Shown: positions 1-64,000 of the stretch, one piece after another | Position numbering within the stretch: position 1 is the stretch's first letter | How the letters are laid out: every line of letters begins with the position of its first letter | From: Rhodohalobacter sp. 614A | GTDB taxonomy: Bacteria; Bacteroidota; Rhodothermia; Balneolales; Balneolaceae | DNA: 64,000 nucleotides | Reading direction: 5' to 3' | Assembly (NCBI RefSeq): GCF_021462415.1 | Contig: NZ_JAKEDS010000001.1 | Span: forward strand, 778,273-842,272 | Translations under genes and position numbers: made by a program | Notes under the pieces: model-generated | The model's database searches: none | The model's input: only the letters and a program-made list of their open reading frames with translations | What the model was told of the DNA's origin: nothing

Positions 1-689
1 GTGATGGAAAGATTCTCCTGCGGTTTGATTTCTATGACATCACCCTCCAGTGAGGCAACATTGTCTCTTGCATAAAAGGCACTTACATGAAGAAAACTTC
101 CCGACGTGCTTCCAACACCAACTTTGCCGCCATAGGCCCACTGTTCAAAAGAGGGTTCGCGAAAACCCGTATCAAAACTCGGCCGGACCACTCTCCTGGA
201 TCTTCCGGCAACAAATTCAAAAATATAACTGCCGGGTTCTGCACGAATATATCCACCCCGGATGGTTGTACCATTTAAGCCATAATCAGATAATCGGGTA
301 TTTACATCGCCGGCCTGAAAGGTAAGCCATTTCCAGTTTGCACTGTAGCTCAGCTTATTCATGTTTTGCCGTAAACCGGTTTCATCTGTCGAGTAGTTGA
401 TGTTTAAACCGCTTCGCAACCCCAAAACACTAAAATTCATATTGGCAAAGGTTTGCAAAACACCGGGTGCTCGGCGGTTTTCAATTCCATTTGCGGTATA
501 CGCCGATGCTGTAAGCCCTACACTTCCTCCCTTTTTAAACGGCACCAAATCGGTGTCGTCCCAAAAAGAACTTCTTTGGGCATTGGCAGAATCCACCTTC
601 AAAGTAATCCCGCTAACCGCCAAAAAAAGAAGGATTGCCAGGAATAACCGAATTGGATTCCCGGTTTTGGGAGTGCTTAACGTCTTCAT
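1..689 (-). CDS. Exported outer-membrane/surface protein, N-terminal part (runs off left edge)
   Basis: An uninterrupted minus-strand frame of about 230 codons starts at the ATG at 689 and is still open at base 1. Residues 1-38 form a signal peptide (basic start, then LFLAILLFLAVSG, ending near SANAQ). The mature part is rich in alternating aromatic/polar segments (for example SANWKWLTFQAGDV, GSYIFEFVAGRSRR) that resemble outer-membrane beta-strands. I do not recognise the family; a large barrel or surface protein is the best reading. It is divergent from the ECF sigma gene at 980, matching the arrangement of the 4563-9815 gene with its own sigma cassette. That it is coding is well supported by length and composition; its function is not. 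Confidence 0.72.
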   Translation of the reverse strand, partial: MKTLSTPKTGNPIRLFLAILLFLAVSGITLKVDSANAQRSSFWDDTDLVPFKKGGSVGLTASAYTANGIENRRAPGVLQTFANMNFSVLGLRSGLNINYSTDETGLRQNMNKLSYSANWKWLTFQAGDVNTRLSDYGLNGTTIRGGYIRAEPGSYIFEFVAGRSRRVVRPSFDTGFREPSFEQWAYGGKVGVGSTSGSFLHVSAFYARDNVASLEGDVIEIKPQENLSI

Positions 690-784
690 ACCAAGGCAAA
701 ATCCTTTGTAAACTTCACCATTAAAATTTCCTCATCAGAATCCTCTACAAACCGTTCAACCACTCTCATCTCCATGGAACTCAT
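686..784 (-). CDS. Possible 32-codon ORF overlapping the start of the left-edge surface gene
   Basis: A short frame begins at an ATG at 784 and ends with a TGA that overlaps the ATG of the downstream surface protein gene by four bases (ATGA). The product is acidic, with VVERFVEDSDEEILMVKF in its centre, and has no signal peptide. The stop/start overlap is the usual arrangement for translational coupling, so this could be a real small protein or a leader peptide that sets translation of the surface gene. No homologue is recognised, and a frame this short can occur by chance. Confidence 0.3.
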   Translation of the reverse strand: MSSMEMRVVERFVEDSDEEILMVKFTKDFALV

Positions 785-979
785 ATGGATACAGTGGCAG
801 ACAATTGCCGGTTTAAAAAGCAGTGTATTGCAGATTTATGAATCAGAAGTTGCAATAGTTGGGTTTGTTGGTTAAAATTTTTGCTCAATTTGTTTCGCAG
901 ATGTAGCCACATTTTTTCTACATCACTATTGCGCACGAATCAATCAAATCACGACATTCACTATTCAGTTTTTTATCTA

Positions 980-1543
980 TTGTGTGAGAAAGGCCATATC
1001 ACCCAACTTTTAGTTGAAGCCAGAAATGGCAAAAAATCTGCTCTGGATTCTCTATATCCATATGTCTACAAGCAGCTGAAACAACTTGCCCGCCACCATT
1101 TGGCCAGCGAACGCCACGGACACACCCTTCAGAAAACAGCCCTGGTTCATGAACTTTACATGAAATTGATTGATCAATCAGAAGTTGAATGGCAAAACCG
1201 GGCTCACTTTTATTCGATTGCTTCTCGGTGTATGCAACAAATTCTTGTGGACTATGCGCGCAAGAAAAAAGCAGACAAGAGAGGAGGGAAGCATGAGGGA
1301 ATAACCCTTGATGAAGACCGGTTGAACGTAGACCAGCATGCTGAAGAAATTATTGAACTAAACGATTTGATCGAAAAGCTGACGCAGCTTGATTCCAGGA
1401 AAAGCCAGGTGGTAATTATGAGGTTTTTCGGGGGAATGACAATTCCTGAAATTTCTGAAGTCCTTGATGTAACGACACGAACGGTTGACAGAGACTGGGC
1501 AAAAGCAAAAATGTGGCTTTATAACGAGCTAAAAGCTTCTTAA
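980..1543 (+). CDS. ECF-type RNA polymerase sigma factor (PF07638/TIGR02999 type), cassette 1
   Basis: Cytoplasmic promoter-specificity factor. Region 2 is seen in the segment around NRAHFYSIASRCMQQILVDY followed by ARKKKADKRGG, the signature of this sigma subfamily; region 4 is the C-terminal VVIMRFFGGMTIPEISEVL helix-turn-helix. The frame is open back to a TTG at 881, but a TTG at 980 gives 187 residues, matching the paralogues at 10094 (188) and 24040 (186) residue for residue at the N-terminus, so 980 is preferred; neither has a clear Shine-Dalgarno sequence. The TPR kinase gene starts 88 bases downstream. No anti-sigma factor is nearby, which fits the known idea that such sigmas are controlled by the linked kinase; that control is inference here. 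Confidence 0.9.
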   Translation: MCEKGHITQLLVEARNGKKSALDSLYPYVYKQLKQLARHHLASERHGHTLQKTALVHELYMKLIDQSEVEWQNRAHFYSIASRCMQQILVDYARKKKADKRGGKHEGITLDEDRLNVDQHAEEIIELNDLIEKLTQLDSRKSQVVIMRFFGGMTIPEISEVLDVTTRTVDRDWAKAKMWLYNELKAS

Positions 1544-1631
1544 AATAGGTTCGCAACTTTAAAATCTGTTTTGGACTGAATACACATCGCTTGCAGAATA
1601 AGTGTAAGTGGTAACTCATGGGGTACCAACA

Positions 1632-4178
1632 ATGAACCAAAAAGACTGGAAAAAACTGAGTCAGATCTTTGACAAAGTTTTGACGCTGCCACAAGAACGC
1701 CGAACGACTTATATAAAAAATATCTGTGGGAATGATCCGGAACTCGAGAAGAAAGTCCGGGATATGTTGGATAAAATGGAGGAGTCGGACCAGTATTTTG
1801 ACCAGCAATTTAAGCAAAACCAGGCTGCACTTGATGAGTTAAACTCTCTTCTAAAAAATGAAGATGAGAGTGCAGACTTCTTTAAAGGAAAAACCATTGG
1901 CCGCTGGGTAGTTACCGAACTGATTGGCCGGGGTGGAATGGGCAGTGTTTATAAAGCACAGCGAACGGATGAATCCGGACTTCAGCAGGTTGGCGCACTC
2001 AAAATTGTGCATCACAGCCTGATTACCCCTTCCCATATCGAACGGTTCAAATTAGAGCAGCAAATTCTTTCCGGCCTGCACCATCCCAATATATCAGGCT
2101 TTATCGATAGTGGAATTACGGAGGATGAAATTCCTTACATGGTAATGGAGTATGTGGAGGGAGAATCCATTCTTACGTATTGTAACCAGCAAAACCTTTC
2201 GGTTGAGAAACGGCTTAAACTATTTAAGACGATCTGCCGGGCCATTCAATATGCACACAAATCACTGATTGTTCATCGTGATTTGAAGCCGGAAAACATA
2301 TTGATCACAAAAGACGGACATGTTAAAATATTGGATTTTGGCATCGCCAAACTGCTTGATCCAAATCTGTATGAGGGTTCTGCCATTGAAACCACACCCG
2401 GCATGCGGCTGCTAAGTTTGGAATATGCTTCACCTGAGCAGATATCCGGAAAACCCATCAATATTTCCACCGATATTTACTCCCTTGGAGTTTTGCTGTA
2501 TAAACTATTAACCGACCTGCATCCATTTGATACAGATAATCTTTCCTATCGCGAAGTTGAGAAAATTGTGCTCGACCAAGATGCTCCACTCCCAAGTACA
2601 CGTCTTGCAAACCTTTCTGATTCAACCCTATTCAATGAAATAGCACAAAACAGAAAAGTGGAGCCGGGCGATCTGGTCAAAAAACTTAAGGGGGATCTGG
2701 ATGCGATTGTTAACAAAGCTCTTCGAAAAGACCCCGAACGCCGGTTCGATTCTGTTGAGTCATTTCTCCATGATATTGACCGCTATCAAAATGGGCTGCC
2801 CATTTATGCCCGCCCGGATACGGTTGGATACCGCACACGTAAATTTATCCACCGCCACTTGTGGGCTGTAACGGCGGCCGCACTGGTTATTCTCACATTA
2901 ACTGTGGGACTCGCCACCACGCTCTGGCAGGCTGAGCAGGCAAGAAAAAATGCAGAACAAGCTCGTCAGAATGAAGAGCAGGCAGAACAGGTTTCCGCTT
3001 TTTTATTGGAACTCTTTGAGGGATCTGACCCAACCAGTGCCAATGACGGATCTACAACGGTTCGTGAGCTGCTCGATCAAGGCTATGAAAAATTTCGCAC
3101 GGAACTCACAGATCAGCCGGTTGTTCGTGCAAGAATGTTAGGAACTATCGGCAAAGTTTACAGCAATCTTGGACTTTTTGATGAGGCTCTCCCTGCTCTC
3201 GAAGAGTCTATTGCGGGCTTTCAAAACGTTGACGCTCAATCGACTGACTACGCCCTGGCACTTTTATTATTTGCCAATCTTCAATACCGGTTAGGGGAGT
3301 GGGATAAAGCTGAAACGGCTGCAAGACATGCGTATGAAATAAATCTCAACCATTATGAAGAAGACGCACCGGAAATGGCCAGTATTATGAATACACTGGC
3401 ACTTGTACTGGAAGAAAAAGGTGAAATGGATGAAGCATACAAATTATATCGCCGGATTATAGAAATTCGCAGAAATCAGCCCGAACAGAATTCTGACCTT
3501 GCAATTAACCTCAACAATCTTGCGATTCTTCTCCAGCAAGACGGCGAACTGGATGAAGCGGATGAACTATTCCGGGAAGCCATTGGTGTAGTTGAGGAAG
3601 AGTGGGGAGAAGAACATCCCTATATGGCTTATGTGCTGAATGGATATGCAGGTGTACATGAAGATCGCAAAGATTTTGAACAAGCCAATGAAACCATGCA
3701 ACGGGCACTGGCAATAGGCCGGGCTGTTTTTCCGGAAGAGCATCCCTTTATTGCCGTTGCCATTCATAATATCGGGCGGATTTACGAAAACATGGAAAAC
3801 TTTGAAGAGGCTCTCAATTATTACAATGAGGGATTGTCCCTGCGCCGCCAAACATTGCCGGAAACACATGTGGATCTGGCCTCTTCCCTGGATGCCTTGG
3901 GATTGGTTTACATAAAAACAGATAAACCCGCCGAGGCCGAACCACTTTTGCGTGAAGCATTGGAGATAAGACGCCAGAGTATGGAAGAAGATGACTGGAG
4001 AATTGCACAGGTCGAATCTCATCTCGGACGGAGTCTCCTGCTTCAACAGAAATTTGAAGAAGCTGAGGTTTTATTGACCAAAAGTCGCGCCGTACTTGAG
4101 GAAACCCTCGGTCCGGAAAACATTCATACTCTTCGGGCTATTGACGACTTGAATGAGCTTGCCGCTCTCCGGGATTAA
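1632..4178 (+). CDS. Membrane Ser/Thr protein kinase with C-terminal TPR domain, cassette 1
   Basis: The 848-residue product has, in order, an N-terminal helical segment common to this kinase type (1-60), a Hanks-type kinase domain (about 91-385), one membrane helix (about 411-431), an EQA-rich linker and many TPR repeats (about 450-848). Kinase motifs are complete: glycine loop GRGGMGSVY near 99-107, lysine in ALK (K124), HRDLKPEN (D217) and DFG (235-237). The ATG at 1632 is chosen over a GTG at 1608 because it aligns exactly with the start of the 848-residue paralogue at 10783. The kinase domain should be cytoplasmic and the TPR region extracytoplasmic. It is probably cotranscribed with the upstream sigma gene, which is its likely partner or substrate (inference). 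Confidence 0.93.
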   Translation: MNQKDWKKLSQIFDKVLTLPQERRTTYIKNICGNDPELEKKVRDMLDKMEESDQYFDQQFKQNQAALDELNSLLKNEDESADFFKGKTIGRWVVTELIGRGGMGSVYKAQRTDESGLQQVGALKIVHHSLITPSHIERFKLEQQILSGLHHPNISGFIDSGITEDEIPYMVMEYVEGESILTYCNQQNLSVEKRLKLFKTICRAIQYAHKSLIVHRDLKPENILITKDGHVKILDFGIAKLLDPNLYEGSAIETTPGMRLLSLEYASPEQISGKPINISTDIYSLGVLLYKLLTDLHPFDTDNLSYREVEKIVLDQDAPLPSTRLANLSDSTLFNEIAQNRKVEPGDLVKKLKGDLDAIVNKALRKDPERRFDSVESFLHDIDRYQNGLPIYARPDTVGYRTRKFIHRHLWAVTAAALVILTLTVGLATTLWQAEQARKNAEQARQNEEQAEQVSAFLLELFEGSDPTSANDGSTTVRELLDQGYEKFRTELTDQPVVRARMLGTIGKVYSNLGLFDEALPALEESIAGFQNVDAQSTDYALALLLFANLQYRLGEWDKAETAARHAYEINLNHYEEDAPEMASIMNTLALVLEEKGEMDEAYKLYRRIIEIRRNQPEQNSDLAINLNNLAILLQQDGELDEADELFREAIGVVEEEWGEEHPYMAYVLNGYAGVHEDRKDFEQANETMQRALAIGRAVFPEEHPFIAVAIHNIGRIYENMENFEEALNYYNEGLSLRRQTLPETHVDLASSLDALGLVYIKTDKPAEAEPLLREALEIRRQSMEEDDWRIAQVESHLGRSLLLQQKFEEAEVLLTKSRAVLEETLGPENIHTLRAIDDLNELAALRD

Positions 4179-4237
4179 AAGATCCGGATCTCCTTATTAT
4201 CGCCTCTGAGCACTTTCCAAAACAATTCACGGAACTC

Positions 4238-4351
4238 TCAAGAATCCTCTCCCGGATCGGGAGGCAACAGTTGCTCGGTATTGCGGCTGATGGATAGTGT
4301 TGTGATGGCTGGTGTTTGCCAGGGTTCAAGGGTGTTATTGTTTGGTTTCAT
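4238..4351 (-). CDS. Small ORF (37 codons), RiPP-leader-like peptide, copy A
   Basis: ATG at 4351, stop TGA at 4238. The peptide contains PWQTPAITTLSI and ends NTEQLLPPDPGEDS. A second ORF at 15558-15665 has the same layout, PWQSPEITTLSI and NTEQLLPPDAGAQS; 24 residues are identical and 13 of these use different codons in the two copies, which is strong evidence that protein sequence is under selection. The W-x2-P-x-I-x2-L...T segment resembles the Y-x2-P-x-L...T leader motif of lasso peptide precursors, which RRE/B1 proteins bind. It lies 211 bases downstream of the T9SS gene at 4563-9815 on the same strand. No Shine-Dalgarno sequence is obvious. A RiPP precursor is one reading; a free small protein is another. 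Confidence 0.62.
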   Translation of the reverse strand: MKPNNNTLEPWQTPAITTLSISRNTEQLLPPDPGEDS

Positions 4352-4435
4352 ACTGCTTTTTTGGTTTGATTAAAATGATGGGTTGATTGACTGTTTTGAG
4401 GTGGCTTTTGCTCTTGGTAAACAGGGCAGGCGTTT

Positions 4436-4556
4436 GGAGATTATGCCAAAGGCATCCCTTCGGGGCCGCGTCGTCGCTTCCGCTCCTCCTCGCAATGACG
4501 AAGGAAAAGTGAACCTGTCATTACGAGTGGAACGAAGCAATCTCTTACTGCCATAG
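4436..4556. repeat. Dispersed intergenic repeat of the 'TCATTGCGA...GAAGCAATC' type
   Basis: The stretch contains CTCGCAATGACGAAGG and CATTACGAGTGGAACGAAGC followed by AATCTCTTA, plus GGCATCCCTTCGGGG. Variants of the same words, in both orientations, recur at 51958-52330 and 56064-56105. This is the look of a short palindromic dispersed repeat family found in many Bacteroidota-related genomes. Here it separates the end of the T9SS gene (4563) from small ORF A. Confidence 0.6.
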
Positions 4557-4562
4557 TTTGTG

Positions 4563-7500
4563 TTATTTCACCACCGTTAATTTCTTCGTCATAATCTGGT
4601 TGCCCGCCGCAAGCCTGTACAGGTAAACCCCGCTGGAAAGATTGCTCGCATCAAAGTTAACGCTGTGCCGGCCCGCCGCCACTTGCTCGTTGACCAATGT
4701 TGCGACGTTTCGGCCCAGCATATCATACACCTCAAGCCGAACCTCACTGCTTACAGGCAACTGGTAACTAATCACTGTTGTCGGGTTGAATGGGTTGGGG
4801 TAGTTTTGCTGAAGAGTGAATTGATCCGGCAATGAACCCAATTCAGCTTCTCCATCTATGCCCGCCTTCGCTACCAGTAATTCAAATCGTGGTTCAGATT
4901 GCGAATTTTTTGCAACGAGCTGAGAAGTGCCCGTAAAAGGCGTCTCTTTTATTGATGTTGCTTTGGCTGTTTGGGTAGCTTCAATCTTAAAACTATAACT
5001 GGCACCATCCCGAAGTTCAGTCACTTCATGGGTCACATTATCCCGGAGGAAGTAGCTGCCGTTAAAGACATGGCTTTCCGGCAGGGTCCAGTTCAGCGTA
5101 AACCGACCGGCTTCGGTGGTTTGAAGATCTACCGGAATACTCACTTTTTCTTCCTGGGTGAAGATATTTTCCGGAAGACTCTGGAACGCATACGCTTTTT
5201 TAGTCTGATCCAGGGAATACAGAGACAGCCAATGATCCGCAAGCCCGGCAGCGCTTAGTTTTATCCCGTCCTGTGCATCCAGCCCGGCGGTTCCGTTTTC
5301 GGAGAAATGAATGTTCGCTGTGTTCGAAAATACCTGGTCTTCGCTGTTCACAGTCAAAGAGATTAAAAATTTATCTTCCTCTGCCGGGTTTTCTTTTGCG
5401 AGTCTGGTCGAATAAGCAGATTCAGGAACAGAGAGCTCAGGGTTGTTATCAGTGGTTCGAATCCAGAATGCCTGAAACGGTTCAATGGACGAGTAAATAC
5501 CCTGACAGCTCTGATTCTGATACCCTCCATTTCCGCCATTTTCAGACGGATTCCAAACATCAAAGGTGCTGGCAATATTTGTCGCTTCATTCACCATCTC
5601 ACAAAAATCAATAGAAACCGGGTGTGGATTGGCGATCAAAAAATGGCTGTCACCTTGGGGTCCCTGGGCGTCATCATAAAATAAACCACTATATGCGAAT
5701 TCATTTTCAAGCGATTCCCAGTTTTCGCCGGAAGTTAACGTTGCAGAGTAATTTTCGTCATTGTTTGTGTATACATACACAATAAAACCTGATCCACGGC
5801 TGATTTCATCCGTCAAATCATCAAGCTCTTCCCATACATAATTTCCCTGATCCAGTAGCTGTACATTGGCAACATCTGCGCTGGGATTGTCTGACCCGGG
5901 AATTCCCTTGAGCCATAACGGATCAAGAAAATCTCCGAACTCATCCCCGATAGACGGATTGGTTAAAAAGCGCCAGCCTTCATCCTCATCAATAAACAGT
6001 TGTGCCCGGCCGAGATCAATCGTCATGGTATATGTATCCGTGCTTTCAGTTCCACCCGCATCTTTTACTGAGAATTCAAATTCACTGTATTCTGCAAATC
6101 CTCCCGAAGCATTGGTACTGTAAGTAAGATCTCCGTCATCAATATCTGCCACAGAAATTTCATCGTTTGCAGATACAGGATTGCCATCCAGCTCTAGGTT
6201 TCCGCTGGGAAGTGTTTTTATAACAACGGAGAAGGTGTTATCTGACTGATCGAAATCGGCCGGAGTAAAGGTGTAGCCGTTCAAATCACTTGCAAGAATG
6301 CGGCCATCAGAAGCCACTGCCTCGCTACAACCGGAAGCAAGGTCATCGCCGCTAAATGTCCAGTTATGGTCATCAATCAGTGCCTGACGCTCTGCCTGCG
6401 CCATACAATATTTAACCCCGGCAGCACCTATTTCTACATCATCCTGAACGCTTTGCGCTTCCCATCCAACAATTATAGCATCATAGTTGGCTGAGGAAAG
6501 CCCTGAAAGAAAAAACATATTGCTCATGGTGGTCACCCCGGAAATGTCCCAGCCTCCAAGATCCTGATTAAAGCTATGCGCATTCATAAACATTCCCGAC
6601 ATACTCGATAAGCTTGAAACATCCCAATTGCTGATATCCTGATTGAAGGCTTCGGCGCTGGCAAATAAGTTATTCACGTTTGTTACATTACTTATATCCC
6701 AGGCTTCATATTCATCAGGAGTACCGCTATTCGCTGTTTTGGTTGAAATATCCTGATTGAAGGCTTCGGCACTGCTGAACATGTTCATCATGGTTTCCAC
6801 ACTTGAAATATCCCAACTGCTGATATCTCCGTTGAAAACTGTGGCACCGCTAAACATAGATGCCATATTTTCTACTAATGAAACATCCCACTCATTCAGG
6901 TCCTGGTTAAAGGAACTGGCATGAAAGAACATGGCTCCCATTTTTGTAATCGTACTTACATCCCAGCTACTTATATCACCATTAAATGAACTTGCATATC
7001 CAAACAGGTAAGACATATCACTTACACCTGACAAATCAGGCTCATCTGTTGCATTATAGGTAAGATTTGAAGCACCATAAAATGCCTTATTCATCGAAGT
7101 CCACTCAATCTCTCCCCACTGTTCAATGGTCATAATCTTCTCTTTGTCGCCCTCATTGTTAAAGTATATTCGGGGAAAATCACCGGTAATTTCTACGGTG
7201 TACGTTCCGGCGCTTGCATAGGTGTGAGTGGCATCTCCTGTTTGGCCGGCATCACTATTTCCATCTCCCCAGTCTACATCGTAATTGTAGCCGCTTCCTT
7301 CCGTTGGAATGGTAATTTGCAGATCGCCAGAGGTGACTTCCCACGTGGTGATAAAACCGGGTGGGGCATCGCAACCGGTGCCAGCAAAGGTATCCCCGTC
7401 AAAAGTCCAGCTGTGATCATCTATAAGTGCCTGGCGGGCGGTCTCTCCGATACAATATTCCAGCCCTTCGGCACCCAGCTCAATTCCATTTTGTACAGCC

Positions 7501-9815
7501 AGGCTTTCCCAGCCAATCAACAAAGAATCGTAAAATGCTGTTGAAAGCCCGGAATTATCCAGCATATTTTCCATATCTGTGACGGCCGAAACATCCCAAC
7601 CGCCAATATCCTGGTTGAATACGGAGGCATCCCTAAACATAAAAGCCATGTCTATAACTTCCGCCACACTCCAGTTACCTATTTCCTGGTTAAATGCTTC
7701 CGCATGGGAAAACATGCTGCGCATTGATTCGACTCCGGACACATCCCAGTTACTTATATCCTGGTTGAAAGATGTTGCGTATTGAAACATACTATCCATC
7801 TTCGTAACCTTTTCTACGTTCCAGGCGGTGTACTCGTCTGCTGTTCCGGAATTCACGACTTTTTCTGAAATATCCTGATTAAAAGAAGTAGCTCCGTGAA
7901 ACATATCATTCATGAGAGTTACGGATGACACATCCCAGTTACCAATATCCTGGTTAAAAGTCGATGCACCATCAAACATATAGTTCATTTTTTCTACAGA
8001 GGAAACATCCCAACCGCCAATATCCTGGTTAAACGCAGTAGCACTGGCAAACATAAAAGCCATGTTTTTAACATTCTTCACCTCCCAGCCGCCGATATCC
8101 TGATTAAATGAACTTGCTTGTGTGAACATATTTTCCATCGTTGTAATGTTTTCCACATTCCAGCCGCCGATATCCCCGTTAAATGATGATGCACCAAAAA
8201 ACATTAGAGTAAGGTTAGTCACATTTGACAAATCAGGCTCATCTGTTGCATTATAGGTGAGATTGCTCGCCCCGAAAAACGCTCCTTTCATAGAACTCCA
8301 CTCAACATCTCCCCACTGTTCAATCGTCATAATCTTTTCTTTGTCACCCGTGTTGTTAAAGTAGATACGGGGAAAATCACCGGAAATTTCTACGGTGTAC
8401 GTTCCGGCACTTGCATAGGTGTGAGTGGCATCTCCTGTTTGTCCGGCATTACTATTGCCATCTCCCCAGTCTACATCGTAATTGTAGCCGCTGCCTGTGG
8501 TGGGAATAGTAATATCCAAATCGCCGGAAGTAACTTCCCATGTGGTGATAAACGGATCAAATGGCTCTACATAATCACCCTGAAATTCGTAGGCTCCCAT
8601 ATCTACAATCTGCGTTGAGCCTAAAAATACACGCCCATTCCGGTTTAAATCTTCGGGATCGGCATTTCCGCCCGGATAGTTAGAAAAATCGGTGGATGGG
8701 TCCCCGGTATTAATGGCCGGTGAGCTTTCCGTAAGCTGCAGATCGCCAGCGGATGTGGGTGCATCATCTGGATCAACGGCCGTAACAAAAAGCGGATCTG
8801 TATCAATATTATTGCCGCCATCGGTCCCATAACTGGAATTCCAGGAATCGCTGCCGCCGGAGCCGTCTACCAGGCTGTAAGAAAAAGTGGGATCAGACGT
8901 GCCGTAATTAAAAACAAAAGATGAACCATCGTTATCCCATAGAATGGCATTTTTAAATGTGGGAGAACTGTTCCTGTTATAGATAGCCGCTCCCCCGGCA
9001 TTGGATGCATTCCCGGTAATGGTTACATTCTCAAAATTCAAATCTGTATCCTCAATATTAATAGCCGCACCCGTATGAGCGGTATTGCCTGAAAATAAAG
9101 CATTGATGACTGATCCGGGTGTGCTCATAATTTGCATACCTCCCCCGCCGGTATTTGCCTCATTCCCCGAAAAGGATACATTCGTGAACTGCATGGAATC
9201 GTTTGAATCCAGATAGACCCCACCGCCATATCCCGCCGAATTGTCTATAAAGGAAACATTTGTTAAAAGAATGGTACCATCTTCGGATTGAAAACCGCCG
9301 CCGGTCAGACCTGCACTATTCTCCAAAAAAATAACGTCGGAAAGAGTCACATCTCCACCGCTTCTGTTCCGCACTCCGCCACCATAGTATGGTGTATTCC
9401 CGTGCTGAATTGTAACCCCCTCGATTTCTACATCCGTTGCAGGGTTCTCTATGGCAATCACCCGGTCTGAGGCTGAACCGGCATCCGCATGTGCCTGGAT
9501 GATCGTGCTTTCAGATCCCACCCCCTGGATGGTAATATCTTTATCAACTACGAAGCTCTCTGTAAATGTCCCCACAGAAAGCCTTATGATATCTCCCGAG
9601 TCCGATTCATCGATTGCATGAGTGATGGTGATACATGGCGAAGTTGAACTGGTACAATCATTCCCTGTATCGGTTCCTCCGGTAGCTACAAATCGGGTCG
9701 TTTGTGCGGTTGCAGCAGAGGCAAACAACAGTACCATTAGCAGCATCACAACTTTGATCAGAATTGCGTCTACCTTCCTTTCGGTTATCTTAAATTCGTA
9801 ATGATTTGGCTTCAT
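4563..9815 (-). CDS. Large T9SS-exported protein: beta-helix, two PKD-BspA units, C-terminal sorting domain
   Basis: A 1750-residue product. Order: signal peptide (about 1-38, ending ATAQ); right-handed beta-helix region (about 45-420) with a MGAYEF end; PKD domain (about 425-490); BspA/DUF285 leucine-rich-type repeats with SFNQDIGGWDVS units (about 495-800); second PKD (about 822-890) and second BspA block (about 895-1150); a cadherin-like domain (about 1170-1275); a beta-sandwich module shared with the 15789-19022 product; Por secretion tail with QNYPNPFNPTTVISYQLP (about 1658-1750). Secretion through T9SS and attachment to or release from the outer membrane are expected from family knowledge; the ligand is unknown. 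It is divergent from the sigma/kinase cassette at 10094-13329, which may control it. Confidence 0.92.
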   Translation of the reverse strand: MKPNHYEFKITERKVDAILIKVVMLLMVLLFASAATAQTTRFVATGGTDTGNDCTSSTSPCITITHAIDESDSGDIIRLSVGTFTESFVVDKDITIQGVGSESTIIQAHADAGSASDRVIAIENPATDVEIEGVTIQHGNTPYYGGGVRNRSGGDVTLSDVIFLENSAGLTGGGFQSEDGTILLTNVSFIDNSAGYGGGVYLDSNDSMQFTNVSFSGNEANTGGGGMQIMSTPGSVINALFSGNTAHTGAAINIEDTDLNFENVTITGNASNAGGAAIYNRNSSPTFKNAILWDNDGSSFVFNYGTSDPTFSYSLVDGSGGSDSWNSSYGTDGGNNIDTDPLFVTAVDPDDAPTSAGDLQLTESSPAINTGDPSTDFSNYPGGNADPEDLNRNGRVFLGSTQIVDMGAYEFQGDYVEPFDPFITTWEVTSGDLDITIPTTGSGYNYDVDWGDGNSNAGQTGDATHTYASAGTYTVEISGDFPRIYFNNTGDKEKIMTIEQWGDVEWSSMKGAFFGASNLTYNATDEPDLSNVTNLTLMFFGASSFNGDIGGWNVENITTMENMFTQASSFNQDIGGWEVKNVKNMAFMFASATAFNQDIGGWDVSSVEKMNYMFDGASTFNQDIGNWDVSSVTLMNDMFHGATSFNQDISEKVVNSGTADEYTAWNVEKVTKMDSMFQYATSFNQDISNWDVSGVESMRSMFSHAEAFNQEIGNWSVAEVIDMAFMFRDASVFNQDIGGWDVSAVTDMENMLDNSGLSTAFYDSLLIGWESLAVQNGIELGAEGLEYCIGETARQALIDDHSWTFDGDTFAGTGCDAPPGFITTWEVTSGDLQITIPTEGSGYNYDVDWGDGNSDAGQTGDATHTYASAGTYTVEITGDFPRIYFNNEGDKEKIMTIEQWGEIEWTSMNKAFYGASNLTYNATDEPDLSGVSDMSYLFGYASSFNGDISSWDVSTITKMGAMFFHASSFNQDLNEWDVSLVENMASMFSGATVFNGDISSWDISSVETMMNMFSSAEAFNQDISTKTANSGTPDEYEAWDISNVTNVNNLFASAEAFNQDISNWDVSSLSSMSGMFMNAHSFNQDLGGWDISGVTTMSNMFFLSGLSSANYDAIIVGWEAQSVQDDVEIGAAGVKYCMAQAERQALIDDHNWTFSGDDLASGCSEAVASDGRILASDLNGYTFTPADFDQSDNTFSVVIKTLPSGNLELDGNPVSANDEISVADIDDGDLTYSTNASGGFAEYSEFEFSVKDAGGTESTDTYTMTIDLGRAQLFIDEDEGWRFLTNPSIGDEFGDFLDPLWLKGIPGSDNPSADVANVQLLDQGNYVWEELDDLTDEISRGSGFIVYVYTNNDENYSATLTSGENWESLENEFAYSGLFYDDAQGPQGDSHFLIANPHPVSIDFCEMVNEATNIASTFDVWNPSENGGNGGYQNQSCQGIYSSIEPFQAFWIRTTDNNPELSVPESAYSTRLAKENPAEEDKFLISLTVNSEDQVFSNTANIHFSENGTAGLDAQDGIKLSAAGLADHWLSLYSLDQTKKAYAFQSLPENIFTQEEKVSIPVDLQTTEAGRFTLNWTLPESHVFNGSYFLRDNVTHEVTELRDGASYSFKIEATQTAKATSIKETPFTGTSQLVAKNSQSEPRFELLVAKAGIDGEAELGSLPDQFTLQQNYPNPFNPTTVISYQLPVSSEVRLEVYDMLGRNVATLVNEQVAAGRHSVNFDASNLSSGVYLYRLAAGNQIMTKKLTVVK

Positions 9816-10093
9816 CGGCTTGAAATATTTTGGTTCTGGCAGGTGGATAGAGCGCTTGGCAACTCTAAGAACTGCATACTTTTTTTAAGGCTGCCTCAAC
9901 ATTGATATATTTTCTGTGCAAACCCCTTCACTCATAAATACGTGAAGCATCGTCTGATTACGACATGACTTTTTTTTGATTTTTTTGTTGATGGATTTCT
10001 AACTGCTTTTCTCAGAGCGCTTTAGTACTTTTTAGAAAAGAATCAGAAACTTCATCTACTTGAGGCCCGCATTCTCACAGAATCTTGGCAGGA
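9816..10093. other. Divergent control region between T9SS gene and ECF sigma gene 2
   Basis: This 278-base AT-rich spacer must hold promoters for both the minus-strand T9SS gene and the plus-strand sigma gene. It contains long T runs (around 9969-9987) and a short inverted repeat CTTCAC...GTGAAG (about 9928-9949) that could be a hairpin or operator. I could not place a convincing promoter, and no small ORF with support was seen. Confidence 0.4.
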
Positions 10094-10660
10094 ATGGAAA
10101 ACAGAAATAAAATTACCCGTCTTTTAATCGACGTTCGCACAGGGGATAAAGAAGCTTACGACAGCCTGTTTTCCATCGTATATGAAAAATTGAAGGAGAT
10201 TGCAGGATTCCATTTACGAGAGAAAGGAAGAAATAAAAACCTGACTCTTTCAAATACTGCTTTGGTTCACGAAGCTTATATGAAATTGATGGATTACACC
10301 GATGGCGAATGGGAAAACCGGTCTCACTTTTATGCGATTGCCTCTCGATGTATGCGACATATTCTTATTGATTACTGCCGGAAAAAAACAGCTGAAAAAC
10401 GTGGCGGAGAACAGCAGGAAATTACCCTTCTGGAAGAGCATATTAACCTCGAAAAACATGCTGAAAAACTGATAGACCTGAACCGGCTGATTGATGAAAT
10501 GGCTGAATTTGATGAACGGAAAAGCAAAATCGTAGAGATGCGTTTTTTTGGAGGGATGACCATTCAAGAGATTTCTGAAGTACTGAATGTTTCCAGCCGA
10601 ACGGTAGACCGCGACTGGCTGAAAGCACGTATGTGGCTCTTAAAGGAAATGACTCCATAA
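10094..10660 (+). CDS. ECF-type RNA polymerase sigma factor (PF07638/TIGR02999 type), cassette 2
   Basis: The 188-residue product closely parallels the sigma factors at 980 and 24040. Region 2 is seen in NRSHFYAIASRCMRHILIDY and the following CRKKTAEKRGG; region 4 in KIVEMRFFGGMTIQEISEVL. The ATG at 10094, preceded closely by CAGGA, is preferred over an in-frame TTG at 10085. The kinase of the same cassette starts 122 bases downstream. Divergent transcription from the large T9SS gene suggests that gene as a target (inference). No anti-sigma gene is present. Confidence 0.91.
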   Translation: MENRNKITRLLIDVRTGDKEAYDSLFSIVYEKLKEIAGFHLREKGRNKNLTLSNTALVHEAYMKLMDYTDGEWENRSHFYAIASRCMRHILIDYCRKKTAEKRGGEQQEITLLEEHINLEKHAEKLIDLNRLIDEMAEFDERKSKIVEMRFFGGMTIQEISEVLNVSSRTVDRDWLKARMWLLKEMTP

Positions 10661-10782
10661 ATCATTTCATAAAAAGCTTTCTGCCTTTTCTTATTAAAAA
10701 ATCAAAATTTTTTTCCGGTTCATCTTAAAACTACACATTTTAGGAGACCAAAAAATTTTAACAATCTTTCCGACTATTTTTC

Positions 10783-13329
10783 ATGGATAAGAACAGGTGG
10801 AAAAAAATCAGCCAAATACTGGATGATGCAATTACGTATCCGGATGAAAAAAGGAATACATATATAAAACGTGCTTGCGGAGATGACACAGCTCTTCTGA
10901 ATGAAGTAAAAGAGCTCTTAGCCTCCATGGAGAAATTTTACGGGAACGATGATAACCTCGAAGAAGAGTTGGAAAAAAACGAAGCTCTCTTCCATCTGGC
11001 CATGAGCGACGTAAAACCCGACGAAGATGTTTACCTGGCCGGAAATACCATTGGGCCGTGGAATATTACCGAGCTTATCGGGCGTGGAGGCATGGGCAGC
11101 GTGTATAAAGCGCAACGGAAAAATGAAGCGGGCATTCAACAATCCGGGGCGTTGAAAATTATTCATAAAAGCCTGATTACCCCATCTCATACCGAACGCT
11201 TTCGACTGGAACAACAAATTTTGTCGGGTCTTCAGCACCCGAATATTGCAGGATTTATCGACAGCGGTATCACCAGTGACGGCATTCCTTACATGGTGAT
11301 GGAATATGTGGAAGGAGTATCGCTGCTGGAATACTGCGACAAAAACAAACTTCCGGTTTCCAAAAGGCTGGAGCTGTTCAAAACCGTTTGCCGCACCATT
11401 CAGTTTGCCCATAAATCCCTGATTGTGCATCGGGATCTGAAAGCTGAAAATATTCTGGTGACTGGAGAAGGCCACGTAAAAATTCTGGATTTCGGGATTG
11501 CCAAATTGCTGGATCCTAACCTGTATGAATTGTCTCCGGTTGAAACTCAGCCCGGCCTGCGGATGCTCAGCCTTGAGTATGCCTCGCCAGAGCAGGTGGC
11601 CGGAAAACCGGTCACCACGTCTACGGATGTGTATTCACTTGGGGTTCTTTTGTACCGGCTTTTGACGGGAGTTCATCCATTTGAGGTAGATGATCATTCT
11701 TTTCGGGAAGTGGAAAAAATGGTTCTCAAAAAAGATTCGCCGCTGCCAAGCCACCGATTTTCAAATCTACAGGATGGCAACAGAAAAAAAGAGATTGCCC
11801 GAAACCGCAACCTGGATCCCTCAGAATTAACCCATCTTTTAAAAGGAGACCTGGATGCGATTGCCAATAAAGCGCTCCAGAAAAATCCCGAGCGGCGGTA
11901 CGATTCGGCTGAAGTCTTTACCACAGATATCGAACGCCATCAACAGGGCCTGCCCATTTCCGCCCGACCGGATACACTTGGCTATCGCTCGGCAAAATTT
12001 ATATCCAGGCACCGCTGGGCCGTAACCGCCGCCGTATTGGTCATTCTATCTCTTGGCGTGGGAATTGTTGCCACACTCTGGCAGGCGAAACAGGCCGAAC
12101 AAAATGCAGAACAAGCCGAACAGGTCTCTGCTTTTTTGCTTGAACTGATAGAGGGTTCCGATCCTACAAAATCAAATGAAGGTTCCACAACTGTTCGGGA
12201 ACTGCTGGATCAGGGGTATAAAAAATTCAGAACTGAATTGAACGATCAGCCTATCGTTCGTGCAAGAATGCTGGGAATGATCGGGAAAGTATATGACAAC
12301 CTGGGACTGTATGATGAAGCGTTACCAGCGCTTGAAGAATCCATTGAAGGCTTTCAACAGGAAAATGATCAGTCTTCTGACTATGCAACTGCCTTGTTAC
12401 AATATGCGAACCTTCAATACCGCCTGGGGGATTCGGATAAAATGGAATCAGCAGCCCGGGAAGCATACCAGGTAAACCTGCATCATTTTGATGAGGACGC
12501 CCCTCAAAATGCAAGTATCCTGAATACGCTTGCAATTGCATTACAGGATAAAGGAGAAAAGGAAGAAGCCACTCAAATATACCGACAAATCATCAATATC
12601 CGGCGAAATGATCCCGAACAACAGTCCAACTTAGCCATCAACCTGAATAACCTTGCCATTTTACTGCAAGAGAGCGGCGAACTGGATGAATCTGAAGAAC
12701 TTTATAAAGAAGCTATCCAAGTGGTAAAAAAGAAGTGGGGAGAAGAGCATCCTTATATGGCGTATGTGCTGAACGGATATGCGGGAATCCATGAAGACCG
12801 CAAAGATTTTAAAAAAGCAATAGACGCATTAACCCAGGCACTGACAATCGGACGGGCGGTTTTCCCTGAAGAGCATCCGTTTATCGCCGTCGTTCTGCAT
12901 AACATAGGCAGAGATTATGAATATGCAGAGGATTATGAAACAGCTGTAGACTATTACCGGAAAGCATTGGACTTGAGACGAAAATCCCTCCCCTCCGATC
13001 ATATTGATATTGCCTCTTCACTGGATGCCTTAGGATGGGTGGCCATTAAAACCGGTCAACCTACGGAAGCAGAACCTATGCTTCGACAAGCCTTAGACAT
13101 CCGAAAGCAGACCTACCAAGAAAATGACTGGAGAGTGGCCCAGGTAGAATCGCATCTGGGGCGAAGCCTTCGGCAACAGGGTAAAATTAAAGAAGCCAAA
13201 ACATTACTCGAGAAAAGCTATCCCGTACTTGAAGATTTCTTCGGGCCTGATCACTTTCATGTTCAAAGAACTCAGGAGGATCTGAATGAAATATACCAAC
13301 AAGCCGGGAATCCGGTCCCGGCTCAATGA
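10783..13329 (+). CDS. Membrane Ser/Thr protein kinase with C-terminal TPR domain, cassette 2
   Basis: 848 residues, collinear with the kinase at 1632 over its whole length. Motifs: GRGGMGSVY glycine loop, catalytic lysine in ALKII, HRDLKAEN (an alanine replaces the usual proline after DLK) and DFGIAK. A single membrane helix (WAVTAAVLVILSLGVGIVATL) is followed by an EQAEQ linker and TPR repeats of the G-E-H-P-spaced kind reaching the C-terminus. The kinase faces the cytoplasm; the TPR part is expected outside the inner membrane and may sense a protein ligand. It follows sigma factor 2 in the same direction and converges with the PD40 lipoprotein gene at 13361. Confidence 0.93.
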   Translation: MDKNRWKKISQILDDAITYPDEKRNTYIKRACGDDTALLNEVKELLASMEKFYGNDDNLEEELEKNEALFHLAMSDVKPDEDVYLAGNTIGPWNITELIGRGGMGSVYKAQRKNEAGIQQSGALKIIHKSLITPSHTERFRLEQQILSGLQHPNIAGFIDSGITSDGIPYMVMEYVEGVSLLEYCDKNKLPVSKRLELFKTVCRTIQFAHKSLIVHRDLKAENILVTGEGHVKILDFGIAKLLDPNLYELSPVETQPGLRMLSLEYASPEQVAGKPVTTSTDVYSLGVLLYRLLTGVHPFEVDDHSFREVEKMVLKKDSPLPSHRFSNLQDGNRKKEIARNRNLDPSELTHLLKGDLDAIANKALQKNPERRYDSAEVFTTDIERHQQGLPISARPDTLGYRSAKFISRHRWAVTAAVLVILSLGVGIVATLWQAKQAEQNAEQAEQVSAFLLELIEGSDPTKSNEGSTTVRELLDQGYKKFRTELNDQPIVRARMLGMIGKVYDNLGLYDEALPALEESIEGFQQENDQSSDYATALLQYANLQYRLGDSDKMESAAREAYQVNLHHFDEDAPQNASILNTLAIALQDKGEKEEATQIYRQIINIRRNDPEQQSNLAINLNNLAILLQESGELDESEELYKEAIQVVKKKWGEEHPYMAYVLNGYAGIHEDRKDFKKAIDALTQALTIGRAVFPEEHPFIAVVLHNIGRDYEYAEDYETAVDYYRKALDLRRKSLPSDHIDIASSLDALGWVAIKTGQPTEAEPMLRQALDIRKQTYQENDWRVAQVESHLGRSLRQQGKIKEAKTLLEKSYPVLEDFFGPDHFHVQRTQEDLNEIYQQAGNPVPAQ

Positions 13330-13360
13330 TATATCATGTATTGTTTCTTTTATGAAGTGC

Positions 13361-14620
13361 TTACTCAGCCAGCGGAGACCAATGCGGGAAAAATGAGGCA
13401 CTGTTATCATCCTTTCCGGTAATATTTGTCAGTCCCGAACCATCTGTTCCCACGACAAAAACATCGAATAAATCTGCAGAGCTATCCCTGTTTGAGTCGA
13501 ATGCAATATGGCTCCCATCGGGTGACCATGACGGAAACCGGTGTGTAATTTGTTCATCACCCAGGTCTGTAAGACACTCAATATCGGAGCCATCCGCTTC
13601 TGCTACACAAATTTCCCAGGAAACTTCGGTTTCGAAATTGCTGCGGAATGCAATTTTATTGCCATCGGGCGACCATGAGGGATTCGCAAAAAACGTACTT
13701 TCACCCTGAAGAAGCACACTCCGTCCGGTTCCATCCACATTTATGGTACTGATGTAATGCGCTTTACCAGCTTCGATCGTATGAAATGCAATTTTATTGC
13801 CATCTGGTGACCAATCCGGCCACCAGTCTCCTGTGGAAGAATTGGTTACGTTGGTTTTGCCAGAGCCATCGGCATTCATGATAAAGATATCTCCTTCCCC
13901 ACCCGGCACATATGAATGATAGGCTATTTGAGAACCATCGGGCGACCATGAAGGATATTCATAAAACCGTTGATTATCGCTAGTTAAATTTTGAAGATTT
14001 TGTCCATCAGCATCCACCATCCAAATTTGAGCGGTTGTAAATTCTCCTCCAGCTGAGGCAAATAAAATGTTCAGTCCATCCGGCGAAACAGCTACTTTCC
14101 AGTACTCTCCAATTCCAAAATCGGTCAATTGGGTTCTGTTATTTCCATCCGGGTCCGATTTGTAAAGGTTTGTGACTCCATTTTCATGTCGGGCAAATAC
14201 AATCTTATTCCTCAGAATACCGATGCAATTCATGACAAAAGATAGATTTGCTGTTTCACTTCCGGTTATTTCAACAGATTGTGGATTTTCACTGGTTACG
14301 GCACAGTGATCGGCGATGTTGGTTATTTCAACACTATATGTGCCAGGCTCCAGGTTGCTAAATGTAGCCGAATCGTTGGCATCCACATTTTTATTCCCTT
14401 CACCCTGAAAAGAAACCAAAACGCCAGGAGGATTTTCATCTCCACCGGTTGTGGTTATCTCTACGTTCACTTGCCCTAAATCCGGATCTACATTTGTAGA
14501 ACTGTCACCACATGCAATGTTGATCATCCATAGCACGATTAAAAGTGCTATCATTTTCGACCATCGATATGATATTTGTTTTGAGGAAATGGATGGGAGT
14601 TGTAACTGATTTTGCTTCAT
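13361..14620 (-). CDS. TolB-like PD40 beta-propeller lipoprotein
   Basis: 419 residues. A lipoprotein signal is visible: hydrophobic MIALLIVLWMINIAC with the lipobox cysteine near residue 37. Residues about 48-140 form a beta domain with a GTYSVEI motif, like a PEGA/carboxypeptidase-regulatory fold. The rest holds five to six WD40-like PD40 repeats with the SWSPDGNKIAF pattern, spaced about 45 residues, as in TolB and DPP6-type propellers. It lies convergent with kinase 2 and has no TolB partner genes, so it is not TolB itself. Role: probably an outer- or inner-membrane-anchored propeller of unknown binding function. The start could also be an internal methionine at residue 23. Confidence 0.85.
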   Translation of the reverse strand: MKQNQLQLPSISSKQISYRWSKMIALLIVLWMINIACGDSSTNVDPDLGQVNVEITTTGGDENPPGVLVSFQGEGNKNVDANDSATFSNLEPGTYSVEITNIADHCAVTSENPQSVEITGSETANLSFVMNCIGILRNKIVFARHENGVTNLYKSDPDGNNRTQLTDFGIGEYWKVAVSPDGLNILFASAGGEFTTAQIWMVDADGQNLQNLTSDNQRFYEYPSWSPDGSQIAYHSYVPGGEGDIFIMNADGSGKTNVTNSSTGDWWPDWSPDGNKIAFHTIEAGKAHYISTINVDGTGRSVLLQGESTFFANPSWSPDGNKIAFRSNFETEVSWEICVAEADGSDIECLTDLGDEQITHRFPSWSPDGSHIAFDSNRDSSADLFDVFVVGTDGSGLTNITGKDDNSASFFPHWSPLAE

Positions 14621-14729
14621 ATAAATTTAATAAGATGATTTAATCTTGTTTGATTTCCTGAATCGGGTCTAACCGACCTGCCCATAGATGCAATTTTTTT
14701 GGGGCCTACGAGCTCATCCTTTTCTGGCA

Positions 14730-14760
14730 AAAAACAAAAAGGCTCCATCCGAAGCCTTTT
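14730..14760 (-). terminator. Intrinsic terminator for the 14871-15320 gene
   Basis: Perfect 8-bp stem AAAAGGCT (14737-14744) / AGCCTTTT (14753-14760) with an 8-base loop, followed on the minus strand by a T-rich tract (TTTTTGTTTT). It lies downstream of the small lipoprotein gene ending at 14871. Confidence 0.75.
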
Positions 14761-14870
14761 CTAATCCACGATATTTAAAAAAGCATTGTTTTTAATGCAC
14801 TCTCTAGAATGTTTTTTTGATTTAATAAACTCCATTCAAATGAAGGAAATCACTTCTTTTGGGACAGGTT

Positions 14871-15320
14871 TTATCTTATCACTTTTACTTCCAGTTTTGC
14901 ATAGTGTTGTTCCGCCTCTGCCAATTGATTCATAAAAAATGCCACCGCTTCATTCTTGGTGGATTCATTCGCATCTAAATACACCCGAATGGACCCAACT
15001 CCAATGAAAAAAGCTAATTGTCCATTTACTTTATCCAGATCGGCTTCAGTTCTCACACGTGTACTTCCTCTGGAATCATCCTCGCGAATGTTTGTTAATT
15101 CGTATGCCGTAGCTCCTGACTGAGCCTCAAAATATGCCCGAAAACCGCCGTTTGAAATGTTATAGGTTCCGTCTGAATTCTCTATGACTGGAACATACTT
15201 TTCGAACTCAACATAAAAGACATCTTCGTTTTCATTTTCATCCGAGCCGGAATCACTCGGACATCCATAAAAAGAGACTAAAATGAATAGAGAGAAAACT
15301 GCTTTGAACGCTTTTTTCAT
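14871..15320 (-). CDS. Small hypothetical lipoprotein
   Basis: 149 residues, unrecognised. The N-terminus is a lipoprotein signal: MKKAFKAVFSLFILVSFYGC, with cysteine at residue 20, followed by a Ser/Asp/Glu-rich linker (SDSGSDENENED) typical of surface lipoproteins. The remaining 110 residues are mixed alpha/beta without a known motif and end in a basic KLEVKVIR. It is followed by a good terminator and is transcribed alone or with the PD40 lipoprotein further downstream. Function unknown. Confidence 0.8.
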   Translation of the reverse strand: MKKAFKAVFSLFILVSFYGCPSDSGSDENENEDVFYVEFEKYVPVIENSDGTYNISNGGFRAYFEAQSGATAYELTNIREDDSRGSTRVRTEADLDKVNGQLAFFIGVGSIRVYLDANESTKNEAVAFFMNQLAEAEQHYAKLEVKVIR

Positions 15321-15557
15321 AACTTAGGATACATTATTTGTTGCATGGATATTTTTTCGAAACAGAAAGAATCATTTCGTTTTTTTAACTATGCAACGTG
15401 TGATCGTAAATCAGCTCACATCCTTTCGTTAAATTTTGTGCCGTAAAGGTGGCAACCCGGATAAACCCCTTTTACAACTCTCTTTTATTTTTGTCTCTTC
15501 TTGAAAAAAAATAGGATTCACAATCAACAGGAGAGAAAAATTATAGCACCAATACCA

Positions 15558-15665
15558 TTAGGATTGCGCACCCGCATCAGGCGGTAAGAGCTGTTCGGTA
15601 TTTTTGATGGATAAGGTGGTAATTTCCGGTGATTGCCAGGGGATGTGGGTTTTGTTGGTTTTCAT
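15558..15665 (-). CDS. Small ORF (35 codons), RiPP-leader-like peptide, copy B
   Basis: ATG at 15665, stop TAA at 15558. It is the paralogue of the 4238-4351 ORF: PWQSPEITTLSI in the middle and NTEQLLPPDAGAQS at the end, against PWQTPAITTLSI and NTEQLLPPDPGEDS. Most codon differences at identical residues are at third positions. The position is also the same: 123 bases downstream of a T9SS-exported protein gene on the same strand. The middle segment resembles an RRE-binding RiPP leader, and the QLLPPD-x-G end would be the core. No RBS is obvious, and no maturation enzyme is adjacent. Confidence 0.62.
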   Translation of the reverse strand: MKTNKTHIPWQSPEITTLSIKNTEQLLPPDAGAQS

Positions 15666-15729
15666 AATTGAGTTTTGTCTACGTTTGAATATGGGTTTCT
15701 TGTGATCCTGCTGAGGTGTAAAGCGGTCG

Positions 15730-15763
15730 GCGCAGAGCGTTTTTCTCCTCTACCGCTCTGCGC
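15730..15763. other. Strong hairpin between T9SS gene and small ORF B
   Basis: Perfect 10-bp inverted repeat GCGCAGAGCG (15730-15739) / CGCTCTGCGC (15754-15763), loop of 14 bases. On the minus strand it lies 26 bases past the stop codon of the T9SS gene and about 65 bases before small ORF B. It is not followed by a T run in that direction, so it is more likely an RNA-processing, stabilising or partial termination element than a full terminator. Confidence 0.6.
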
Positions 15764-15788
15764 GGTGCTCTATGCCTTTCGCGCTTCG

Positions 15789-18700
15789 TTACTTCACCAC
15801 TGTTAATTTCTTCGTCATAACCTGGCTGCCTGCGGCAAGCCTGTACAGGTAAATCCCGCTGGATAAATGACTCGCATCAAAATTGACGCTGTGCCGGCCT
15901 GCCGCAACCTGTTCGTTCACAAGTGTGGCAATCTGCCTGCCAATCATATCATACACTTCCAGCCTCACCTGACTTCTTACCGGTAACTGGTAACTGATCA
16001 CCGTCGTCGGGTTGAACGGATTTGGGTAGTTTTGCCCCAGCTCAAAACTTTCGGGAACCGCTCCGAGCTCGGTAAAGCCGTCGATGCCGGATTGAGTGAT
16101 CAGCAATTCGAAACGGGGACCCGATCCGTCTGACGGCTGCAAGGACTTCGGATGATTGTTCTCAGTCTCAGCTTCCTTCGTTTGAATGGCATCTTTCTCC
16201 GTTATCTCAAACCTAAAACTCGATCCTTCTTCGAGTTCGATAACATCCCCGGTTTGGTTGTCCCGCAGGAAGTAGCTGACACTAAAGATGTGAGATTCCG
16301 GCAAGCTCCAGTTCAACGTAAATTCACCGGACTCGGTCGTTTGAACATCCAGTGGAATCCGGAGTTTTTCGTCCATATCCAACGGAAGATTTTGCAAGGC
16401 GTAGGAATGATTGTCTTCGTCCAGTGAGTAAAACGCCAGCCACCGGGAGGTGAGACCGTCTGGACGTTTCTTTAACCCATCTGTTGGATCTAATGCTTTT
16501 GTTCCGGCTTCAGAAAATACGATTCGAGTGTGATTGGTGAAGAGTTGATCGGCACCACTCACGCTAAGGGTCACCACGAACCCGTCAGACAGGATACTTT
16601 GCTTGAAATATCCATCGGTGGCTTCGTTTTGATAGGTTTCTTGAACAAGGTTCATCTCCGGGTTCTCTCCGGTGGTTCGTACCCAAAACGCCTGGAAAGG
16701 AGCAATCAGAACCTCGCCGATGGAGCAGCTTACGTTTACGTAATCGCCGTTTCCCGAATTTGCTGACGGATCCCACAAATCGATATTATTGGCAATGTCG
16801 GCAGAGGATTCATCAAACACCTCACAAAAATCCAACGCAACCGGATGTGGGTTGGCCAGCAGGTAGGTGTTATCGGGGTTGTTGGTTTCCTCGTAGCCCA
16901 GCCCGTCAAAGGAGAAACTTCCATCCAATGGCAGCCAGTTATCTCCGGAGGCCAAGATTTTGGGGAACCCGTCGTCGGAGCCGTTGTTGTCATCATCGCC
17001 ATACACGTAGACAATGAACGGCTGTCCTGCATCCGTAGAGTTATTCAGATCAGACGGCTCTTTCCACTGGTAGCCGGTCTGATCCAGATTGAACACGTTG
17101 GCAAAGGTGGCCCCGGGAGAATCCGAACCGGGCATCCCTTTGGTCCACAGGGGACCCAGAAAGTCATCGTAACTGTCTCCATCCGAAGGATTACCCACAA
17201 ACCGCCAGCCTTCCCCGCCAGTGAGTTTAACTGTGGTAGCGGCAAGATCGAAAGTCATCGTGTAGGATTCTTCACTTTCCAGCTCATTTTCATCAATAAG
17301 TGAAAAATCAAAAGAAGTAAATGCATATCCATACTGACCGCCCGGCGGAGTCCAGGTCAATAGATTCTTTTCAATATCCACCATTGAAATTTCCTCATTT
17401 TCTGCGACCGGATTTCCATCCAACCGGAGGATTCCTTCATCCGGAAGAGAAATAATTTTGATAGAGTACTCTTCATCCACAAAATCAATTCCGGAAAAAA
17501 TGTACTCTTCACTATTGCTGACCAACAACCGTTGATCGGATGTTTCAGGCCGGGCCACCGTAGTAAATGCAAAAACCTCACTCCATTCCCCGGTTTCTTC
17601 GTTATCCACACTTCGAACGCGCCAATAGTATAGAGTGTCCGCCTCCAAATCTTTGAAGCTAAGATTATATTCTGAGTCTGTTATCAAAGTTATTTTTAAA
17701 AAGAAATCAGAAAAATCACCGCTGTTGGAAATTTCAAGCTCGAAGCTGTCTACATCATCGGATACACTCCAGTCAAACGTAGGATTCAGAAGAACGCCAG
17801 TGGCTGCATTAACCGGTATTTCAAGAGTGGGGACCGGTATCTCGGTTTCGCCTGGAATATCCTGTGTATTGTTGCGTAATACGGGAAACCAAACATCCTC
17901 TTCAATTTGCCAGACAGTAGAAAAATCGAACCCGCTAAACGAGGCTTGCTTTCGCATTTCTTCGTCTGTACGGCCGGTTGTTCCACTTGATGAGCCATTT
18001 CCAACGGCATTCTCTCGGCCGGAAGTATCAGTATTCCAATAGCTATTTGAAACAGAAACATCTTCAATACTTCCAATCAAACCACCTGCATAACTGCCGA
18101 TTACGTTTATAAATCCCGTAGCATAGCTTCTGTGGATTCCTCCAAATCCACTTAAACCTGTAATGCTTCCCACCAATCCGCCTACATTCGTTAGTCCTGA
18201 CACCTCCCCGGTAGCATAGCTGTCGTTAACCGAACCAAAGGTTGCAACAGACCCAACCAGGCCACCTACACTAACACCTCCCTCAACATCCCCTGTGGCA
18301 TAACTTTCACTCACAGAACTGCTGAAACCTTGAAATCTCCCTACCAGGCCGCCCACAGCACTGCCACTGCCTGATGCAATTACCTCAACGGATGCAAAAC
18401 TTTTTGTAATGGGAGCAGACACATTTTGCCCCACCAGCCCGCCAACATCCGAAGAAGCCGTAACAGACCCGGAGGCTGAGCTATTTGTAACACTTCCACC
18501 GTCGATATTTCCAATGAGTCCGCCAACATCCGAGTTTCCGGCTATTTGCAATTCAAGCAGATGAATGTTTGCAATAACAGCAGAATTCGTTGCACCAAAA
18601 AGACCAATATAACTTGTGCCTGGCCGGTTGATGTTCAAGCCTGTGATACTGAATTCCTGGCCATCAAACGCTCCCGTAAATGGTATACTCTCTGTACCAA

Positions 18701-19022
18701 TCGGTTCCCAACCTGCATCGCTATTTGAGGAGGAACTTGCATATGTATCATACCCGGGAGAATCCTTATCCAGATTGTTCATCAGAACATAATTGCCTTC
18801 CAGGTTATTGCGGACATTATATAAATCTGCCCATGTAGTAATCTGCGTTTGTGCATGAAGAATTCCCGGAGTCATCCAAAAAAGAAGTATTACCAGCACT
18901 CCGGGAAAGATCCGGGGCTTGTGTAGGTTTTTTTTGATGTTACCTCTTAAGCGGATTGGTTTCGCTTGTTTGAAATCTGTTAAAAAAAATATGGACGAAG
19001 AGTAGAATGGTTTGTTTGGCAT
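15789..19022 (-). CDS. T9SS-exported GLUG-repeat protein with C-terminal sorting domain
   Basis: 1077 residues. A long basic N-terminus precedes a signal helix (about 38-58, ending LHAQ). Residues about 60-340 carry GLUG-type repeats (GGLVG units alternating with SYATG). A fibronectin III-like domain follows (about 395-490, YYWRVRSVD), then a cadherin-like domain and the same beta-sandwich module as in the 4563-9815 product (GEGWRF..NPS onward, about 605-980), and the Por secretion tail QNYPNPFNPTTVISYQLP. The T9SS tail is nearly identical to the other protein's, whereas the N-terminal passenger is unrelated. The gene is divergent from the hybrid two-component regulator region at 19250-23903. 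Confidence 0.91.
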   Translation of the reverse strand: MPNKPFYSSSIFFLTDFKQAKPIRLRGNIKKNLHKPRIFPGVLVILLFWMTPGILHAQTQITTWADLYNVRNNLEGNYVLMNNLDKDSPGYDTYASSSSNSDAGWEPIGTESIPFTGAFDGQEFSITGLNINRPGTSYIGLFGATNSAVIANIHLLELQIAGNSDVGGLIGNIDGGSVTNSSASGSVTASSDVGGLVGQNVSAPITKSFASVEVIASGSGSAVGGLVGRFQGFSSSVSESYATGDVEGGVSVGGLVGSVATFGSVNDSYATGEVSGLTNVGGLVGSITGLSGFGGIHRSYATGFINVIGSYAGGLIGSIEDVSVSNSYWNTDTSGRENAVGNGSSSGTTGRTDEEMRKQASFSGFDFSTVWQIEEDVWFPVLRNNTQDIPGETEIPVPTLEIPVNAATGVLLNPTFDWSVSDDVDSFELEISNSGDFSDFFLKITLITDSEYNLSFKDLEADTLYYWRVRSVDNEETGEWSEVFAFTTVARPETSDQRLLVSNSEEYIFSGIDFVDEEYSIKIISLPDEGILRLDGNPVAENEEISMVDIEKNLLTWTPPGGQYGYAFTSFDFSLIDENELESEESYTMTFDLAATTVKLTGGEGWRFVGNPSDGDSYDDFLGPLWTKGMPGSDSPGATFANVFNLDQTGYQWKEPSDLNNSTDAGQPFIVYVYGDDDNNGSDDGFPKILASGDNWLPLDGSFSFDGLGYEETNNPDNTYLLANPHPVALDFCEVFDESSADIANNIDLWDPSANSGNGDYVNVSCSIGEVLIAPFQAFWVRTTGENPEMNLVQETYQNEATDGYFKQSILSDGFVVTLSVSGADQLFTNHTRIVFSEAGTKALDPTDGLKKRPDGLTSRWLAFYSLDEDNHSYALQNLPLDMDEKLRIPLDVQTTESGEFTLNWSLPESHIFSVSYFLRDNQTGDVIELEEGSSFRFEITEKDAIQTKEAETENNHPKSLQPSDGSGPRFELLITQSGIDGFTELGAVPESFELGQNYPNPFNPTTVISYQLPVRSQVRLEVYDMIGRQIATLVNEQVAAGRHSVNFDASHLSSGIYLYRLAAGSQVMTKKLTVVK

Positions 19023-19249
19023 TTTAGTAAAGGATTATCACTCGCTATTTGATGTCTCCCAATTCATTAGAACGCGCGCTTTGGGTTGTGTGTGGTTTGG
19101 ACGAATAATAGAAAAAGAGGTCTTTGATTATGTTCGCAATGTCTTTAATATCATCCCGATCTGTTAATTTTCCTCTTCAATAAGCCTTTTGAGATGGCCT
19201 TTCTTATATCAGTTTTCTGATTCTTTTTCAGTCTTTTCTGGCGGGTTCG

Positions 19250-19590
19250 AGTGACGGATAGATTTATTTCTCAACAATGGATGGGCTGGCTCAGTTGAGG
19301 GGCACACGTTGAATGTTTATAAATCGGGAAATACGACTGGACTTTGTCCCAACCGTATTGCTGCAATGGCCTATTTACCGGATCGGGATGCATTGTGGCT
19401 TCTTCGTTCATACTGATCTCTCACCCGAAAGACCGGCGTTGCATTCCAAAATCTATGGTTATCGAGAAAGGCGCAGCACGTTTTTACAGAAAATGGCCGG
19501 TTGAAATTTAATGCCGGCTATTCGAATTCGGATTATTTTTCGACCAGTTTCAGGAAACAGTTCGGGGTAAGTCCTTCGCAGATAAAATAA
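19250..19590 (+). pseudogene. Decayed remnant of a hybrid two-component regulator paralogous to 19869-23903
   Basis: Three pieces match the neighbouring intact gene. IYFSTMDGLAQLRG (frame 1, after an in-frame stop) matches LWFSTLDGLVRYDG. After a frameshift, NVYKSGNTTGLCPNRIAAM matches RVYNSGNTDGMVINRIGGM, and after a stop, SLTRKTGVAF matches TLTRKAGATF. The same frame then jumps to the AraC-type C-terminus: GYSNSDYFSTSFRKQFGVSP matches GFSNTNYFSTSFKKEFGVTP and ends at a TAA at 19588. So the copy has at least two stops, one frameshift and an internal deletion of more than 1,000 codons that removes the sensor, kinase and receiver parts. Confidence 0.8.
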
Positions 19591-19868
19591 GGTCTGTTGG
19601 CAGGACTTGCGCTACGACTGATCCCCTGCTGCCCCTGCACTCATCAGCAAGCATAAAATGATTACGAGGAAACTACTATGCCGGATTGTATTCCAGGCCG
19701 GAAAAATTGCAGAAAAAGTTGTTAATGAATTCATACCCATTGCCCGTTGATGTGTTAAAAAAATGCGCTTTAAAGGTTGCTGAATTATAGAATATGCTAA
19801 CTTTGAAATTGTGCAGGATATCTTTAACATCGTGCATAAAGGCACTTTAATGGATCACATTCATATTT

Positions 19869-22800
19869 ATGATTTCGCTATTTGTATTCCTGTTTTTTGT
19901 TTTTCAGGATATACCATTCGCATCGGGAGATGAGTTTCTTGTTCAAAAATATACGGTAGAAGATGGGCTGCCGGTCAATTCGGTGAATGGAATTTTACAG
20001 GATGACGATGGCTATCTCTGGTTCTCTACACTCGACGGGCTGGTACGGTATGATGGATATGACTTCAGGGTTTACAACTCTGGAAATACAGACGGGATGG
20101 TGATCAATCGTATAGGCGGAATGATAAAAACAGAGGCCAACGAAATTTGGATGATTCATCCCGATGGCACATTAACTCGAAAGGCTGGAGCCACATTTAA
20201 ATCGTATAGCGAAGCGGAGGGTAATTTTGAAGGCCACGCAGATCGTGTTATAGAAGCAAAAAACGGAGACATCTGGATCTCCACCACAAAAGGTATCTTC
20301 CGGTTTGATGTTGAAACAGGCTCATTTATTTCCCCGGGAGCGCCACTGCTTCAATCCTCAACATGGGCTATTGAATCCACAATTGGTGGCGGAATACTCA
20401 CTCTTAACGATCATGGACTCGTGTTATGGGAAGGCGGAAATGCATCGGTGCTCGTAGCTGCAGAGGATTTTCCCATTCCGGCAGAAAATATTCTTCACAT
20501 AAAACAATTCAATATTTACGATGTTTGGGTGATGGGCGGAGGAGGCCTTTTCAAATATTCTTTGTACTCGAATGAGGTAGATTTCACCTTTCAAACGGAT
20601 GCCCCACAATCCACAGTCTGGAACCTTCACCTTGATAATGATGGCACATATATTATTAACAGCTCGGAAGGGTTTTATTCCTGGGAGCCCGTCACCCAAT
20701 ATGTAGCAAAACTCCCGCTTGAAATCTCTACAACTATTGACCGGATCAATCTTGTTTTTCGCGGAGCTGAAAATGAAAGAATTTTGCTGGGAGATAATGA
20801 GGTTTTAATTGATGACCAAGAAGTATTTGATTTTGAAACGGAAGAAATTCAATCCGGATTTATAGACACCGAAGGTTCTCTTTGGATTTCAACCCTTCGG
20901 GAAGGCATTTTTCAAATTCGGAAAAGTGACTTTTCAAACATTACTTCTACGGATATTCAAGGTTTTGAAAATATCTATCCTATCATCCAGTCTTCTGACG
21001 GTAATATTTGGGCCGGAAGTTTTGTCAATGGAATTTATCGGCTGGATCAAAACGGAACGGATAACTGGCAAACTTCAAACAGTAACCTGACCGGAAATCT
21101 TTGCCGGTTTCTTTTTGAGGATTCGGACGGCACAATTTACGCCAGCATGTGGGGAGAAGGTTTGTGGCGCTATACCGGAACTGACTGGGAAAAAATCAAT
21201 CGCATTGATGAGTTAACCCATCCAAATGTTACAGTCGAAGCGATGTTCCGTGATGAGAACAACCGCCTGTTTATCGGCACAACAGATCAGCTGCTGACCT
21301 TTCTGAATGGAAGTTATCAAACTTTTTCTGATTCTATATCCAATAAACTTCAGGGAGTACGGGTCATTCGTGAAAATAGTGACGGAACCCTTTTTATGGG
21401 AACAAACGGCAATGGCATTACAATCCTAAAAGATGGAATACAGCGAAACTACACGACCAGGAATAGCAATCTGACCAGTAATTTTATTCGTGATATTTAT
21501 GTTCAATCGAACGATACGCTCTGGCTGGCAACGGAGAACCTGGGGCTGAATCGGCTCATTTTGGATGATGAAGCCAATCTCATTTCTGTAAAAAGTATTA
21601 CGGAGAGGGATGGGCTAATTAAAAACTCACTTCACCGGATTATTGAAACACCCGACCACCATCTTTGGATCAGTTCCAATGGAGGAATTATGAGGATCGC
21701 AAAGAGGAATTTGAATCAATATACTGACGGTGTATCTCAGGGTTTGTCCATTTTATTTTTTGATGAAAAAGACGGAATGGTTAATCGGGAGGCGAATGGC
21801 GGAGTTCAAACGGCCGGCCTTTTGGCTTCTGATCAGACGCTCTGGTTTCCCAATCAAAAAGGAATTACGGTTATTAATCCCACCGCAATTTCCAGTGAAA
21901 ATTCACAGCCTGCCCCCCGGCCAATTATTGAAGACGTTGTATTGACAGACTCTATACTTTCTGTTGAAAGCCAAACCGACATTCAAGTGCCTTACGGACA
22001 ACGGAATATGAGAGTTAAATTTTCTGCTCCAAACTTTTTTGCTCCGGGCCGCATCAACCTTCGGTACAAACTTGATAGAGTGAATGAACAATGGGAGAAT
22101 GCCGGGCAAAATCTGCAGGCCGTTTTTACGAATCTTCCACCGGGAACTCATGAACTCATTGTCCAGGCTCACCGGACTGGAAATCCTTCAGAAATTTCAG
22201 AATCGTCAGTTACCATCACTATTCCACAAGTGTTCTACGAAACTTACTGGTTCTATCTTACGATGGCAGTATTTGGCATTTTAGCCATTTTGGGAGGCAT
22301 AAAATACCGGACACGAATTCTGGAGAATCGTGAACGCCGGCTTCAGCAACGGGTCAACACGCAAACCCGGGAACTACAGGAAGCAGCAGAACAAAAATCC
22401 CGGTTCTTTTCCGGAATTACTCATGAATTAAAAACTCCTCTCTCGCTGATCTCTGGTCCGCTTGAGGAACTAATTGAAAATTCAGCAGATTTCTCAGCAG
22501 AAAAAGTTCAGAACAGGCTCCAGCTGATGAACCGGAATAATAAGCGCCTGCAAGATTTGGTAGACCAGGTTCTTGACGTGACCAAGCTGAATGCCGAAGC
22601 AACTTCCATGACGCTTCAACCGGTTGAACTTCCCGCATTCACCCGCCAGGTTGCAGGGCAGTTCGACTCAACGCTCTCAGAAAAAAGCATTCAACTTCAT
22701 GTTCATTCTGATCCAATCGAAGATTTCGTTTATGTAGATCCCGCCGCATGGGAACGAATTATTATCAACTTGATGAGCAATGCAATTCGATTTTCTCCCA

Positions 22801-23903
22801 AAGATTCCTCTGTTACTATCAACATTTCTGATCAGAAAAATCATGTATCCGTCAGTATAAAAGATGAGGGAATCGGCATCAACGAATCTGAAAAAACACG
22901 CATCTTTGATTATTTGTACCAGGTTGAGGGATCAAATTCTGCGCAGGGTACCGGCATTGGGCTTTACCTGGCTAAAGGCTTGGTGGAACATATGAATGGA
23001 ACCATCAAAGTGAATTCCAAAAAGGGTAAGGGAGCCGAGTTTATCATCACTTTAAAAAAGGGAACTGATCATTTTCGGCAAAGTGATACCATCATACATG
23101 AACCGTTTATTATTTCACAAACCGAAGCTCAGGAAGTTGTCCGGCCCGAAATTGTAAACGGCAATCACAATCAATCTCCGCATTCTGATCACATACTTGT
23201 TGTTGAAGACAATGAGGATTTCAGGGAATATCTCCATTCAGTTTTATCAGAAAAGTACCGGGTTTCTACAGCGCCGGACGGATCTTCCGCGTGGGAGATA
23301 CTTGCTGATTTAACTCCCGACCTTGTCATTTCAGATGTGATGATGCCCGGCATGAACGGATTGGAATTTGTAAACGATCTGCGAAAAAAAGAAGAACTTC
23401 CGCATCTGCCTGTCATCTTTCTATCTGCCAAAAATCATGAAATAGATGTAGAAGCAGGTCTTTCAAGTGGTGCTGATATTTATCTCACCAAACCTATTAA
23501 AAGCAGTTTCCTTCTTTCTCAGATTGAAGCCGTTTTAAGAAGGGAACGGTTGCTAAAAACCAACGATGTTTCTGAAGAAAGAAACGAGGAGAAACCTTTT
23601 GTCGAGCAGGTCAGAACCATTATTTATCGTCAGCTGGCAAATCAATCCTTGAATGTAGATATGATTGCTGATACTCTTTTTATGAGCCGCCGAAAACTCT
23701 ACAACGAGTGGAAAGAAACGGGAGCCATTAGCCTGAATGATTTTATTAAAAAAGTACGCCTGGAAGAATCAAAAATATTGTTAAACGAAAAAGGGTTTAC
23801 GGTGCAGGAAACGGCAATGGCAGTAGGATTTTCCAATACAAATTATTTCTCCACCAGTTTTAAGAAAGAGTTCGGCGTAACTCCTTCGGAGGTTATGAAG
23901 TAA
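19869..23903 (+). CDS. Hybrid two-component sensor/regulator (propeller, kinase, receiver, AraC HTH)
   Basis: 1344 residues, all parts of a phosphorelay in one chain. Signal peptide (1-19), two-bladed-set sensor propeller of Reg_prop repeats (about 25-690, with DGYLWFST and WISSNGGI units), Y_Y_Y domain (about 700-770), membrane helix (about 793-813), HisKA with phospho-acceptor H852 in THELKTP, HATPase (NLMSNAIRFS, DEGIGI, GTGIGLYL), receiver with D1156 in VISDVMMPG, and a C-terminal AraC-type HTH (about 1243-1344). In Bacteroidota this architecture senses extracellular glycans or other polymers and controls neighbouring surface genes. Here the likely target is the divergent T9SS protein at 15789-19022. 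Start ATG at 19869. Confidence 0.93.
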   Translation: MISLFVFLFFVFQDIPFASGDEFLVQKYTVEDGLPVNSVNGILQDDDGYLWFSTLDGLVRYDGYDFRVYNSGNTDGMVINRIGGMIKTEANEIWMIHPDGTLTRKAGATFKSYSEAEGNFEGHADRVIEAKNGDIWISTTKGIFRFDVETGSFISPGAPLLQSSTWAIESTIGGGILTLNDHGLVLWEGGNASVLVAAEDFPIPAENILHIKQFNIYDVWVMGGGGLFKYSLYSNEVDFTFQTDAPQSTVWNLHLDNDGTYIINSSEGFYSWEPVTQYVAKLPLEISTTIDRINLVFRGAENERILLGDNEVLIDDQEVFDFETEEIQSGFIDTEGSLWISTLREGIFQIRKSDFSNITSTDIQGFENIYPIIQSSDGNIWAGSFVNGIYRLDQNGTDNWQTSNSNLTGNLCRFLFEDSDGTIYASMWGEGLWRYTGTDWEKINRIDELTHPNVTVEAMFRDENNRLFIGTTDQLLTFLNGSYQTFSDSISNKLQGVRVIRENSDGTLFMGTNGNGITILKDGIQRNYTTRNSNLTSNFIRDIYVQSNDTLWLATENLGLNRLILDDEANLISVKSITERDGLIKNSLHRIIETPDHHLWISSNGGIMRIAKRNLNQYTDGVSQGLSILFFDEKDGMVNREANGGVQTAGLLASDQTLWFPNQKGITVINPTAISSENSQPAPRPIIEDVVLTDSILSVESQTDIQVPYGQRNMRVKFSAPNFFAPGRINLRYKLDRVNEQWENAGQNLQAVFTNLPPGTHELIVQAHRTGNPSEISESSVTITIPQVFYETYWFYLTMAVFGILAILGGIKYRTRILENRERRLQQRVNTQTRELQEAAEQKSRFFSGITHELKTPLSLISGPLEELIENSADFSAEKVQNRLQLMNRNNKRLQDLVDQVLDVTKLNAEATSMTLQPVELPAFTRQVAGQFDSTLSEKSIQLHVHSDPIEDFVYVDPAAWERIIINLMSNAIRFSPKDSSVTINISDQKNHVSVSIKDEGIGINESEKTRIFDYLYQVEGSNSAQGTGIGLYLAKGLVEHMNGTIKVNSKKGKGAEFIITLKKGTDHFRQSDTIIHEPFIISQTEAQEVVRPEIVNGNHNQSPHSDHILVVEDNEDFREYLHSVLSEKYRVSTAPDGSSAWEILADLTPDLVISDVMMPGMNGLEFVNDLRKKEELPHLPVIFLSAKNHEIDVEAGLSSGADIYLTKPIKSSFLLSQIEAVLRRERLLKTNDVSEERNEEKPFVEQVRTIIYRQLANQSLNVDMIADTLFMSRRKLYNEWKETGAISLNDFIKKVRLEESKILLNEKGFTVQETAMAVGFSNTNYFSTSFKKEFGVTPSEVMK

Positions 23904-23924
23904 AGGTTGTCTGGGTTCATCACA

Positions 23925-23980
23925 AATATTATTGAAATAAATTGGGGGAAATCGCCTGTAATTTCTACTTGGTAATTCAT
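23925..23980 (-). pseudogene. Short PKD-domain relic upstream of sigma cassette 3
   Basis: On the minus strand the words Y-x-VEITGDFP are read, matching Y-T-VEITGDFP of the PKD domain in the 4563-9815 protein; about 22 of 25 bases agree across GTAGAAATTAC...CCC. Sequence on either side does not continue the match. The piece sits divergent from sigma gene 3, exactly where cassette 2 has its PKD/BspA partner gene, so it may be the leftover of a lost T9SS partner. The match is short. Confidence 0.45.
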
Positions 23981-24039
23981 TCTTTTTTTAAAAATATTGC
24001 AGAGAGAGAAATTCTCCACCAGATTCATCCCATATTTGT

Positions 24040-24600
24040 ATGGCAGAGAACGTTACCGAAATCCTTATAAAGGCAAGCGACGGCTCCGAAGACGCCTATA
24101 ACCGGCTTTTTTTTGTTGTATATGACCAGTTAAAAAATATTGCCGAACAACAGATGAATTATGAAAACCCCGACCACACTTTTTCCCGGACGGATTTAGT
24201 GCACGAGGTTTTTATCAAAATGGTGGATAAAAACCGGATCGACTGGAAAAACAGAACGCATTTCTATGGAGTTGCGGCCATTTGCATGAAGCAGCTTCTT
24301 GTGGATTACGCCCGAAAAAAACTGGCTCAAAAAAGGGGAGGCGACTATTCCCGCCAAACCTATATCGATGAATTGATACCGGCCGCTTCCGAAGCAAAAA
24401 AAATTATCACTCTTGACAGCTCCTTAAAAAAATTGGAAGAATTTGATCAACGAATGGCACAGGTGGTGGATTATCGTTTCTTTGGCGGACTCACCATCAA
24501 GGAAACCGCCGAACTGTTAAACGTTTCTGCAAATACGGTAAAGCGTGATTGGGCCAAAGCCCGCGGTTTTTTGTTAAAAGAGCTGGAACAAGAACTCTGA
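24040..24600 (+). CDS. ECF-type RNA polymerase sigma factor (PF07638/TIGR02999 type), cassette 3
   Basis: 186 residues. Region 2 is seen in NRTHFYGVAAICMKQLLVDY and the following ARKKLAQKRGG; region 4 in VVDYRFFGGLTIKETAELL. It is more diverged from sigma 1 and sigma 2 than they are from each other. The ATG at 24040 is the only reasonable start. The kinase of the cassette begins 77 bases downstream. A PKD relic lies just upstream on the other strand in place of a full surface-protein partner. Confidence 0.91.
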   Translation: MAENVTEILIKASDGSEDAYNRLFFVVYDQLKNIAEQQMNYENPDHTFSRTDLVHEVFIKMVDKNRIDWKNRTHFYGVAAICMKQLLVDYARKKLAQKRGGDYSRQTYIDELIPAASEAKKIITLDSSLKKLEEFDQRMAQVVDYRFFGGLTIKETAELLNVSANTVKRDWAKARGFLLKELEQEL

Positions 24601-24677
24601 TGAACCAACACGGTTTTTTCTTACGCATTTAAAAACGAAACTCAACTTTAAAAAGGGTTCATTCTAAACCATCTGGT

Positions 24678-27206
24678 ATGTATACACATTGGGAGAAGAT
24701 CAACGAGGCGATTAATACAACGCTGACTCTGGATCGAGATGCTCGTATGTCTTATCTAAAACAAACCTTCCGGGACGAACCTGACATCCTCCAGGAAGCA
24801 CTTGACTATTTATCTTTTATTGAGAAAGCCGAAGCCGAACAGTTTCTAGAGCCCGATCTGCTTTCGCAATCCAGGTTGGCTGATGAAATTTCCTCAATCA
24901 TAAATCAGAAAGAATCCCTCAAACATATCATTGGGAAACAAATTGGCCCCTACGAAATCACCGAGCCGATTGGCGAGGGCGGAATGGGAGCGGTTTATCT
25001 TGCCGAACGAACTGAGGGTGGATTCGAACAAAAAGTGGCTATCAAATTTATGAAAAGCGGCTTTTTTTCGCTCTATCTGCGGGAACGGTTTAATGGCGAA
25101 AAACAGATTCTTTCGAAGCTCAATCATCCAAATATCGCCCGGCTTCTGGACGGCGGAATTACAGATGACGGTTCCCCGTATTTTATTATGGAATATGTAG
25201 AGGGTGAACCCGTGGATCTGTTTTGCAGAAATCACCATTTGAACCTGGCGGAACGAATTTCGCTTTTTCGTGATATTTGTAAAGCGGTTCAGCACGCTCA
25301 TTCCCGTTTCATTATTCACAGGGATTTGAAGCCTGAAAATATCTATATCACGGGTGATGGCGATGTAAAGGTAATGGATTTTGGAATTGCCAAACTGCTT
25401 TCACCGGATGAACGGGAATCGACCGTACGAACCCGTGAAGGGCAGATCATCGCCAGTTTTGATTTTGCTGCGCCGGAACAGGTGGGTGCATCAGGTGATC
25501 CTTCCGTTGAAACAGATGTCTACGGATTGGGAGCTCTTCTCTATTTGCTTTGCACGGATGAACGGCCATTTCAGTTCAAGGATAAATCCCTGGCAGAGAT
25601 TGAATCGGAAATTCGAGAAAATCCGCCGCAAAGTCCCGGTGACCGTGCAAAAGACCCTATCGGCCCGCTTCCAAAAGATTTGGAAGCCATCATTTTGAAA
25701 TGCCTCCGAAAAGAGCCTGAAAACCGATATACATCAACCATTCATCTTCGGGAAGATGTGGAGCGGTATCAAAAAGGATGGCCGGTTCAAGCCAGAAAAG
25801 GAACCTTTCGCTATAAGTCACTTAAATTCTTGAAGCGGAATAAAGCTGTCTTGGCCGCAACTTCTGTGCTTTTAATTGCTACAGTAACCTTTGGGATTTA
25901 TCATGTATACCAACTCAATAACGAACGTGAAATAGCTCAGCTAGAAGCCGATAAAGCGGAACAGGCTACCGCATTCATGGTTGATTTGTTCGGTTCCTCC
26001 GATCCTACTCAAAATATTAGTGATACCCTGAATGTTTACCATCTTCTGGAACAGGGAAAGGGAAGAGTAGATCAACTTAACCAACAACCAAAATTACAGG
26101 CTTCCATATTATTTGCCTTGGGAGAAGCATATCACCGGATAGGTGAATACGAAGAAGCAGAAATCTTATTAAAAGAGGCCGACTCGTTAACGAATGCTCA
26201 TTATCCGCAGGATAGTTTTGAGGTAGCTGATGCCGCATTAACCCTTGGTGCGATACAGGCCTCAAATCAAAATTTTACCTTTGCCAGGGAGTACTTCCAA
26301 AAAGCGGAGGAAATTTTTAGAGATTTGCCAGATCAGCATTGGCAGAAGAAGGCTTATACGTTAACGGGATATGGCGACACGATGACCGGCCTTAATAAAC
26401 CGGATTCAGCTGAAATTTTTATTGCACGCGGACTGGAGTTGCAATTAGAACATCAGGCTGCTGAAGAGGAAATATTATCGACAAAGTTAAAGTTGGCAAA
26501 AAGCTACCGTGGTCAGGAGAAAAATAAAGAAGCAGAAGAGGTATACCGGGATGTGCTGCACAATTTGGGAAAAACCGATTCTGTAGATGTAGATTTACAC
26601 TTACTTACACTCAATAACCTTGCCTATTTACTTAGAAAACAAGAACGGTTTAATGAGGCTGAACAATACTACCGACGTGCTCTTCCACTTCATTCTGAAA
26701 TATATGGTGAAGATCACCCGACAACGCTGATGATTCTCACTAATCTGGTGGCAGTCGTCTATAAGCAAAATAGAATGGATGAGACAGCTACCTTATTGGA
26801 AAAAAATTATCAACTTACGGAACAACGATATGGCACTCATTGGCGAACGGGAGTCGCGGCCAAAGCTATCGGTGATTTTTATTTTATGAATAAAGATTTT
26901 GAATCAGCCGAAAGGTATTTTCAGGAAACCTTAGAAATTTATCGCAAAACGATAGGAAAAAACCATCTGTGGACAGGCCGCCCCTTGTTGATGAGCTATT
27001 TTAGTCGGAAAAACATAAACCCCAACACTGTTGACAAATCTCTTTTCGTACAGGGATATCAAATTCTGCAAAATCATTCGACAGATTTTTCGCCCAATGA
27101 CGTTGTCCTGTTTAATCAACTTATAGAACGGGTTGATACAAACTGTACCGTCGATTGTTCAGACGAGATTACCCAGCTTAAAACACTTCTCGCCACAGTT
27201 GATTAG
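24678..27206 (+). CDS. Membrane Ser/Thr protein kinase with C-terminal TPR domain, cassette 3
   Basis: 842 residues with the same plan as the kinases at 1632 and 10783: N-terminal helical segment, kinase domain (glycine loop GEGGMGAVYL, VAIK lysine, HRDLKPEN, DFGIAK), membrane helix (AVLAATSVLLIATVTFGIYHV), EADKAEQ linker and TPR repeats. The TPR part is clearly more diverged than between kinases 1 and 2, and ends with a Cys pair region (NCTVDC) that the others lack and which could form a disulfide if the C-terminus is periplasmic. It follows sigma 3 in the same operon and probably works with it (inference). Confidence 0.92.
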   Translation: MYTHWEKINEAINTTLTLDRDARMSYLKQTFRDEPDILQEALDYLSFIEKAEAEQFLEPDLLSQSRLADEISSIINQKESLKHIIGKQIGPYEITEPIGEGGMGAVYLAERTEGGFEQKVAIKFMKSGFFSLYLRERFNGEKQILSKLNHPNIARLLDGGITDDGSPYFIMEYVEGEPVDLFCRNHHLNLAERISLFRDICKAVQHAHSRFIIHRDLKPENIYITGDGDVKVMDFGIAKLLSPDERESTVRTREGQIIASFDFAAPEQVGASGDPSVETDVYGLGALLYLLCTDERPFQFKDKSLAEIESEIRENPPQSPGDRAKDPIGPLPKDLEAIILKCLRKEPENRYTSTIHLREDVERYQKGWPVQARKGTFRYKSLKFLKRNKAVLAATSVLLIATVTFGIYHVYQLNNEREIAQLEADKAEQATAFMVDLFGSSDPTQNISDTLNVYHLLEQGKGRVDQLNQQPKLQASILFALGEAYHRIGEYEEAEILLKEADSLTNAHYPQDSFEVADAALTLGAIQASNQNFTFAREYFQKAEEIFRDLPDQHWQKKAYTLTGYGDTMTGLNKPDSAEIFIARGLELQLEHQAAEEEILSTKLKLAKSYRGQEKNKEAEEVYRDVLHNLGKTDSVDVDLHLLTLNNLAYLLRKQERFNEAEQYYRRALPLHSEIYGEDHPTTLMILTNLVAVVYKQNRMDETATLLEKNYQLTEQRYGTHWRTGVAAKAIGDFYFMNKDFESAERYFQETLEIYRKTIGKNHLWTGRPLLMSYFSRKNINPNTVDKSLFVQGYQILQNHSTDFSPNDVVLFNQLIERVDTNCTVDCSDEITQLKTLLATVD

Positions 27207-27215
27207 TAGCAAACT

Positions 27216-27252
27216 AAAATCATATTACCGTGTAAAACTTACATATGATTTT
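27216..27252. terminator. AT-rich inverted repeat after kinase 3
   Basis: Perfect 10-bp inverted repeat AAAATCATAT (27216-27225) / ATATGATTTT (27243-27252) with a 17-base loop, 9 bases past the kinase stop codon. It may act as a weak terminator; the stem is all A/T but one pair and lacks a long T tract, so an operator for the downstream permease gene is also possible. Confidence 0.4.
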
Positions 27253-27381
27253 GCTGATCTATCATTTCTCATTTCATCTTAAAAACGAATAACGTTGCCG
27301 AAACGCTTTAACCTGCACATATCCCTTCGATTCAGTATTATCCAATCTTCGAATTAACATCTAACCAGGTTTTTATTTCTT

Positions 27382-28704
27382 ATGGGGATATTTTTGTGGC
27401 TTTTGCTTGTGGTTGCTTTGCTTGTTTGGGGGACCGTACGGTATAACCTGCATCCTTTCTTAGGCCTTTTACTCAGCGCCATTATTATCGGTTTTTTAGG
27501 CCATCTTGCCGTATCAGATATCATTTCTGCCATCGCCAGCGGATTCGGTTCAACCCTTGGCAGCATCGGAATTGTGATTGCAGCGGGTTCCATTATCGGA
27601 GAATATTTAGACCGAAGCGGTGGTGCCAAAGTACTCGCCAACAAAATTCTTGATACAGTCGGGGAGAAGAATGCGCCGCTCTCCATGAGTTTGACCGGGT
27701 ATATTGTCTCTATTCCGGTTTTTTGTGATTCGGGATTCATTGTTCTCTCAGCACTGAACAAAGCGATCTCAAAACGTGCAAAAATTCCTCTGGCTGTATT
27801 GGCGATTGCCCTTGCGACAGGCCTATATGCTACTCACGTTTTTGTGCCGCCAACTCCGGGTCCGCTTGCCGCTGCGGCCACACTCGGAGCTGATGTCGGC
27901 TGGGTTTTGATTCTTGGTTTGATTGTATCCATTCCCGTCATAATCGCTGCTTTAATATGGGCTGTAACGTGGGGCAAAAACTTTACGATTGAATTTGATA
28001 CCGCTGAAGAAAACGCCTCAACACCACAACAACCACCGTCTTTTTCTCTGGCCATCATTCCCATCTTGGCACCTATTTTATTGATCGCTTTGAAGTCCAT
28101 CGCCGAACTTCCCGCCGCTCCTGTTGGTGAGGGATTCCTGTTTGATTTGTTCGTCTTTGCCGGAAATCCTATTATCGCGCTTTTAATCGGAGTGGGCCTC
28201 TCTTTCCTTATGGTTAGAGGAAGTAAAGATAAAGCTCACCAAACCTGGCTTGAAGAGGGATTAAAAAAAGCCGGGATCATCATCCTGATTACGGGAGCAG
28301 GAGGCGCTTTTGGATCTGTTTTACGGGAAACGGAGCTTGGAGAATTTGCCTCGCAATTTGCTGAAATCGGTGGACTTGGAATCCTGATACCATTCCTGAT
28401 TGCCGCTTTTTTGAAGACTGCTCAGGGCTCTTCAACCGTTGCGATTATTACGGCTGCCGCCATTACAGCCCCGTTACTAGTTCCACTCGGCTTTGATTCT
28501 GACATCGGTTCAGCATTGGTTGTCCTTGCCATTGGTGCCGGAGCGTTGACCGTCTCTCACGTCAATGACAGCTATTTCTGGGTCGTCGCCAAATTTTCAG
28601 AGATGGATACCTCAACCGCTCTGAAAACTCACACAATCGCTACAGCTATTATGGGTGTAACGGGGTATTTAACGGTGCAGGTTTTGGCGTGGGTTTTGGT
28701 TTGA
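27382..28704 (+). CDS. GntP-family gluconate:H+ symporter-type permease
   Basis: 440 residues, almost entirely hydrophobic with about 12 membrane segments. Family signs: GFGSTLGSIGIVIAAGSIIG, the SIPVFCDSGFIVLS segment in the middle and VPPTPGPLAAA, all typical of GntP/ion-transporter proteins that take up gluconate or related sugar acids with protons. The length is the usual one for the family. No gluconate kinase or dehydratase is nearby, so the substrate is not fixed by context; glycerate or another hydroxy acid is possible. Transcribed alone, converging with the CHAT gene. Inner membrane. Confidence 0.9.
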   Translation: MGIFLWLLLVVALLVWGTVRYNLHPFLGLLLSAIIIGFLGHLAVSDIISAIASGFGSTLGSIGIVIAAGSIIGEYLDRSGGAKVLANKILDTVGEKNAPLSMSLTGYIVSIPVFCDSGFIVLSALNKAISKRAKIPLAVLAIALATGLYATHVFVPPTPGPLAAAATLGADVGWVLILGLIVSIPVIIAALIWAVTWGKNFTIEFDTAEENASTPQQPPSFSLAIIPILAPILLIALKSIAELPAAPVGEGFLFDLFVFAGNPIIALLIGVGLSFLMVRGSKDKAHQTWLEEGLKKAGIIILITGAGGAFGSVLRETELGEFASQFAEIGGLGILIPFLIAAFLKTAQGSSTVAIITAAAITAPLLVPLGFDSDIGSALVVLAIGAGALTVSHVNDSYFWVVAKFSEMDTSTALKTHTIATAIMGVTGYLTVQVLAWVLV

Positions 28705-28792
28705 TGAATGTTGATCAAAGATTGATGGTTTTTAATTTCAGAAATTTGCAAAACCGGCAATCGTACTCCGGATAGGAAACGAAAACAAAACA

Positions 28793-31700
28793 TTATCTCC
28801 CTTGTAACACAAACGCTGCCCAGTTTCGTGGAGATGCAAATTCGGGTTGGCTGATCAAGTCCATTTTTGCCATTTGCAGGGATTCTGAATATGAGTGGCC
28901 GTCCCTGGCGTATTCATAAAACTGAATCATCAGCCTGGCGGTGGGTTGATCGTTTACCCGCCACATGGAAACCATAAGGTTAGCGGCTCCGGCATAGATA
29001 AAAGCTCTCGTAAATCCGATCATTCCTTCGCCTTTATAAACGGTACCCAATCCTGTTTCACAGGCACCCAGGGTAACCAGGTCTGCATTCAGGTTCATAT
29101 TGTAGATATCATTTACGTAGATTATGCCGTCATCGTTTTCTCCTTTCCAGAAAGCAATTCCGGAAAGAGCGGGATCATCCTCATTCACAAACGCGTGTGT
29201 AGCAAAATGGATGAATCCGTAGTCATCAAATGATGTGTTTTCAATAGCTGATTTTGTAGCGTTCCGGCCAAGCAGAATTTCGGTCTTCTCAGGTGAGAAA
29301 AAGTTCCAAAAAGATTGACTCTCTTCAAATACATTGGCGATTTCACGGGTTTCATATTGGGTGAGAGGGAGTGGAGATAACCCGGACAGATAACGGGAAG
29401 GCTCCGCCTGATCTTCAAACTGCGCCGTCTCATTAAAAGGAGCTACGGCAAACAAATTTCGGGGATCTTCCACTTTTTGCTCTTCCAGCATTTGAAGCAC
29501 AGTTGCCGAGGGAACGTATGATATTTGTAAATCCCGGAGAAGAAATGGCATTCTGTAATAATTAGCATCATTTGACTGCTCAGTCAAAAGCATTTCAAAT
29601 GGTAAGTAGAAAAGCATTTGATCCGGTACAATAATCAGCGATTGAGATTTAATTTCAGGTAAAAGTGGCTCAACCAACTGTTGATATAATTGGTGGGCAA
29701 CGGCTGAATATTCTTCACGATTATTGGCTGAAACAGCCTCCCGAAGTGTCTTAATCTGTGCGGATAAAAAATCCGGAGTGCCCAACGTATGAAACGAAAT
29801 ATTCCTTTTATCCAAAACCAGTGCATAAATCTCATCCTCGCTGACAACATAATTTACAAGCGTTTCGTCATCATCCAGTAAATTCGAAACCGTTTTACGA
29901 TCTGCAAAACTCCGGTCATATTTCAGCTGATAGTAATCGCGATAGTTTTCCTCAAGATCTTCGGTTAGCGAAGTAAGCTTTTGTCGCGATTCAAAAAGTG
30001 AATCGCGGTATGCAGAAATGATGTCTTGGCTGGCTTCAAACCCTTTTTCCTGTTCGGCGTGCAGTTGCTGGTAATAATCGGCTATTTTTGTGTTGATGGA
30101 CTGTTCCTCTTCAAGAATATCATCCGGAACCCCGGCAAATGTTTTTGCTTCCATATCCTGCAACAACTCAAGGGCAATGCGTGACCGGCTTAATTCACTG
30201 ACTCTCAAGATCTCATTCAGCCAAGCTTCATTCCCTGTTGCTTCATACAGCTTATGGTAAGCTTTAATCGTATTGGTAAAGATGGAATAATTTTCATCAA
30301 TAAGATTTAATTTTGAAGCTTCGCTTTGATACGAATGCTGCAGAAAATCCACAATTTTCATCGCTTTTGAGTAATTATCAACAGCCTGGTGTAAATGCAT
30401 TACCTCCCTTTTTTCCTCAAACTGCTGGATATTCATATCTCCAACCTTTTTGGCAGCCCTCAAAAAATGAAGGGGATGTGAAAGCCGGCCGGCATCAAAA
30501 TTTGAATTAGGTTGAATACCACTTGTAGTTGCGATTTTTTCGTAGGCCTGAAGATAATTTTCACGGGCTTGATCGTACTCCTTTTGTTCTTCGTATGTAT
30601 CTCCAAGTTTTAAAATCACTTCCCACACATCCGGATGGTTTTCACCGAGGCGGCTCTCCGCTATTCGCAAGGCTTCCTGGTATTGATCTCTTGCAAGAGA
30701 AAAATTTTCTATCTCAGTATAAAACTCACCAAATTGAATATAGGGTGATATGAGGTCCGGATGATCTTCGCCATAAATTTTCTTCCTAACCCTCAGAGAT
30801 TTTTGGATATTCTCCAGAGCAGCATCATACTCCTTATTTTCCCGATAGATGGATGCAAGATTGGAATACCCGATGGCTGTATCCATGTGGTTTTCTCCAA
30901 GAGTTTCTTCTTTGATTCGCTGTGCTCTCTCTAATATTTCTGCAGCTTTTTCCAAGTCTTTCATCTGCATGTATGCAACCCCCGCATTATTGTAACCACC
31001 GGCCACGCGCGCATGGTTCTCCCCGTAGTTATCCCTAAAAATACTGGCTGCTTTCAAAAAATGGTCCGCAGCCTGTCCATAATCTCCTAATCCGTAATGA
31101 ATAGCCCCGATATTGTTATAAAGTAGTCCCATTTCCGGATGATTCTCTCCATATAAAGATGTAGTTACTTGGAGAGCTTTTTGATAGTAACCCATAGCTT
31201 CATCAGCCTTTCCCAAACGCCTCAACAAAATACCCATATTGTTGTACGTAAGGGCTAAAAGCCTTAGAATTTCACGGTTTCCCTCCAAGTGCTGGATGGA
31301 TTCCACAGCAGCTGAATAATATTCAAATGATTTCTGAAAATTGCCCACGGCCTCTTCAAGATAGGCCGGAGCTATAAAAGCACGTGCCCTTGATATTTCA
31401 TCAAGCCCATCTGAACCGGCCAGTTCCAGCGCCTGGTTTGCGGCTTCCCGTGCTCGCTCAAAGTCCGTCATATCTACAAAAAGGTACACCTTTTGCCGGT
31501 ATACTCTTACTTCAAGGGGATGGGGCCTCGTTAATTCTTCAACAGAAAACTTTTCGGCTTCCGCAATTGTATTCTCGGCTGTCTTAAAATCACGATTTCT
31601 CCTGGCAATATCGGATAAGTATATCTTGCTGGAAATACAATTCTCAATCCATTCCGCCATCGAACAGACTTCATCCGTTACATCGGCAAAAATCTGTTTG

Positions 31701-31846
31701 GAGTCCTCATAGTTGCCGGCCTCATATAACTCTACCGCTTGTTTATATCTGTTTTCAACATCCGATAGAGATTGCCCGACCAGCAATACCGGAAACACAA
31801 ACAGAAAGAGAGTTAACAAATATCTGAGAATGTGAAACACGACCAC
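28793..31846 (-). CDS. Exported TPR-CHAT domain protein (caspase-like protease fold)
   Basis: 1017 residues. A hydrophobic N-terminus (YLLTLFLFVFPVLLVG) acts as signal peptide or anchor. Residues about 25-450 hold TPR repeats of the NNIGAIHYGLGDYGQA / GENHP type; a helical spacer follows; the C-terminus (about 700-1017) is a CHAT domain with the catalytic pair His in FIHFATHAF (about 882) and Cys in TLGACETGLG (about 927), then the ANLMVSMWRVND motif. CHAT proteins are caspase-clan peptidases, often switched on through their TPR partner domain. A signal peptide suggests action outside the cytoplasm. The start is a GTG at 31846. No obvious substrate gene is adjacent. Confidence 0.88.
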   Translation of the reverse strand: MVVFHILRYLLTLFLFVFPVLLVGQSLSDVENRYKQAVELYEAGNYEDSKQIFADVTDEVCSMAEWIENCISSKIYLSDIARRNRDFKTAENTIAEAEKFSVEELTRPHPLEVRVYRQKVYLFVDMTDFERAREAANQALELAGSDGLDEISRARAFIAPAYLEEAVGNFQKSFEYYSAAVESIQHLEGNREILRLLALTYNNMGILLRRLGKADEAMGYYQKALQVTTSLYGENHPEMGLLYNNIGAIHYGLGDYGQAADHFLKAASIFRDNYGENHARVAGGYNNAGVAYMQMKDLEKAAEILERAQRIKEETLGENHMDTAIGYSNLASIYRENKEYDAALENIQKSLRVRKKIYGEDHPDLISPYIQFGEFYTEIENFSLARDQYQEALRIAESRLGENHPDVWEVILKLGDTYEEQKEYDQARENYLQAYEKIATTSGIQPNSNFDAGRLSHPLHFLRAAKKVGDMNIQQFEEKREVMHLHQAVDNYSKAMKIVDFLQHSYQSEASKLNLIDENYSIFTNTIKAYHKLYEATGNEAWLNEILRVSELSRSRIALELLQDMEAKTFAGVPDDILEEEQSINTKIADYYQQLHAEQEKGFEASQDIISAYRDSLFESRQKLTSLTEDLEENYRDYYQLKYDRSFADRKTVSNLLDDDETLVNYVVSEDEIYALVLDKRNISFHTLGTPDFLSAQIKTLREAVSANNREEYSAVAHQLYQQLVEPLLPEIKSQSLIIVPDQMLFYLPFEMLLTEQSNDANYYRMPFLLRDLQISYVPSATVLQMLEEQKVEDPRNLFAVAPFNETAQFEDQAEPSRYLSGLSPLPLTQYETREIANVFEESQSFWNFFSPEKTEILLGRNATKSAIENTSFDDYGFIHFATHAFVNEDDPALSGIAFWKGENDDGIIYVNDIYNMNLNADLVTLGACETGLGTVYKGEGMIGFTRAFIYAGAANLMVSMWRVNDQPTARLMIQFYEYARDGHSYSESLQMAKMDLISQPEFASPRNWAAFVLQGR

Positions 31847-32097
31847 ACGAGTTTTTAAAGTGAGAACAGGTAAGTAACGCTTCTTGAATGTATCCCTGCA
31901 ACTACATTACTAAACGATTTTGAGATTGTAAAGCGAAGTTATAAAACTCCCTTAATTATTTATCTATTTGTGGTTTCTGTAATGTAGATGAGATACTTTT
32001 TTCTAAATAATCATAGAAATGATAAGAGTAGTGAGTTATTCGTTTCAAAAATCATTCATCGAATCAACTCCACAATCTATACCTCTAAGGGGATTTT

Positions 32098-33054
32098 TTA
32101 ACCTTCACCAAAAAGAGCTTTTACAAAGGCTTCTCTCTCGAACACTTGCAGATCTTCAATTTGTTCTCCTACCCCAATGTATTTCACCGGAATATTAAGC
32201 TCGTTGGATACACCGATCACAATTCCACCTTTGGCTGTTCCGTCCAGTTTGGTGAGGACGAGTCCGGTTACATCCACTACATCCGTAAAAGCATGCGCCT
32301 GCTGCATGGCATTCTGACCCGTTGAGGCATCAAGAACGAGCAGGATTTCGTGTGGTGCACCCTCTACAACTTTGCCCATCACACGTTTGATTTTGGCCAG
32401 TTCTTCCATCAACGATTTTTTGTTGTGAAGGCGGCCGGCGGTATCTACCAACACCACATCGGCTCCCCTTGAATTTGCGGACGCCACCGTATCGTAGGCA
32501 ACGGCAGCGGGATCGGCATTTTGTCCCTGCTGGATGATCGGCACTTCTGCGCGTTCGCTCCAGATTTTAAGCTGGTCAACCGCTGCAGCCCGAAAGGTGT
32601 CGGCGGCTCCGAGCATTACGTTTTTGCCGGCTCTTTTATATAGATGAGCCAATTTCCCAATCGTTGTGGTTTTCCCGACACCATTCACGCCCACAATCAT
32701 AATGACGTGGGGTTTGGTTGGAAATTCAGCATCGAAATCGGCGGGCTGACCGGGCCGGTTTTCTTTCAGAAGAGCGGTAATTTCTTCACGCATAATCTGC
32801 TGCAACTCATTTTGGGTAATGAATTTGTCGCGAGCAACCCGTGATTCAAGCCGGTTGATAATCTCAATAGTTGTTTTTACACCCACATCCGATGTGATCA
32901 GCGCATCTTCGAGGGCGTCAAGCGTGGCATCATCCACTTTATCTTTTCCGGCAATGCTCTTTCCAATTTTGTTGAGCAGTCCCTCACGGCTTTTTTCGAC
33001 GCCTTTATCGAGTTTCTCTTCTTTCTTTAAACCAAGTTTATCTAACCAGCCCAT
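32098..33054 (-). CDS. ftsY: Signal recognition particle receptor FtsY
   Basis: 318 residues, normal for the short FtsY form without an acidic A domain. N-terminal helical N domain (about 20-100), then the SRP-type GTPase: P-loop [15 protein letters not shown] (122-136), the [11 protein letters not shown] motif, [13 protein letters not shown] (G3) and [10 protein letters not shown] (G4-G5 region). FtsY receives ribosome-nascent chain/SRP complexes at the inner membrane for cotranslational insertion. It is transcribed away from the phosphatidyltransferase gene's stop with about 100 bases between, in the same direction, so the two may share a transcript. Confidence 0.97.
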
Positions 33055-33156
33055 TATTTTTGTTTGTTTTGGGGATCAATTTTCTTTGCCTAAATATACG
33101 GTGTTAATCGTGAGAGGTGAAATGCAAACATTTGACCTGACTCGTCTCATGTAAAG

Positions 33157-33753
33157 TTAATTAAACTCTGCACCGGCCATAATTTTACGATAACGGATCG
33201 TGTATTCAATAAATGAATAGACCATCAGGATAACGGAGAGTATCATCAGGTAAAAATGAACCTTGGCTGCATCGGGAAAGAAAAATACGCTGAGCCAGTA
33301 TAAAGCCATACCATTCACGGATATTTTGCCCGACATAATAGACATTGCTACTTTGCCGCGTTTCTTTTTGATGCGTGCCGATCCCCACATAATAAACAGA
33401 TCGCGACTGACACCCAGACAAAAGTACCAGATTGGAATCCAATGAAGAAAGAAAACCGTGTAGAGAAACAGGAAAAACGCCATCAGTTTGTCGGCGATGG
33501 GATCGAGCATTTTCCCCAGTTCGGATCTCTCATTTCTCAGGCGCGCCACAAGTCCGTCGAAATAATCGGAAATACCCCCGTAAAGAATCAGGGCAACGAT
33601 GGACAAACTTGGTTCGTAGTTATTCTGCACATGCAGGTAGATAATTGGAGCCACTATCAAGACCCTTGTAAAAGAGATAAAGTTCGACCATGTGTAAATG
33701 TCGTTGGTAACCAATACCTTCTTACCATCAATATTTGATGCAGCTTCTCTCAT
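33157..33753 (-). CDS. CDP-alcohol phosphatidyltransferase family protein
   Basis: 198 residues with about five to six membrane helices. The family signature D-G-x2-A-R-x8-G-x3-D-x3-D is complete: D66, G67, A70, R71, G80, D84, D88, with an extra D63. Such enzymes move a phosphatidyl group from CDP-diacylglycerol to an alcohol (for example glycerol-3-phosphate in PgsA, inositol phosphate or serine in relatives). Length fits PgsA-like proteins, but the acceptor cannot be decided from sequence by eye. Inner membrane. Upstream of ftsY on the same strand. Confidence 0.9.
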   Translation of the reverse strand: MREAASNIDGKKVLVTNDIYTWSNFISFTRVLIVAPIIYLHVQNNYEPSLSIVALILYGGISDYFDGLVARLRNERSELGKMLDPIADKLMAFFLFLYTVFFLHWIPIWYFCLGVSRDLFIMWGSARIKKKRGKVAMSIMSGKISVNGMALYWLSVFFFPDAAKVHFYLMILSVILMVYSFIEYTIRYRKIMAGAEFN

Positions 33754-33817
33754 TCACGTAGTTGCTTCATGTACCAGGTTTACTTGTGTGTAATAATACA
33801 GTTTTTAAAAGAGATAT

Positions 33818-34429
33818 ATGCAAATGGAATATAAAGATTTACGCGACCGCAATCAGGCCGATACACTTCTCCGGGAAAAAAGGCTTACATCAGAAAAAGT
33901 ATTTGACGGCAAACTTCTTCAGGTTTACTCAGATGAAGCCGAACTGCCCGATAACTCCACCTCCGTACGCGAATGGATCAAACACCCCGGAGCCAGCGCA
34001 GTTGTACCGGTTTTTGAGGACGGTACCATTATGCTTCTGAAGCAATTTCGCTATCCGCCAAACAAAACATTTATCGAAGTTCCGGCGGGTAAGATTGATC
34101 CGGGGGAAGACCCAAAAACCACTGCCGGGCGCGAACTGTTTGAAGAAAGCGGTATAAAATGTGAAAATCTGCAGGAGGTGGGATCGTTCTATCCCGCCAT
34201 CGGTTATGCTGATGAAATTATTTATGTGTATGTGGGGTGGGGTTTGACGGAAGAATCGCAAAGCGTTGATGACGATGAGTTTCTGTTGAAATACCGCATT
34301 CCATTTTCGAAAGCCCTGAATATGATTAAAACCGGCGAGATTTCTGATGGAAAAACCATCTGCTCACTAATCCAGGTATCGCTCTGGTGGAAAGAGAATG
34401 CGCCGTTTGAGGTAGATTTAGAAGGTTGA
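33818..34429 (+). CDS. Nudix hydrolase, ADP-ribose pyrophosphatase type
   Basis: 203 residues. A complete Nudix box spans 91-113: G91, E97, R105-E106-L107, E109-E110, G112-I113 (GKIDPGEDPKTTAGRELFEE). The preceding segment FRYPPNKTFIEVPAG and the later GSFYPAIGYADE are typical of ADP-ribose pyrophosphatases and sugar-nucleotide hydrolases, which cleave the pyrophosphate to give AMP and a sugar phosphate. Cytoplasmic, Mg-dependent. Divergent from the phosphatidyltransferase gene with a 64-base gap, and followed by a bidirectional hairpin. Confidence 0.92.
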   Translation: MQMEYKDLRDRNQADTLLREKRLTSEKVFDGKLLQVYSDEAELPDNSTSVREWIKHPGASAVVPVFEDGTIMLLKQFRYPPNKTFIEVPAGKIDPGEDPKTTAGRELFEESGIKCENLQEVGSFYPAIGYADEIIYVYVGWGLTEESQSVDDDEFLLKYRIPFSKALNMIKTGEISDGKTICSLIQVSLWWKENAPFEVDLEG

Positions 34430-34434
34430 TGTTT

Positions 34435-34463
34435 AGTCATTCTGAATCGACTTCAGAATGACT
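34435..34463. terminator. Bidirectional hairpin terminator between convergent genes
   Basis: Perfect 12-bp stem AGTCATTCTGAA (34435-34446) / TTCAGAATGACT (34452-34463), 5-base loop. It sits in the 51-base gap between the Nudix gene (+) and the small gene at 34481 (-). T tracts are short on both sides (TTTCAT, AAACAT), so efficiency is uncertain. Confidence 0.65.
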
Positions 34464-34480
34464 TTCATCTGCATTTTCAA

Positions 34481-34771
34481 TTAATCTTCTTTTATAACTC
34501 CTTCCTGCAAAGCCAGGTTATACAACGATTCGTGCAGGTTCTCCCGGTCCAAATCCCCGCGATTCATCAGGGATTCAATCTCATCCCCGGTAAACATCAT
34601 CAGCATGCCGTGATTCCGAAACTCCTGGTCGATATTTCTCGGATCCGTCAATTTCATTTTGTTGATTTCCAATCCATTCGGACTAATCCTCTTGTCGACC
34701 AGGCAGTAATACTGGTCAACAGGTTCATTGCCGAATTCTATATGTTGTAGTGTTGTGTCTTTGAATTTCAT
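34481..34771 (-). CDS. Small hypothetical protein paired with HTH gene
   Basis: 96 residues, unrecognised, soluble and acidic. It contains VDQYYCLVDKRISPNGLEIN, a mixed central segment and an acidic end (LQEGVIKED). Its ATG overlaps the stop of the upstream HTH gene by four bases (ATGA at 34768-34771), so the two are translationally coupled and probably act together. Such overlap of a DNA-binding protein and a small partner is seen in toxin-antitoxin and phage-control pairs, but no toxin motif is visible. Confidence 0.72.
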   Translation of the reverse strand: MKFKDTTLQHIEFGNEPVDQYYCLVDKRISPNGLEINKMKLTDPRNIDQEFRNHGMLMMFTGDEIESLMNRGDLDRENLHESLYNLALQEGVIKED

Positions 34772-35175
34772 GTCTCTGAATACCTTTCAATAAAATCTCG
34801 TGCCTTTACAATCTCCAGGATTTCGCCCGTGTCAGAATCCGTAATCTGCACCTGGAACAGGCTGATGATTGCCTGGTCGTTCAAACAATCTAATGTTTCG
34901 GGAATGGTTTCGCACTCTTCGGTTTCACTTACCAAATCATTCACGCCCTGAACCACATACTTCACATTTTGCTTTTTCTGTTTGGGAGTTTCTTTCTCCG
35001 GGGGATTAAAATACTCGCGGATTGCTTCTTCCGTCACAAACCACTGAACCCCTAATTTTCGTCCACGGATTCGTCCTTCCCGCAGGTACGCCCGCAGAGT
35101 CATTTTACTGATGCCCAGCCGTTCGTGCAGATCATCAATAGAATAGAGCGTTAAAGAACCAATTTTCTTAGGCAT
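34768..35175 (-). CDS. Excisionase/MerR-like helix-turn-helix protein
   Basis: 135 residues. Residues about 8-55 are a winged HTH of the excisionase/HTH_17 type: YSIDDLHERLGISKMTLRAY followed by LREGRIRGRKLGVQWFVTEEAI. A Pro/Lys-rich linker (NPPEKETPKQKKQN) leads to an acidic C-terminal domain (about 75-135) I do not recognise; it contains TDSDTGEILEIVKARDFI. First gene of a two-gene overlapping operon with the 96-residue protein. Likely a local DNA-binding regulator. The upstream region to 35497 is AT-rich. Confidence 0.8.
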   Translation of the reverse strand: MPKKIGSLTLYSIDDLHERLGISKMTLRAYLREGRIRGRKLGVQWFVTEEAIREYFNPPEKETPKQKKQNVKYVVQGVNDLVSETEECETIPETLDCLNDQAIISLFQVQITDSDTGEILEIVKARDFIERYSET

Positions 35176-35497
35176 TTGTAAATTTATTACCTGTTATTAC
35201 TTATCATTAGTTATAGAAAGAAGAATAATAAAATTAGATTAGTAACCATTGTCAAGCCGTTATGAATTTCATTTGGAGCGAATACCCTTAACCCTTTATA
35301 TTGATAGTAATTGATCGAAACGAAAAGCCCACCTGCGATCAAATTTCTCCCATTCTTTACTGCCCAAACGGAATAATTCTAATCCATTTTCTAAAAGTTT
35401 TTCACTGATTTTATTTTCTACAGAATAAAAAAACGCTGACCAGATACTCCAATACTGAAGTTTCTGACCAGCGCTGTTTTGGGTCTTAGCAGAAAAT
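35176..35497. other. AT-rich intergenic region with a start-less open frame
   Basis: This spacer lies between the RND gene's stop and the HTH gene. On the minus strand, 35296-35513 is free of stops for about 72 codons and reads like protein (for example WSAFFYSVENKISEKLLENG and GSKEWEKFDRRWAFRFDQLL), yet it has no ATG or GTG and overlaps the end of the RND gene in another frame. It may be a gene remnant or chance. A direct repeat CTGACCAG occurs twice around 35432-35475. No promoter was placed. Confidence 0.3.
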
Positions 35498-38400
35498 CTA
35501 TGTGGGTTGCGTAGCTACATTCTGTGATGATTTTGCCCATTCGGCTCGTTTCTCTGCCACGAATACCTTCACTTTGTTGGCTGAGATGTATACCACAGGA
35601 ATGAGAATAAGTGTAATCAGTGTAGAGGCAGTTAATCCACCAATTACAACGCGGGCAAGTGATGCCTGGATCTCGCCGCCGGCGCCCCATCCGAATGAGA
35701 GTGGAAGCAGGCCGAGAACCGTTGTTAATGTCGTCATAAGAATCGGACGCAACCTGAGTCTTCCGGATTCTATCACAGCTTCCAGAACACCCATATTTTT
35801 ATCTCTTCGCATCAGGTTAATGTAATCTACAAGTACAATGGCGTTATTTACCACAATCCCCACAAGCATGATGATTCCCATAATACTCTGCATGTTAAAG
35901 GTTGTGCCGGTCAGCAACATAGTTGGGATAATACCGACAATGGCCACGGGTACGGCAAACATCACAATCAACGGATCAAGATAACGCTCGAACTGAGCAG
36001 CCATCACCATGTAAATGAGAACCAGTGCCATGATAATGGATACGGTGAAATCACGAGCTGCTTTTTGCTGCTCCTCATATTCCCCACCGTAAACAATGGA
36101 AAATCCTGATGGAAGCGACAGATCCGAAAGTTCTGCTTGTATCTTTTGAACAGCTTCACCCAACGGCACTCCGCTTTCAAGATTTGCCGTAATGTATGTC
36201 ACACGCTGGCCATTAATTCGGTTAATACTAACCGGCCCTTCGGAAGATCCCTGGTCAATAACTGTAGAAATCGGAATGGTTTGTCCGCCCGCGGTTCGCA
36301 CCGATATATTTTCCACATCAATGGTACTCATTCGGTCGGATTCCTGCAGGCGAACGGTAATTGGAAACTCCTCGCCGCCTTCACGAAAAACACCTGCCCG
36401 AACGCCGCCAACATTTGCCTGCACAGCCTGTGCAACTTCGCGCGCCGTAAGACCGAGTTCAGATATTTTTTCGCGGTCGAAAATAATGTTTTGTTCGGGA
36501 CGACCCTCTTCCCGGTCAGATCGAACACCCCGCACTTCAGGAATGCGCTCCATACGTTCACGTATTTCATCGGAAAGTTCAGTAGCTATATCTATATCAT
36601 AGCCACGAAGTTCAAGTTGAACGGCCGCTTCACCGCCAGATCCAAAAATCCGCCGTAAAATCCATAAACCGGATTGAGCCTGAACACGGAAAAATCCACC
36701 GGGAATACTTCCTTCAATATTTTCCCGAATGTGGTCGGCGAGTTCATAAGAGTTGACGGTTCTTTCAGATTCATCGACCAGCGCCAATTCCACTTCGGCA
36801 TTTCCATTTCGAACCTCCGTAGATACAAATTGAACCTGATCCATCGGGGTAATTGCAATTACTTTCTGCTTCAATTCCTCGAGATATCGGTTTGCCACGG
36901 CAATATTCATCCCGTCTTCCATATAAAACTCTATGCTGATCTCGTCCGCTTCTGTTTGAGGAGCCAATTCAGCATCCACGAGGCCCGCACCAAAAACAGA
37001 TGCAATGATTAACACTATTGAAATCCCAAAAACCAAATATTTTCTCTCAATCGCTTTTCTGAGAAAATCACTGTATCGGTTTTCAGCATTTTCAAAGAAC
37101 TCCTGGAATCTTCCCTTTTTTGATGATTCCAATTCTGAGTCCGGCTTCACACTCATAAACTTGCTGGCGAGCATGGGTACCAACGTCAACGCCACGAGAA
37201 GAGAACAGAAAAGTGCAAACACAACAACCAAGGCAAGTTCCTGGAAAAGCGTTCCGGTAATGGTCTGCATAAACACAACCGGCAAGAAAATTACAGAAGT
37301 AGTAACCGTTGAAGCGATAATTGCGCCGGATACTTCCTGCGTTCCAACCAACGAACTTTCATCAAGTGATTTCCCATTCGTCCTAAGCCGGACAATGTTT
37401 TCCAGCACCACAATTGCGTTATCTACAATGAGGCCGACGCCAAGCGCCAACCCTCCGAAACTCATCTGATTTAGAGTTAACCCAGTAAAGTAAAGCAGGC
37501 CAAATGTAGCAATGATAGATACAGGAATAGCCAAAGAAATAATAAAAGTGGTTGAACCATTTCTTAAAAAGAGATAGAGAATGAAGATAGCGAGAATAGC
37601 TCCCCAAATTGCAGATTGCTGCACATTATCAATAGAGTTTTGTATAAAATCACTTTGATCGGTTACAACCAATAGCTCAACATCATCTCGCTGGCTGTTA
37701 ATTTGCTCCACTTGATCGCGAATTTGTCTGGCTACTTCCACCGTATTCGAGCCGGTCTGTTTTCGAATCCCCATCCGAATCATCGGCTTGTCGTTTACAT
37801 TCACCACCCGATTCAAATCCTCGTAGGCATCTTCTACTGTAGCCACATCATGAACCCGAACCGGTTTACCATCAATCCGGGTAATAATGGTTTCAGAGAT
37901 CTGCGATATGGATGTATATTCTCCAAGTGTTCGAATATACACATCGGTAATTCCGCTTTTTACATTTCCACCCGGAAGTGTCGTATTTTCAGCAACAATA
38001 GCATTTTGAACATCAGCGGCGGTTAAACCGCTGGCCATTAATCGATCTCTTTTTAGATTTACCCGAATCTCCCGATGCACCCCCCCCCAAACATCAATCG
38101 CTCCAACACCGGGAATTTGTTCAAACCGTTTAGAAATATCCCTTTCCAGAACCCTCGTCAATTCATCCAAAGGGCGGGTTGATTGCGCACCTAAGATAAC
38201 AATGGGGAAATCGTTAGGATCGTATTTGCGAACTTGTGGTGGTTCTGCTTCCTCCGGCAAATTATCTCGAACACGATCTAACGCGGCACGCACATCATTT
38301 GCAGCTTCATCAAGGTTTGTATTCTGAGAAAATTCAAGAGAAACCCTGCTTTGCCCCTCTTCCGACTGCGAAGTAATCTCTTCGACATTTGCCACACCAC

Positions 38401-38614
38401 TCAGTGCATTCTCAATCTGATCGGTGACAATTGTTTCAATTTCTTCAGGTCCTACATTTTGATAATCTACAGAGACAGATAACCTTGGATATTCAATTGG
38501 CGGCAGAAGGTCAACCGGCAAATACCTGAATCCGGCAATACCCAAAACAATAACGATGAGATAAACCATCGTAATCGCTATTGGGCGGTGTATGGAGGTT
38601 TTTGTGATTGGCAT
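35498..38614 (-). CDS. RND-family multidrug efflux permease (HAE1/AcrB type)
   Basis: 1038 residues, the normal length. Twelve membrane helices in two halves with two large periplasmic loops. Family signs: N-terminal HRPIAITMVYLIVIVLGIAGFRYLP, VSVDYQNVGPEEIE, and the helix-4 segment LALGVGLIVDNAIVVLENIV, where a single Asp is followed by Asn rather than the Asp-Asp of AcrB. It exports hydrophobic compounds from periplasm or inner leaflet using the proton gradient. The adaptor gene lies 12 bases upstream in the same operon; no TolC-type gene is in the window, so an outer-membrane channel must be encoded elsewhere. Confidence 0.95.
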   Translation of the reverse strand: MPITKTSIHRPIAITMVYLIVIVLGIAGFRYLPVDLLPPIEYPRLSVSVDYQNVGPEEIETIVTDQIENALSGVANVEEITSQSEEGQSRVSLEFSQNTNLDEAANDVRAALDRVRDNLPEEAEPPQVRKYDPNDFPIVILGAQSTRPLDELTRVLERDISKRFEQIPGVGAIDVWGGVHREIRVNLKRDRLMASGLTAADVQNAIVAENTTLPGGNVKSGITDVYIRTLGEYTSISQISETIITRIDGKPVRVHDVATVEDAYEDLNRVVNVNDKPMIRMGIRKQTGSNTVEVARQIRDQVEQINSQRDDVELLVVTDQSDFIQNSIDNVQQSAIWGAILAIFILYLFLRNGSTTFIISLAIPVSIIATFGLLYFTGLTLNQMSFGGLALGVGLIVDNAIVVLENIVRLRTNGKSLDESSLVGTQEVSGAIIASTVTTSVIFLPVVFMQTITGTLFQELALVVVFALFCSLLVALTLVPMLASKFMSVKPDSELESSKKGRFQEFFENAENRYSDFLRKAIERKYLVFGISIVLIIASVFGAGLVDAELAPQTEADEISIEFYMEDGMNIAVANRYLEELKQKVIAITPMDQVQFVSTEVRNGNAEVELALVDESERTVNSYELADHIRENIEGSIPGGFFRVQAQSGLWILRRIFGSGGEAAVQLELRGYDIDIATELSDEIRERMERIPEVRGVRSDREEGRPEQNIIFDREKISELGLTAREVAQAVQANVGGVRAGVFREGGEEFPITVRLQESDRMSTIDVENISVRTAGGQTIPISTVIDQGSSEGPVSINRINGQRVTYITANLESGVPLGEAVQKIQAELSDLSLPSGFSIVYGGEYEEQQKAARDFTVSIIMALVLIYMVMAAQFERYLDPLIVMFAVPVAIVGIIPTMLLTGTTFNMQSIMGIIMLVGIVVNNAIVLVDYINLMRRDKNMGVLEAVIESGRLRLRPILMTTLTTVLGLLPLSFGWGAGGEIQASLARVVIGGLTASTLITLILIPVVYISANKVKVFVAEKRAEWAKSSQNVATQPT

Positions 38615-38626
38615 TATTCTATCCTG

Positions 38627-39934
38627 TTAAAGTTGTGAACTGGTTGAGGATTGGGTTGTTTCAACTACTCCGGTATTCATAATATCTTCGAGGAGATCTT
38701 CCGGGCGCAGTTGTTGCATTTCCATAATATTGTTCCAGGTTGTAGGACGAACGCGTGCCTGGCCACTGTTGTCCCGTTCAAGCAAATTGTGACCCACCGT
38801 TACCACCCACTGGCCACTTCTGATACCTGTAACACCAGCCGCTTCACGCCCCTGGGCAATGACTTCAATCGGCACAAATTCTACATCTGTTGGGTTGCTG
38901 AGATTCGCTTCTGAGCCATCTTCCGGTTGCTCCATCAGCTCGGATTCGATACCGAAACTTGGCGCTATATATACACCTGATACTCCAGTCTGTGGATTTC
39001 TGTGAATAGAACTAAGCGGAATAATTGTGGCTTGTTCACTTTCGCCGTACAGAACATCTACAGTTACAAACATTCCCGGCATTAACACATTGCCTTCATT
39101 CCTGATATCAATTTCCGCTTCTGTACTGAAATTCCCTGCTCCCAAAAAAGGAGATATCCGTGAAATTTCTGCTGTTAACACCGTATCAGCTAAATTTTCG
39201 GAGAAGATCCGCACCGATTGTTCCGTGCCAATATAACTCAGCATTCGTTCGGTCAGATTGATGGTAATTTTCGATTCGCTTAAGTCACCAATCGTAAAAA
39301 GCCGTGTACTTGAATTGACCTGCATCCCGATTTCTGCATTTCTTTGGCCCACAGTACCGCTAACAGGCGCTAAAATTTGAGTTTGATCAAGCGCATCTCT
39401 TTGCTCTTCCAGACTGGCGCGGGCCTGTTCCACACGGGCTTGTGCCAACTCATGGCTTGCTTCAGCAGATTGCAATTGAGCTTCCGACTGTTCAAGTTCA
39501 AGGTCGCTGGTTAAATCCTGCTGTGCCAAAATACGAATACGTTTCAATTCAGCCTCTACCTCTCCCAAAGCGGCCTGTGCCTGCTTTTCCTGGGCAATAC
39601 TGATTCTCAAATTGGCTTCAGCCTGGCGTAAACGCTCGCGGTATTCGCCATCGCGCAGTTGCACCAAAACATCTCCCTGATTTACCCGGTCACCATTTTG
39701 CACATAAACCGTTTCAATCGGGGCAGAAATCTCCGGGTAAATATCTACCTGGTTGGCAGCCCGCACAATTCCGTTAAGTCTCTCTTCTAAAGGCAGCGAT
39801 CCGAACTGAGCCTGTACAGCTTCAACCGCAGGAAGTACCCGGCTGAATTCATCTTCACCTCCTTCTTCAGAACCACACCCCTGTAACAGAAGCAAAAGAA
39901 ATGCTGTAATCGTTATGTATGATAGAACTTTCAT
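38627..39934 (-). CDS. RND efflux periplasmic adaptor (membrane fusion) lipoprotein
   Basis: 435 residues. Lipoprotein signal with the cysteine in LLLLLQGCGSEEG (near residue 20). Then the lipoyl half-motif (YPEISAPIETVYVQNGDRVN), a long alpha-helical hairpin rich in Gln/Glu/Ala (about 105-180), the second half-lipoyl ILAPVSGTVGQRNAEIG, and beta-barrel and membrane-proximal domains. It bridges the permease encoded 12 bases downstream to an outer-membrane channel. First gene of the operon; the upstream spacer (39935-40106) is AT-rich and divergent from the YdjM-type gene. Confidence 0.94.
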   Translation of the reverse strand: MKVLSYITITAFLLLLLQGCGSEEGGEDEFSRVLPAVEAVQAQFGSLPLEERLNGIVRAANQVDIYPEISAPIETVYVQNGDRVNQGDVLVQLRDGEYRERLRQAEANLRISIAQEKQAQAALGEVEAELKRIRILAQQDLTSDLELEQSEAQLQSAEASHELAQARVEQARASLEEQRDALDQTQILAPVSGTVGQRNAEIGMQVNSSTRLFTIGDLSESKITINLTERMLSYIGTEQSVRIFSENLADTVLTAEISRISPFLGAGNFSTEAEIDIRNEGNVLMPGMFVTVDVLYGESEQATIIPLSSIHRNPQTGVSGVYIAPSFGIESELMEQPEDGSEANLSNPTDVEFVPIEVIAQGREAAGVTGIRSGQWVVTVGHNLLERDNSGQARVRPTTWNNIMEMQQLRPEDLLEDIMNTGVVETTQSSTSSQL

Positions 39935-40106
39935 AATTTCATTATTATTAATTGAAACAATAGAATAACATTATTTCTTAATATTCATTCACTTCTGATT
40001 GTTAAAAGGTTTAAAAATATTTTATTGATTTTTTCAGGGATTTCCTTCAAAATATCCCTTTTTCCCGAACCAGTAATTTTCTAAATCTACAGATCGATTT
40101 CTCCGG

Positions 40107-41129
40107 ATGGATTCAATTACTCAAATAGCTCTTGGAGCAGCCATAGGCGAGTCTGTTCTTGGAAGAAAAATCGGTATCCGGGCAGCCGCATGGGGCGCCC
40201 TTTTGGGAACACTTCCCGATCTTGATGTACTTGCCAATCCGCTTCTTGATAACGTTTCAGAACTCGGCTTTCACAGGAGTTTGACACACTCATTTCTTTT
40301 CTGCTTTTTGGCTTCTCCGTTGTTTGGCTATGCCATCAATTATGTGCAACAAAAATGGGATGTGGGTTGGCGGCGGTGGACCAAACTCGTGTTTCTCGTC
40401 TTTTTCACACATATCCTGCTGGATGTTCAAACCACATACGGCACACAAGTATTTTACCCATTCTCTGACTGGCCGATTACAACGGATTCTATTTTTATCA
40501 TAGATCCTGTTTATACGCTTCTGCTTTTTTTCGGGCTGATTCCCGCTCTTTTTATGGAGTGGTCGTCCCAAAAGCGGATGATACTAAACCGTGGCGGACT
40601 CCTTTTGAGTACATTTTACCTTGTGTGGGCGTTGGGAATCAAGGCCCATGTTCACAGTGTGTACGATGCTTCTTTTGAAAATCAGTACGGCTATTATGAT
40701 CAGATCAAAACCACACCCAACGGGCCAACCACTTTTTTATGGACAGGATACATCATTCGTGAAGATACCGTTTATCAATCCGTATACTCTATTTTTGATG
40801 ATGATACGGATCTTGAATTCCGGGTCATCCCAAGAAATACAAATTTAATTGAGCCATACAAGAATGACCGGGGTGTGGAGACTCTGCTGTGGTTTTCCCG
40901 GGATTATTACAGCGTGGGAGAGAAGGACGGCGTTCTTGTTTTTAACGATCTAAGATTTGGACGCAGTGATTTATGGCTGACAAATAATGAAGAAGCCGAG
41001 TTTGTTTGGCAAAACTATATCCTTCTTGATGATGAAGGAAATGCCGCATCATTTGAACTCGCCACCCCATCTTTCAGCACACGATCTTCTATTCTCTCTC
41101 GTTTTATCGACCGTATAAAAGGTGAGTAA
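40107..41129 (+). CDS. YdjM/PF04307-type membrane-bound metal-dependent hydrolase
   Basis: 340 residues. The N-terminal 180 residues hold the family pattern: MDSITQIALGAAIGE, LGTLPDLDVL with metal-binding Asp residues, GFHRSLTHSFLF with paired His, and FFTHILLDVQTTYG, all between membrane helices. The C-terminal 150 residues form an extra soluble domain of beta character seen in the longer family members. Enzymatic substrate is not known for this family; relatives are LexA-regulated in Enterobacteria. Divergent from the efflux operon and 69 bases upstream of the thioredoxin-like gene. Confidence 0.88.
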   Translation: MDSITQIALGAAIGESVLGRKIGIRAAAWGALLGTLPDLDVLANPLLDNVSELGFHRSLTHSFLFCFLASPLFGYAINYVQQKWDVGWRRWTKLVFLVFFTHILLDVQTTYGTQVFYPFSDWPITTDSIFIIDPVYTLLLFFGLIPALFMEWSSQKRMILNRGGLLLSTFYLVWALGIKAHVHSVYDASFENQYGYYDQIKTTPNGPTTFLWTGYIIREDTVYQSVYSIFDDDTDLEFRVIPRNTNLIEPYKNDRGVETLLWFSRDYYSVGEKDGVLVFNDLRFGRSDLWLTNNEEAEFVWQNYILLDDEGNAASFELATPSFSTRSSILSRFIDRIKGE

Positions 41130-41198
41130 ATCTTTTTATATTTGAACCTCCCTTTGATGAGGGATCTTGTTTAAAAATCCATTTTATCAATCATAACC

Positions 41199-41675
41199 AT
41201 GAACAGAAAAATCATCATCGCCCTGCTGATTGCCGGCTTTATCGGCGTTTATGCGTATTACTCCTTCCAACAGGTTTCTCCGGATGAAATTGAAAATGCC
41301 CCGGAATGGATCCCACTGGAAACAGCTCAAAAACAGGCGTCAGATCAGAACAAGCTCATCATGATTGATATCTATGAAGTGGGTTGCCAATACTGCCGCG
41401 CAATGGAGAGAGAAGTCTATCCGTCACCAAGCGTTCGGGCTGTTTTGGACCGAGATTTTGTCCCCGTAAAAATCAACGGACATTCCGAAAATACGGTAAT
41501 TTATAAAGGAGAAGAGATGACTGAGCAGCAGTTTGCCAGCCAAATGGGAGTAACCGCCTATCCGTTTACAGTGATCATGGATGGCGAAGGTAACGTCATC
41601 GATTCCCGCCGCGGATATATGAACATCGTAAACTTTTCCCGGTTTTTGAGAGATTCGGTTGAAAAGGCTACTTAA
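41199..41675 (+). CDS. Membrane-anchored thioredoxin-like protein
   Basis: 158 residues. One N-terminal membrane helix (IIIALLIAGFIGVYAYYSF), then a thioredoxin fold of the SoxW/thioredoxin_7 kind: KLIMIDIYEVGCQYCRAMER with the redox pair C-Q-Y-C, a FVPVKIN strand and the cis-Pro segment GVTAYPFTVIMD. Predicted to act in the periplasm on thiols or disulfides of exported proteins. It follows the YdjM-type gene by 69 bases and ends before a hairpin terminator, so it may be the last gene of that transcript. Confidence 0.88.
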   Translation: MNRKIIIALLIAGFIGVYAYYSFQQVSPDEIENAPEWIPLETAQKQASDQNKLIMIDIYEVGCQYCRAMEREVYPSPSVRAVLDRDFVPVKINGHSENTVIYKGEEMTEQQFASQMGVTAYPFTVIMDGEGNVIDSRRGYMNIVNFSRFLRDSVEKAT

Positions 41676-41727
41676 ATCATACTGGTAAATATCTGGCTCT
41701 CATATTATAGAATGTGAGTCGCCATGA

Positions 41728-41755
41728 AACTCTGAATCAAATTCAGAAGTTTTTA
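41728..41755 (+). terminator. Terminator after the thioredoxin-like gene
   Basis: Stem AAACTCTGAAT / ATTCAG-A-AGTTT (one bulged A) with loop CAA, followed by TTTT, about 50 bases past the stop at 41675. The core CTGAAT...ATTCAG echoes the hairpin at 34435-34463, so both may belong to one small repeat family. Confidence 0.55.
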
Positions 41756-41942
41756 GAACACCTGTAGTTCGCCCCGCGCTCACCTTTCATCACGTATCTG
41801 ATTAACCGTTTCTGGGAATGTTCTTCTCCTCTCAACCTGTTCTACCATCAGCTACAAAAATAGACTCTCAAATGGCTTTCTTTCTTATATTTATATGTCT
41901 TGAGAAAGATTCTTTAACCAAACACTAAAAATTTATTCGACT

Positions 41943-43997
41943 ATGAATTCAATTTCATCAGTGTTCAGAAAATCGGGGTACCTATCTGTTTTTATTCTAT
42001 TCCTTTTCAGCTTCCAGGCAACGGCTATCGCTCAAAATGTAGTTACGCCACAACACATTGCGAGCATGGAATCCGTATCCAGCACAGTAATTTCCAGTGA
42101 CGGACAACACATCGCATATACCGTAAGCAAACCTGCCGATCCCTATAAAGAAAACGCGGCAAACAGTTTACACTTGTATGTTCTTGAAGTAGAAGAAGGC
42201 ACAACCAAACCCTATTACACATCCGGATCTGTAAGCTCCGTGCAGTTTCGGCCGGGACAAAACACCCTTACATTTCTTACCCAGCGAGAAAATGATGATA
42301 CCCGATCACTTTACGAAATTCCCCTGGATGGAGGAGAGCCTGTAAAACTGTTCAGCTTCAGTCAAAATATTCTCTCTTATTCCTGGCATAACGACGGGAA
42401 CCATATTGCGTTTATGGCCAACGAGCAGAAAGAGAAATCAGCATCGTCGCTTCCCTACGAAGCCGATGTCTACGAAGAAAATCTTGTAAATCGCAGGGGA
42501 TACATTGCCAATGTCGCGGTCAGTGCACAAAGTGCGCGTGATATCGCCGTGGAAGGTTCCATTTATATGATGGAATGGAGCCCCGATGGAAACCGGCTTG
42601 CTGTTTCTGCTGCTCCCACGCCGCATGTGGACGATCAGTACATGAGCCAGAAGATTTTTATAATCAACCCCGATACTCAACAGGTTATTTCCGAAATCAA
42701 CAATGAAGGAAAACTTGGGCAGATTGAATGGAGTCCCAACGGGCAGCGTCTTGCTCTTCTTGCCGCATCGAATATTAATGATCCGATTGATGGGCGAATT
42801 CTGATCGTTTCGGCCAGGGGAGGTGTTCCGCAGATTATCGACAGAAATTACCAGGGAATGTACAATCAAATTAAATGGGTGGAAGAGAATTATATCCATT
42901 TTCTTTCCAGTGAAAGCGCCGCTTCCCGCCTTGGTAAAATTCGCTTTGACGGTGCAGAAAAAATGACGCTTTTCTATTCGGATGAACATGCCATTTCATC
43001 CTTTTCAAAATCCGACACAACCACCTTCTCTTTTGTAGCGAGTTCCCCCAGTCATCCGGGCGAAGTTTTTTATCTACCCAATAGAGAAAATGCAATGCAT
43101 GAACGCATGACTTATCACAATGAATGGCTAAACAGTGTGGAGCTGGGGCGTCAGGAAATGGTTTCGTACCCGTCCAGAGATGGAGAATATACGATTGATG
43201 GAATCCTGATTTATCCTGTTGGATATGCGGAAGGAACTCAGGTTCCGGTAATTACACAGGTTCACGGCGGGCCCGAATCGCATTACGATAACGGCTGGCT
43301 TACAAACTATTCCATGCCGGGACAAGTGGCCGCAGGTAAAGGATACGCCGTATTTTACCCTAATTACCGAGGTAGCACGGGCCGCGGAATTGACTTTGCA
43401 TTCAGCAGTCAGGCCGATCTTGCGGGCGCCGAGTTTGATGATATTGTGGATGGAGTTGATTTCCTGATTGAACAGGGAATTGCCGATCCCGATCGCATTG
43501 GCGTTACCGGCGGCTCATATGGCGGTTACGCCTCTGCCTGGATGAGCACGTACTACTCGCACCGGTTTGCAGCCGCCGTCATGTTTGTTGGAGTAAGCGA
43601 CAATATTTCGAAATGGGGAGAGAGCGATATTCCCGAGGAACTTTACCTGGTTCATGCCCGGAAACGACTTTGGAACGACTGGGACTGGTTTTTGCAACGA
43701 AGCCCAATTTTTCATGTTGAAAATGCACAAACTCCAATCCTCATTATGCACGGCGCTGAAGATCCGCGCGTTCACCCCTCCCAATCACTTGAACTCTATC
43801 GCCATCTGAAAGTACGCAAACCAAACCTTCCGGTTCGGCTTGTTTACTATCCGGGAGAAGGGCACGGTAACAGGCGTGCATCCGCAAAGCTTGATTATTC
43901 CTATCGCATGCTTCAGTGGTTTGATACCTACTTGATGAGCGGCGATGCCACTGCACAAAAACCATCCTGGCAGTCACCGGTTCCTGAAAAAGAATAG
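41943..43997 (+). CDS. Secreted S9-family prolyl oligopeptidase/acylaminoacyl peptidase
   Basis: 684 residues. Signal peptide (about 1-31, ending TAIAQ). Residues about 35-400 form a beta-propeller with WSPDGNRLAVSA- and WSPNGQRLALLA-type blades; residues about 420-684 are the alpha/beta hydrolase domain with HGGPESHY, the nucleophile S525 in GGSYGG, D607 in HGAEDPRVH and H641 in GEGHGNR. It would cleave short peptides after proline or from blocked N-termini in the periplasm or outside. Single gene with its own terminator at 44046. Confidence 0.95.
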   Translation: MNSISSVFRKSGYLSVFILFLFSFQATAIAQNVVTPQHIASMESVSSTVISSDGQHIAYTVSKPADPYKENAANSLHLYVLEVEEGTTKPYYTSGSVSSVQFRPGQNTLTFLTQRENDDTRSLYEIPLDGGEPVKLFSFSQNILSYSWHNDGNHIAFMANEQKEKSASSLPYEADVYEENLVNRRGYIANVAVSAQSARDIAVEGSIYMMEWSPDGNRLAVSAAPTPHVDDQYMSQKIFIINPDTQQVISEINNEGKLGQIEWSPNGQRLALLAASNINDPIDGRILIVSARGGVPQIIDRNYQGMYNQIKWVEENYIHFLSSESAASRLGKIRFDGAEKMTLFYSDEHAISSFSKSDTTTFSFVASSPSHPGEVFYLPNRENAMHERMTYHNEWLNSVELGRQEMVSYPSRDGEYTIDGILIYPVGYAEGTQVPVITQVHGGPESHYDNGWLTNYSMPGQVAAGKGYAVFYPNYRGSTGRGIDFAFSSQADLAGAEFDDIVDGVDFLIEQGIADPDRIGVTGGSYGGYASAWMSTYYSHRFAAAVMFVGVSDNISKWGESDIPEELYLVHARKRLWNDWDWFLQRSPIFHVENAQTPILIMHGAEDPRVHPSQSLELYRHLKVRKPNLPVRLVYYPGEGHGNRRASAKLDYSYRMLQWFDTYLMSGDATAQKPSWQSPVPEKE

Positions 43998-44045
43998 ATT
44001 TTACGATCTCTGCTATTTTTAATTATAAGAGTTATTATTTAATCT

Positions 44046-44078
44046 AATCCCCGTTCTATACGGGGATTTTCTTTTTTC
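44046..44078 (+). terminator. Intrinsic terminator of the S9 peptidase gene
   Basis: Perfect 8-bp stem AATCCCCG (44046-44053) / CGGGGATT (44061-44068), 7-base loop, followed by TTCTTTTTTC. It lies 48 bases past the stop codon at 43997. Confidence 0.88.
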
Positions 44079-44172
44079 ATCTCAACAAATACTTTTTCAT
44101 ACATTTTAAAAATCACAAAAGTGGTTTCTACAGGCTGAAACAAATGTAAAACCCGACTGTTAAACAGTTACT

Positions 44173-45042
44173 ATGTTGAAAAAAACGTTGCAAATATTCG
44201 GATCGGTACTGCTGGGAACAGGGTTTTCGCTGATCTTTTTTATTATGGTGCTTCGCTGGATCAATCCTCCCTTTACGGCTTTCACACTACAAGCTGACTG
44301 GAACGAACTTGACCAGGACTTTTATAGCCTCCGTTCAACATGGGTTTCCGCTGAAGAACTTCCCGAACAGATGGTCTGGGCTGTTGTAGCTGCAGAAGAC
44401 CAACTTTTTTTTGAACATCATGGTTTTGATGTAGAATCGATTGAAGATGCCTGGGAAGATTACCAGGAAGGTGAACGTACGCGGGGTGCCAGTACCATTT
44501 CGCAACAGGTGGCAAAAAATCTTTTCCTTTCGCCCGCCCAATCGCTCTTCCGGAAGGGAATTGAAGCCGGTATTACTGTTTTGATCGAGCTGTTCTGGAC
44601 CAAAGAACGGATCATCGAAATGTATCTTAATATTGCCGAATTTGGACCGGGAGTTTTTGGAATAGGAAAAGCGTCTGAAGTTTACTTCAACCGCGAACCT
44701 GATCAATTAACGCCGGAAATGGCCGCTCGGTTTGCAGCAGTTCTGCCAAGCCCGAAACGGATGCGTGTCAACCCTCCATCACCTTATACACAAGAACGCA
44801 GCCGGTGGATTTTACGCCAGATGAATCAGCTGACGGGCAAAATCTATTATGCATTTGAGCAAAATGCTTCACAGCCAGAACCTTCACCAGAAGAGCCTGA
44901 TTCAACCGTTTTTGATTCGACTGGAAATTCAACCAATCCGGATTCTCTGGCAGTGGATTTGTCTCCGGATACTCTTTTCCGGGAATTACCGGATTCCACA
45001 GTATCTGTTTCTGACACAAGCGATACAACTCAGGTCTTTTAA
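44173..45042 (+). CDS. mtgA: Monofunctional biosynthetic peptidoglycan transglycosylase
   Basis: 289 residues. An N-terminal membrane helix (about 9-29) is followed by a GT51 glycosyltransferase domain: catalytic Glu E75 in AAEDQLFFEHHGFD, then RGASTISQQVAKNLFL, RKGIEAGITVLIE, the KERIIEMYLNIAEFGPGVFGI motif and the LPSPKRMRVNPPSP segment. It polymerises lipid II into glycan strands at the outer face of the inner membrane. No transpeptidase domain follows; instead there is an unusual tail of about 60 residues rich in Ser, Asp, Pro and Thr (about 230-289). The downstream histidine kinase gene starts 123 bases later. Confidence 0.95.
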   Translation: MLKKTLQIFGSVLLGTGFSLIFFIMVLRWINPPFTAFTLQADWNELDQDFYSLRSTWVSAEELPEQMVWAVVAAEDQLFFEHHGFDVESIEDAWEDYQEGERTRGASTISQQVAKNLFLSPAQSLFRKGIEAGITVLIELFWTKERIIEMYLNIAEFGPGVFGIGKASEVYFNREPDQLTPEMAARFAAVLPSPKRMRVNPPSPYTQERSRWILRQMNQLTGKIYYAFEQNASQPEPSPEEPDSTVFDSTGNSTNPDSLAVDLSPDTLFRELPDSTVSVSDTSDTTQVF

Positions 45043-45165
45043 AAAGTTAAAACAGTTTCTTCAGCCAAAACCTTAAATTTGCTGCATTATCATTTTATCA
45101 TCAAAAAATAGAGTTTTTTAAAACTTTAGAATATCTTAATAGTTTATGTGGATATTTTTAGGACT

Positions 45166-47349
45166 ATGGGTTACTCTCAAGTCGATAAATTAAAGACGGG
45201 TTTATCAGCGGGTGCTGTACTTTTCTGCCTGATAATTTTTTTTGGGTTCGGCAACAACATTCAGTCGAGTGCCCGAAGTATATCTGAGAACGGGCCGGAT
45301 GAGATGGCCGTTCGCGACACTACCTATGTAAGAAAGCTAAACGAAAGCGCCTTAAACTTTTTGGAAAGTGGAAGGCTCGATTCTGCAGCGGTTCTAATCC
45401 ACGAAGCATACAGCCTTTCAAGTATTTTAGATGATGTTGAAGGTGAGGCCTTTGCCTCTGCCAATTTGGCCAAGTATTATGATATGCGGGGGATGCCCGA
45501 TTCAACCGTTTCAGCACTTGAAGAAAGTCTTTCCAAATATGAGGGCACCCAAAAATATACCCGCCTGGGCAATCTGATTGCAACGGCCCATCACCAGCTA
45601 GGTAATTTCCAGCAGTCCCTTGATCTTTACCGTGAGCTGCTGGACGTCTCTGTCCAGGAACAGGATACATCTATGCAGGTTGCTCTGACCCAAAATATGG
45701 GGAACAGTTACAGCTCTCTGGGAGATATTCCTTCCGCCATAGACAGTTACCTGAACAGCATGCAGATGGCGGAAGAAAATAAGGACACTCTTGCATTAGC
45801 CGTAGTTCTGGACAACTTAGCTTCCATCAATGCGGAAGAGGGTAATTTTGAACTGGCCGAAGAATACCTGTTCCGCGCACTCGATCTCAATAAAGAAATA
45901 GAAAACTGGCAGAATCAGATTACCAATCATATGAGCCTGGGTATTCTCTACAAAGATTGGGATAAATTTGACCTGTCTCGCGAAAATTATGAACGTGTTC
46001 TTGAACTGGCAGATGAAACCGGAAACGTAATCAGCCGCATTCAGGCTATTTACAATCTAGGAATTTTATACACCTCAATGGGAGAAGCCGATCTGGCTAT
46101 GGAATCATTCCAGGAATCTCTGAGGCTCAGTGAAGAGAACAATATTCCCATCGGATTTTTCTATAACAGGGCCGGCATTGGGGATTTGCACGTTGAACTT
46201 GAGGAATACGATCAGGCAATCGACAATTACCAACAGGCCCTTGAAATTGCCGAAATGGTTCAGGGTTCTGAACTGATTCGAAATACCCTTCAGAAATTAT
46301 ATGAAACAGCAGACAAAGCCGGTGATACTCTGCTTGCATATCCATATTTGCAGCGATACCTGGCTCTTGTAGACAGCCTCTCCCTAACAGAGAGGGAAGC
46401 AGCCCTTGCCCGGCAAGAAGCTATGCTCGGGCTTCGCAGCGAACGAGAGCAACGCGCACTGCTCGAAGATGCCATTGAAGCTCAGCAAAGAAACTCTTTC
46501 ATTGTGTGGACATTGTTGGGAATCATTGTAATAGCTTTAATTGTCGTGATTCTACTCTATCGAAATGTCCGTGAGGCCAATGTTCTTCTGCAAAAGAGAA
46601 CTGATGAGGTTACCGAAGTAAATGAAGTGAAAGACAAACTTCTGTCTGTTCTTGCTCATGATTTGCGTACACCCATCTCAAACATTCAGGGAGTAGTTTA
46701 TCTGATTCGTGAAAATTTACTCGATAAGGAAGATCTCGATAACGCACTGAATCACATAGACTTTCAGTTGCAGCAAGGCATAAACACACTTACCAATTAT
46801 CTTGAGTGGGCTCAGGATCACCGTGGCGGGATAACCGCTGATATGGAAAATTTCAGTCTGCTTACTGTCATTGAAAATTCCATTCATGAAATCAAAAAAA
46901 GTGCTGAAAATAAAGGCGTTATTTTGGTCAACAAAGTAAATCGTAAAACCGCCGTCTATGCCGACAAGCACATGATGAATGTGATTCTTCGAAATTTACT
47001 TTCGAATGCTATCAAGTATGTGGATGATGGCGACAGTGTAACAATTGACGCAAGGGAAACGGATTCCGACATTAAACTTTCCATTAAAGACACGGGACGA
47101 GGCATCCCGGAAGAAAAACTGAAGAATCTCTTTAAACCATTTAACCGGGTTACACGCGGAACAAAAGGTGAAATCGGTACCGGTCTCGGACTTGCACTTT
47201 GTAAAGAGTTCAGCGAAAAACAGGGAGGAACTATTCGCTGTGAAAGTGAGTCAGGGAAAGGAACTACATTTACCGTAATTCTTCAAAAAGTAAATAATAA
47301 GGCTGAAAAGCTGGAGCCAGTTGCTGCAAATAAAGTGAAGAATAGTTAG
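45166..47349 (+). CDS. TPR-containing sensor histidine kinase
   Basis: 727 residues from the ATG at 45166, which follows AGGAC and is preferred over a GTG at 45148. Order: N-terminal membrane/signal helix (about 15-32), TPR repeats (about 50-410) in the presumed periplasm, membrane helix (about 445-466), coiled linker, HisKA with H498 in LLSVLAHDLRTPIS, and HATPase with NLLSNAIKY, KDTGRGIPEE and GTGLGLALCKEF. The TPR sensor suggests detection of a protein. No response regulator gene is adjacent, so the partner is encoded elsewhere. Confidence 0.92.
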   Translation: MGYSQVDKLKTGLSAGAVLFCLIIFFGFGNNIQSSARSISENGPDEMAVRDTTYVRKLNESALNFLESGRLDSAAVLIHEAYSLSSILDDVEGEAFASANLAKYYDMRGMPDSTVSALEESLSKYEGTQKYTRLGNLIATAHHQLGNFQQSLDLYRELLDVSVQEQDTSMQVALTQNMGNSYSSLGDIPSAIDSYLNSMQMAEENKDTLALAVVLDNLASINAEEGNFELAEEYLFRALDLNKEIENWQNQITNHMSLGILYKDWDKFDLSRENYERVLELADETGNVISRIQAIYNLGILYTSMGEADLAMESFQESLRLSEENNIPIGFFYNRAGIGDLHVELEEYDQAIDNYQQALEIAEMVQGSELIRNTLQKLYETADKAGDTLLAYPYLQRYLALVDSLSLTEREAALARQEAMLGLRSEREQRALLEDAIEAQQRNSFIVWTLLGIIVIALIVVILLYRNVREANVLLQKRTDEVTEVNEVKDKLLSVLAHDLRTPISNIQGVVYLIRENLLDKEDLDNALNHIDFQLQQGINTLTNYLEWAQDHRGGITADMENFSLLTVIENSIHEIKKSAENKGVILVNKVNRKTAVYADKHMMNVILRNLLSNAIKYVDDGDSVTIDARETDSDIKLSIKDTGRGIPEEKLKNLFKPFNRVTRGTKGEIGTGLGLALCKEFSEKQGGTIRCESESGKGTTFTVILQKVNNKAEKLEPVAANKVKNS

Positions 47350-47367
47350 AAGTCTTTCAGGACTGGA

Positions 47368-48027
47368 TTAAATTTCTCGCTTTAGTTTCATCAAATATTC
47401 TTCCATAAACCGAACCCTTACGTGCCCTTCTTTTTTCGCAGCTTCTGTGTGCATCATTTCGGGTAATTTGAATAATTTTTTGTAGAAATGATCAATCGTC
47501 CAGATGGTATCATCCGGATCTCTTTTTTCGCAAAACGGGTCGTCCTCATTGTAAAGCATCCGATCCAGTTTACCGCCTACCATAAAACATCGTGCAATTC
47601 CTATTGCTCCGATAGCATCCAACCGGTCGGCATCCTGTACAATTTTCGCTTCGATAGATTGCGGGGAAATTCCTGCTGAAAAACTGTGGGCTTCAATTGC
47701 GTGTTTGGTGGCATCCGTTTTTTCTTTTGGAAACTCAATTCCTTTCAAAAAGTTACCGGCTTTTTCTGCGGCAAGCATTGAAGCTCGTTTGCGGTCGGGA
47801 TGATTTTTCGGAATAATGACACAATCGTGAAGCCATGCAGCAGCAATCACAATTTCCGCATCCGCTTCTTCCTGTTCTAAAATGAGCTTAGCATTTTTTA
47901 CCACACGCAACATGTGGTTGAGATCATGAGCAGAGTCATCCACTTCAGAGAGAACACCTTCAATAAATTCCCTGCACTGTTGCTCCAGTGTTTGAAATCC
48001 GAAGCTAATCTGATTCTTTGAATCCAT
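47368..48027 (-). CDS. HD-domain phosphohydrolase (YedJ-like)
   Basis: 219 residues with the metal-binding HD pattern: His in HDLNHMLRV, the His-Asp pair in AAAWLHDCVI, and Asp in KIVQDADRLDAIGAIGIAR, followed by MVGGKLDRMLY, all seen in YedJ/YpgQ-type proteins. These are small soluble HD hydrolases; some dephosphorylate nucleotides. The substrate is not known here. It converges with the histidine kinase gene (18-base gap) and lies 9 bases downstream of the rhodanese gene, most likely in one operon. Confidence 0.9.
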   Translation of the reverse strand: MDSKNQISFGFQTLEQQCREFIEGVLSEVDDSAHDLNHMLRVVKNAKLILEQEEADAEIVIAAAWLHDCVIIPKNHPDRKRASMLAAEKAGNFLKGIEFPKEKTDATKHAIEAHSFSAGISPQSIEAKIVQDADRLDAIGAIGIARCFMVGGKLDRMLYNEDDPFCEKRDPDDTIWTIDHFYKKLFKLPEMMHTEAAKKEGHVRVRFMEEYLMKLKREI

Positions 48028-48036
48028 AACAAATCT

Positions 48037-48942
48037 TTATTGCACCACTACCGACTCTTCCCGATTTCCGTATTCCTCCCAGGAGCCTTCGTACGGGCGA
48101 ACGGAATCGTAGCCCATCAACCGAAGTGTAAAGTAGGTGTGAGATCCCCGGACGTTCGACTGACAATGCGGAATGATCTCTTTATCTGGCGTAAGGCCCG
48201 CTGATGCATAGATTTCCCGGATTTCGTTTGCGGGTTTAAAATAGGGGATGCCTTCGGACTTCAGGACATCACTCCACTCTAGGTGAACGGCATTCGGAAT
48301 GTGCCCGTTTTTATCCGCCCGTTTCACTTCACCGGTGTATTCGCCTTCTGATCTCACATCAAGAATAATTTTATTCGGATCTGAGGATGCCAAAACGATC
48401 GTTTCGTAATCGCAAAAACGGGCCGGCTGAACTTCCGCTGCAAAATTTCCGGGCTCTGCCTGATTCGGCTCTTCAGATGTTGGATATCCTTCCTCAACCC
48501 ACGCTGCCAGTCCGCCGTCTAAGATGGACGCATTTGCAAATCCGTAATACTCAAGTGCATAAAAGAGCCGGGCAGCATCCAGGCTGTTTCCTTCATCCAT
48601 GATGACCACTTTATGATCCTGATTCAATCCCAACGCTCTCATTTTTTCCTCGAACGCAGCCGGCCCAATCAGGAAATTATTGACAGAATGATCCGGATCA
48701 CCAAGCTCTCTTCGGGCGGAAAAATGAACAGCATCCGGAATAAATGAGCCGCTTACGTCACTCCGCGCATCAATTAAAAATGTATCTTCATCGAGCAGCA
48801 GGTGATTCAGTTCGTCCACATCCACAAGCAATTCGGCATTTGGATACGGCACAAACTCCGTCAATTGCTCTTCCTGGGGAGATTTACAAGATGACAAAAC
48901 TAAAATGGAAAGAAGCGGGACAAGCAGAAATAGTTTCTTCAT
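48037..48942 (-). CDS. Lipoprotein sulfurtransferase with two rhodanese domains
   Basis: 301 residues from the ATG at 48942, chosen because it gives a clean lipoprotein signal (KLFLLVPLLSILVLSSC) that a longer frame from 49020 would bury. Two tandem rhodanese domains follow: the first ends in EEGYPTSEEP, the second carries DVRSEGEYTGEV and the active-site loop in PHCQSNVRGSHT with the catalytic Cys, and the terminal RPYEGSWEEYGN typical of thiosulfate/3-mercaptopyruvate sulfurtransferases. The export signal suggests sulfur transfer or detoxification in the periplasm. Upstream of the HD hydrolase gene. Confidence 0.9.
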   Translation of the reverse strand: MKKLFLLVPLLSILVLSSCKSPQEEQLTEFVPYPNAELLVDVDELNHLLLDEDTFLIDARSDVSGSFIPDAVHFSARRELGDPDHSVNNFLIGPAAFEEKMRALGLNQDHKVVIMDEGNSLDAARLFYALEYYGFANASILDGGLAAWVEEGYPTSEEPNQAEPGNFAAEVQPARFCDYETIVLASSDPNKIILDVRSEGEYTGEVKRADKNGHIPNAVHLEWSDVLKSEGIPYFKPANEIREIYASAGLTPDKEIIPHCQSNVRGSHTYFTLRLMGYDSVRPYEGSWEEYGNREESVVVQ

Positions 48943-49064
48943 AAAGCGAAATGATTTCGGATAATTTTTATTCCTAAAAAGTAATAAACTTTTGGGGTCT
49001 GAACAGTGTCGAAAATACATTTCAACTTCCCCTATTGAAAGACGCTGTGACTCTCCTTCAAAAT

Positions 49065-49922
49065 TTATTCTATTTTTTCTTTTTCACCCTTTGGCAAGCG
49101 TTCTTCCTGAACCTGCGCATGATTAAGAATAGCCACAAGCAGAACCCCGCCAACCGTATTCCCTACGATCACGGCAGAAACCACACGTCCGTATTCGTAC
49201 CATTCCACAACGCCTTTAAACACTACAAAAAACATTTCGCATGAAGCAATAATGCAGTGAAAAAGATCTGCAGAAGGAATCATAAACATCAATACATACA
49301 CAGTGATAAACCGTGCCGTCATATCGCGCGCGGCATGAATCAGCCAAACCATGGAGGCAACAATCCATCCCGCAATTACTGCTTTCCAAAACAAATCCCA
49401 CCAGGATAATTCCACAGCATGCTCTCCGAATTTTATGGCAGCGGCAGTAGCATCGGCATCAAAAATACCGGTATTAGCCAGGATAAAAGCCATGATAGAA
49501 GAGCCAAACAAATTTGCAAAAAGAACAACTCCCCAAAGCCTTAATAATACGGGAAGGTTGGTCAATCTTGTTAATACAAGGGTGACGGGCGTAAGCGTAT
49601 TCTCTGTAAACAGCTGATACCGACCTAAAACGATCAACAAAAAACCGAGTGGATACAACAGGTTCCCCAGCAGGCCGCTGTAGTCATATGGAAGCGCCCC
49701 TGTGAAGGTAGAACGGGCTACAAAAGTAAGGCCCATGGAAAGCCCTGCAGCAAGTCCGCTCCAGAATAACAGACGGTCGGACCGGCTAAACTCCTCTTCT
49801 GCCGTAGCGGTAATGCGATGGAAAATTTCATCCGTAGAAAACATATCACGAATTGCACGGCCTCCGGCGGGCGCTCCGCTTTCGGATGTATCTACTTCAT
49901 TTTCTTTGTTATTTTTTGCCAT
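49065..49922 (-). CDS. Formate/nitrite transporter (FNT) family membrane protein
   Basis: 285 residues with six membrane helices. A cytoplasmic N-terminus (about 1-55, with IRDMFSTDEIFHRITATAE) precedes the FNT fold; FNT helix features are seen in LWGVVLFANLFGSSIMAF and the central GWIVASMVWLIHAARD, like the YfdC subgroup rather than FocA proper. It would pass small monovalent anions (formate, nitrite, or related weak acids). No formate lyase or nitrite reductase genes are nearby. Transcribed alone toward the rhodanese gene. Confidence 0.88.
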   Translation of the reverse strand: MAKNNKENEVDTSESGAPAGGRAIRDMFSTDEIFHRITATAEEEFSRSDRLLFWSGLAAGLSMGLTFVARSTFTGALPYDYSGLLGNLLYPLGFLLIVLGRYQLFTENTLTPVTLVLTRLTNLPVLLRLWGVVLFANLFGSSIMAFILANTGIFDADATAAAIKFGEHAVELSWWDLFWKAVIAGWIVASMVWLIHAARDMTARFITVYVLMFMIPSADLFHCIIASCEMFFVVFKGVVEWYEYGRVVSAVIVGNTVGGVLLVAILNHAQVQEERLPKGEKEKIE

Positions 49923-50124
49923 ATTTATTCAACTTGCCACTAAAGAAATCTTCTGATAGCCGGCTTGTTCAAGTATCGATTGTTCGTTCCTTTGTGGAAC
50001 AATCAGTTAAATAACAGATTTTATGGATTGTTTCGTGCGGTTTATTTCGTGCAAAATTTTTTGAGGATAATATCTGTTACATTCAATGAGTATTAATCGA
50101 AATCAAAAGCAAGGAAGGTCTGAC

Positions 50125-50556
50125 ATGAAATCTTATGTGATTACAATCATTTTGTTTGTTGCATGTTTTGCAAATGTGGAAGCCCAGCAAAAGCATTCCG
50201 TTATCATGACGGGCCTGGATGTTGTGCCTGATGTGCATACACCCGCCAGCGGAGGCGGCGAAGCCTGGGTTGAATCAGATACTCTTTACGTGAGATTGAA
50301 GTTCGAAAATTTACAAGCTCCTTACTATACCAGCAATATCCATTATGGTGAGGAGGGAGAAAACGGAAATCCAATCTACAAATTAACTCCCAGCCTCTCG
50401 GAGGATCACCTGAGCGGCACCTTTGATCCGGAAAACAACAAATTTGCGTTAAGTGATGCTATGAAGGAAGCCTTTGAAAATGGAAATCTCTATATCACCA
50501 TCGCTTCGGAACAGCATCAACGGGGTGAGCTCCGAGGACAAATTGACGGCTTTTAA
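50125..50556 (+). CDS. Exported CHRD-domain protein
   Basis: 143 residues from the ATG at 50125, chosen over 50086 because it is preceded by AAGGAAGG at suitable spacing and begins a clean signal peptide (SYVITIILFVACFANVEAQ). The mature part is a single CHRD domain: SVIMTGLDVVPDVHTPASGG, the middle YYTSNIHYGEEG and the end TIASEQHQRGELRGQI are family marks. CHRD domains occur in chordin and in many bacterial exported proteins of unknown role. First gene of a probable operon with the SDR (15-base gap). Confidence 0.86.
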   Translation: MKSYVITIILFVACFANVEAQQKHSVIMTGLDVVPDVHTPASGGGEAWVESDTLYVRLKFENLQAPYYTSNIHYGEEGENGNPIYKLTPSLSEDHLSGTFDPENNKFALSDAMKEAFENGNLYITIASEQHQRGELRGQIDGF

Positions 50557-50571
50557 CACCAAATAGTTAAA

Positions 50572-51222
50572 ATGAAGATTACAGTTGTAGGTGCGCACGG
50601 ACAAATTTCAATGCTGATGCATCCCAAGTTGATTGCAAACGGACATTCTGTTCGCGGAATCATCCGAAAAGAAAAACAAGCGGCCGATTTGAAAGAACTT
50701 GGCGTTGAACCCATCGTCGCAGATATCGAAGAGCTGGATGATATTTCCGATGCGGTGGGAGATGCAGACGCCGTACTTTTTGCCGCCGGTGCCGGACCGG
50801 GAAGCGGAGCCGAACGAAAGTGGACGGTTGACCGTGACGGAGCCATCAAACTGATTGATGCCTGTAAGAAAAACGGCATTGACCGATACGTCATTATCAG
50901 CGCGATGGGGCTCGATAATCCCCGCGGGAATGACGTCTTCCAGGTCTATCAAAAAGCAAAAGCGGAAGCGGATGAAGCCCTGAAAAAGAGTGGGTTGGAT
51001 TATACCATCGTTAAACCGGGTCGTTTGACAGACGAAATCGGAACGGGAATGATTTCAGTTGGAAAAGATTTGGATCGGGGAGAAATTCCCCGTGAAGATG
51101 TCGCCTCCGTTTTGGCAGAAATTTTTGATAAATCCGAAACCATTGGAATGGAATTTGATCTACTTTCCGGCGATCAAACGATAGCAAATGCACTCGCCGA
51201 ATGGACTCAGAATACTGGATAA
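50572..51222 (+). CDS. Atypical short-chain dehydrogenase (NAD(P)-binding, YwnB/NmrA-like)
   Basis: 216 residues. Rossmann start KITVVGAHGQISMLMHPKLI (the Gly-rich loop is G-A-H-G-Q-I, as in the atypical SDR_a5 group), VLFAAGAGPGSG in place of a catalytic Tyr-Lys pair, and the YVIISAMGLDNP and YTIVKPGRLTDE segments of NAD(P)H-binding/NmrA-like proteins. Probably binds NAD(P) and reduces a small substrate or acts as a redox sensor. Its stop codon directly abuts the start of the lasso-B2-type gene (no gap), so translation is coupled. Confidence 0.88.
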   Translation: MKITVVGAHGQISMLMHPKLIANGHSVRGIIRKEKQAADLKELGVEPIVADIEELDDISDAVGDADAVLFAAGAGPGSGAERKWTVDRDGAIKLIDACKKNGIDRYVIISAMGLDNPRGNDVFQVYQKAKAEADEALKKSGLDYTIVKPGRLTDEIGTGMISVGKDLDRGEIPREDVASVLAEIFDKSETIGMEFDLLSGDQTIANALAEWTQNTG

Positions 51223-51669
51223 ATGAATAAACCCGCTTCAACTCTTTCCATTTTCTGGAGCAAACCGCTGAGCCAAAAACTTCTTCTGATTCGGGTTTTT
51301 CTGTTGTTATGCGTAGCGGCTGTGGCAAATTATTTGCTGCCATTTAAGATTTACGCCCGATTTCTGGGTGAAATCAATTCGGAATCAGCCAAAAATCCAC
51401 AAGGTGTTGACTGGGATTATGTAGACCAAATTGCCCAATCCGTAAAAAATGTAAGCCTTGCCGGTCCGTTTGACTTTAAATGCCTTGTGCAGGCCACCGC
51501 CGGGAAAATCCTGATCGCCAGAAAAGAAATTGAAAGCACCCTCTATTTTGGGGTGAAAAGGGATGAATCCCAACAGATGAAAGCGCATGCCTGGTTGCGG
51601 GTGGGATCCAAAATTGTGCTTGGCGGTGAGGTAGCTGATGAGTATAATATAGTTTCAACATTTTGCTGA
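51223..51669 (+). CDS. Lasso peptide biosynthesis B2-type transglutaminase-like protease
   Basis: 148 residues. N-terminal hydrophobic segment (LLLIRVFLLLCVAAVANYLLP) followed by the PF13471 fold with the catalytic Cys in FDFKCLVQATAG and the His in MKAHAWLRVG; a third acidic residue is likely in the GGEVADEY segment. In lasso-peptide pathways this B2 enzyme cuts the leader from the precursor, helped by the B1/RRE protein. The gene for an RRE protein follows after 12 bases. Unlike true lasso clusters, no asparagine-synthetase-like cyclase or precursor lies beside it; the order B2-B1 is reversed from most. Confidence 0.85.
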   Translation: MNKPASTLSIFWSKPLSQKLLLIRVFLLLCVAAVANYLLPFKIYARFLGEINSESAKNPQGVDWDYVDQIAQSVKNVSLAGPFDFKCLVQATAGKILIARKEIESTLYFGVKRDESQQMKAHAWLRVGSKIVLGGEVADEYNIVSTFC

Positions 51670-51681
51670 GCTGAATTTTTT

Positions 51682-51957
51682 ATGACACGGGATACAAAAA
51701 TTGTTCGAACCAACCGGGCCCTGGTCTCATCCATCAAAGATGAGCTGGTCATGTTTGATGTAAATGCCGGCCAGTATTATGGCCTGAATAACGTGGCCAC
51801 CGCCGTCTGGAACAACCTCGAAACCGAAAAAACGGTAGACGAACTTTGCCAGTCTCTCACACAAGAGTTTGATATTTCCCTGGACGAGTGCCGTGAAGAA
51901 ATGCTTGCCTTCTTGCCTGAATTGGAAGAGAAAGGATTGATTGAGGTTGTGGGGTAG
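51682..51957 (+). CDS. PqqD-family RiPP recognition element (lasso B1-like)
   Basis: 91 residues, the usual size. PqqD/RRE fold: residues about 10-35 form the beta-strands that hold a leader peptide (SIKDELVMFDVNAGQYYGLN), followed by ATAVWNNLET and the helical TVDELCQSLTQEFDISLDEC segment and an acidic helical end LPELEEKGLIEV. RRE proteins bind RiPP leader peptides at a Y/W-x2-P-type motif and deliver them to maturation enzymes. Last gene of the CHRD-SDR-B2-RRE operon; after it lies a repeat-rich non-coding block. Confidence 0.88.
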   Translation: MTRDTKIVRTNRALVSSIKDELVMFDVNAGQYYGLNNVATAVWNNLETEKTVDELCQSLTQEFDISLDECREEMLAFLPELEEKGLIEVVG

Positions 51958-52330
51958 ACTAAGCGTCACCACAAGCAAACGAAAAAGTCGAGGGGATTGC
52001 CACACTTCATTCTCCCGACGGCTGTCGGGATTATTACGTTCGCAATGACACATATAAGTCCATCCCGTCATTGCGAGCAAAGCGAAGCCCCTATAGGGAT
52101 GCCTTTAGCACAATCTCACATCACTGAATATTGAGAAATTGCCACGTTGTCGATCCGCTCCTCCTCTAAACTTCATTCATTATTCCCGTCATCGCGATCC
52201 CCGAACGTTAATAGAGAAACAGGCCTAATTTCACTCGGGGATTGCCACGGTCGCAGGCTCTCTCGCAATGACTTTTTTTGCAACTATTGTCATTGCGAAC
52301 GGAGTGACGCAATCCCCTAACACTGTTCAC
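51958..52330. repeat. Repeat-rich non-coding block after the RRE gene
   Basis: Several copies of the CATTGCGA-type words are seen: TTCGCAATGAC near 52040, CGTCATTGCGAGC near 52066 followed by AAAGCGAAGCC, CTCGCAATGACT near 52262 and CATTGCGAACGGAGTGACGC near 52290. A perfect 7-bp hairpin TCCCGAC/GTCGGGA (52013-52030) is included and may serve as a terminator. No precursor-like small ORF with a W/Y-x2-P leader was found here, nor any coding frame with support. Confidence 0.6.
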
Positions 52331-53590
52331 CTATTCCTTTCCATCATACGCCCCATAAACCGCATCCCGGAAATCTTTATGCATCTGGTTGGCAAACGGA
52401 AACTTCTGCACGAAAAAGACGGCGGTCAATTCGTTTTGCGGATCTACCCAAAAGAGCGTACTCGCAGCGCCGTCCCAAAAGAATTCACCGACGGTACCCA
52501 CATTCTCTTCCGGCGATTGTGGCGGACGAAGCCGAACCGCAAAATCAATTCCAAAACCAACCTGACCTTTACTTGGCAGCCACAGCCGTTCGGTTACATC
52601 TTCCGAAAGATGATTCGTTGCCATCAGCTCTACAGTTTCAGGTTCTAAAATTCGTACGCCGTTCAATTCTCCTTCATGAACCAGCATTTGCGCAAACGTC
52701 ATATAATCGTCAAGAGTAGACGTAAAGCCAAAACCTCCGGGTGTGAGCGGCCACTCGCTGGTATTGAAAGCAAGAATCTGCTCGTCCGGAATTCGGGTAA
52801 GAGAATCGCCTTCCGCGCCGGAATAGACAGCTGCCATTCGGTTGCGGTCGCCTTCAGGGACAAAATATCTCGTCTCATCCATTCCCAGCGGATCGAGAAC
52901 ATGCTCACGCACATACTCATCAAACGGCTGGCCGGAAAGACGTTCTACCAAAAATGCCTGCACATCTACCGAAGGGCCATAATACCACTCATCGCCGGGA
53001 TGAAAAACCAGCGGCAGACTTCCGAGTTTTTCGGCGAATTCCGTCAGTGTATTTTCGCGGTTCATGGGTTCGGCCTCCGCCAGCAGTGGACCTACATATT
53101 CCGCATTGGTATCATTTGCAAAACCGGCTGTATGCCGCGTTATATCGCGGATGGTAATTTCCCGGTTTGGCTCAGCCAATATGGGATTTCCATCTTCATC
53201 CATACCTTCGTAAACGGTCATATCGGCAAATTCCGGCGCATATTGGGAGAGAGGATCGTCCAGTTCAAACGCACCCTCTTCGTAAAGCGTCATGAGTGCA
53301 ACGCCGGTGATGGGCTTGGTCATGGAATAAATCTGTACCAGCGTATTTCGTGCCATCGGAACACCTTCCTCACGATCGGCCTGGCCTACGGCATTGAAGT
53401 AAACCTCCTCACCGTCTTCATAAATCAGCGCGGACACCCCGGCTGCGGCTCCCGTCTGCACAAAACTCTGCAATGTTGAATCGATACGGGCAGCAGCCGT
53501 TTCATCGATGATTTGGGTTTCTTGTTGTTGATTCCCTGAACAAGCGGTTAGGAGGGCGAGGCTTAGGACCACATATGTTATTTTGTTCAT
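52331..53590 (-). CDS. Beta-lactamase-fold serine hydrolase lipoprotein (class C/DD-peptidase family)
   Basis: 419 residues. Lipoprotein signal (VLSLALLTACSGN). The PF00144 fold is shown by S-x2-K in YSMTKPITGVA (active-site Ser and Lys), a Tyr-x-Asn-like YYGPSVD segment, and the C-terminal GVGQVGFGIDF / FFWDGAASTLFW triad region. Members include class C beta-lactamases, D-amino-acid peptidases and esterases; nothing in the context fixes which. Transcribed alone on the minus strand; the preceding 53591-53691 gap is AT-rich. Confidence 0.9.
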   Translation of the reverse strand: MNKITYVVLSLALLTACSGNQQQETQIIDETAAARIDSTLQSFVQTGAAAGVSALIYEDGEEVYFNAVGQADREEGVPMARNTLVQIYSMTKPITGVALMTLYEEGAFELDDPLSQYAPEFADMTVYEGMDEDGNPILAEPNREITIRDITRHTAGFANDTNAEYVGPLLAEAEPMNRENTLTEFAEKLGSLPLVFHPGDEWYYGPSVDVQAFLVERLSGQPFDEYVREHVLDPLGMDETRYFVPEGDRNRMAAVYSGAEGDSLTRIPDEQILAFNTSEWPLTPGGFGFTSTLDDYMTFAQMLVHEGELNGVRILEPETVELMATNHLSEDVTERLWLPSKGQVGFGIDFAVRLRPPQSPEENVGTVGEFFWDGAASTLFWVDPQNELTAVFFVQKFPFANQMHKDFRDAVYGAYDGKE

Positions 53591-53691
53591 AGTCTTTTGG
53601 ATTGATAAAAATTGGATACCTAAACTATCTAATTGTAGAATAGATAAGCAGAAGAGAAGGTACTAATTTATTTTTTAGGGCTAAATATTAG

Positions 53692-55911
53692 CTATTCATC
53701 TTCATTATAGTCTGCAACTTCTTTTCTATCATTCAATTCCATGATCACAGGTTGTTTAAGCTTTAAAGCCTTACCTGTCACTACTGCATGTCTCTCTTCA
53801 AGTGTTGGTAGTACATTTGAATATTCGGAACCGATGTAGTTTTCAAGAAATTGTTTCCCGGTATCATCAAAAACTCGCAGTGCAAATATTGTATTACATT
53901 GATTCAAAATGCTTTTGCTAATATTCGCAGTTCTTTGAGTAACAACCATTGATCCCATACCAAACTTTCTTCCTTGTAGAATTACTTTAGCCGTTCCGTT
54001 TGTAGCACTCTTATCCCCTTCATTTGCAACAGAATTCCATTCTGGAACTAAGGAGTGAGCCTCTTCAAAAACCATTAAATACTTAGCATCAGTAGTTTCT
54101 CCTTTACTTCTTGCCATCAGAAAAATCCTTTCAGAAATAATTCTCGTTTTTTCCGCCGGTGTTAAATCATCTTTATATGTAACTTTATATTTACTGCCTG
54201 CTTTTTCTACGCGATGCCAATCTGGATTTAATATAAATATCCTTTTTCCCGATTGATCAAACTTACTTAATTCATCATCAAGTATTGATTTATATAAACT
54301 CTCATTTCCCCAAGTTTCGGGATTATCATAATCTTCTGCTCCCTTATGATGGCGTAATTGCTGCTTACTTGACTCACTAATATCAATTTCAATCAAATCA
54401 TCACTTATATATTTTGGCAATGAGTCTTGGTATTGATTTGTTAGATCGATACAGAAAATTTTCACATTTGTTGATAGAATTAACTTTTGAAGTAATTCAA
54501 ATGTCAAACAAGATTTTCCAATTCCCAAAATTCCTAATATTGCAGTGTTATGGGTTACTAAAGTATCAGGCTCTTTTATTGGAAATCCGTAGTTAGTTTT
54601 GGGGAGTCTACCTATAAACCTACTTGCATCATATTCAATTTCTTCTGGCTCTAATAAGAAGATTGGGGTGTATATTTCTGGAAGCCATTTAACTGTTTCT
54701 AATTCATTATTGGTAGTATCATATTCTCCCAGTTTTTGGGCAGTTCCAATTGTATAACCGTGGGAATTTTGCTTTTCCAAATCTTCTTCTTCGGTTCTAC
54801 CATCAATTATTTGATAAAGAACTGATTTTCCCACTATTGAGGTCTCAAGAATTGTTCCCTCCCCAATATTTTTATCTCCCAAAGTTTCAGAATCGAAAAG
54901 AGTTAAAAATCTTATTTGTTTTATTGTTGAGCCTTTCCAAACGTAACCAATGAAATTTTTAAAGTTTTTGTATACAGAATTTCTTTCAACTTTCTCCTTT
55001 ACTACATCTTCCAAATCATCTTTTTTGATATGTTTTACGGAGTGTGTTTTTGAATAGATAGTTTTTTCTCCAGAAAGCGGCTCAAATGACTTTAAATCAA
55101 AGGTTATAAAATTATTCTCATTTCCACGAAGTGAAAAGATATAAGCCCATCTTTTACCTACTAAATACTTTTCGTCAACTACTATTCCAATTATTCCTTT
55201 TTGATCACTCTCCAAATAAACTAGTTCACCTTTTAGCGACTTTAAACCTTTTAAAGTATCTCCAGTTATTTCGACTTTATAGAAATCTATACTATCATGA
55301 CCAATTACTTGACCCAGTTCCTCTCCTGTTTCCTTACTGCTAGTTAGGAAGGAGAAGGTTCTCCAAATTCCTAACACCAGATAATTAACTGGCTTATTAA
55401 TCAACAACAAAAACCCAAAACCAATTAATAACGCATATTCGAAATCAGGGATGCTATCTGTAAAAAAAGAGGCGACAATAAAAAAATAGAGGATTGAAAA
55501 AATTATTTCTGGCCTTGAAATTTTACAGATGATATCGGTTAAAACTTTTCTAGACTTAACCAAATTTTTACTCTGATAAAGAAAAATCAAAAGTAGTGCA
55601 GTAACGAGAAAAAATATCGAGACATAAATCCAATAATCGTAGAGAAGAAATTCATTTTGTTCACTTATGCTGAATAAAAAAAGTAGAATTGCAACCCATC
55701 TCGCAACAACTTCAACTGGTCTAGAAAAAAAGGGCTCAATTATATATGAACCTAGTACAAGTGATAAAGCTGTTACTATAAGTAAGTAGTTCCACTTGCT
55801 CGTAGTATCGAATATATTTTCAGTATCCCCACTAAAGTATAATCCTAGGAATAAAATAATCCCTAGATAAATAAATGCCGCAAGGAACCTCTGTTTAATT
55901 GTCAATTTCAT
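53692..55911 (-). CDS. Membrane-anchored HerA/DUF87-type ATPase, probably acquired
   Basis: 739 residues. About seven hydrophobic segments occupy residues 1-195. The C-terminal half is a HerA/FtsK-clan ATPase: Walker A ILGILGIGKSCLTFELL near 462, Walker B YLMVFEEAHSLVPEW near 614, and the following GRKFGMGSMVVTQRTANISK sensor/arginine-finger region and RVFDDTGKQFLENYIGS. The gene is visibly richer in A+T and in AGA/AAA/TTA codons than its neighbours, and no NurA or Mre11/Rad50 gene is nearby. Stand-alone HerA-type ATPases occur in antiphage and DNA-translocation systems; no known partner is seen, so the role is open. Confidence 0.8.
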   Translation of the reverse strand: MKLTIKQRFLAAFIYLGIILFLGLYFSGDTENIFDTTSKWNYLLIVTALSLVLGSYIIEPFFSRPVEVVARWVAILLFLFSISEQNEFLLYDYWIYVSIFFLVTALLLIFLYQSKNLVKSRKVLTDIICKISRPEIIFSILYFFIVASFFTDSIPDFEYALLIGFGFLLLINKPVNYLVLGIWRTFSFLTSSKETGEELGQVIGHDSIDFYKVEITGDTLKGLKSLKGELVYLESDQKGIIGIVVDEKYLVGKRWAYIFSLRGNENNFITFDLKSFEPLSGEKTIYSKTHSVKHIKKDDLEDVVKEKVERNSVYKNFKNFIGYVWKGSTIKQIRFLTLFDSETLGDKNIGEGTILETSIVGKSVLYQIIDGRTEEEDLEKQNSHGYTIGTAQKLGEYDTTNNELETVKWLPEIYTPIFLLEPEEIEYDASRFIGRLPKTNYGFPIKEPDTLVTHNTAILGILGIGKSCLTFELLQKLILSTNVKIFCIDLTNQYQDSLPKYISDDLIEIDISESSKQQLRHHKGAEDYDNPETWGNESLYKSILDDELSKFDQSGKRIFILNPDWHRVEKAGSKYKVTYKDDLTPAEKTRIISERIFLMARSKGETTDAKYLMVFEEAHSLVPEWNSVANEGDKSATNGTAKVILQGRKFGMGSMVVTQRTANISKSILNQCNTIFALRVFDDTGKQFLENYIGSEYSNVLPTLEERHAVVTGKALKLKQPVIMELNDRKEVADYNEDE

Positions 55912-56235
55912 AGTACCCCTCTCTTACAGATTTGATATTTAAACAATTGGACTTAACCAATCTAAGATTATATAAAAAGAAGATGAGTTTCGGAAAAAGA
56001 ACTCGAACGAAAGCTTACTTCCCAAAATGCCACAACCGCCAACAAACCTAAAATTGCCGTGTCGTTACTCCGTTCCTCATCGCAATGACTGGTTTCATGC
56101 CATGTGATAACGCTCTATTTCGGAACAAAACGAGATTTTTTTGGATACCAATACTATCTTTTCTGATTTTATAGAAATCAATTTTAAATGAACGATCTCC
56201 GCTCAGGAGAACTTTTTTCAATCTCATTATATATA
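55912..56235. other. Intergenic region with one dispersed-repeat fragment
   Basis: Between the divergent ATPase and oxidoreductase genes. 56064-56105 carries a fragment of the dispersed repeat (CCTCATCGCAATGACTGG). The rest is AT-rich. It must hold the two divergent promoters, but I could not place them. Confidence 0.4.
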
Positions 56236-57219
56236 ATGAAAAAAATTCGATTTGGTGTTTTAAGTACGGCGAAAATAGGCGTTCAAAAAGTGATCCCGGC
56301 CATACAGAATTCTGAACTTTGTGAGGTTACGGCGATCTCTTCCCGAACCACGGAGCGCGCTCAATCCGTGGCGGATGAACTTTCCATTCCCAAAGCATAT
56401 GGTTCGTACGAAGAACTTCTAAACGATCCGGATGTGGATGCGATCTACAATCCACTCCCAAACAATCTTCACGTAACGTGGTCTATCAAGGCGCTGGAAG
56501 CCGGCAAGCACGTGCTTTGTGAAAAACCTGTCGGGATGGATGCCGAGGAAGTCCGTCAGTTGGAAGCTATATCACACAATTTTCCCGGGTTGAAAATATC
56601 CGAGGCGTTTATGTACCGGCAGCACCCACGATGGAAACGAACCGTAGAACTGGTTCGGTCGGGCGAAATCGGAGACCTGAAAGCCATTCATTCGTTCTTT
56701 TCGTATTACAATGACGATCCTGAAAATTACCGCAACAGCGCTCATATGGGCGGGGGCGGACTGATGGACATCGGTTGTTATTCCATCTCTCTTTCGAGGC
56801 TTTTGTTTAACAGTGAACCCGTTGCCGTTCACGGCGAACTGGAGTACGATCCCGAATTTAAAACTGACCGGTTGGCGTCAGGATTGCTTCGTTTTGAAAA
56901 TGGAACTTCGGTTTTTACCTGTTCCACCCAAGCGTTTAAAGACCAGTATTTGAAGGTTTACGGCACAAAGGGAAGAATTGAAATGAACTGGCCGTTTAAC
57001 CCGGATTTCACCCAAAAAACAGTGCTGAGGATTACGGTTCATGATACAGAAACTGTTGAGGAGTTTGATCCCTGTGATCATTTTACGCTTCAGGCAGATG
57101 CGTTTGCGACGGCTATTTTAGAAGACGGCCCTGTACCCGTTCCGCTGGAGGATTCCATCCGAAATATGGAAGTGATTGATGCGATGCGGAGCGAATCTGG
57201 CGCTGCACATTCAATGTAA
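56236..57219 (+). CDS. Gfo/Idh/MocA-family NAD(P)-dependent oxidoreductase
   Basis: 327 residues from the ATG at 56236, chosen over 56188 because it starts directly at the Rossmann strand MKKIRFGVLSTAKIG. The motifs CEKPVG (with the conserved Glu-Lys-Pro) in the middle and the HMGGGGLMDIGCYSI segment identify the Gfo/Idh/MocA family, and AFMYRQHPRW is typical of glucose-fructose oxidoreductase/dihydrodiol-dehydrogenase-like members. They oxidise or reduce sugars or related rings with NAD(P). Convergent with pgm. Confidence 0.93.
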   Translation: MKKIRFGVLSTAKIGVQKVIPAIQNSELCEVTAISSRTTERAQSVADELSIPKAYGSYEELLNDPDVDAIYNPLPNNLHVTWSIKALEAGKHVLCEKPVGMDAEEVRQLEAISHNFPGLKISEAFMYRQHPRWKRTVELVRSGEIGDLKAIHSFFSYYNDDPENYRNSAHMGGGGLMDIGCYSISLSRLLFNSEPVAVHGELEYDPEFKTDRLASGLLRFENGTSVFTCSTQAFKDQYLKVYGTKGRIEMNWPFNPDFTQKTVLRITVHDTETVEEFDPCDHFTLQADAFATAILEDGPVPVPLEDSIRNMEVIDAMRSESGAAHSM

Positions 57220-57285
57220 ATCGATTCATCCCGGATTCACTGATCCCAGAGGTTTCCTTTGAAATCGACGGACTAAAACTACGAT

Positions 57286-58932
57286 CTATTTTCCAAGCAC
57301 CGAATCTACAATTTGTTTCGCTTCCTCCTGAATTTTCTTGAGGTGATCAGGTCCTTTAAAGCTCTCCGTATAGATCTTGTAGATATCTTCGGTTCCGGAG
57401 GGGCGCGCTGCAAACCAGCCGTTTTCCGTTTCCACTTTTAGTCCGCCAATCGGTGCGTCATTTCCGGGAGCACGAGTGATTTTCTTCTGAATCGGTTCGC
57501 CGGCAAGAGAATCCGCTTTCACCTGGTCGGGCGAGAGATCTTTCAAAATGGCTTTTTCGTCGAGTGTTGCGGGCGCATCCAGCCGTTCATAGACCGGGCT
57601 TCCGAATCGATCTTCCAATTCTTTGTAATGCACATCCGGGCTTTTACCGGTTTTTGCCGTAATCTCTGCGGAGAGAAGATTTAAAATAATTCCGTCTTTA
57701 TCGGTGGACCAAACGGTTCCGTCTTTTCTCAGAAACGACGCGCCGGCACTCTCTTCACCGCCAAATCCGAAAGATCCATCCAGCAATCCATTTACAAACC
57801 ATTTAAAACCAACCGGCACTTCCGCCAGCTTTTTGTTGATGGATTTTGCAACCCGATCAATCATACTGCTGGAAACCAGTGTTTTTCCAACGGCGGCGCC
57901 ATCACTCCAGCCCGGCCGGTTTTGAAACAGATATTGAATGGCAACTGACAAATAGTGATTCGGATTCATCAACCCGGTTTTGGTCACAATTCCGTGACGA
58001 TCAAAATCGGTATCATTTCCGAAGGCAATATCGTATTTATCCTTCAGGTCAATCAGGCTGGCCATGGCATAAGGAGAAGAACAGTCCATCCGGATTTTTC
58101 CATCTTTATCCACCGTCATAAAGCTGAATGTGGGATCAACACGCGGATTTACCACTTCCAGGTTCAGGTTATACTTTTCAGCAATCGGCTCCCAATACGC
58201 AATTCCCGACCCACCCATCGGATCGGCACCGATTTTCAAGCCCGACTCACTGATCACATCCATATCAAGCACGTTTTTTAAGTCATCCGTATACGGGTGG
58301 ATATAGTCGTGTGTCTTCGTAGAGTTTTTAGCGAGAGCTTTCTTCAGGGGAATCCGGCGAACACCTTTCAAATCCGTTTTCAGATATTTGTTGGCTGTGT
58401 TTTGAATCTCATTCGTGATGTCGGTTCCCGCCGGACCGCCATTGACGGCATTATATTTAAAACCACCGTCCGAAGGAGGGTTGTGAGAGGGCGTAATCAC
58501 CACGCCATCGGCCATATTTTTTGGATCGGATTTGTCTTTGTTCCACGTCAGAATAGCATGTGAAACGGCCGGAGTGGGTGTATATCCAAAATCATTTTGG
58601 TAGCGGATTTCAATATCGTTTGCTGCTAACACTTCAATGGCCGAAACCATTGCAGGTTCGGAAAGGGCATGTGTATCCATCCCCAAAAAAAGCGGACCGT
58701 TAATACCATTTTTATACCGATAATCGGCCACAGCCTGGCTGATGGCCAAAATGTGGTGTTGATTAAAAGTAGAATCCAGAGCTGTTCCGCGATGGCCGGA
58801 TGTTCCGAACGAAATCGCGTGTTTTGGATTCTCGCTATCCGGCATTTTGCTGTAATACGATGTAATGAGTCTCGGAATATTTTCAAGTATAGTATGGGGT
58901 GCCGGTTTACCTGCAAGTTCGTGGGTCGCCAA
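57286..58932 (-). CDS. pgm: Phosphoglucomutase (alpha-D-glucose phosphate-specific)
   Basis: 548 residues, normal. Active-site Ser S149 in [12 protein letters not shown], the metal loop in [11 protein letters not shown], sugar-binding GFGGEESAG and phosphate-binding [11 protein letters not shown] are all present; the start [14 protein letters not shown] is typical of bacterial Pgm. It interconverts glucose-1-phosphate and glucose-6-phosphate, feeding glycogen, trehalose and surface polysaccharide synthesis. The start is a TTG at 58932, backed by a strong Shine-Dalgarno sequence; no ATG is available nearby. Convergent with the Gfo/Idh/MocA gene. Confidence 0.95.
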
Positions 58933-58937
58933 AATGA

Positions 58938-58944
58938 TCCTCCC
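58938..58944 (-). promoter_or_regulatory. Shine-Dalgarno deciding the TTG start of pgm
   Basis: GGGAGGA on the minus strand, five bases before the TTG at 58932-58930. It is one of few clear ribosome binding sites in this window and supports the non-ATG start. Confidence 0.75.
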
Positions 58945-59076
58945 GTTATATTCTAATTTCTATCAGTCATGGTTCAGCACTCCTCCGAAAATGGCTGTTA
59001 TTACTAAAAATGGCAAGTAACTCGACACAAAAGTAACAGGTATTTTTTGATGCGTTAGCAAAGGCATCTCTTCTTC

Positions 59077-59745
59077 TCACACAAACGTAGCTATCTCTTC
59101 CAAAGGCTTTTTAGTGATATCGGGTACTTTTGCATTCTCCGCGGGATGACCGGTTACCAAAATTAAATACGCTCTTTCATTTGACGGACGGTCTAAAACC
59201 TTATTCAGAAATTTCATCGGATTCGGTGTGTGTGTCAGAGTTGCGAGTCCCGAATGATGAAGCGCCGTTATCAATATTCCTGTGGCAATGCCGACAGATT
59301 CCTTCACATAATAGTGCTGAATTTTTTCGCCGGTTTCGGTTTCTTCATAATTCTTCGAAAAAATCACAATCAGGCAGGGAGCTGTTTCCAGGTACGGTTT
59401 GTTTTCGTCTGTTCCCAGAGGCTCAAGAGCATTCAGCCACTCTTCGGGGGCTTTTTCATTGTAAAACTCCTTTTCAGCTTTTTCGGCCTCAATCCGAATT
59501 TTCCTTTTTACTGCGGGATCAGAAACTACAACAAAATGCCACGGTTGCAGATTGGCCCCGTTAGGCGCTGTTCCGGCCGCTTTAATTGCGTCCTGAATCA
59601 CTTCAACCGGAACCGGCTGATCAGAAAAATCGCGAACTGTTCGCCTTTTTTTGATTTCCTCATAAAAGTCTGCGGCCCGCCTTTTCATTTCTTCGGGTGG
59701 GAATTGACGGTAGCCTGGCAAAGGAATAAATTCAGGTTTTGGCAT
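59077..59745 (-). CDS. Nitroreductase-fold flavoprotein of the iodotyrosine deiodinase-like group
   Basis: 222 residues. FMN-binding [36 protein letters not shown] and the [18 protein letters not shown] segment. The order and wording match iodotyrosine deiodinase-like proteins (compare the GTAPSGAHTEPW-type motif and HYYNEISVSIACG in the animal enzymes), with the lid containing Glu and Tyr in [13 protein letters not shown]. Members reductively dehalogenate halotyrosines with FMN; ordinary nitroreductase activity is the alternative. Predicted soluble; single gene. Confidence 0.82.
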
Positions 59746-59809
59746 TATGGACAGGATGTATTTTCTGTGAGACCCATTTAAAATAGGAAAGAGCCAAGAG
59801 ACTTTTAAA

Positions 59810-60565
59810 TCAACTGTTCATCCACTCTTTAAAATCCTGCGAGCGGCTGGTGCTCACCACCGTATCGATATTCCGCCCGGTTGATGGCTTCAGTTCCAGT
59901 TTAACGCGGCTTCGGGTCCACGCCATCATGTTTTCAATTGATTCTATGTTGACCATTAGTCCACGGTTAATTCTGAAGAATCCAGCGGGGTCCAGTTCTT
60001 TTTCAAGAGCGTCGAGAGAATAGTCTACAGGCAGTTTTTTGTTATTGAAAGTGACTATAAACACGCTTTTATCCTCCGCAAAAATGTAGGAGATTTCATC
60101 CGTATTTACTTTTTTCATGATGTCGCCAATTCGAATCAAAAACCGCTCTTTGTACTGTTTTGTTTGATCAGAAAAAACGGCCAACAGTTTTTCTACATCC
60201 ACCGAAAAAGCTTTACCCATGGTTTTGTATTTCTGAAGGCTCTCCTCCAGCTCTCTTTTTTTAATGGGTTTAAGCAAATAAGCGATACTGTTTACCTGGA
60301 ATGCTTTAATGGCATACTGATCATAAGCCGTTGTAAATATGATCGGAGTCGTAATATTTACTTGCTCAAAAATGGAAAAGCTGAGTCCATCCGAAAGTTG
60401 AATATCCAGAAAAATGAGATCTACTTTGTGTTTGGAAAGCCATTTCACTGACTCCGTCACCGAACCGATTTTCGCCAGCACCTCACACTCCATATCGATC
60501 TCCATCAGCATCTCTTCAAGCCGTCGTGCAGCGATGGATTCATCTTCGATTATCAGGACTTTCAT
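59810..60565 (-). CDS. LytTR-type response regulator
   Basis: 251 residues. Receiver domain with acidic pocket EDE (7-9) and phospho-acceptor D54 in [12 protein letters not shown], Thr and Lys in FTTAYDQYA and LLKPIKK. The C-terminal 100 residues are a LytTR DNA-binding domain ([33 protein letters not shown]). Acts as output of the LytS-type kinase encoded 17 bases upstream in the same operon. Confidence 0.95.
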
Positions 60566-60582
60566 CTCATTACTGGTTTTGA

Positions 60583-61644
60583 TTATTCCGTCATTAACGG
60601 TAGTTCCACTCTGTATACATCCGTTCCAATATTAAATTGGGGGATCCTTGCACAAACCATGGCGTATCGTTTCTCTAAATTCTTTTGGCCGATTCCGGTG
60701 GATTTTCCGAATGTCATTTTGGGCTGTAATGTGTTGGTTACGATTAAATCATCTTCCTTATCGAAGATCTCAATGTGAAGTGGTTTTTCCTTGCTGACCT
60801 GGTTGTGTTTGATGGCGTTTTCCAGAACCACCTGCAGCGACAACGGCGGCAGATAGCACGATAACAATTCCGACCGGATATTGACATTGTAATTCAAAAA
60901 ATCTCCGTGACGAATCTGTTGCAAATACATGTATGATCGCGCGAATTCAAGCTCCTTTTCCAGCGTAACCACAGGCTGTTCAATAGTATCGAGTACGTAC
61001 CGATAAATGCTTGAAAATTCCTCAATGAACCGTTGCGATTTTTCCGGATCCGTTTCGATCAATCCTGTCAAAACATTCAAACTGTTAAACATAAAATGCG
61101 GATTCATCTGGTTTTTCAGAACCTCAAACCGGATTTGTGTGAGTTCTTTCATCAACTCCTCATTTCTCTTTTCAGATTCCGCTTCGGCAATGAAAAAAAT
61201 CCACGCCTCAAAAATAATCATGATGGAAACATTGCAAATAGCTACAACAATGGAGTTGAACACGTAAGTTCTCAACAAATCTTCTTCGTAATTATTGATG
61301 AGGTGAGCCAGTGTTGTAACGGCTACTGCTATAATCACGCCTATCGAAATGGCGGCCATTAACTGGATTATACTTCTCTGAATTGCCTTCTTCTTCCAGG
61401 GATAATTCCGGTTCAGGAAGCGTATCAAATACAAGTCCGGGTAGGCTAGAAGAAAGGCGGCAACCAGGCTCAGAAAGGTTCCAAAAATCAAGCGAATTGC
61501 AGCTTCACCGGCGGTTTCAATTGTGTAAAATCCGCTGAAATGGTTGTAGGAAATGATGATAATTTGCATGGAAAATGCAATACTCAACAACAGCAGGAAA
61601 AGCTTTTTAAACGGAATGATGGTATGCAATTTTGAAGAAGCCAT
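60583..61644 (-). CDS. LytS/YehU-type sensor histidine kinase
   Basis: 353 residues. Four membrane helices in the first 150 residues, then the PF06580 His_kinase domain with H183 in QMNPHFMFNSLNVL, and a HATPase with LQVVLENAIKHNQ and a TGIGQKNLEKRYAM end. Partner of the LytTR regulator encoded directly downstream. Such pairs respond to membrane or cell-wall state in relatives; the signal here is unknown. Confidence 0.94.
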   Translation of the reverse strand: MASSKLHTIIPFKKLFLLLLSIAFSMQIIIISYNHFSGFYTIETAGEAAIRLIFGTFLSLVAAFLLAYPDLYLIRFLNRNYPWKKKAIQRSIIQLMAAISIGVIIAVAVTTLAHLINNYEEDLLRTYVFNSIVVAICNVSIMIIFEAWIFFIAEAESEKRNEELMKELTQIRFEVLKNQMNPHFMFNSLNVLTGLIETDPEKSQRFIEEFSSIYRYVLDTIEQPVVTLEKELEFARSYMYLQQIRHGDFLNYNVNIRSELLSCYLPPLSLQVVLENAIKHNQVSKEKPLHIEIFDKEDDLIVTNTLQPKMTFGKSTGIGQKNLEKRYAMVCARIPQFNIGTDVYRVELPLMTE

Positions 61645-61757
61645 GGTCTACCTGAAAGTTACTGTTCTGTTATCTCTTAATTAAATAAAGATTGCTTTGT
61701 GAAGCCTGATCTGCACTTTAAAATCAGGCTTACAAAGCATTGAGTTTGGTGATTTGT

Positions 61758-62345
61758 TTAGAAGGTTTTGTAGAAACCAATCTGGGTTGATAGGGTGTTC
61801 AGTTTTGAGCTGAACTCGTCTGCACCCGATTCAAAATCTCTGGAGAGTGAACTGAATTTTACTGAAGGGACCAATGCCCAGGATCGCCCCAAAGGAAGTT
61901 CTACCCCGCTGGCAAGTTGCCATCCCAAACCATGTCCGGTATCGGCAACGATATCGCCATCGTTATTTTCAATTTCTACGTGATCGTAAATTCCACCGGC
62001 CCGAAGCACGTAGTTCAGCTTATTATTCATCAGTGGATGCTTGAACTGAATACCAAACGTATAACCGGTTTCTTCAAAGTCCATATTGGTTCCGGCAAAA
62101 GATTGATCCACACCAAATTTTTTCCATCCCCAGCCGAGGTAAACACCGGTGTGATCCATGAACCTGTAATGGAAAGTTCCTTCAAAGCCCAGCCCGGTTT
62201 TAAGGTTGGCATCACCAATATCGGCGGTAGCGTAGGATGCGCCTGTTGCAAATTCGAATGCCCATCGGTTTTGATGGGTTTGTGCGGTTGCGTTCAGTGC
62301 CAGGACTGTCAGTATTGTAATGAGTAAGAATTTTTTTGTTTTCAT
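61758..62345 (-). CDS. Outer-membrane beta-barrel protein (OmpA/OmpW-like fold)
   Basis: 195 residues. Signal peptide (KFLLITILTVLALNATAQ), then about eight amphipathic strands (for example FEFATGASYATADIG, FHYRFMDHTGVYLGWGWKKF, LNTLSTQIGFYKTF) ending in Phe, the usual barrel end. A small eight-stranded porin-like or structural barrel; ligand unknown. Encoded alone upstream of the LytS/LytTR operon, on the same strand with 113 bases between. Confidence 0.85.
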   Translation of the reverse strand: MKTKKFLLITILTVLALNATAQTHQNRWAFEFATGASYATADIGDANLKTGLGFEGTFHYRFMDHTGVYLGWGWKKFGVDQSFAGTNMDFEETGYTFGIQFKHPLMNNKLNYVLRAGGIYDHVEIENNDGDIVADTGHGLGWQLASGVELPLGRSWALVPSVKFSSLSRDFESGADEFSSKLNTLSTQIGFYKTF

Positions 62346-62612
62346 CGTCTTGAGATTTAATTGTTACGGTTGCTTTCGTAGCTATGGGAAATGTAGGAGG
62401 GTGTGGCTGGCGCAACAATTTGATCCCGATGAATGCGCAAACAGAAAAGATGAATTCGTAAATAGTGAAGATGAACAGATCCGAAGTTTTGACTTTCTAT
62501 GATGTACTGTTTGAGACGAATAATCGATAGAAAAGTCTTTTATACTTGGGCAAAGTAAGTCTTCAGATCAGGATAAATTTTGGCGCATGTTCAGAGATCT
62601 ATTCAGGGCTTT

Positions 62613-63338
62613 TTACCCTACCATGTCTTTCAACTCCAGAGCGTTCTGCGGAGCAAATCCCTGCTCATCGTTATCAAAATAGAGATACACATCTTTATCT
62701 TCATAACGCCATTCGTGGAGGCGATCTGTCCACCACGCCAATTGATCGTAATTGTATTTTCCCTGATATTTAAAATCAGATGGACCATGAAGCCGTACAT
62801 ACACAAAATCAGCAGTCACCTCCATCGGGCTTTGATAACCAGCCAAATCATAAATACAAAACGCCGCATTTTTTTCTCTCAAGATGTTAAATGTTGCATC
62901 GTTGATCCAGCTTTCATCCCGGAATTCAAAAACAGTCTTCACGTCATCGGGAAGAAGTTCTGTAAAATTTCGCAGTCGCTCTTCATTAAAGTTCCAGTTT
63001 GGCGGGAGCTGAAACAGAACCGGGCCCAGTTTTTCGCCAAACGCCTCAAATACGTTGAGCATGTTATCGAGGCTCTCTTGCGGTTCTTTCAGCTTTTTCA
63101 TGTGAGTGATATAACGGCTGGCTTTTGCTGAAAATTTGAAATGATCAGGCACTGTATTTTTCCAGTTCTCAACTGTTTCCGGATTGGGAAGGTTATAGAA
63201 TGTGTTGTTTACTTCTACCGTTTCAAACTGTCCCTGGTAATGTTCCAGCCATTTGTCTTTTGGAAGTTCTTCAGGGTAAAACGGTCCGCTCCAATGATCA
63301 TAATTCCATCCGGAAGTGCCGATGTGAATCTCTGCCAT
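62613..63338 (-). CDS. DUF72 (YecE-like) protein
   Basis: 241 residues. Full-length DUF72: HIGTSGWNYDHWSGPFYPEE, FETVEVNNTFYNLP, FKFSAKASRYITHMKKL, LGPVLFQLPPNW, VFEFRDESW and FVYVRLHGPS. TIM-barrel-like, soluble, widespread, function unknown. It precedes nothing obvious; the 92-residue gene is 45 bases upstream in the same direction. Confidence 0.93.
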   Translation of the reverse strand: MAEIHIGTSGWNYDHWSGPFYPEELPKDKWLEHYQGQFETVEVNNTFYNLPNPETVENWKNTVPDHFKFSAKASRYITHMKKLKEPQESLDNMLNVFEAFGEKLGPVLFQLPPNWNFNEERLRNFTELLPDDVKTVFEFRDESWINDATFNILREKNAAFCIYDLAGYQSPMEVTADFVYVRLHGPSDFKYQGKYNYDQLAWWTDRLHEWRYEDKDVYLYFDNDEQGFAPQNALELKDMVG

Positions 63339-63383
63339 ATTGATGAACTTTCTTTATGCAATGAATAGAGTAAAAAAACTTAT

Positions 63384-63662
63384 TTACTCGCTTTTCTCTT
63401 TTTCTAAAATTCTCTCGATACGATCTCTTGCCATTGTTATAATCGGATCTACAGAGGTGTCTGTTTCTTCCTCTAATTGAGTGATGATCCGTTCACCAAG
63501 TTTCTCATAGATCTCTTTCCAAAACAGGTATCGTTGGTTTCTGGCAACCTCTTTGGCGAGCAATTTTTGATGGGCGTCACCAATCACTTCTTCTGCTTCT
63601 TCATGTCTTTTGCAGACTTTCAGGGTGGTGAGCACTTCGTTTTTCAAATCATCCAAACTCAT
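63384..63662 (-). CDS. Small hypothetical helical protein
   Basis: 92 residues, unrecognised. Charged and almost all helical (SLDDLKNEVLTTLKVCKRHE, YEKLGERIITQLEEETDTS, MARDRIERILEKEKSE), no signal peptide. Same strand and 45 bases upstream of the DUF72 gene, so likely cotranscribed. Confidence 0.78.
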   Translation of the reverse strand: MSLDDLKNEVLTTLKVCKRHEEAEEVIGDAHQKLLAKEVARNQRYLFWKEIYEKLGERIITQLEEETDTSVDPIITMARDRIERILEKEKSE

Positions 63663-63782
63663 TTTATTTCTCCCTGGAGTTTAGTTTAAACCTCTTCCAC
63701 TATTATCATATTCAGATAACAGCCATTGGGTTCCATTCGGTTTAAAAAAAGAAGTATGGGTACCGTTTGAGGGGAATTCTTA

Positions 63783-64000
63783 TCAATAAACTTCTAAGAA
63801 CATTCTTTCGCTGGCTTTCACCTCGGTTTTTAACTGGTCTCTCGTCCAGTCCATTGGGTCCACATCTTTAATACTGTCTTTAAGCTCAATGTAATCGAAC
63901 AGCCCAAGCATTCCCAAAATCTGGAAGATTCCGGTTTCCATTCCTTTTAAACCGCAGACGTAAATCAGGGTATTATCTTTTTCAAGAATGGGAAACAGCA
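63783..64000 (-). CDS. Ferredoxin-NADP+ reductase-like protein, C-terminal part (runs off right edge)
   Basis: The minus-strand frame is open from base 64000 to a TGA at 63783 and gives 71 residues. TLIYVCGLKGMETGIF is the NADP-binding C-terminal motif of plant-type ferredoxin-NADP reductases, and the chain ends with aromatic FLEVY, as in FNR proteins whose last Tyr stacks on FAD. The start of the gene lies beyond the window. Confidence 0.85.
   Translation of the reverse strand, partial: LFPILEKDNTLIYVCGLKGMETGIFQILGMLGLFDYIELKDSIKDVDPMDWTRDQLKTEVKASERMFLEVY

Follow-up and report, generated by a model that had tools for sequence, protein, structure and literature searches.

What kind of product, if any, is encoded by the 37-codon open reading frame lying behind a type IX secretion system (T9SS) surface-protein gene of Rhodohalobacter sp. 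614A, and which enzymes could mature it? The question was raised by a preliminary description of the window, i.e., the whole stretch of 64,000 nucleotides that was analysed (contig NZ_JAKEDS010000001.1, positions 778,273 to 842,272), in which the frame at 4238-4351, given without a strand, was proposed to represent a candidate new RiPP family. The frame is genuine and is read from the minus strand. A plus-strand gene at the same positions was rejected because the plus-strand frame contains a stop. The peptide genes and their predicted parts are as follows:

4351-4238, minus strand: peptide gene A, 37 aa, reading MKPNNNTLEPWQTPAITTLSISRNTEQLLPPDPGEDS and then a stop
4351-4274, minus strand: predicted leader of peptide A, residues 1-26, with W(-16)xxP(-13)xI(-11) and T(-2)-E(-1)
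4273-4241, minus strand: predicted core of peptide A, QLLPPDPGEDS, the cut site being placed from T(-2) of lasso leaders
15665-15558, minus strand: peptide gene B, 35 aa, reading MKTNKTHIPWQSPEITTLSIKNTEQLLPPDAGAQS and then a stop
15593-15561, within gene B: predicted core of peptide B, QLLPPDAGAQS

The homologue of A that had been announced at 15558-15665, with 24 identical residues, is borne out by this comparison. Leaving aside the start Met, 24 of the 34 aligned codons specify identical residues and 14 of these 24 (not 13, as first counted) differ synonymously, a pattern of selection at the protein level illustrated by a pS of 0.69, a pN of 0.19 and a dN/dS of 0.11. Purifying selection was also observed across 16 family pairs, hand-picked and interdependent, with pooled pS and pN of 0.443 and 0.118, respectively. 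Where the dN/dS was defined and above zero (13 pairs), it ranged from 0.06 to 0.40; of the remaining pairs, one was saturated and two were free of amino-acid change. At the thresholds used, no Pfam or NCBIfam family was matched by peptides A and B. Among 33 family members, weak matches were obtained to the paeninodin family NF033524 (four members at E<=0.01, best E 0.0016) and to PqqA (one member), two precursor families whose handling involves PqqD-type proteins.

The genome of strain 614A (4.69 Mb) contains five copies of the peptide, namely A, B, C5:45411, C2:1158241 and C5:36599, the last of which shows a frame change in its core. Homologues also exist elsewhere: using a profile built from 16 members, matches at E<=0.01 were found in 14 of 98 related genomes, 11 of these among the 28 Rhodohalobacter genomes, with up to 10 matches per genome; the match in G048 (19 bits) is probably due to chance. 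When 394 genomes from across the phylum were screened (E<=1e-4), five gave matches, i.e., four Rhodohalobacter genomes and G308, which lies outside the genus and in which two peptide matches adjoin frames judged by eye to be cyclase-like and kinase-like. The family is found mainly in Rhodohalobacter (Balneolota).

The anatomy of the peptide was then deduced from 43 matches above 24 bits, 40 of which have a readable W-x2-P. All 40 carry T-x-Q at a distance of 13 (14 members), 14 (25 members) or 15 residues (one member) after the W. With T set as -2, following lasso leaders, the W falls at -15 to -17. For comparison, the accessible parts of the published accounts place the corresponding residue at W-15 in PbaA and Y-16 in LppA (PMC13381572) and at Y-17 in BsfA (PMC10368454). 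The position after W-x2-P-x is aliphatic, mostly I, L or V, with a Thr in one of 33 aligned members (L148). Hence, the motif [Y/W]xxPx[LVIFA] appears in the register of lasso leaders and of those of the Linear Polyphosphorylated Peptides (LPP; Popov et al. 2026, PMC13381572), as would be expected of an RRE-dependent RiPP precursor, and the suggestion that the leader is of an RRE-bound type is supported by both motif and spacing. Beyond the predicted cut, the Gln immediately after T-x is invariant; a short stretch rich in proline comes next, and the peptide closes with a C-terminal Ser. Setting aside the frame-changed copy, the predicted cores run from 9 to 17 residues, with 11 as the commonest length (21/40), which is in line with the short C-terminal core anticipated earlier. 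The terminal Ser is present in 39 of 40 members, the exception ending in Thr; as the Ser end of the frame-changed copy is due to chance, the figure is otherwise 38/39. Core Gln, Pro-Pro and terminal Ser are conserved on a par with the leader motif.

A matching pair of RRE and B2 genes, missed by the preliminary description, is present at 51223-51957 of the same window, and a candidate kinase, likewise missed, lies outside it:

51223..51669, plus strand: B2-type leader peptidase, 148 aa; NF033537 84.0 bits (cut-off 33), PF13471 69.2 bits
51682..51957, plus strand: discrete RRE / PqqD-family (B1) protein, 91 aa; PF05402 69.4 bits
C1:750082-750909, 27 kb left of the window: HprK-like kinase with the motif H...G..G.GKS...DD

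The B2 protein is the one match above cut-off obtained with PF13471 in this genome, and its Cys87 and His122 are invariant across 12 aligned homologues. The PqqD protein reached 71.4 bits against NF033536, below the cut-off of 80, and 41.1 bits in a gap-free alignment with PbaB1 (chain 9x90_B). Its pocket was mapped by hand onto the leader contacts listed in the accessible part of PMC13381572: residues Y39, L41, L65, E75, F83, L87 and L92 are identical, I44, I48, Y69 and V71 are conservatively changed, Q79 is replaced by Glu, and G42 by Asn as in LppB. The genome is therefore predicted to encode a discrete RRE with a conserved leader pocket, as would the host of an RRE-dependent RiPP. The kinase assignment is based on the motif and on homology to a gene of G008 that adjoins PqqD; the protein scored only 25.8 bits against HprK_rel_A (cut-off 200) and gave no PDB sequence match at E<=0.01. 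In strain 614A, the machinery lies at least 35 kb from the precursor genes and the B2 and PqqD genes are adjacent, as they are in G015. No SpI-like ORF was recognised by eye around this PqqD gene, its neighbour being the B2 gene.

In other genomes, looser relatives of the peptide occur within the machinery loci themselves. One adjoins B2 in G005 and others lie in the machinery loci of G016 and G019; in G046 and G025 a relative is flanked by a PqqD gene on one side and by a T9SS cargo tail on the other, and in G060 it follows a cargo tail by 96 bp, ~3 kb from B2. These relatives scored 10.4-19.6 bits on the profile or were found by eye: those of G046, G060 and G025 stand at 10.4 and 14.8 bits and, for G025:C313, at by-eye recognition. 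The strict T-x-Q is absent from two of them, being T-x-D in G060 and I-x-Q in G025:C313. Besides, two further observations were made around the PqqD genes. On the right-hand side of B2 and PqqD, the window holds a HerA-like ATPase (DUF87; 53692-55911), whose matches to anti-phage HerA models are far below cut-off. L117 5346-6913 (G000:C1:1356345-1357912) contains another, divergent PqqD-like gene. The ORF behind it resembles a nucleotidyltransferase by eye, with no NCBIfam match, and glycosyltransferase-like ORFs come next; this may be a separate peptide system.

Co-occurrence of peptide and machinery was evaluated in the 28 Rhodohalobacter genomes, 11 with and 17 without the peptide, counting PqqD matches above 58 bits, kinase matches above 160 bits and B2 matches above the Pfam cut-off. 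PqqD was present in 11/11 peptide genomes vs 3/17 others (Fisher, p=1.7e-5), the HprK-like kinase in 10/11 vs 1/17 (p=8.8e-6) and B2 in 9/11 vs 2/17 (p=3.6e-4); in the 19 genomes at least 90% complete, the respective values were 1.2e-4, 1.1e-4 and 4.5e-3, all of them too optimistic since genomes of one genus are related and not independent. Among the matches left out by these thresholds are a 42-bit PqqD match in G023 and a 27-bit kinase match in G011, both peptide-free genomes, whose inclusion would raise the counts to 4/17 and 2/17. The association is not complete: B2 was not found in the peptide genomes G002 and G013, nor the kinase in G017, and PqqD is present with no peptide match in G011, G012 and G016. 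Outside the genus, G083 and G071 (87-88% complete) have the peptide and no PqqD match.

The genomic position of the peptide genes provides a second association. In the window, both follow a T9SS cargo gene, and further genes continue in the same direction after peptide gene B:

4563..9815, minus strand: T9SS cargo gene A, 1750 aa; DUF285 repeats, PKD and Por_Secre_tail; 211 bp upstream of peptide gene A
15789..19022, minus strand: T9SS cargo gene B, 1077 aa; GLUG, fn3 and Por_Secre_tail; 123 bp upstream of peptide gene B
14871..15320, minus strand: small lipoprotein-like gene, 149 aa, downstream of peptide gene B; no Pfam match
13361..14620, minus strand: PD40 beta-propeller, lipoprotein-like gene, next after 14871..15320

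As both cargo genes carry a Por_Secre_tail, the location downstream of a T9SS protein described earlier is confirmed. Scans for a terminator-like site in the gap of A, and for one on the minus strand in the gap of B, found none, which is weak evidence; promoter and terminator scans were little informative overall. Counterparts of the 14871..15320 gene (translations compared by eye) and of the 13361..14620 gene (judged by eye) hold the same positions in G015 and G005. The position behind Por-tail genes extends to the family: a Por tail lies 32-386 bp upstream on the same strand for 33 of 43 peptide matches, a count that includes orthologous loci, hence not all independent. Seven of the other ten have too little upstream sequence, and three show no Por tail upstream. 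Of these three, the first has just 491 bp to the contig end, the peptide of L131 precedes a cargo gene bearing a Por tail by ~50 bp, and L122:7994, with an aberrant core, is the one clear exception to adjacency. The genome of strain 614A contains the T9SS gene family SprA (PF14349, 332.5 bits) and 32 tail matches (30 above the Pfam cut-off), five of which are followed by the five peptides; behind the other 27, no convincing peptide was found within ~1.2 kb downstream (best 8.1 bits). In a tree of 67 tails, built from only 89 columns, peptide-linked tails tend to cluster, and eight label changes are needed, at least three of them forced by well-supported branches; L050, L114 and L131 were labelled as non-linked in this tree though each has a peptide alongside. 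A single recent duplication of cargo and peptide was considered, but the tree indicates that their pairing arose or disappeared several times.

Three times within 27 kb of the window (881-4178, 10085-13329 and 24040-27206), an ECF sigma factor gene is paired with a Ser/Thr kinase-TPR gene, and the first two of these pairs adjoin the cargo-peptide units. A general tie of the peptide to such ECF/kinase cassettes had been proposed. Among the 44 peptide-bearing loci listed, ECF or Ser/Thr-kinase neighbours above 90 bits occur in the window, L120, L126, L131 and L133; for hybrid two-component neighbours, the loci are the window, L124, L127, L139, L141 and L150. Many of the 44 loci are incomplete, so that absence there is weak evidence. 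A general tie is not supported; the cassette was rejected as a defining partner, and the link is only local.

Judging from these sequence features, the peptide gene probably encodes the precursor of a linear, likely phosphorylated RiPP of the lasso/LPP kind that is matured in trans. For PqqD binding, phosphorylation, cleavage and the role of the peptide, we infer the following course. The PqqD protein (51682-51957) would bind the leader of the dispersed precursors in trans and present them to the kinase (C1:750082-750909), by which the terminal Ser would be phosphorylated. B2 (51223-51669) would cut after T-x, yielding a linear core of ~11 residues, e.g., QLLPPDPGEDS. In related systems, according to the accessible parts of the articles, B1 binds the leader and hands it to B2 (PMC10368454; PMC9266682; PMC5067487; PMC13381572). 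The N-terminal Gln of the freed core could close to pyroglutamate, an idea prompted solely by the conservation of this Gln. The peptide and the surface protein are probably produced jointly, since a T9SS cargo gene stands ahead of the precursor gene in the same orientation. The peptide might act at the cell surface or report surface-protein expression, which is the weakest step of the scheme.

The same lasso-type leader, B1, B2 and kinase would also suit a true lasso peptide, whose ring would be closed between residue 1 and an acidic residue by a cyclase encoded elsewhere. Indeed, lasso-type cyclase frames lie near B2 in G005, G016 and G019, and an acidic residue (D/E) occupies position 7-9 in 27 of 40 cores. 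However, no lasso cyclase was found in the genome of strain 614A with the G019 cyclase as the one query, which a very distant cyclase could escape; the sole match is an AsnB-type amidotransferase with glycan-type neighbours. This protein reached 469.4 bits on TIGR01536 (cut-off 267.1) vs 207.6 on the lasso-cyclase model (cut-off 525), and the G019 protein behaves in reverse (300.9 on the lasso model, also below 525, vs 173.7 on TIGR01536). The B2 and PqqD genes of strain 614A are adjacent where G005 has a cyclase frame between them. Moreover, D/E at position 7-9 is missing from 13 of 40 cores, including three of the four intact copies of strain 614A (one has it), four cores have no D/E at all, and the commonest core of 11 residues would leave 2-4 residues beyond a ring closed at 7-9. 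With no cyclase found and the ring residue not conserved, a lasso peptide in the strict sense was rejected, and a ring closed from afar is very unlikely.

Two further readings draw on features of the machinery loci in other genomes:

L040 6157-8091 and L047 3768-5708: lasso-cyclase-like frames of G005 and G016, with one in-frame TAA each
L109 6331-6387, L110 6943-6999, L112 5975-6034 and L113 5836-5889: leader-only mini-ORFs, ending ...IISLD or ...ILLDQA

The in-frame TAA codons reflect either decay or an assembly error. The mini-ORFs were found between kinase-like and PqqD genes in G002, G008, G013 and G025; none was seen in G004, where the kinase-PqqD order is the same. Those of G002 and G013 differ too little to reveal selection. 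A relic, a decoy or a folding partner of the RRE are candidate readings for them. The peptides could be remnants of a lost lasso system that are in decay, duplicated together with T9SS cargo genes but no longer processed, as the interrupted cyclase frames, the mini-ORFs next to PqqD and the frame-changed copy of strain 614A would suggest; yet the low dN/dS values in 13 pairs, the conserved positions in both leader and core and the co-occurrence with PqqD and kinase make this unlikely. Alternatively, the leader alone would matter, the peptide binding PqqD as a regulator or folding partner with no core released. The leader-only ORFs adjoining PqqD in four genomes point that way, as does LppB, which is insoluble without its precursor peptide according to the accessible part of PMC13381572. 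Conservation of Gln, Pro-Pro and terminal Ser in the core, equal to that of the leader motif, argues against it, and this is the least probable of the readings weighed here.

The preferred reading, a linear RiPP matured in trans, would mean that the machinery operates cyclase-free and at a distance. Since precursors are short and far from the enzymes, it also suggests that cluster-based RiPP mining can miss them. The copy-by-copy link between precursor genes and those for T9SS surface proteins offers a testable place to seek function. More tentatively, and as a conjecture that we would not call probable, each of several T9SS surface proteins may have its own peptide, a shared kinase-RRE-B2 set retained after cyclase loss maturing all of them in trans. 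If so, the peptides would work with the surface protein, through anchoring, sugar or phosphate attachment, or reporting of display, and phosphorylated lasso-type RiPPs would gain a place at the cell surface. In the open-licence PubMed Central literature, nothing was retrieved for 'lasso peptide' combined with 'type IX secretion' or with 'Balneola', and the lasso-peptide/T9SS combination was untreated in the titles and abstract starts among the matches listed.

The known systems are compared here as described in the accessible parts of the cited articles. LPPs are known from Bacillota, where the clusters lie within capsule loci and include the SpI-type peptidase LppS; the leader motif is YxxPxVLxHQxIxFETxxS, the intermediates are linear and, in the case studied, the phosphate is on Ser3 of a 45-residue core (PMC13381572). 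The present family resembles LPPs in its discrete RRE, its HprK-like kinase, a leader of the [Y/W]xxP type whose T stands close to the cut, a predicted maturation that would need no macrolactam cyclase and a predicted linear intermediate, and strain 614A combines such a kinase and RRE with no cyclase found. Unlike LPPs, with their Y leader and LppS, it has a W leader in place of the LPP motif, a B2 peptidase beside the RRE, a predicted phosphosite on the terminal Ser, a core of ~11 residues with Ser at position 3 in 0/40 members, and genes scattered beside T9SS cargo. The WxxP leader, split B1/B2 and HprK-like kinase are shared with phosphorylated lasso peptides of the paeninodin type, in which the C-terminal Ser of PadeA is phosphorylated by PadeK (PMC9266682; PMC5067487), the C-terminal Ser being the predicted kinase target here too. 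In contrast to that type, no lasso cyclase was detected in the genome of strain 614A, core position 1 is Gln, the ring residue is not conserved and no compact cluster is present. The Bsf lasso peptide of Bradymonas sediminis is comparable in its B1-assisted kinase, which BsfB1 accelerates, its B2 cleavage and a similar motif spacing, and differs in its Ile at -2, its phosphate on Ser3 and the presence of a cyclase gene (PMC10368454). The proposal of a new RiPP family is therefore to be kept in part: the peptide is likely a RiPP precursor, not of a wholly new kind, and the predicted features place the family on a branch of the lasso/paeninodin/LPP kind that is linear and apparently lacks the cyclase.
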